Shown piece by piece: positions 1 through 22,372 of a stretch of DNA of 22,372 bases. The notes beneath the pieces were generated by a model. It saw only the letters and a list, made by a program, of their open reading frames with translations, was not told where the DNA came from and did no database searches. This stretch comes from a virus: positions 13,782-36,153 of the IMG/VR virus record IMGVR_UViG_3300030430_004068; one strand, written 5' to 3'. Both the position numbers and the translations under genes were made by a program. Every line of letters starts with the position of its first letter. The first letter of the stretch is position 1.

Positions 1-2
1 TC

Positions 3-716
3 GCGGGTGTAATAAAGTTTTTTAGTGACGAAACTAAGAGCTTTGGTGACGCCATCTTAGATGTTTTTAAATTCGTTGGTAACGCCGTGAATTTTGTATT
101 AAGTGGCGTTTCCCGCGCATTTTTATATATTATCGAAGGTGTTTTTCATGTAGCAGCACTTCTTTTCACCGGTGGCCTATCAGTGCTTCTTGAGGGCGCC
201 GCCATGGTACTTGATGCGATAGGATTGGATTCAGCAGCCGATACTTTAAAAGGGATCTCTCCTCACCGTGTAATACGCGGAATAAGTAGCGGTATTAACA
301 CAGCAATCGAAAATATTCCATACTTTGAAAACGGGACTGATTTTGCCCCTGGCGGCATGTCACTTGTTGGCGAAGCTGGTGCGGAATTAATGAGTGTCCC
401 ACGAGGGGCTGCCATAACCCCAGCCGAACAAACAAAAACCATGATGTCTACGCTAAAAACATTTAACAATATAATGACTAGCTCGCAAGCTGTTGAAAAT
501 GTCAATAGTGTGGTCAACAATCAAAACACTAACGTTGCCACTCAAAACACCGTGGCGACAACACAACAGACCAGTCCATCTCCAGCACCTGCCGCGGCAG
601 GACCACAAACCATGAACTTGAATTTGGTTTTAAAGATGGATGAAAGAGAGATAGGCAGAGTGGCTAAAAGAGTTTCTATGGATGTGATGGCTAAAGGCTT
701 GGAGGTTTCTGTATAA
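3..716 (+). CDS. Tail tape measure protein, C-terminal part (5' truncated by window edge)
   Basis: The reading frame is open to the left edge (first full codon at 3), so this is the last ~237 residues of a longer protein. Seen: hydrophobic and Gly/Ala-rich segments (around 120-240 nt) such as ALLFTGGLSVLLEGAAMVLD, then FAPGGMSLVGEAGAELMSVP followed by RGAAITP. That VGEAGxELxxxPRGxxI signature is characteristic of phage tape measure protein C-termini. A low-complexity N/T/Q/P/A linker follows, then a short final domain. Tape measure proteins set tail length, fill the tail tube and may help genome entry. The stop codon overlaps the next ATG (TAATG at 714-718), so the two are probably translationally coupled. 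An internal ATG-type start at 87 is possible only if the gene were much shorter; the in-frame coding continuing upstream argues against that. Confidence 0.75.
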   Translation, partial: AGVIKFFSDETKSFGDAILDVFKFVGNAVNFVLSGVSRAFLYIIEGVFHVAALLFTGGLSVLLEGAAMVLDAIGLDSAADTLKGISPHRVIRGISSGINTAIENIPYFENGTDFAPGGMSLVGEAGAELMSVPRGAAITPAEQTKTMMSTLKTFNNIMTSSQAVENVNSVVNNQNTNVATQNTVATTQQTSPSPAPAAAGPQTMNLNLVLKMDEREIGRVAKRVSMDVMAKGLEVSV

Positions 717-1459
717 TGGCAGAAAAACCTACTAACGTAATAAGAATTACAGCACTACATCTACCTGGTGGAGACATTGCTACTTATTCTGCTAGAACAG
801 AGGGTACTGCGCAAGCGTTATTTTATTGTTTAAACGTTAGCATGGTAGATAATTATAACCCTAGCTGGAGTAGTGAGGCGGCATATGGTAAAATGGATGC
901 GATGCCTTTTTATTCATCCACCACAAGAAAATTTAATGTAGAATTTTTAACAGTTGGGATATATAATGATTATAGTCCTACAAATTTACAAAAGACAATG
1001 GACAAACTTATTTCATTTCAATATCCAAGATACTCTGAGGCACGAGACGGTACTCGCGCTATAGCAGCACCTCCTTTGTTTCAGTATGAATTTTATAAAG
1101 AAAATCGCGCTAATACAACCGTCAACTATAGTTTATTTAAAGCTTTTACCGGGTATATAGAACAACTACAGATCACACCCGGTACAGCTGGTGGCATTAC
1201 AGTAGGCGGCAAACCTTTGACTCCGGTTGTTGAAGGAGATAATATGTTTGAAAGAGGATATAAAGTATCATTTGACTTTACTGTTCTTCATGAATCAACT
1301 CAAGGCTGGGAAAGAAACCGATTTCTTGGTGATCAAATATTTTCGGGCACCCCACGCGCAGGAGGTCAAATTGGCGGCGATGATAGTGACGTGTCTTTAA
1401 AGCCAGCGGAAGGTTTCGACCAGAGAGACTTGAATGATGATGTGAAAGCAATAGTTTAA
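716..1459 (+). CDS. Tail/baseplate structural protein (tube-cap or tail-associated)
   Basis: 247 aa. The start ATG overlaps the previous stop, with a GGAGG ribosome site at 701-705. Seen: no signal peptide or membrane segment; a pattern of W..E..YGKMDAMPFYSSTTRKFNVEF (in pieces around residues 50-75), then ISFQYPRY and APPLFQYEF, and an immunoglobulin-like YKVSFDFTVLHES near residue 192. Known: myovirus baseplate/tail-tube-associated proteins often show a YGRMDP-type stretch followed by PPL and a C-terminal V-S-x-F-x-V-L-H strand. Context: directly after the tape measure gene and before a gp53-like protein, the usual place for tail tube initiator or cap proteins. A gp48/gp54-like role is an inference; the exact ortholog is uncertain. 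The C-terminal ~40 residues are Gly/Asp-rich and probably disordered. Confidence 0.6.
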   Translation: MAEKPTNVIRITALHLPGGDIATYSARTEGTAQALFYCLNVSMVDNYNPSWSSEAAYGKMDAMPFYSSTTRKFNVEFLTVGIYNDYSPTNLQKTMDKLISFQYPRYSEARDGTRAIAAPPLFQYEFYKENRANTTVNYSLFKAFTGYIEQLQITPGTAGGITVGGKPLTPVVEGDNMFERGYKVSFDFTVLHESTQGWERNRFLGDQIFSGTPRAGGQIGGDDSDVSLKPAEGFDQRDLNDDVKAIV

Positions 1460-1504
1460 AACTAGAGAGTGCGCCGACGACGGAACAATAGGAGGGAGTA
1501 TAAT

Positions 1505-1846
1505 ATGCCAATTTCGAGATACGCAGATAACACGGTAGTAAGCACATCCGATTCTTCTTACTCAGATTTGCTTACCAAAAGAGGTGTTACATCAATCATT
1601 CACTATTCCTTTAAAGAGTTTAAAAAACTAAAAATAAAAGATGTGATAGGGATCTCTGTGGCCAGCCACACATGGCAATTTAATGACAGGTTTTTTAAAT
1701 TATCTGCCGAATATTACAATGACCCTACCTATTGGTGGATTATAGCGTATTATAACAGCACCCCTTTAGAATCAGATGTTAATGTTGGAGACGTAATACA
1801 AATACCACTACCTTTAGAAAATATATTGGAAGCACTAGAGTATTAA
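1505..1846 (+). CDS. Baseplate wedge protein, gp53-like (LysM-type)
   Basis: 113 aa. I chose ATG 1505 because a strong GGAGGG ribosome site lies at 1491-1496, 8 nt upstream. A GTG at 1469 would add an Arg-rich extension (RRRRNNRREYN) that is just the untranslated leader read in frame. Seen: the central stretch with WQFNDRFFKLSAEYYNDPTY followed by WWIIAYYN, and later GDVIQIP. Known: T4 gp53 and related baseplate wedge proteins carry exactly this D-x-x-x-x-x-L-A-x-x-Y-Y-x-x-x-x-x-W-W-x-I-x-x-x-N LysM-like pattern, in which GDxIxIP closes the fold. Role: part of the baseplate wedge in a contractile tail, which supports myovirus morphology. It sits between a tail-associated gene and a hub-like gene, in keeping with that role. 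Confidence 0.75.
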   Translation: MPISRYADNTVVSTSDSSYSDLLTKRGVTSIIHYSFKEFKKLKIKDVIGISVASHTWQFNDRFFKLSAEYYNDPTYWWIIAYYNSTPLESDVNVGDVIQIPLPLENILEALEY

Positions 1847-1849
1847 GAT

Positions 1850-4549
1850 ATGGCTAACGAAGAAAAAACATCAGATGAGCTGATAGGAGGTATTGATCCA
1901 AACGCGTTTGATGCTCAAATGCTTTTGATGGATGTGTTCTTAGAGAACATTCCAGGGATAAGTATGGTTAGCGGCCCTCAATATAACCTATCCGAAAAAA
2001 ATGTCCCTTATTTTCCTCAAGGGTTTGATTCTATTAATACACTATGTGGTCTTAATCTTGAAGGGTCTATAAATTCTATAAATAATTTTATAACACAGTT
2101 AACCCCGTTAGAATCTGCTAAAATTTATCCAAGCATATTATTACAAATAGTTGATCACAAAACAGATGTCACATTCAGTATTCCTCTTTCTGGTATAAAT
2201 AGCCCAGCGTCGACCGGTAAAGGTGGTTTGTTTTCTTACGAAATTCCATTTGCCGACAATCTTTTTTCACAACAAACCGCTTATTTTGTTAAAAATGAAG
2301 TTGGTTTAAAATCATTGTCACTACAGTTAGATGGAAATGATTTAACTTTTTTTGGAAAATCTTACATTGTATCACTTCAGCTTCTTTTTGATTCAATGAA
2401 TACTCTTACTAATGATATAAAAGGGACAACTGAAAAACTAGGATATCCGGTTACTTTTGCGCAAGCTTTTAGATCAGCAGGGGTCGTTGGTGTTGAAAGA
2501 TTCTATACAAGATTACAACTAAGTTATACAAGTAACGACAAAGAAATAATATCAAAATATGCTTTGAACAGCCCTCAAATGAAATTTTTTCTTTCATTGG
2601 AATTGATTGAAACTAAAATTAATGTCGAAGAAAATCTAAAAGTTTCAGTTGATGTAACTTATCAATCTCGTGATGAGTCGCTATTTAATTCAAATTTAAT
2701 ATTTGACTTCTTAGGACTAGATTTAAAAGAAGCTGAAAAAGAGAAGAGAGAACGATTTGATCTAGCGGCCGCGCAAAAAGCCTATCTAGATCAACAAAGA
2801 GAAAATTATGTTCAAACGACACGAGATAAAGTTTTGAACAATATCGAATATTCAGGGCTACGAGATAGATTTAAAGGAGTAAGCGATGAACAATTTAAGA
2901 AAGATGTAAAGAAATACGGCAAGAACACCCGCGAAGTACTGACAGATTTGAGGGAACGATATCTTGCGCAAGAAGCGGCTATAAAGCAAAGCGCATTAGA
3001 AAGAGAATTTGAAAGTAATAATGATATTAAAAGACTGAGAGAGAGAATAAAAAGGACAAAACAAGACGCATTAGATGCCTTGAGTAATGTGAGACATGAT
3101 GCAATAACTAGAGCGATAGAACAAACATTCGGACTCTCTAGCGCTGCCATTCTTGCGAACTTCACCGCCACCGGCCCGACCTACATCAACACAATTGCTT
3201 TAACATCTCAGCAAATATATGATTATTATAATCAAGTAGATCTTACAGAGGGAAAGAAAAAAGATTTATCTGATGCGGCTAAATCAAAAAATTTTGCTAA
3301 AGAACCAGTTAAATCCACTGTTCAAATCAAAGGGAAACCAAAAGAAGGCAACAAAGCTAAACAAACAAATCAATCTGGTAAAGCATACGATGCGCCTATC
3401 GAGGAGGCTCTTATTAACTTAGGAAGACAAAAACAGATTGATTACATATTGTTTGGCGATATAATGAGAATAGTTTATAAAAGACTTTATGACATAAAAA
3501 ATATACAAGCAGGAAAGCTATGGTGGTTTACGTCAGACTCCGAAACTGCCTTGGCTAAAATAGAAAAATCGCTAAATAGAACCATTTTGCTTTTCTCTGA
3601 AATAACCTTCGAAAGTTTTGAAAAGAAAGTCAATGACCCATTAAACACAAGTTTGATTGAAAAGAGTTTATATGATGTGCCGATATCAGTTAAAAACTTA
3701 AGATATATTTTGGCCAAAAAATTATATGGACAACAACAAAATTATTTTACAATATTTCAGTTAATGGACTCTTTAATTGAGTTAATATCGCTCACTCGAA
3801 GAAGAAAAGCTCAAGTTATATCAAATCAAGCAAGTGTCTCAAACTTTACATTGAAAAAGTTAACTTATCCGATGAGCAAAGAAAGCTCATTACCGATACA
3901 AGTTTGTACCGAACCGAAGTCGCCGGAGGATATTCTCTCGGGCATGTTAATATATGTTAAGCGTGCTAAAGACAACAAACCAGTAAAAGATGCATTAACA
4001 ATATCTCCAAAATTTGTTTTTGGTGGGCCACCTGCAGGTATAATCAAAAGCTTTAAACTTAATGAAATAGCTGATGATGATTTACAAAAATTAGTAATGG
4101 AGCAACTAAGAGGCGCAAATAATCAAGTTATCCCGTCTTTTTTTGAAGCGCAGATAACAACAATATTGGCTCCATTTTTTCAGCTAGGAATGCAAATTAG
4201 AGTTCTTGCTCCTACGCTTGACAGTACTGGTACGTCACTTGGAAATATTTTTATTACTGGTGATTATCAAGTGGCATCAATTAATCACGAGTTTACCGCC
4301 GGAAGCTCCTTTAATACAACTATTAAAGCGACGTTGTACAACTCTGATAAACAAAAAAGATTAGAAGCGCGTGGCCTAAAACTTAAAGAAGAAAACGAGG
4401 AAATAGATTATTTTAACCAAGAGCTTTCGAACTTTCGCTATGAGACTCAGACGGCTGGCATCTCTGCCAAGTTCAGAGCAGAGGAAATAACAGACCGTGA
4501 TTTTGGCACTAAGAAAACTACCTCTAAAGACAAACCTAAAGGAAGCTAA
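1850..4549 (+). CDS. Large baseplate/tail hub-like structural protein
   Basis: 899 aa, starting 3 nt after the previous stop with only a weak ribosome site. Seen: N-terminal ~290 residues of beta-rich character; a highly charged, coiled-coil-prone segment about 290-410 (many K/R/E, e.g. EAEKEKRERFDLAAAQKAYL); a Lys-rich disordered linker about 480-515; and a C-terminal beta domain about 760-850 with GLxIRV-type strands, ending IFITGDYQVASINHEFTAGS, then TTIKATLYN. Known: gp27/gpD-type baseplate hub domains often end with a similar Y-x-V-x-x-I-x-H-x-F strand followed by a T-x-x-x-A strand. Inference: a baseplate hub or hub-associated protein, consistent with its place after the gp53-like gene. 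It is much longer than T4 gp27, so an extended or fused version is likely. No lysozyme domain was recognised. Confidence 0.55.
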   Translation: MANEEKTSDELIGGIDPNAFDAQMLLMDVFLENIPGISMVSGPQYNLSEKNVPYFPQGFDSINTLCGLNLEGSINSINNFITQLTPLESAKIYPSILLQIVDHKTDVTFSIPLSGINSPASTGKGGLFSYEIPFADNLFSQQTAYFVKNEVGLKSLSLQLDGNDLTFFGKSYIVSLQLLFDSMNTLTNDIKGTTEKLGYPVTFAQAFRSAGVVGVERFYTRLQLSYTSNDKEIISKYALNSPQMKFFLSLELIETKINVEENLKVSVDVTYQSRDESLFNSNLIFDFLGLDLKEAEKEKRERFDLAAAQKAYLDQQRENYVQTTRDKVLNNIEYSGLRDRFKGVSDEQFKKDVKKYGKNTREVLTDLRERYLAQEAAIKQSALEREFESNNDIKRLRERIKRTKQDALDALSNVRHDAITRAIEQTFGLSSAAILANFTATGPTYINTIALTSQQIYDYYNQVDLTEGKKKDLSDAAKSKNFAKEPVKSTVQIKGKPKEGNKAKQTNQSGKAYDAPIEEALINLGRQKQIDYILFGDIMRIVYKRLYDIKNIQAGKLWWFTSDSETALAKIEKSLNRTILLFSEITFESFEKKVNDPLNTSLIEKSLYDVPISVKNLRYILAKKLYGQQQNYFTIFQLMDSLIELISLTRRRKAQVISNQASVSNFTLKKLTYPMSKESSLPIQVCTEPKSPEDILSGMLIYVKRAKDNKPVKDALTISPKFVFGGPPAGIIKSFKLNEIADDDLQKLVMEQLRGANNQVIPSFFEAQITTILAPFFQLGMQIRVLAPTLDSTGTSLGNIFITGDYQVASINHEFTAGSSFNTTIKATLYNSDKQKRLEARGLKLKEENEEIDYFNQELSNFRYETQTAGISAKFRAEEITDRDFGTKKTTSKDKPKGS

Positions 4550-4602
4550 AAGCAGCTAATGAAAGTTAACTACAAAAAATACGACAACTGGATAATTATA
4601 TT

Positions 4603-5976
4603 ATGCCTAGAGAAATAGAAATTATACCATTTGCTAGTAATGACTTAAACTCTGATTATCTTTATTCTCAAAGAGAATATTACGTCTCCAGTTCTGAGGT
4701 TTATCCAGCAGAGGATGACAGGAACAATATTTTACCCAGGCCATTAGATATATGGTATGAAAGGCCATATTGGGGTAAAGTAGATACAAAAGGTCGTTTA
4801 GTATTTCCAGACTCTGATAAATTACTTCAAGTGGGAAATGGTTTAACTATTATTAATTTTATATCTAACGCTTATGATGATTTTAGAAACTTTGCTCTTG
4901 ACGCTAGAAATCGATTAAGAACTTCTATGACATCTTTTATAGAAATTGATAATCCAAAAAAAGCACAGGAAGGTGTTGTTTTGGATTATCAAAACTATTT
5001 TGAAAATACGCTAGATCAAGGTTTCGTTAATACTTATCTATCTGATGTAGACAAAATAAATATGTATAATTTTTTAGATTTTGCCAGAGAGTACGAGGGC
5101 TTCGTTGAACAAAATTCAGAAATACCTCACACTCTAGCTGGTTTTTTACTATCTCCACTGGTGAGTTATAGAATCAGTGGCCTGATCATAGAGTTTGCGG
5201 AAGATCCTTATGATAGAGATACTGATAAGTGGATTAATTATTTATCAAATGATTTTTTTGATGATTATATTAGATTAGCCGCCTCATTTGGTTTTTATGT
5301 AAGTAAACATGTCCCATGGGCGATAGCGGCAAACTTAAATTCAAGTCAAATGAAAAAATACATGGAACCATATGGTATATCAAATGCCGCACAACACTTT
5401 AATAAAAATTGTTTACAAGCAGAATATATCAGTTATATATCTTTTAAAAAATACATGTTTCTTTCATATTCATCATTTATATCTCATAGACCTAGAACTG
5501 AAGTAATGAAATACAAAAATTGTATAAGAAGTAAGCTAGCTGAATCTTCTTTTAAGCTTGAAAGAGAAATTATTCTAAGACCAGCGGAAATAGCTTATTT
5601 TGATCCAAACTACTCTAATTTTACAAATATATATTCAGACTATACTTTTATGAAATTGTATGTTAAAATAAGATTAATAGAAGAAAAAATTAAATTAAAA
5701 AGAATAGAATATAATATATTAATTAATAAATTAGTATTTCAATATAAGAATACAGACTTATTTGGAGCAATGCTTTATTTTTCAGACTTTTTGGCCAATA
5801 AAAGAAGAAATAATTTTTCTAAGTTGACAAGGATAAAAAATCCTGATATGATGTCTCAGAATGTTGGCACTAGCCAGAGTGCTGGAATATCAGCCTCGTC
5901 GTATTTTCCAAGCACTAGCACTGGAGCAACATCAACTGCCTCTACTGGTGGAGGTGGTTCAACATCTGGATATTAA
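4603..5976 (+). CDS. Putative structural (tail/neck/baseplate) protein, unknown function
   Basis: 457 aa, not recognised. It begins MPREIEIIPFASNDLNSDYL and is rich in Tyr, Phe, Asn and Asp throughout. It has no signal peptide or clear membrane helix. A Lys/Arg/Ile-rich helical region (about 345-385) precedes a low-complexity C-terminal tail (about 418-457) of Ser, Thr and Gly, ending in a GGGG stretch, a composition common in exposed virion appendages or flexible linkers. It is the last gene of the tail module; the family A polymerase reading frame begins within its final codons. No strong ribosome site precedes ATG 4603. Expression may be coupled to upstream translation: a 19-codon in-frame-shifted reading frame at 4559-4618 overlaps the start but lacks support. 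The structural role is inferred from position and composition only. Confidence 0.5.
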   Translation: MPREIEIIPFASNDLNSDYLYSQREYYVSSSEVYPAEDDRNNILPRPLDIWYERPYWGKVDTKGRLVFPDSDKLLQVGNGLTIINFISNAYDDFRNFALDARNRLRTSMTSFIEIDNPKKAQEGVVLDYQNYFENTLDQGFVNTYLSDVDKINMYNFLDFAREYEGFVEQNSEIPHTLAGFLLSPLVSYRISGLIIEFAEDPYDRDTDKWINYLSNDFFDDYIRLAASFGFYVSKHVPWAIAANLNSSQMKKYMEPYGISNAAQHFNKNCLQAEYISYISFKKYMFLSYSSFISHRPRTEVMKYKNCIRSKLAESSFKLEREIILRPAEIAYFDPNYSNFTNIYSDYTFMKLYVKIRLIEEKIKLKRIEYNILINKLVFQYKNTDLFGAMLYFSDFLANKRRNNFSKLTRIKNPDMMSQNVGTSQSAGISASSYFPSTSTGATSTASTGGGGSTSGY

Positions 5977-7165
5977 ATTGCTTTTTCAAACATTTGATGA
6001 AAAAAATAAATGTTCCCTAATTTACAAAAAGGGGACATTTCTAGAACAAATCACAGACAATTGTACAAAAACTTGGTCCTACGCTACTTACTTGCGAGAT
6101 AAGGAGATTGAATATGCTAATCTTTACACCGGGGGTAAATCCCTGGACGAGCTTTGCCCAGAGGGTATTAGAGGGGAGTGGTCCGCAGTCCAAGCAAGAA
6201 TCAAAGCGGCCATCAAAGCAGCAAACGAAGTAGGTCTAAATATTGATGATTATTGTATCTATGAACTGATTCCTAGACATTACTTACAAAACTTCGCAGA
6301 GATAAAAAATAAAATCTGCGAGGATGTTTTTGACAACTATTCAAAACCCACAAATTATGATCAGTTATTGAAAATAAATAAAATTGCTGCGGATATAAGA
6401 ACAAAAAAAGTAAACATAGACCCAACACAAATAGAACGCCTCACAGTTCAGGATCGTAATATGTTTAAGACCGTAAGCAATTGTAAGCCTTATATTGATT
6501 ATGACATATTTAAAACTGTCACTGGACGATTGGCAACAAAACCGAATTCGTTTCCGGTTATGACACTTCCTAAAAAGTATCGCCAAGTTCTTACTCCTAC
6601 AAACGATTGGTTGTTTGAGTTAGACTTTAATGCTTGTGAATTGCGTGTTGCTTTGGCTCTGTTAGGACATGATCAGCCTAAAGAAGATCTTCATGATTGG
6701 AATTTGAAGAATGTGTTTACCAGAACTAAAAGTAGAGAAAACGCAAAGAAAAGGATTTTTTCTTGGCTTTACAATCCAAAGAGCACCGATGATAAGGTGG
6801 ATAAGATTTACGACCGTAAAATATTAAAAGATATGTATTTTGACAAAGTTTTGGGTAAAGTTTATACACAGTTTGGCCGAGAGATTGACGCAGACGAAGA
6901 TCACGCGATTAGCTACATTATTCAGTCTACGGCAGCAGATTTAGTTTTTGAGCAAGTCTATAAAGTTTGGCAGTTTCTTCAAGGAAAAAAATCTTTTGTT
7001 AAATTTTGTAATCACGATAGTTTAATTGTTGACCTTTCAGAAGATGATCAACACGACATAAATCAAATATCAAAACTATTTAGTGATACTAGGTTCGGCA
7101 AATTTAAAATAAACCATGAGGGTGGAAAGAATTGGGCCGCTATGAAACCGTTGAATATAAAGTGA
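5972..7165 (+). CDS. Compact family A DNA polymerase (polymerase domain only)
   Basis: About 397 aa if started at ATT 5972 (reading M-KLLFQTFDEK); TTG 5978 is the other plausible start, and there is no ATG near the N-terminus. The upstream in-frame stretch from 5861 is the previous gene's low-complexity tail read in another frame. Numbering from 5972: motif A LDFNACELRVALALLG with D218 and E223; the O-helix (motif B) keeps R255, K259, F263 and Y267 at the canonical four-residue spacing; IIQSTAADL follows; motif C is NHDSLIVDL with D349; TGRLATKPNSF lies before motif A. All key catalytic positions of PolA-type polymerases are therefore present. There is no 3'-5' or 5'-3' exonuclease domain, and the motif A-B (37 residues) and B-C (82) distances are shorter than in Klenow, so it is a minimal enzyme. 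It may act in gap filling or repair, given the DnaE gene at 21296. Start uncertain. Confidence 0.8.
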   Translation: MKLLFQTFDEKNKCSLIYKKGTFLEQITDNCTKTWSYATYLRDKEIEYANLYTGGKSLDELCPEGIRGEWSAVQARIKAAIKAANEVGLNIDDYCIYELIPRHYLQNFAEIKNKICEDVFDNYSKPTNYDQLLKINKIAADIRTKKVNIDPTQIERLTVQDRNMFKTVSNCKPYIDYDIFKTVTGRLATKPNSFPVMTLPKKYRQVLTPTNDWLFELDFNACELRVALALLGHDQPKEDLHDWNLKNVFTRTKSRENAKKRIFSWLYNPKSTDDKVDKIYDRKILKDMYFDKVLGKVYTQFGREIDADEDHAISYIIQSTAADLVFEQVYKVWQFLQGKKSFVKFCNHDSLIVDLSEDDQHDINQISKLFSDTRFGKFKINHEGGKNWAAMKPLNIK

Positions 7166-7175
7166 GGTACCCACA

Positions 7176-7445
7176 ATGAAAGTTACAAAAGATTATCTTA
7201 AACAATTAATCTTAGAAGAGCTGAGTGAACAAGAGGGATTATCTGCTGCTGATTTCAAAAAGCAACAAATACAACAAGCAACTAAAATGCAGTCGGGTGT
7301 TCAAGATAAAGAAAGAGCAATACTATCTCAAGTTGAGTCAAAACTGAGAAAGTTTGCCGAAAAGGGAAACTTAGCAGCCGCAGGCCGATTAACAAGAATC
7401 TTACAAATGTTAAACGCTGAATTGGATAAGGTGCTTAAGAAATGA
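7176..7445 (+). CDS. Small protein with capsid-targeting-like leader; putative internal head protein
   Basis: 89 aa, ATG after a TGAGGT ribosome site at 7163-7168. The N-terminus MKVTKDYLKQLILEELSEQE is a short amphipathic helix followed by LxE motifs (L13-E-E15, L16-S-E18). The rest is a helical, charged, Gln/Lys-rich protein (for example VESKLRKFAEKGNLAAAGRL) with no membrane segment. Known: in T4, internal head proteins and Alt carry an N-terminal capsid-targeting sequence that the prohead protease gp21 cuts after L/I-x-E. Inference: this is a core or internal head protein processed in the same way. Its stop overlaps the next start (ATGA at 7442-7445), and that next protein bears a similar leader. 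The biological function is otherwise unknown. Confidence 0.6.
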   Translation: MKVTKDYLKQLILEELSEQEGLSAADFKKQQIQQATKMQSGVQDKERAILSQVESKLRKFAEKGNLAAAGRLTRILQMLNAELDKVLKK

Positions 7446-8257
7446 GCGAAATGAAGCTTATAATGGAGAATTGGAATAACTATTCCAAAGCACAAAAGCT
7501 AGCAGAGGATTCCGACTATGTTCATAATTTTTTAGGCGTTAGTCCTCTTTTATTAGAATCAAGCAGAAATGAATATTACAGACAGATTCTAGTAGAGCAG
7601 CAATTGTACGAAGGTCTACTTGACTCAATTAAAAATTTTATTAAATCGAAAACAGGGCCGGCAAAACAATTGGGAAAAGTAATTCTATTATCACTAAAAG
7701 ACCAAACAAACGCAAAAAAGTTCATAGAACTGGTCAAGAAAAAAGTTTTTGATCCCGCAAATAAACAGCTCGCAGCAATTTTTTCAAAGTTAAAACTTAC
7801 TAGCATCTATAATGCTATAAATGAAAAAATATTAACTCCACTCAGAAATATAAAAAGTTTAGTAAAGCAGGTTCTCGCTATCACGACAGCGGCAGTTATA
7901 CTTACTGAACTTTTTGAAAAGATAAAGCCTTTCATAAGTGCGCAAGGCGCTATCGATAAATTAATTGGAGACGCCGGCGGAAAAGTTGAAGATTTTGTTT
8001 TAGGGCTTTTGAAAGGTACCGGCGCCGCCGTTGAAGCTGCAGCCGAATCTGAGGGTTTTAAAGATTGGCTAGCAAACACCGCAGGATCTGTCGCTGGTGG
8101 GGTTATAAAAGTCTCAGACATTTTGGAGCCTGCGACCACCGCGTTTTTTGCTGGAGCTGCCGGCCTGGGATTAAAGGGTCGACAAAAAAAGACTGCCGCT
8201 CAAAAAAAGAAGGCGCAACAAAAAGCGTCAAAATTAGCAAGAAAAAGAAACAGATAG
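7442..8257 (+). CDS. Leader-bearing basic protein with hydrophobic segments; putative injected internal virion protein
   Basis: 271 aa. ATG 7442 overlaps the previous stop; an in-frame ATG at 7451 (MKLIMENWNNYSKAQK) would start directly with the leader and may be the true start. The leader resembles that at 20172 (MKLxxENW) and is followed by L-A-E-D, an LxE cleavage-like site. The middle is helical with hydrophobic stretches near VLAITTAAVILTELFEKI (about 140-160) and Ala/Gly-rich helices about 190-245. The C-terminus is a strongly basic tail of about 25 residues (Lys/Arg/Gln/Ala). Inference: packaged in the head, DNA-binding through the tail and perhaps membrane-active on ejection, as for phage ejection or internal proteins. 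No enzymatic motif was recognised. Downstream, a GAGGAA ribosome site overlaps its stop and serves the tubulin-like gene. Confidence 0.55.
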   Translation: MSEMKLIMENWNNYSKAQKLAEDSDYVHNFLGVSPLLLESSRNEYYRQILVEQQLYEGLLDSIKNFIKSKTGPAKQLGKVILLSLKDQTNAKKFIELVKKKVFDPANKQLAAIFSKLKLTSIYNAINEKILTPLRNIKSLVKQVLAITTAAVILTELFEKIKPFISAQGAIDKLIGDAGGKVEDFVLGLLKGTGAAVEAAAESEGFKDWLANTAGSVAGGVIKVSDILEPATTAFFAGAAGLGLKGRQKKTAAQKKKAQQKASKLARKRNR

Positions 8258-8265
8258 AGGAATAA

Positions 8266-9114
8266 ATGCTAACCGTCATAGGCTTGGGTAAAGCAGGGTG
8301 TAACATAGCGGACGCACTCTCGACTTATCCACAATATCAAGTGAAAAAAATAGATGTGGGATTGAAAAAGACCAAAACAACATTTGGTCTTAAGCACCAA
8401 GACAGCCCTGAGCTTTATGAAAAAAGCAATATGCCGAAAGGTATAAATAATTTCCTAGAGGGGGTGATGCCTGAAACTTTATTTATCACAAGTTGCGGGG
8501 CTGTCTCTGGTGCTTCCTTAAAGATTTTACAGAAAATACACACCAAAACCAAAATACGAGTAATGTACGTCCTGCCACAGAGAGATGACCTTGCTGGTGA
8601 AAAACTCTTACAAAATAACCTACTTTTCAACGTCTTTCAAGAATATGCTCGATCAGGATTATTAGATCGGGTGTTTTTAGTTGACAATTCTAAATTATCT
8701 GATATAATAGGCCCTGTAGCAATAATGAAGTTTTGGGATTCAATAAACAACTTGATTGCTACAACTTATCACATGCTAAATGTATTTCAAAACACACAGG
8801 CAATAATGACTACACAAACAAAACGTATTAATACTGCGCGTGTATCCACCTTTGGTTTACTTGACTCAGAAAATAATCAAGAAAAAATGTTTTTTGATCT
8901 TGACATTCCAAGAGAAAAAAGTTATTATTATGGTGTTCCGAAAAAACAATTGGAAGAAGATCCTAATCTTATGGAGGTTATTCGTAAAAATTTAAAATGT
9001 AATGTAGAACACGAAAAAATGAAAACTACTTATTCGGTACACTCAACCGATTATAATGAGCTTATAGCTTACTGCGAAAAAAGCAGCACTTTAATACAAC
9101 AACTAGCAGTGTGA
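8266..9114 (+). CDS. Divergent tubulin/FtsZ-like protein
   Basis: 282 aa, with a GAGGAA ribosome site about 5 nt before the ATG. Seen: an N-terminal Rossmann-like MLTVIGLGKAGCNIADAL (compare FtsZ IKVIGxGGxGxN); at residues 76-84 SCGAVSGAS, in the place of the tubulin signature GGGTGTG; then VMYVLPQRDDLAGEKLLQNN, DRVFLVDNSKLSDIIG (N141, like FtsZ IPNDKLL), and a long helix to about 170. The order and spacing match the FtsZ/tubulin GTPase domain, followed by a shortened second domain. Oddities: two of the signature glycines are replaced, and no acidic residue is obvious in the T7-loop region (about 172-182), so GTP hydrolysis may be altered or lost. Known phage members of the superfamily (PhuZ, TubZ) form filaments that position DNA or heads. 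Role here is inferred; a non-polymerising paralogue is possible. Located between putative head proteins and the SSB. Confidence 0.6.
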   Translation: MLTVIGLGKAGCNIADALSTYPQYQVKKIDVGLKKTKTTFGLKHQDSPELYEKSNMPKGINNFLEGVMPETLFITSCGAVSGASLKILQKIHTKTKIRVMYVLPQRDDLAGEKLLQNNLLFNVFQEYARSGLLDRVFLVDNSKLSDIIGPVAIMKFWDSINNLIATTYHMLNVFQNTQAIMTTQTKRINTARVSTFGLLDSENNQEKMFFDLDIPREKSYYYGVPKKQLEEDPNLMEVIRKNLKCNVEHEKMKTTYSVHSTDYNELIAYCEKSSTLIQQLAV

Positions 9115-9153
9115 TAGATCAACGCACTGACTTTAACTAAGGAGAAAATTATT

Positions 9154-9900
9154 ATGGGAATTAATATGGAGAAAATGCGTGCTCGTATGGAGGCGCTACA
9201 AGGAAACGGAAACAATCGAAAGAACAATTTTTGGAAACCACAGGAGGGTGAGCAGACTATTCGTTTAGTAGCTCCGTCAGATGGCGATCCCTTCCGAGAT
9301 TATTGGTTTCACTATGACGTAGCGGGTGAACCTGGATTTCTTTCGCCAAAGCGTAACTTTGGTGAGGATTGCCCACTCGATGATTATGTACGTGCTCTAT
9401 GGCGTGAAGGCTCTGAAGAGTCAAAGCGTGTTGCGCGTAAGCTAGGTGCGAAGCAACGTTTCTTTGCTCCGGTTCTTGTTCGAGGACAAGAGGAAGAAGG
9501 TGTAAAAGTTTGGGGATTTGGTAAGCGTGCTTACGAGACTCTGCTTGGCCTTGTTCTTAACCCAGAATATGGTGATATCACAGACCCATCAGAGGGCACT
9601 GATCTTGTCATCACTTACTCAAAACCAGCAGGAGCATCTTATCCAGAGACTAAGATTACTCCTCGGCGCAAGTCTTCTCTTCTTCACGAGGACGAGACAC
9701 AAGCGCGAACTATCATGGAGTCTGTCCCTGATTTTGACGAAGTATTTGCCGATGCTCGTCGCTCTACTAATCAGGTAACGGATATCCTTGATCGCTTCCT
9801 CAACACTGTTGATGAAGTTACTTCTAACCAGTCAGTAACGTCTACTGCTGGAAACGTTTCGGATGTCGATAAGGCATTCTCTGAGCTACTTGGTAGCTAA
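9154..9900 (+). CDS. Single-stranded DNA-binding protein, gp32-like
   Basis: 248 aa; ribosome site AAGGAG at 9139-9144, 9 nt before the ATG. Seen: a short basic N-terminal stretch with M-E-K-M-R-A-R-M; NNFWKPQEGEQTIRLVAPSD (compare FWKP-x-E-G in T4-like gp32), a core OB-like region with many aromatic residues (DYWFHYD, RFFAPVLVRG), and an Asp/Ser-rich C-terminus ending DVDKAFSELLGS. Known: gp32-type SSBs coat single strands during replication and use an acidic C-tail to bind partners. No CxxC zinc site is seen, unlike T4 gp32. Codon use appears more CGT/CTT-rich and less A/T than in neighbours, as in highly expressed genes. The gene is followed 7 nt later by a strong terminator, so it likely has a transcript boundary there. 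Later genes (uvsX-like, RNase H-like) belong to the same pathway. Confidence 0.85.
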   Translation: MGINMEKMRARMEALQGNGNNRKNNFWKPQEGEQTIRLVAPSDGDPFRDYWFHYDVAGEPGFLSPKRNFGEDCPLDDYVRALWREGSEESKRVARKLGAKQRFFAPVLVRGQEEEGVKVWGFGKRAYETLLGLVLNPEYGDITDPSEGTDLVITYSKPAGASYPETKITPRRKSSLLHEDETQARTIMESVPDFDEVFADARRSTNQVTDILDRFLNTVDEVTSNQSVTSTAGNVSDVDKAFSELLGS

Positions 9901-9906
9901 CTCCTT

Positions 9907-9930
9907 GGGGGGCTTGTCCCCCCTTTTTTT
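9907..9930 (+). terminator. Rho-independent terminator after the SSB gene
   Basis: A perfect 6-bp G:C stem, GGGGGG (9907-9912) pairing with CCCCCC (9918-9923), has a 5-nt loop (CTTGT) and is followed by seven T (9924-9930). It begins 7 nt after the SSB stop codon. The G:C-only stem and uninterrupted T tract make it a textbook intrinsic terminator, the clearest in this window. It should limit readthrough from the highly expressed SSB gene into the genes beginning at 9958. No obvious promoter lies between it and 9958, so downstream genes depend on partial readthrough or an unseen promoter. Confidence 0.95.
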
Positions 9931-9957
9931 ATTTTACTATGAAAGGAAGGGATAAAA

Positions 9958-10245
9958 TTGCTGGTAAGGGCGATTCACTGCGAAGAGTGTAATACAACTG
10001 TTTATTCAAGAACATCAGAAGACTTAAGAGAATGTAAATGTGGCCGTGTGAGAGTTTACGGCGGTTTCTTAAGTCATTTCAAATATGATATAATGGGTAA
10101 AAAAACAAAATACAAAACCATAAAAATGGAAATCAAAGCAACACCTGATGATCTGTATGATGATTATGAAAATATGGAAGACAGGTTTGGCTTGATAAAC
10201 AAAAACACAGATAATAAAAAAACACAAACAACGTATGTTTTTTAG
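9958..10245 (+). CDS. Small zinc-ribbon protein
   Basis: 95 aa starting at TTG 9958, after an AAGGAAGGGA ribosome site at 9943-9952. Seen: RAIHCEECNTTVYSRTSEDL followed by RECKCGRVRVYGGF, a C-x2-C ... C-x-C-G arrangement (Cys residues near 9, 12, 26 and 28) consistent with one zinc-binding ribbon; then a charged, Lys/Asp-rich C-terminus. Small zinc-ribbon proteins with this C-x-x-C...C-x-C-G-x-x-x-V-x-G-G layout occur in T4-like phages, but I do not know their role. It lies in a cluster with UvsX, so a DNA-related function is possible. The stop overlaps the ribosome site of the next gene (TAGGAG). TTG start is supported by spacing and by conservation of the motif right after it. Confidence 0.6.
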   Translation: MLVRAIHCEECNTTVYSRTSEDLRECKCGRVRVYGGFLSHFKYDIMGKKTKYKTIKMEIKATPDDLYDDYENMEDRFGLINKNTDNKKTQTTYVF

Positions 10246-10254
10246 GAGATAATT

Positions 10255-10590
10255 GTGAAAAAATGGACAAAAGGAGAAGAAGGTTTTGATAAAGCCTTAC
10301 AAGACATAGCAAATAAATACAAAGGTCTTGGAGGCGGCCCAAGCAGCGAATCTTCAGTTCATGCTTCAAAGCAGGACATAAGAGACGGGTTTGCTTGGTT
10401 TTGGTCTGATAATAGCGATGTGTCTAATTTAATTCAACGATCTAGAGATTATATTTTAGAGATCAGAGATCATGGTGATAATATTTCATTTAAGTTAGAT
10501 AAGGCTGGTTATCGTGGTCCAATATACGCATTTAGACCAGATAGATTGCTAAATGAAAACTTAGATGAGGAGGAACATGAGATTGGCTAA
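10255..10590 (+). CDS. Conserved-looking hypothetical protein, unknown function
   Basis: 111 aa, GTG start at 10255 with AGGAG at 10244-10248 (6-nt spacing). Not recognised. Sequence is charged and soluble: an N-terminal Lys/Gly region (KKWTKGEEGFDKALQDIANK), a Gly/Ser-rich linker (GGGPSSESS), then a compact domain with DGFAWFWSDNSDVSNLIQRS and a C-terminal YRGPIYAFRPDRLLNENLDE. The acidic C-terminus ends in frame overlap with the UvsX-like gene (overlap about 14 nt). Placement between the zinc-ribbon gene and uvsX suggests co-expression with recombination functions, but I cannot assign an activity. Confidence 0.5.
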   Translation: MKKWTKGEEGFDKALQDIANKYKGLGGGPSSESSVHASKQDIRDGFAWFWSDNSDVSNLIQRSRDYILEIRDHGDNISFKLDKAGYRGPIYAFRPDRLLNENLDEEEHEIG

Positions 10591-11689
10591 AAAGAAAGCA
10601 GCTGGTCGTCTGTCGATGGACCAGATGAGAAAACTGATAAATAAAAAAGCAGGACAAGAAGTCTCTGTTGATCTGGCAGATCCAAATAATCCAACGACGG
10701 TAAAACAATGGATTCCAACTGGCTCACGGTGGCTAGATAGTATTATCTGTCGCGGTAAATTAGCTGGCATTCCTGTAGGTAAGGTTTCAGAGATTGCCGG
10801 GTTAGAAGCTAGCGGTAAGTCTTATATGGCCGCACAAATAGCAGGCAATGCTCAGAAGATGGGTATTGACGTTGTTTACTTTGATTCAGAGTCGTCGTTA
10901 GATTTTAATTTCTTAGAGAAAGCTGGATGCGATCCAACTAAGATTCTTTATGTTCAAGCAACCTCAGTAGAGTTTGTCTTGGAGACAATTGAGGAACTAC
11001 TTTCTTCAACAGATAGTCAGTTTCTTTTTATCTGGGATAGTCTGGCTCTTACGCCTTCTATTTCGGATGTTGAAGGCGACTTTAATCCACAGTCAACAAT
11101 GGCCGTAAAAGCTCGTATTCTGTCAAAGGGTATGTCAAAACTAACTGTTCCTATTGCGAATAGTCAATCAACATTCTTGGTTTTAAATCAGTTGAAGGCA
11201 AATATTACTCGTTCGCCATCTGAGGCCCTGACGACGCCTTACATGACACCGGGTGGCAAAGCAATGATTTATGCCTACTCTCTTCGAGTTTGGCTTACAC
11301 GTCCAAAGGCAAAAGCATCTTTTGTGACTGACGATAAAGGTTATCGCATTGGCAATACCGTTAAAGTTAAGTTGGAAAAGTCTCGCTTTGGTTCACAAGG
11401 GCGCCAATGTAAGTTTCAAATACTTTGGGGTGATAGTGTTGGTGTTGCTGACGAAGAAAGTTGGTTTGATGCCATTCAAGGGTCAGAGCACTTAGATCGA
11501 GCAGGAGCGTGGTATGAACTTAAGTTTGCTGATGGTACGAGCGAAAAGTTTCAATCTGCTCGATGGGTTGACAAACTACAAGATGACAAATTTAAGTCAC
11601 GCGTGCTTGAAATAATGGATGAAGAGGTTGTTCGCAAGTTTGATAAAAGAACTGGTGACGCCACTGAATTCTATGAGGAAAGTGCTTAA
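10577..11689 (+). CDS. uvsX: UvsX/RecA-like recombinase
   Basis: 370 aa from ATG 10577; TTG 10583 is the better-spaced start from the GAGGAGG site at 10567-10573, so the exact start is uncertain (ATG 10565 overlaps the ribosome site and is unlikely). Seen: Walker A GLEASGKS (K81 from 10577), VVYFDSESSLD with the catalytic-type Glu, Walker B FLFIWDSLA, and FLVLNQLKANI with the conserved Gln of the L2 region, later EKSRFGSQGRQCKF-like strand. These are the order and spacing of RecA-family strand-exchange ATPases; T4 UvsX is the phage counterpart. Role: strand invasion in recombination-dependent replication and repair with the gp32-like SSB. Length fits the family (about 350-390 aa). The gene overlaps the upstream unknown by 14 nt and is followed by the 5'-3' exonuclease gene, separated by 9 nt. 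Confidence 0.85.
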   Translation: MRLAKKKAAGRLSMDQMRKLINKKAGQEVSVDLADPNNPTTVKQWIPTGSRWLDSIICRGKLAGIPVGKVSEIAGLEASGKSYMAAQIAGNAQKMGIDVVYFDSESSLDFNFLEKAGCDPTKILYVQATSVEFVLETIEELLSSTDSQFLFIWDSLALTPSISDVEGDFNPQSTMAVKARILSKGMSKLTVPIANSQSTFLVLNQLKANITRSPSEALTTPYMTPGGKAMIYAYSLRVWLTRPKAKASFVTDDKGYRIGNTVKVKLEKSRFGSQGRQCKFQILWGDSVGVADEESWFDAIQGSEHLDRAGAWYELKFADGTSEKFQSARWVDKLQDDKFKSRVLEIMDEEVVRKFDKRTGDATEFYEESA

Positions 11690-11698
11690 AGGTAAAAC

Positions 11699-12673
11699 AT
11701 GAGTGAGAGAGTCATCATTATAGATGGACTAAATATGTTTCTGCGAAGTTACATTGTAGTCCCACAACTTTCGAAAGAAGGCCAGCCCATTGGTGGAACA
11801 ACTGGCTTTCTTAAGTCCCTTCAAAAGCTCTGTCGTGAAATGAAACCAACACAAATTGTTGTCTGTTGGGATGGTCGCGGCGGAAGTAGAAAACGTAAAC
11901 AACAAAATAAAAATTACAAAGAGGGCCGAGCGCCAATTCGACTTAATCGTAATTTTAAAGTTTTAACAGAGGACCAAGAAAAAGAAAATAAAATCTGGCA
12001 GCAAGAAAGAATTTGTGAGTATCTAAATAGCTTTCCAGTTATGCAGTTGATAGCAGATGAAGTTGAAGCAGATGATATTATTTCTTACATATGTCGTCAA
12101 AGTTGTTTACGCGATAGTGAAAAGATTATTGTTTCAAGCGATAAAGATTTTTATCAGCTTCTTGACAATAAGACTATTCTTTATCGACCAGTACAGAAAA
12201 AGCTTTTAACGCAAAATAGTGTGATAGACGAGCATGGCATTCACCCAAATAACTTTGCTCTTGCTCGTGCTATCGTCGGAGATAAATCTGATAATTTAGA
12301 TGGAGTTCCTGGTATTGGATTGAAAACAGTTGCTAAACGCTTTCCTTTCTTTCAAAAGGAGGAAGACGTTTATATTAATGATTTAATGGAGTTCTGTGAA
12401 AATCAAGAAAGCAACGCTAAGGCGTTTACCTCTATAAAAGAGAACAAACAACTTATTCAGTCTAATTATAACTTGATGCAGCTGTATAGTCCTAGTCTCT
12501 CGGCACAGACTAAACAAAGCATCGAATGGATTATTGACAACTTCGAACACACCTTCAATAAGACTCAAACGTATAAAATGATGTTAGAGGATGGGATCAA
12601 TGAGATCAATTGGAATTCTATGTTCGAAAGTTTCGCAAGAATCCAAAGGGATAAAAAGGAACTTAATAAATGA
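11699..12673 (+). CDS. 5'-3' exonuclease / RNase H (T4 Rnh, PolI 5'-nuclease family)
   Basis: 324 aa. Seen: N-terminal IIIDGLNMF (D9), VVCWDGRGG (D58), EVEADDIISY (D125, D126), SSDKDFYQLL (D148, D150), and GDKSDNLDGVPGIG (D195, D198), the last being the helix-3-turn-helix DNA-binding motif. This is the full set of acidic metal ligands of the FEN/5'-nuclease superfamily. Length and lack of a polymerase domain match T4 RNase H, which removes RNA primers from Okazaki fragments. Its substrate is inferred. No ligand is missing. The next gene starts by ATGA overlap at 12670. Its separate existence is consistent with the exonuclease-free polymerase at 5972. Confidence 0.85.
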   Translation: MSERVIIIDGLNMFLRSYIVVPQLSKEGQPIGGTTGFLKSLQKLCREMKPTQIVVCWDGRGGSRKRKQQNKNYKEGRAPIRLNRNFKVLTEDQEKENKIWQQERICEYLNSFPVMQLIADEVEADDIISYICRQSCLRDSEKIIVSSDKDFYQLLDNKTILYRPVQKKLLTQNSVIDEHGIHPNNFALARAIVGDKSDNLDGVPGIGLKTVAKRFPFFQKEEDVYINDLMEFCENQESNAKAFTSIKENKQLIQSNYNLMQLYSPSLSAQTKQSIEWIIDNFEHTFNKTQTYKMMLEDGINEINWNSMFESFARIQRDKKELNK

Positions 12674-13047
12674 AGAACTTAAAACCAATTTTTATTGAAA
12701 ATAGCAAACTACCTTATTGGCTATCGAAGATCGCTCCTATCGATGTATGGGCTTTCTCTGCTGGTCCATTTGTTGTTTGTCGAGGGCAGTTAAGTGAAAA
12801 AACAATAACTCACGAGACTATTCACTTTTTACAGCAAGTTGAAATGTTGTTTGTGTTTCAATGGATTTTATACGGTTTGTTTTATGTTATTGGTCGTTTT
12901 ACAAAGGGAAGCTGGAAAGCAGCGTATTACGGAAACCCATTTGAGGTCGAAGCATACGCAAACGACTTAGACCCAGATTATCTTGAAGAAAGAAAATTTT
13001 GGGCCTGGACAAGCTATGTAAAAAGTTTGTTTAGTCGACAAAGCTAA
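12670..13047 (+). CDS. HExxH-motif putative membrane metalloprotease-like protein
   Basis: 125 aa, ATGA overlap with the previous gene. Seen: THETIHFLQQ with H48-E49-x-x-H52, followed by a hydrophobic helix LFVFQWILYGLFYVIG (about 60-75), and NPFEVEAYAND with E92/E94. Known: the H-E-x-x-H plus a downstream Glu is the zinc ligand set of gluzincin-type metallopeptidases, including small minigluzincins; phage proteins with HETIHxxQQxEMLFVxQW and NPFExEAY features occur in my memory of environmental phages, but are uncharacterised. The protein also has W-rich segments (around 20-30 and near the C-terminus). Inference: a membrane-associated peptidase-like protein; a substrate is unknown, and loss of activity cannot be excluded. 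Confidence 0.6.
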   Translation: MKNLKPIFIENSKLPYWLSKIAPIDVWAFSAGPFVVCRGQLSEKTITHETIHFLQQVEMLFVFQWILYGLFYVIGRFTKGSWKAAYYGNPFEVEAYANDLDPDYLEERKFWAWTSYVKSLFSRQS

Positions 13048-13053
13048 AAGCAG

Positions 13054-13059
13054 TATAAT
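13054..13059 (+). promoter_or_regulatory. Possible -10 element (TATAAT) upstream of the 13110 gene
   Basis: A perfect TATAAT lies just after the 13047 stop codon. A 17-bp spacing would put a poor -35 (TTAGTC) at 13031-13036, so this is a weak candidate. If used, transcription would begin about 13066, at the 5' edge of the hairpin 13068-13092. The absence of a good -35 makes this uncertain. Confidence 0.35.
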
Positions 13060-13067
13060 TACCTATA

Positions 13068-13092
13068 GGGGGCGTGATCATTTCCGCACCCC
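13068..13092 (+). other. RNA hairpin upstream of a TTG-started gene
   Basis: GGGGGCG at 13068-13074 can pair with CGC-A-CCCC at 13085-13092 (one bulged A), with a 10-nt loop. The outer A13067-T13093 pair may extend it. No T tract follows, so it is not a standard terminator. It sits at the expected 5' end of a transcript from the TATAAT at 13054 and ends 4-5 nt before the GGGAG ribosome site at 13097-13101. A 5' stabilising hairpin or translational control element is possible. Confidence 0.45.
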
Positions 13093-13109
13093 TTATGGGA
13101 GTTATATCA

Positions 13110-13346
13110 TTGAAAAAAATACTTATTATCACTTTATTAATCTTATCTTTTGCTGCCACAGCAGCGCCACCAAAAAAATCAAAATTTTATGATTTCGGAG
13201 ATCAAATGATCGACGGAGAAATCAAGAAACCAACGGGCCAATACATCAATTCTAGAGAACGAGCAAGGTTTGATAGACTGTTGAGTTTAAAGAAATCTTT
13301 TCTGCCTAAAATGTTTCTCACTTCAAAAGAAAAAATATTTAAATAA
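13110..13346 (+). CDS. Small secreted protein with N-terminal signal peptide
   Basis: 78 aa, start TTG 13110 chosen because GGGAG at 13097-13101 is 8 nt upstream and because the protein then begins with a clean signal peptide (M-KKILIITLLILSFAATAA, cleavage likely before APP). An ATG at 13074 lies inside the hairpin and would add residues in front of the signal peptide. The mature part is basic: FYDFGDQMIDGEIKKP, then FDRLLSLKKSFLPKM. Small proteins with a D-x-x-I-x-G-E-x-K-x-P core and R-L-x-x-L-K-x-x-F-L-P-K-M end resemble secreted proteins that I associate with Bdellovibrionota/Myxococcota; this is memory-based and may hint at the host. Function unknown; export to the periplasm or envelope is likely. 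Its gene is followed by a strong promoter at 13354. Confidence 0.6.
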   Translation: MKKILIITLLILSFAATAAPPKKSKFYDFGDQMIDGEIKKPTGQYINSRERARFDRLLSLKKSFLPKMFLTSKEKIFK

Positions 13347-13353
13347 TTTGGGC

Positions 13354-13382
13354 TTGACATTGCTTTTTACTTAAGTTAAATT
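13354..13382 (+). promoter_or_regulatory. Sigma70-type promoter for the 13412 gene
   Basis: TTGACA (13354-13359), a 17-bp spacer and TAAATT (13377-13382). The -35 is a perfect consensus. Transcription would begin near 13389, giving a short leader with the AGGAGG ribosome site at 13401-13406. One of four similar promoters in the window (also at 13624, 16923 and 21243). Confidence 0.8.
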
Positions 13383-13411
13383 ATAGTTACTGTATAACAC
13401 AGGAGGCAGTG

Positions 13412-13573
13412 GTGCGAAACTTTTTATACGGTTTAGGTTTATTACTGTATATTTTGCTCACCTCTGCGTTTGTTCAGCCTGTTGATTATAGCGAATCATC
13501 AAGCATTTCAGAGACTTCTGAGAAATCAAAAAGCAAAAAGAAAAAGAAAAAAAAGCGTAGACTGAGACGCTAA
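13412..13573 (+). CDS. Very small membrane/secreted protein with lysine-rich tail
   Basis: 53 aa from GTG 13412, with a perfect AGGAGG ribosome site (13401-13406) 5 nt upstream and a strong promoter at 13354. The N-terminus M-RNFLYGLGLLLYILLTSAF is hydrophobic (signal peptide or membrane anchor, about residues 4-20). It is followed by a short Ser/Glu-rich stretch and then a very basic C-terminus of Lys and Arg (about 16 residues, KKKKKKK...RRLRR). Dedicated promoter, ribosome site and reading frame length support a real gene that a length cutoff would miss. Possible function: membrane-attached interaction with nucleic acid or phospholipid; not testable from sequence. A weak terminator-like stem overlaps its 3' end. 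Confidence 0.7.
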   Translation: MRNFLYGLGLLLYILLTSAFVQPVDYSESSSISETSEKSKSKKKKKKKRRLRR

Positions 13574-13581
13574 AGTTTTTT
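13554..13581 (+). terminator. Possible weak terminator after the 13412 gene
   Basis: AGCGT (13554-13558) can pair with ACGCT (13567-13571) across an 8-nt loop. A T tract (TTTTTT) follows at 13576-13581 after AAAG. An upstream A-rich stretch can pair with the T tract, extending the stem. The 5-bp G:C-containing core is short, so efficiency is doubtful. It overlaps the stop codon of the 13412 gene. Confidence 0.35.
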
Positions 13582-13623
13582 ACCCTATAACATTCACCAC
13601 TTATGAAATAGTTGATATTCAAC

Positions 13624-13652
13624 TTGACTTTTCAAACCATAAAGGTTATATT
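13624..13652 (+). promoter_or_regulatory. Sigma70-type promoter for the helicase gene
   Basis: TTGACT (13624-13629), a 17-bp spacer and TATATT (13647-13652). Transcription would begin near 13659; the AGCGAGGA ribosome site at 13667-13674 and the ATG at 13679 follow directly. It likely drives the helicase-RNR operon. Confidence 0.8.
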
Positions 13653-13678
13653 TATATCCACAAGTCAGCGAGGAATTA

Positions 13679-15037
13679 ATGGACAGTTTAGGAATTTTTG
13701 GAAAGAGTTTCCAAGAAAACATGTGTAAGCTTATGCTTTACGACCGGTCTTATTGTGACCAAATGCAGGAAGTGTTAGATGTTAAATATCTAGAGCTAAA
13801 GTATCTTCAAGTTTTTACTGATAAACTTTTTAATTATAAGAAAGAATATGGGATTCATCCGACAAACGAAACACTCAACTCGGTTCTCAATACAGAACTA
13901 ACAGATGAAAATGAAGTAATCCAAAAACAAGTGATGGATTATTTTGTCAAAGTCCAGGCGTTTCCGGATATATCAGACAAAGACTATATTGTGTCTAAAT
14001 CTGTAGACTTCTGTAGAAAACAAGTTCTTAAAAAGGCAATGATGAAGTCGGTGCCTCTTTTGAACAAGTGCTCATTTGAGGAAATAGAAAAGTTAATATC
14101 TGATGCCCTACGTTTAGGTATAAACAATGATCATGGTTATGACTACATTAAAGATTTTGAGGCTCGCTTTATTGAACGAGCCCGTAATCCAGTTACAACC
14201 GGCTGGACAAAGATAGATAAAATCACCAAAGGCGGTCTGGGCCAAGGCGAACTTGTGGTGGTTGTTGCCCCAACTGGTGCGGGAAAATCACATGTTCTCG
14301 TTCACCTTGGGGCACAAGCACTCAAGCAAGGTAAAAACGTTGTTCATTTTACGTTAGAACTTGCCGATACGTCCGTTGCTCAACGTTATGATGCCTGTCT
14401 TACCGGTATTCCATTAGACGAACTTATAAATCAAAAAGATGAGGTTTATGATGTAATCAAGGATATTGATGGGCAACTTATTGTAAAAGAGTTTCCAACT
14501 AAGTCTGCTTCTGTTGTGACGCTTAAAAATCACTTAGAAAAAATCAGACAAACAGAAATGGAAATCGATATGATCGTTGTTGACTACGGCGATTTATTAA
14601 AAAGTTCAGTAGTTCGTAAAAATTCTGAGAAAAGACATGAATTAGAATCTATTTATGAAGAGCTACGCGGACTTGGACAAGAGTTTGGTTGCCCTATAGT
14701 AACCGCTTCACAAACCAACCGAAAGGGTCTTAACGAAGAAGTAATCACAATGGAGTCAATCTCGGAAGCATTTAATAAGTGCTTTGTTGCGGATTTTATT
14801 ATCAGTCTATCTAGAACTATTAAAGATAGGAATGCTAATATTGCGCGTATTTTTGTCGCCAAAAACAGAAACGGCCCCGATGGAATCGTGTTTTCCGCGT
14901 TTATGGATACATCGAGCGTGTCTATTAAAGTCCTAGAGAGAGATGATGTTGTCAAGTTACAACAACAGCAATTAGCGAAACAACAACAGAAGGAATTCTC
15001 CAAAGCCCGAGAAGTCTTTAGAAATATGAATAAATAA
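13679..15037 (+). CDS. Replicative DNA helicase, DnaB/gp41-like
   Basis: 452 aa, AGCGAGGA ribosome site. Seen: an N-terminal region (1-160) with a helical, DnaB-N-like character, then TGWTKIDKITKGGLGQGELV, Walker A APTGAGKS (A197-S204, K203), HFTLELADTSVAQRYDACLT, Walker B-type MIVVDYGDLL (D302), and VTASQTNRKG (about 342-350) with the conserved Q-x-x-R sensor. These are the DnaB-family motifs H1-H4. The C-terminus is Gln/Lys-rich. Role: ring-shaped 5'-3' helicase at the replication fork. The length and absence of a primase domain match T4 gp41 and DnaB. I did not see a separate primase in this window. It is transcribed from the promoter at 13624, followed by the RNR gene only 14 nt later. 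Confidence 0.85.
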   Translation: MDSLGIFGKSFQENMCKLMLYDRSYCDQMQEVLDVKYLELKYLQVFTDKLFNYKKEYGIHPTNETLNSVLNTELTDENEVIQKQVMDYFVKVQAFPDISDKDYIVSKSVDFCRKQVLKKAMMKSVPLLNKCSFEEIEKLISDALRLGINNDHGYDYIKDFEARFIERARNPVTTGWTKIDKITKGGLGQGELVVVVAPTGAGKSHVLVHLGAQALKQGKNVVHFTLELADTSVAQRYDACLTGIPLDELINQKDEVYDVIKDIDGQLIVKEFPTKSASVVTLKNHLEKIRQTEMEIDMIVVDYGDLLKSSVVRKNSEKRHELESIYEELRGLGQEFGCPIVTASQTNRKGLNEEVITMESISEAFNKCFVADFIISLSRTIKDRNANIARIFVAKNRNGPDGIVFSAFMDTSSVSIKVLERDDVVKLQQQQLAKQQQKEFSKAREVFRNMNK

Positions 15038-15051
15038 GGAGAGAAAGACAT

Positions 15052-16914
15052 ATGCCACAAGACATCGCCAACAAGACATTATCGGACATAACAGTCCATA
15101 TGAAGTACGCAAAGTACTTACCACAGAAAGAGAGAAGAGAAGTATGGTCAGAGTTAGTAGATCGCAACAAAGCGATGCATTTAAAAAAGTTCCCGGAGAT
15201 GAAAGAAGAGATAGAAGCTGCTTATGAATATGTATATGATAAAAAAGTTTTGCCTTCTATGCGTTCTATGCAGTTTGGCGGTAAGCCCATTGAAGTGGCC
15301 CCTAATCGTATTTTTAATTGTGCCTATTTGCCTATCGATGATTGGCGTTCATTTCATGAAATTATGTTTTTACTTCTTGGTGGCACTGGTGTCGGCTATA
15401 GCGTACAGTTTCATCACGTAAACAAACTACCAGAGATTACAAGACCGTCTGTTAAGCGTACACGTCGCCACCTTGTTGGTGATAGCATAGAAGGCTGGGC
15501 AGATGCCGTAAAGGTTTTGATGAAGTCCTACTTTACTGGTGCTTCAAAAGTTCGTTTTGATTATAGTGATATCCGGCCAAAAGGAGCCAGACTAGTAACT
15601 TCAGGTGGCAGAGCGCCAGGACCACAGCCTCTTCGTGAATGCTTGGTAAAGTTGGAAGGTATCTTATGTAACAAAGAAACAGGTGATAAACTTACTCCTA
15701 TTGAAGTTCATGATATGGTGTGTTACATCGCAGACGCAGTTTTAGCTGGTGGCATCAGGCGAGCGGCTCTAATATCTCTATTTTCTGCTGGTGATGATGA
15801 AATGATCTCCGCAAAGAGCGGTCACTGGTGGGAAAAAAACCCGCAACGAGGCCGAGCAAACAATTCTGTTGTTCTTATGCGCCACTTGGTTACGGAAGAG
15901 TTCTTTAAAGACCTCTGGTTTCGCGTAAAGGCGTCAGGAGCAGGTGAGCCAGGGTTTTATTTCTCAAATGATAAAGACTGGGGCACTAATCCATGCTGTG
16001 AGATCGCTCTTCGCCCCTACCAGTTCTGTAATCTAACAGAAATCAATGCTTCTGACGTAGATAGCCAAGAGGAAATCAACGCAAGAGCCCGAGCAGCCAC
16101 ATTTATTGGTACTTTACAGGCTTCTTATACTGATTTTCATTATCTTCGCGACGTATGGCGTAGAACAACGGAAAAAGATGCTCTTGTTGGCGTTTCTATG
16201 ACCGGCATTGCTTCAGGAAATGTTCTTAAGTTAGATATGAAAGAGGCAGCAAAAGAAGTAAGAGAAGAAAATAAAAGAATCGCTGATCTTGTGGGCATTA
16301 AACCAGCAGCACGCACAACTTGCGTAAAGCCAGCAGGAACAACAAGCTTAACTCTTGGAACATCCTCTGGTATTCATGCTTGGCATAACGATTATTACAT
16401 TCGCCGCTTACGAGTCGGTAAAAACGAAGCAATATACAATTATTTGTCTATTTACCACCCAGATCTTGTAGAGGACGAATTTTTTAGACCACATGACACA
16501 GCAGTTATATCCGTCCCCCAGAAAGCACCGCAAGGAGCTATCACACGAGATGAAACTGCTATGGATATGTTAGAGAGAGTTAAAAAAGTTTCTACAGAGT
16601 GGGTGAAAAATGGACATGGCAAGGGTCAAAACACTCACAATGTTTCAGCTACTGTTTCTATTCGCGAAGATGAGTGGGATACTGTTGGCCAGTGGATGTG
16701 GGATAATCGTGCTGTTTATAATGGTTTATCTGTTCTTCCTCATGATGGTGGCACTTACAAGCAGGCTCCGTTTGAAGACTGTGACGAAGTAACTTATATT
16801 AAGCTGCTAGATACACTGGAAGATATTGATTTATCTAAGGTTATCGAGATTGAAGACAACACAGACCTCAAAGGCGAACTAGCTTGTGCTGGTGGGGCTT
16901 GCGAAGTTTCATAA
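15052..16914 (+). CDS. nrdJ: Class II (adenosylcobalamin-dependent) ribonucleotide reductase
   Basis: 620 aa; ribosome site AAGGAG at 15036-15041. Seen: IFNCAYLP with C90, GGTGVGYSVQ, RRAALISLFS, NPCCEIALRPYQFCN with C315, E317 (radical Cys/Glu) and C326 (pairing with C90), VKPAGTTSLTLGTSSGIHAW, and the C-terminal pair C612/C617 in ACAGGACEVS. This is the RTPR-type reductase: ribonucleotides to deoxyribonucleotides using adenosylcobalamin, with thiol transfer via the C-terminal cysteines. It is shorter than the 739-residue Lactobacillus leichmannii enzyme, so parts of the allosteric or insertion regions may be missing. Advantages: single-gene, oxygen-independent dNTP supply, but the host (or the environment) must provide cobalamin. 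It shares an operon with the helicase; a promoter for the next gene lies just after its stop. Confidence 0.9.
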   Translation: MPQDIANKTLSDITVHMKYAKYLPQKERREVWSELVDRNKAMHLKKFPEMKEEIEAAYEYVYDKKVLPSMRSMQFGGKPIEVAPNRIFNCAYLPIDDWRSFHEIMFLLLGGTGVGYSVQFHHVNKLPEITRPSVKRTRRHLVGDSIEGWADAVKVLMKSYFTGASKVRFDYSDIRPKGARLVTSGGRAPGPQPLRECLVKLEGILCNKETGDKLTPIEVHDMVCYIADAVLAGGIRRAALISLFSAGDDEMISAKSGHWWEKNPQRGRANNSVVLMRHLVTEEFFKDLWFRVKASGAGEPGFYFSNDKDWGTNPCCEIALRPYQFCNLTEINASDVDSQEEINARARAATFIGTLQASYTDFHYLRDVWRRTTEKDALVGVSMTGIASGNVLKLDMKEAAKEVREENKRIADLVGIKPAARTTCVKPAGTTSLTLGTSSGIHAWHNDYYIRRLRVGKNEAIYNYLSIYHPDLVEDEFFRPHDTAVISVPQKAPQGAITRDETAMDMLERVKKVSTEWVKNGHGKGQNTHNVSATVSIREDEWDTVGQWMWDNRAVYNGLSVLPHDGGTYKQAPFEDCDEVTYIKLLDTLEDIDLSKVIEIEDNTDLKGELACAGGACEVS

Positions 16915-16922
16915 AAATCCTC

Positions 16923-16951
16923 TTGACAAATTAATAAAATTTTATTATTAT
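16923..16951 (+). promoter_or_regulatory. Sigma70-type promoter directly abutting a start codon
   Basis: TTGACA (16923-16928, perfect), a 17-bp spacer and TATTAT (16946-16951). Transcription is expected around 16957-16959, which coincides with the ATG at 16958 of the lipoprotein gene. This implies a leaderless or nearly leaderless mRNA. Confidence 0.8.
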
Positions 16952-16957
16952 ATGTCT

Positions 16958-17257
16958 ATGAAGAAATCAATTATTGGTTTGGTCCTCACACTTGCTCTTG
17001 GGTGTGAAATTAGACCTCATCCCTTTTCAAGAGTACAATTTGTTAACCAACCGGCACAACCAGTTGCTGCTTGTGAATATAATTTTTATCATACTGGTCC
17101 AAGAAATTATGAGTACTGCACGTCGTATGACGAGTTTGGTGACTGTGATTGTTACGTAGTTTACGATCCAACAGTCATTGATCACGAGTGCTATGTTGAA
17201 TATTGTTACTACTGGGATACTTGCCGGTGGGAAACTTACGATTACAGTTGTTATTAA
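16958..17257 (+). CDS. Cys/Tyr-rich exported lipoprotein-like protein
   Basis: 99 aa. I chose ATG 16958 (M-KKSIIGLVLTLALGC): the signal peptide starts with M-K-K. ATG 16952 would add only two residues, and a frame open back to 16886 overlaps the RNR. The n-region is KK, the h-region IIGLVLTLAL, then G-C at residues 14-15 as a lipobox-like site (A-L-G-C, a slight deviation because the -2 residue is L). The mature part has 9 Cys and about 14 Tyr, with many Asp/Glu; the Cys come in C-D-C and Y-C-Y-Y contexts. Disulfide-bonded, surface or periplasmic role is likely. No homologue recognised; superinfection exclusion or envelope modification are only guesses. Its own promoter lies immediately upstream, with no ribosome site, and the gene is followed by AAGGAG for the next gene. 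Confidence 0.65.
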   Translation: MKKSIIGLVLTLALGCEIRPHPFSRVQFVNQPAQPVAACEYNFYHTGPRNYEYCTSYDEFGDCDCYVVYDPTVIDHECYVEYCYYWDTCRWETYDYSCY

Positions 17258-17267
17258 GGAGAAAAAA

Positions 17268-17573
17268 ATGACACCAAAATTTTTACAAGTTGTTGAAGAA
17301 GTAGAAGAAAATCAAAACAATGAAGAATCAAAAGATCATTATGTTGTTAACTATCTTAAATCTATGATCGCTTTAGAAGAAGCTATGGAACCTTTTAAAG
17401 AGCAGAAAAAAGAGTTACGAGCAGAATATATTGAGAATGGCTGGTTAAGTAAAGAGGAGATTTGGTCTGCTATTAAGGCATTTCGAATGTACCAAAAATC
17501 AGCTGATCTCGATGCCGTTAATGAAATGTTTGATCTAATTGAAAAGAAATTTGGCCCGAAGGAGGAAGTATGA
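17268..17573 (+). CDS. Small charged helical protein (GapR-like fold possible)
   Basis: 101 aa; ATG 17268 follows AAGGAG at 17257-17262. Seen: an acidic N-terminus (VVEEVEENQNNEESK), then a helical region EEAMEPFKEQKKELRAEYIE followed by NGWLSKEEIWSAIKAFRMYQ and DLDAVNEMFDLIEKKFG. The pattern of a Lys/Glu-rich helix, a short turn with N-G, a second helix with I-x-x-x-x-R-x-x-x and an acidic last helix is reminiscent of GapR (DUF2312/UPF0335) nucleoid proteins. This similarity is weak and I do not claim it. No membrane segment. It overlaps the start of the next gene by ATGA. It was previously readable from 17178 but the ribosome site favours 17268. Confidence 0.55.
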   Translation: MTPKFLQVVEEVEENQNNEESKDHYVVNYLKSMIALEEAMEPFKEQKKELRAEYIENGWLSKEEIWSAIKAFRMYQKSADLDAVNEMFDLIEKKFGPKEEV

Positions 17574-17851
17574 GTTTAGATCCAAGAAATCGTTTTTTAT
17601 TATTAGAGGAAGCACCAGCACAAACGGAAAAAGAGCTACCAACTATTCTTCTACCAGAAGATTATAATGTAAAAACAAATCCATTTGCCGTGTATAAGAT
17701 TAGTCAAATTTCAACTGACTGTACCAAAGTTAGTTTAGAAGACATTGGTAAATTAGTTGTGGTTGAAGATCACATGGTTTCAACAGCCAGTTTGGATCAA
17801 GGTGACTTCTTGTTGGTTCAAGAAAACCACATTTATGGAGTTTTGGGTTAA
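17570..17851 (+). CDS. GroES/gp31-like co-chaperonin candidate
   Basis: 93 aa, ATGA overlap; GGAGGA ribosome site at 17561-17566. Seen: MSLDPRNRFLLLEEAPAQTE, then LPTILLPEDYN, PFAVYKISQIS, IGKLVVVEDHMVSTASLDQG and ending QENHIYGVLG. The layout matches GroES: an N-terminal beta-strand with x-D/P-R-x-x-x-x-E, a mobile loop-like stretch with an (I/L)-x-(I/L) tripeptide (I-L-L), a strand, G-K-L-V-V-V (compare G-D-x-V), and a final E-x-x-I-x-A/G-V-L. Known: T4 gp31 substitutes for host GroES to fold the major capsid protein. Inference: same function. The sequence lacks the roof Gly-rich loop seen in GroES. The co-chaperonin call needs structural or profile support. Confidence 0.5.
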   Translation: MSLDPRNRFLLLEEAPAQTEKELPTILLPEDYNVKTNPFAVYKISQISTDCTKVSLEDIGKLVVVEDHMVSTASLDQGDFLLVQENHIYGVLG

Positions 17852-17890
17852 ATTAAAACAATTAACCTATTTAAGTTTATTAACTTTAAT
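17846..17890 (+). other. A+T-rich inverted repeats between two genes
   Basis: GGTTAA (17846-17851) pairs with TTAACC (17862-17867) over a 10-nt loop, and AAGTT (17873-17877) with AACTT (17882-17886). The first overlaps the stop codon of the GroES-like gene. There is no T tract, so termination is uncertain; they may be a weak terminator or a binding site. Confidence 0.3.
17862..17890 (+). promoter_or_regulatory. Weak promoter candidate upstream of the lytic transglycosylase gene
   Basis: TTAACC (17862-17867), 17-bp spacer, TTTAAT (17885-17890). The -35 matches 4/6 and the -10 matches 5/6 of the consensus. It overlaps the inverted repeats listed at 17846, so alternative explanations exist. It would start transcription near 17897. 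Confidence 0.3.
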
Positions 17891-17918
17891 ATACAATGAG
17901 TAAAAAGGAGAATAAGGT

Positions 17919-18497
17919 TTGATAGGATATATTGTTTTAAGTGTTATCACTACAAATAACTTAAGTTATGACTACAATGATCTAATAAATGAGGCGTATG
18001 AATGTAGAAACGCCAAACAAGAAGTATTGGATACGGGAATAGTAGAAAAGCTAGTTGAAATAGAAGATTTCTACTTTCAAGCATATAAAATCCCAGAAGA
18101 TTTACGAGGAATGTTGCTAGCTGCAGCTTGTGTTGAGAGTGGTTACGATGCCCGTGCAAAAGGCGATTGGAAAATCACTTTTAAAACAAAAAAGCACCCG
18201 AGGGCCAAAGGAATACTTCAGTTTTGGCATTGGGCAGAAAAAGAATATGGACTCAATAGACTCGACCCAATACAATCAGCTCATGTTTGGATGATTCACG
18301 TCGCAAATACTCGTGATAAAGATCGTTGTAGAGGCTACAGGATGACAAATAAACAAAAATGGCTAGGTGCTTGGGCACAAGCTGTTAGAGGTCGCCTTAC
18401 AAAACAAAACCGATATCGTTGCTTTCAGCGAACCAAGCACTGGAAGAAATTAAGGAAATGGAAGAAAAATATTAAAAACTATGACGAAGGATGTTAA
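17919..18497 (+). CDS. Lytic transglycosylase-like (SLT domain) protein
   Basis: 192 aa, TTG start at 17919 with AAGGAG at 17905-17910 (8-nt spacing). Seen: a short hydrophobic N-terminus (M-IGYIVLSVITTN), then AAACVESGYDARAKGD with catalytic Glu73 (V-E-S), RAKGILQFWHWAEKEYGLNR with the G-I-L-Q motif, SAHVWMIHVANTRDKDR, and a basic C-terminus with Lys/Trp repeats (KHWKKLRKWKKN). These are the signature elements of goose-type/SLT lytic transglycosylases, which cut peptidoglycan between MurNAc and GlcNAc. It could be the endolysin or a virion-associated lysin. The hydrophobic N-terminus may be a signal-anchor. An 8-codon reading frame at 17896-17922 ends by TTGA overlap with the TTG start. Overlaps the next gene by 17 nt. 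Confidence 0.7.
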   Translation: MIGYIVLSVITTNNLSYDYNDLINEAYECRNAKQEVLDTGIVEKLVEIEDFYFQAYKIPEDLRGMLLAAACVESGYDARAKGDWKITFKTKKHPRAKGILQFWHWAEKEYGLNRLDPIQSAHVWMIHVANTRDKDRCRGYRMTNKQKWLGAWAQAVRGRLTKQNRYRCFQRTKHWKKLRKWKKNIKNYDEGC

Positions 18498-19164
18498 TAT
18501 AACAATTGGTGGAAGCTTAAACGCTCTACAATGGGCTTATCAACACGGGACTAGATTGATAATAAATAAGCCTTCCTTTCCTCCTCCCTATGAGCCCTCA
18601 AGCACAAAACTTGCCTGGGGGCTACTTTATTACAAGCTGATGATGGACGGCAAAATAATTGGTGGCGATTATGTAAATGCAGTCCGAATTGACGATGACG
18701 AAATCATCGTTGCTTGTAAAAATAATATAATAAACAAAACAGTTTATAATAAAGTAACTCTTTTTGATGACGAAAACGTCATAGGACTTCCTAATCAAAA
18801 AGAAGAAGTCGATCAATTTACCATAATAGACACAATGTTGGCCGTATCTTTTGTTTTTAAAGACACAGCCTTTACTCTTAAGACAGGCGACGACTTAGTA
18901 AGCGAAATCCACATCCACAAAGATTATATAAACAGTCCAGCAAAAATAGCAGTTGTTTCAAATTTAAATAAAAAACAGTTGAATGACTTTAATTTTTCTG
19001 ATACAATGGCTAAGTTCAAGACAGAAACAATACTGAAAGATGTAGGTTTCACGGGAAACTTTATGAAAAGAGATGAGATTGTTTTAGAAGTTCAAGAGCG
19101 AATAGTTAAACCTAAAATGAATATCTATGAGGAAGCAGAAAAAATAAAGTTTATCTATGTATGA
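18481..19164 (+). CDS. Unknown protein with N-terminal Rossmann-like beginning
   Basis: 227 aa. Not recognised. It starts MTKDVNITIGGSLNALQWAY, where beta-strand then G-G-S-L-N-A-L resembles a nucleotide- or dinucleotide-binding beta-alpha turn. It continues with RLIINKPSFPPPYEPSSTKL and acidic stretches; no known catalytic signature is visible. ATG 18481 overlaps the lysin stop, and its stop overlaps the next start by 8 nt, so it is likely translated with both. Pairing with the nucleotidyltransferase-like gene (19157) suggests related substrates, for example in a sugar or base modification pathway. This is inference. Length and composition are unremarkable. Confidence 0.5.
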   Translation: MTKDVNITIGGSLNALQWAYQHGTRLIINKPSFPPPYEPSSTKLAWGLLYYKLMMDGKIIGGDYVNAVRIDDDEIIVACKNNIINKTVYNKVTLFDDENVIGLPNQKEEVDQFTIIDTMLAVSFVFKDTAFTLKTGDDLVSEIHIHKDYINSPAKIAVVSNLNKKQLNDFNFSDTMAKFKTETILKDVGFTGNFMKRDEIVLEVQERIVKPKMNIYEEAEKIKFIYV

Positions 19165-20062
19165 ACCCGCACTAACAATAAAAAACAAAACACACGTAAA
19201 CCTAGCAGGGATAGTCCCAGTAGCTGGTCAACCACTTGACTTCAACTTTCCCTGGCATGATAGCCTAATGCCTATTGGACACAACTACCTTGCTGTTGAG
19301 AAAGCAGTCTTTGATTGTGTAGTCGCAGGTTGTAATACAGTTTGGCTAGTATGCCCACGAGATATGCAACCTCTAATACGTTATCGCCTGGGTGATTGGG
19401 TTGTGGACCCTGTTCGTTATGACAAAGGACACACTTTTGGGAAAAGACCAAAAGTTTATGAAGTTCCCATTTACTATACGCCAATGCACCCAAAAGACAC
19501 AGGCCGTAGAGATTGCCTTGCTTGGAGCATCATTACAGGCGCTCAGTATGCTTGGCATGTAAGTAGAAAGATAAGTCGTTTCGCACATCCAGATAAATAC
19601 TTTGTTTCGTTTCCTTACGGCATGTTTTCTCCATGGTGGCTAAAAGACCACAGGGCAGCGATAAGAAATACAGATAAGAATTTTTATGTTGAATGTGACA
19701 ATAAAAACTTTAAAGATGGCCGCTTCTTGCCCTTTACTTTCTTTTCAGAAGATTTTTTAGAATGTCGTAAACATTTTAGAAAAAGTGAAACAAAAGGTTA
19801 TGATGATAAGCTAAACAAGTTAAAAGCGTCTGAAAGTTGGACCGGTCGGTATTTTACTCACGACTTTGTTTTTAGTAAAGTAAACACAGAAGGCGCATCA
19901 ACTTGTAGCCTGCCTTGGTATTATGATGTCTCTTCTTGGGAGGGACTAAAAGATTGGCTAGGTGGCGAACACAAATTAGAAAGGCCAAAAGAATTTTTAA
20001 TGTCATATAACGAATGGAACCCACTAGGAGTAGATATTGAAGAAAACACTGAAGATAATTAA
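19157..20062 (+). CDS. Nucleotidyltransferase-like (GT-A fold) protein
   Basis: 301 aa, overlapping the previous gene by 8 nt. Seen: near the start LAGIVPVAGQPLDFNFPWHD, then SLMPIGHNYLAVEKAVFDCV, AGCNTVWLVCPRDMQPLIRY and RLGDWVVDP. The L-A-G-x-x-P-x-A-G...L-x-P-I-x, then V-x-x-A-G-C-x-x-x-W-L-V-C pattern matches sugar-nucleotidyltransferase/MobA-like proteins, where the first part is the nucleotide-binding loop (here PVAG instead of the usual AAG-x-G-T-R). Later parts (KDHRAAIRNTDKNFYVECDN, then LPFTFFSEDF) are specific and unassigned. It could transfer NMP to a sugar, lipid or protein. The product is unknown; the altered binding loop may change the substrate or activity. Context with 18481 suggests a two-gene unit. 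The 40-aa gene at 20037 begins inside it. Confidence 0.6.
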   Translation: MYEPALTIKNKTHVNLAGIVPVAGQPLDFNFPWHDSLMPIGHNYLAVEKAVFDCVVAGCNTVWLVCPRDMQPLIRYRLGDWVVDPVRYDKGHTFGKRPKVYEVPIYYTPMHPKDTGRRDCLAWSIITGAQYAWHVSRKISRFAHPDKYFVSFPYGMFSPWWLKDHRAAIRNTDKNFYVECDNKNFKDGRFLPFTFFSEDFLECRKHFRKSETKGYDDKLNKLKASESWTGRYFTHDFVFSKVNTEGASTCSLPWYYDVSSWEGLKDWLGGEHKLERPKEFLMSYNEWNPLGVDIEENTEDN

Positions 20063-20159
20063 TGAAGTTTTATATTTTGTAATATTTTATACAGCGCTTT
20101 TGTGTTACTCGGCCGCGTATAAAATTCAAAGCTTTTTAATCAGAAAGAAAAACAAATAA
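20037..20159 (+). CDS. 40-aa single-span membrane protein
   Basis: Small ORF starting at TTG 20037, with AGGAG (20026-20030) 6 nt upstream. It starts inside the end of the nucleotidyltransferase gene in another frame and ends with TAA at 20157-20159. Product: basic N-terminus (M-KKTLKIINE), one hydrophobic segment VLYFVIFYTALLCYSAAY (about residues 11-28), then a basic end (FLIRKKNK). It fills a gap of 109 nt that otherwise has no gene. Good ribosome site and membrane-helix composition support it, but there is no other evidence. A holin-like or spanin-like role is possible because a lysin gene lies nearby; this is inference. Confidence 0.5.
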   Translation: MKKTLKIINEVLYFVIFYTALLCYSAAYKIQSFLIRKKNK

Positions 20160-20171
20160 CTATTTATTATT

Positions 20172-20969
20172 GTGAAACTTATACTTGAAAATTGGCGTCA
20201 ATACTTAAAAGAACAACAAGAGTCCGAACTGGGTGTCTATGTTGAAATGGAAAAAGGTTATGCAATAAGCCTTTCTTTAGTTAACTTAAGCGCCATACGT
20301 CAGCAACTACAAAACGCTTCTTCAGTTCAAGACTTTGTAAATAAACTTAAAAGCAGAGAAATGTATGATAGGGCAATATTGGGAAACATACGAGCACAGT
20401 ATAACCCCATGTTGGCTAAGTCTGGTGTTTCTGGCGGTCAATGCGGTCCTTCTGATAGCTATTCTGTTATTGGTTCTATTGGAAAAGGATATGGAGAAGA
20501 GCTATACAATGCCCTTCTTGGTTTCGCCGCATCGCAGAAAGATTACATATATATCACACCGGATAGGAATTCTGTTTCCCCAGGCGCCTCGAAAAGATGG
20601 AAGAAGGTTGATGATCAAACAGCAGATATAACTCCTCCGGGGACATCGGATATATATAACACAACGTTTGACCCAGTGGGGCAAAAACGAACCGCACCAA
20701 CTGATGATGATTGTAAAGTTCATGGCGTTGATCACCTAGATAGAGGTTATAGAGATGTAAATCAGGTTGCATTTTATAAAAAATTAAAAGATAATTTAGA
20801 TAACTTCTTTGTTAAGGAAGTGGAACCAATGTTTGAAAAACCAGGGTTTTTTGCTAAGTTATTTGGTAATACACCAGAGAGCAAAGCTTTGAAAATAAAG
20901 AAACAACTTCTTAAAGTAGGGAAAGCAAAGTTTTATGATTATCTCGCACTCGGCCACCAATTCGTTTAA
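20172..20969 (+). CDS. GNAT-like protein with capsid-targeting leader
   Basis: 265 aa, GTG start at 20172; no good ribosome site, so the start rests on the leader MKLILENWRQYLKEQQESEL, which matches the one at 7451 and ends in an LxE-like motif (L12-K-E14). After it come QYNPMLAKSGVSGGQCGPSD, SYSVIGSIGKGYGEELYNAL, and YIYITPDRNSVSPGASKRWK. G-x-G-Y-G-E-x-L-Y-x-x-L then (S/T)-D-R-x-S-V-S-x-x-A-x-R-x-W is the shape of the acetyl-CoA-binding and C-terminal parts of GNAT acetyltransferases. The C-terminus contains D-D-D-C and a Phe/Lys-rich end. Inference: an acyltransferase-like protein packaged in the head and injected, analogous to T4 Alt in carrying an enzymatic effector behind a cleaved leader. 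Substrate and activity are unknown. Confidence 0.6.
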   Translation: MKLILENWRQYLKEQQESELGVYVEMEKGYAISLSLVNLSAIRQQLQNASSVQDFVNKLKSREMYDRAILGNIRAQYNPMLAKSGVSGGQCGPSDSYSVIGSIGKGYGEELYNALLGFAASQKDYIYITPDRNSVSPGASKRWKKVDDQTADITPPGTSDIYNTTFDPVGQKRTAPTDDDCKVHGVDHLDRGYRDVNQVAFYKKLKDNLDNFFVKEVEPMFEKPGFFAKLFGNTPESKALKIKKQLLKVGKAKFYDYLALGHQFV

Positions 20970-21234
20970 AATAAATGTAACAGAGTTAACCAACCTAATA
21001 ATAAATGATATAAAGTTCTGCTCTATCGAAGATGGCAAATGTTCTGCCTTTCTTCATCTAACCGAAGATGCTCCAGAGTTCTCCATCAGGTGGGGAAATA
21101 AAATGCTCGTAAAGGAAGCTAATAAACCTTTTTCTATTGAACATCCATTACTAAACAAACATACCTTTAAAATCACAAACGTTCGACCCAAACCAAAGCC
21201 GATATCTATTTTTGAGTGGCTCAAAACACGTTAA
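20935..21234 (+). CDS. Unknown small protein
   Basis: 99 aa, not recognised. ATG 20935 overlaps the preceding gene by 35 nt in another frame; no strong ribosome site is seen, so the start is uncertain. Soluble and probably beta-rich: FSIRWGNKMLVKEANKPFSI, then NKHTFKITNVRPKPKPISIF. The W-x-x-K...P-F-x-I and K-I-x-N-V-R-P-K-P-K-P strands suggest a compact beta domain. Intergenic space with a promoter follows, so this gene ends its operon. Confidence 0.4.
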   Translation: MIISHSATNSFKINVTELTNLIINDIKFCSIEDGKCSAFLHLTEDAPEFSIRWGNKMLVKEANKPFSIEHPLLNKHTFKITNVRPKPKPISIFEWLKTR

Positions 21235-21242
21235 GTTTTCTC

Positions 21243-21271
21243 TTGACTTTAAACGCAAACTATATTAGTAT
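21243..21271 (+). promoter_or_regulatory. Sigma70-type promoter for the DnaE polymerase
   Basis: TTGACT (21243-21248), a 17-bp spacer and TAGTAT (21266-21271). Transcription would begin near 21278, with TTGGAG as ribosome site at 21285-21290 and ATG at 21296. Confidence 0.7.
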
Positions 21272-21295
21272 TAGCAAAAATAACTTGGAGAATAA

Positions 21296-22372
21296 ATGTC
21301 CGAAAGAACACAAAGTAGTATTCCGTTTGTAGGGCTTCACGCTCACAGCGGAACAGGTAGCCCTTTTGATGGACTCGGCTATCCTGGCGAACATATGGAT
21401 TTTGCCTATCAAAATGGTAATGATGCTCTGGCCTTAACTGATCACGGCAATATGAACGGCTTTGCTTATCAGGTACAACATGCTCAAAAAATGATGAAGG
21501 AAGGCAAAGACTTCAAGCCTATCTTTGGTGTCGAAGCTTACTTCTTGCCTAGCATTGAAGAATGGCGACAAGAGTTAGAGCGCGTCAAAGAGGATAAAAA
21601 AGCAAAGAAGTCGATTGATAAATCAGCCTCTGGAACGACTATTGAGAACGAAGAGAATAAAAGAGAAGTTAAAAACATTCTTAATCGTCGTCGCCATCTT
21701 ATCCTGTTGGCGCAGAACCAAAAAGGTTTGAATAATATATTTTCTCTTGTATCAAAGTCATATAGAGAAGAAAACTTCTATCGCTTCCCACGTATTGATT
21801 ATGCCATGCTAAAAGAACATAACGAAGGTGTGATCGCAGCTTCGGCTTGTCTTGGCGGTGTATATGCTGGAAACTTCTGGGAAAACCGTGAGGAAGGTGA
21901 TGAAGCTGTACTTAATGCTATGCGTGAGACAACCAGGAATATGGTTGATATTTTTGGTGATCGTTGGTATGGTGAACTTCAATGGAATAATGTACCAGAA
22001 CAGCATCAATTAAACCGTCTAATTATAAAAGTTTGCGATGAATTTGGCGTCGAATTGATTTCTACGGCTGATAGTCATTATCCAAACAGAACGGCCTGGA
22101 AAGATCGAGAACTTTACAAAAGGCTAGGTTGGCTAAGTAGGGGTATGCCCAAGTGGGCAACAAACACAGAACTTCCAGAGGGTGTCGAAGAAATTGGTTA
22201 CGAATTGTTTCCAAAGAATGGCGATCAAATGTGGGAGGCTTACAAAGAATATTCACAAAAATCAGGAGTACAATACGATGATAATATTATCCGAAGATCT
22301 ATTGAAAGAACGCATCAGATTGCTCACGAGCGGATTGAACGGTTTATGCCAGACAACACAGTTCGCCTACCA
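21296..22372 (+). CDS. dnaE: DNA polymerase III alpha subunit (family C, DnaE-like), N-terminal part; continues past the window
   Basis: 359 codons are open to the right edge, so the gene is truncated here. Seen: PFVGLHAHSGTGSPFDGLGY with H15 and H17, ALALTDHGNMNG with D49 and H50, PIFGVEAYF, RRRHLILLAQNQKGLNNIFS, AASACLGGV and STADSHYPN. These are the PHP-domain metal-ligand motifs of bacterial DnaE, all retained; in E. coli several are lost. An intact PHP domain often gives 3'-5' proofreading, so it may supply that here; this is inference. The palm catalytic aspartates are not in the window. Known: DnaE is the family C replicative polymerase of bacteria. With UvsX, gp32-like SSB and DnaB-type helicase nearby, it is a good candidate for the main replicase. 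A charged stretch around residues 90-130 may be an insertion between PHP elements. Confidence 0.85.
   Translation, partial: MSERTQSSIPFVGLHAHSGTGSPFDGLGYPGEHMDFAYQNGNDALALTDHGNMNGFAYQVQHAQKMMKEGKDFKPIFGVEAYFLPSIEEWRQELERVKEDKKAKKSIDKSASGTTIENEENKREVKNILNRRRHLILLAQNQKGLNNIFSLVSKSYREENFYRFPRIDYAMLKEHNEGVIAASACLGGVYAGNFWENREEGDEAVLNAMRETTRNMVDIFGDRWYGELQWNNVPEQHQLNRLIIKVCDEFGVELISTADSHYPNRTAWKDRELYKRLGWLSRGMPKWATNTELPEGVEEIGYELFPKNGDQMWEAYKEYSQKSGVQYDDNIIRRSIERTHQIAHERIERFMPDNTVRLP

Follow-up and report, generated by a model that had tools for sequence, protein, structure and literature searches.

The window, a stretch of 22,372 nt of viral DNA, belongs to a 37.9-kb virus record and was compared with 14 relatives from IMG/VR, giving 15 sequences in total. 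Inspection of the translations by eye revealed T4-like structural proteins, and the replication region contained an exonuclease (by eye), a DnaB-type helicase and a class II ribonucleotide reductase (RNR), the latter two recognized by PHROG and Pfam. The phage appears to be a lytic-type, T4-like environmental phage. At the locus under study, the stop codon of the RNR gene ended 8 nt upstream of a −35 element, which was followed by a −10 element, a short ORF for a predicted lipoprotein and a further cistron. The coordinates are listed in Table 1.

Table 1. Positions of the features discussed, numbered from the first letter of the window.
Feature	Position	Strand	Basis or remark
Adenosylcobalamin-type (class II) ribonucleotide reductase	15052..16914	+	PHROG 367, E 4.6e-130; Pfam RNR-II_ins_dom, Ribonuc_red_lgC
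−35 element TTGACA	16923..16928	+	Invariant in the window and 14 relatives
16-bp A+T palindrome TAATAAAATTTTATTA in the spacer and −10	16932..16947	+	Arms conserved, centre variable
−10 element TATTAT	16946..16951	+	Invariant; exactly 12 bp from its first T to the start codon
Discriminator of 6 nt, of which the last 4 vary; holds the non-conserved ATG 16952	16952..16957	+	Alignment of 15 sequences
Predicted transcription start, the A of the start codon	16958..16958	+	7th base after the −10; inferred
99-aa Cys/Tyr-rich predicted lipoprotein, predicted cleavage ahead of Cys16, 8 more invariant Cys	16958..17257	+	Alignment
Shine-Dalgarno AAGGAG of gene 17268	17256..17261	+	Overlaps the lipoprotein stop codon
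Next cistron, 101 aa, function unassigned	17268..17573	+	Directly 3' of RNR in relatives without the lipoprotein
Comparison promoter TTGACA-17-TAAATT, ~20-nt SD leader to GTG 13409	13354..13408	+	10 sequences aligned
Comparison promoter TTGACT-17-TATATT, ~20-nt SD leader to helicase ATG 13679	13624..13678	+	10 sequences aligned

The two hexamers were separated by a spacer of 17 nt, and for a −10 element that ends at 16951 the standard position of the transcription start is 16958. The earlier note had described this promoter as near-perfect, and the scan confirmed it: TTGACA-17-TATTAT matched 11 of 12 positions of the sigma70 consensus, which may not be that of the host, and was the top promoter in 12000-22372. 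On the plus strand of the window, 4 promoters scored at least 11/12 compared with 0.5 per dinucleotide shuffle, and a promoter with an ATG at a gap of 5-7 nt was found in only 2.5% of the shuffles. Another promoter near a start codon (5824-5852, ATG 5861) sits inside the preceding gene and was taken as chance. The palindrome in the spacer had a shuffle frequency of 0.17 in its window form and of 0.01 in the 9-bp-arm form of one relative, and arms of 9 bp were present in several relatives; it is possibly a repressor site (operator), which we regard as a weak lead. Separately, the gene at 8266-9114 contained a 12/12 promoter (TTGACA-16-TATAAT, 8681-8708) and an 11/12 promoter (8900-8928), both of which were kept in L097, L107 and L108, the latter within a stretch of more than 30 nt with zero changes.

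No AGGAG-type site was found upstream of ATG 16958, as the earlier note had stated. A clear Shine-Dalgarno (SD) site preceded most genes of the window; besides 16958, most of the exceptions (1850, 18481, 19157 and 20935) overlapped or nearly abutted the preceding gene, and the SD was weak or absent at gene 4603 and GTG 20172. The two comparison promoters were conserved with their SD leaders, suggesting that the phage therefore uses both modes of initiation.

In the alignment, all 15 sequences, some of which are near-identical and thus amount to fewer than 15 independent tests, had the same two hexamers, the same spacer length of 17 nt and the same 6 nt ahead of the start codon. Indels were confined to the stretch that separates the RNR stop from the −35 element, and substitutions occurred in the final 4 nt ahead of ATG 16958. 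The only start common to all 15 was ATG 16958, and in L003, L005, L006, L009, L013 and L014 no in-frame start existed upstream of it. Since the geometry was fixed and the upstream starts were not conserved, the spacing between the promoter and ATG 16958 seems to be maintained by selection. The exact promoter pattern occurred in 14 viral contigs, namely those that have the lipoprotein gene, and the promoter DNA gave weak matches in phage records.

The predicted protein carried nine invariant cysteines (one predicted to be lipidated, plus eight) and a lipobox (...LALGC). The signal peptide claimed in the earlier note held up, in that a PROSITE-style pattern for signal peptide and lipobox matched 13 of the 13 homologues tested; the Pfam LPAM_1 match stayed below threshold (14.1 bits vs 20). 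The mean dN/dS of the ORF was 0.13, which indicated purifying selection. Variable synonymous positions numbered 2 of 9 in codons 2-15 and 24 of 35 in codons 41-99; these numbers are small, and the difference is consistent with extra constraint near the 5' end of the RNA. In the proposed mRNA, nt 1-18 were predicted to be unpaired, with a strong hairpin predicted from nt 19 onward. Searches of phage records, bacterial genomes, PDB, Pfam and PHROGs returned no homologue of the lipoprotein outside the clade, and the AlphaFold model (pLDDT 39.5) was too poor for a structure search.

Collectively, we infer from the sequence comparisons, with a probability of about 0.82, that the ORF opens a phage operon as its leaderless first cistron, transcribed from the A of ATG 16958. 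The earlier note had proposed a leaderless mRNA at this position, and such an mRNA, or a nearly leaderless one, is supported by the fixed geometry in the 15 sequences, by the lack of an alternative conserved start and by the missing SD. The purifying selection on the ORF with few synonymous changes in codons 2-15, the predicted unpaired 5' end, the cI-like layout and the 6-nt preference across viral contigs also speak for it. On this reading, the host RNA polymerase would use a strong promoter of the host (sigma70) type that closely follows the RNR stop, and would start at A16958. With the start codon at the very 5' end of the mRNA, the ribosome would have to load on a bare AUG. Recognition of this 5'-terminal AUG would be direct, through either 70S ribosomes or 30S-IF2-fMet-tRNA, and the genes from 17268 onward would be translated off the same RNA through their own SD sites. 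The product, called exported in the earlier note, is by sequence predicted to be so; it would carry a lipid at Cys16 and probably form disulfide bonds. It would most plausibly act at the host envelope, perhaps in superinfection exclusion, a role guessed by analogy with Llp from its size, lipobox and cysteines. The hairpin predicted from nt 19 and a possible read-through RNA from the RNR gene, which would also carry the ORF, were counted against this reading.

The relatives bear on another explanation, that the promoter serves mainly 17268 and the genes beyond it, the lipoprotein ORF having been inserted behind an older promoter and being poorly translated. In three more distant relatives (L023, L037 and L031), a promoter at the same place feeds the 17268 homologue through an SD leader, and L047 resembles them by inspection. 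However, the closest relatives that do not encode the lipoprotein (L018, L019, L020 and L029) lack the promoter altogether, and their RNR stop is followed immediately by an SD and the 17268 homologue. In addition, the purifying selection on the ORF and its conserved start are hard to reconcile with poor translation. We consider this explanation unlikely, and it is in any case compatible with a leaderless transcript. Because promoter and lipoprotein are absent together, they behave as a unit (moron-like), and this cassette leaves the SD of gene 17268 intact. It may represent a gain here or a loss in the relatives, in either direction.

Less probable still, with roughly the standing of a long shot, is that the ORF is read from a long RNA of the RNR operon, either by A+U-rich, S1-dependent entry without an SD or by reinitiation after the RNR stop. 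The scan reported no terminator between the RNR and lipoprotein genes, and the 40 nt before ATG 16958 are A+U-rich, both of which would suit such an RNA. However, the RNR stop lies ~44 nt upstream, which is long for coupling, and this explanation leaves the invariant TTGACA, the 17-nt spacing and the 6-nt gap unaccounted for amid varying flanks and indels. Initiation at GTG 16886/16892 or ATG 16952, which are in frame in the window, is highly improbable, since 12 of the 15 sequences had the upstream frame closed at −45 or −57 (the longer extension with GTG starts being confined to the window, L007 and L012) and 7 of the 15 lacked ATG 16952.

The usual example of leaderless translation in phages is a single, proven case, the lambda gene cI. 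The earlier note had cited cI, transcribed from PRM, as an example, and the layout is indeed the same: a −10 element, 6 nt and an ATG without SD (TAGATT-6-ATG in cI). The present locus differs from cI in its consensus −35, which by sequence would need no activator, in its lytic-type replication region and in its predicted secreted product. Bacterial leaderless genes have been recognized by a TANNNT ~12 bp before the start (PMC3160421), and this spacing of TA-led leaderless genes, which is also the Deinococcus-Thermus pattern (PMC12340547), is matched exactly here. In contrast to those genes, this is a single gene with a strong −35 in a phage whose other genes mostly have SD sites. Phage transcripts have been reported to be often leaderless (PMC5312081), so together with PMC3160421 a leaderless phage gene is already a known kind. 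The superinfection-exclusion lipoproteins Llp of T5 and Cor (PMC9586334) are likewise small and phage-coded, with a predicted envelope location and the potential for disulfides. Unlike them, the present protein lies in a replication cluster and not beside a receptor-binding gene, has eight cysteines besides that of the lipobox, and showed no homology to Llp or Cor, having no PHROG, Pfam, PDB or phage-record match. What is new here is a well-conserved leaderless candidate; of greater interest is a by-product, the broad enrichment of the 6-nt gap described below.

Among 79 related loci, promoters scoring 10/12 or better had an ATG at a gap of 5-8 nt in 11 cases (including the chance site at window 5861) compared with 0 for the reversed motif, and at the looser 9/12 threshold the counts were 20 and 10. 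One of the close relatives carried a second leaderless candidate, a 5'-3' exonuclease gene (L018:1064-1100) with TTGACA-17-TATTAT, an ATG after 7 nt and no SD; the exonuclease has matches among isolates. In a distant clade (L059, L060, L061, L065, L068 and L080, ~3880-4550), the replicative helicase gene follows TTGATT-16-TATAAT with an ATG 5-6 nt later and is likely leaderless.

Among the matches listed for TTGACA-N17-TATAAT-N{5,7}-ATGAAA in viral contigs, the gap was 6 in 77 of 121. When distinct protein families with ORFs of at least 50 aa were counted among these matches (n=57), 44 had gap 6, 9 had gap 7 and 4 had gap 5 (binomial p ~1e-11 for the gap-6 preference). ORFs of at least 50 aa followed 69% of the matches listed at gaps 5-7 compared with 37% at gaps 10-12. 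In a scan of gaps 3-33 with 80 listed contigs, the distribution peaked at 6, dipped and rose again in a second hump that began at 23; an SD-like motif preceded 89% of ORFs at gaps of at least 14 and 7% at gaps 5-7, where the space for an SD is taken up by the −10 itself. These comparisons rest on ratios within one scan and on ORF lengths. Since proviral or host DNA may be present in IMG/VR, the 6-nt enrichment speaks of viral contigs rather than of proven phage transcripts. The genes at such sites, judged from translations by eye, included a gp43-like polymerase, an exonuclease and thymidylate synthase. The statement in the earlier note that leaderless genes are rare in phages was thus unsupported, given this enrichment and the report of PMC5312081.

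The locus offers a clean, conserved leaderless candidate from a lytic-type phage, and its layout may be common to many phage early genes, as the peak across the collection suggests. We tentatively propose, at somewhat less than even odds, that leaderless early genes with consensus sigma70 promoters are common in environmental phages, including among replication genes. Phages would use them to acquire self-contained cassettes of promoter plus gene that work without a leader, and changes in ribosomes and initiation factors during infection would leave their translation unaffected or favour it. Whether phages exploit such 70S or initiation-factor changes thereby becomes testable. Start-codon calling, which favours SD sites, would be affected if leaderless early genes are widespread.

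Several further features were observed. Two small ORFs adjoining the helicase gene (13110-13346 and 13409-13573) had signal-peptide or membrane N-termini and no family match. The proteins at 7442 and 20172 had a common N-terminal ENW motif (MKLIMENW and MKLILENW), which also occurred in L075. Motifs of the form CTATTTATA/T at L110:2460, L110:2864 and window 20160 were located just 5' of genes with SD leaders and look like T4-type late promoters of the phage; one motif of this type lay 3 nt upstream of GTG 20172.
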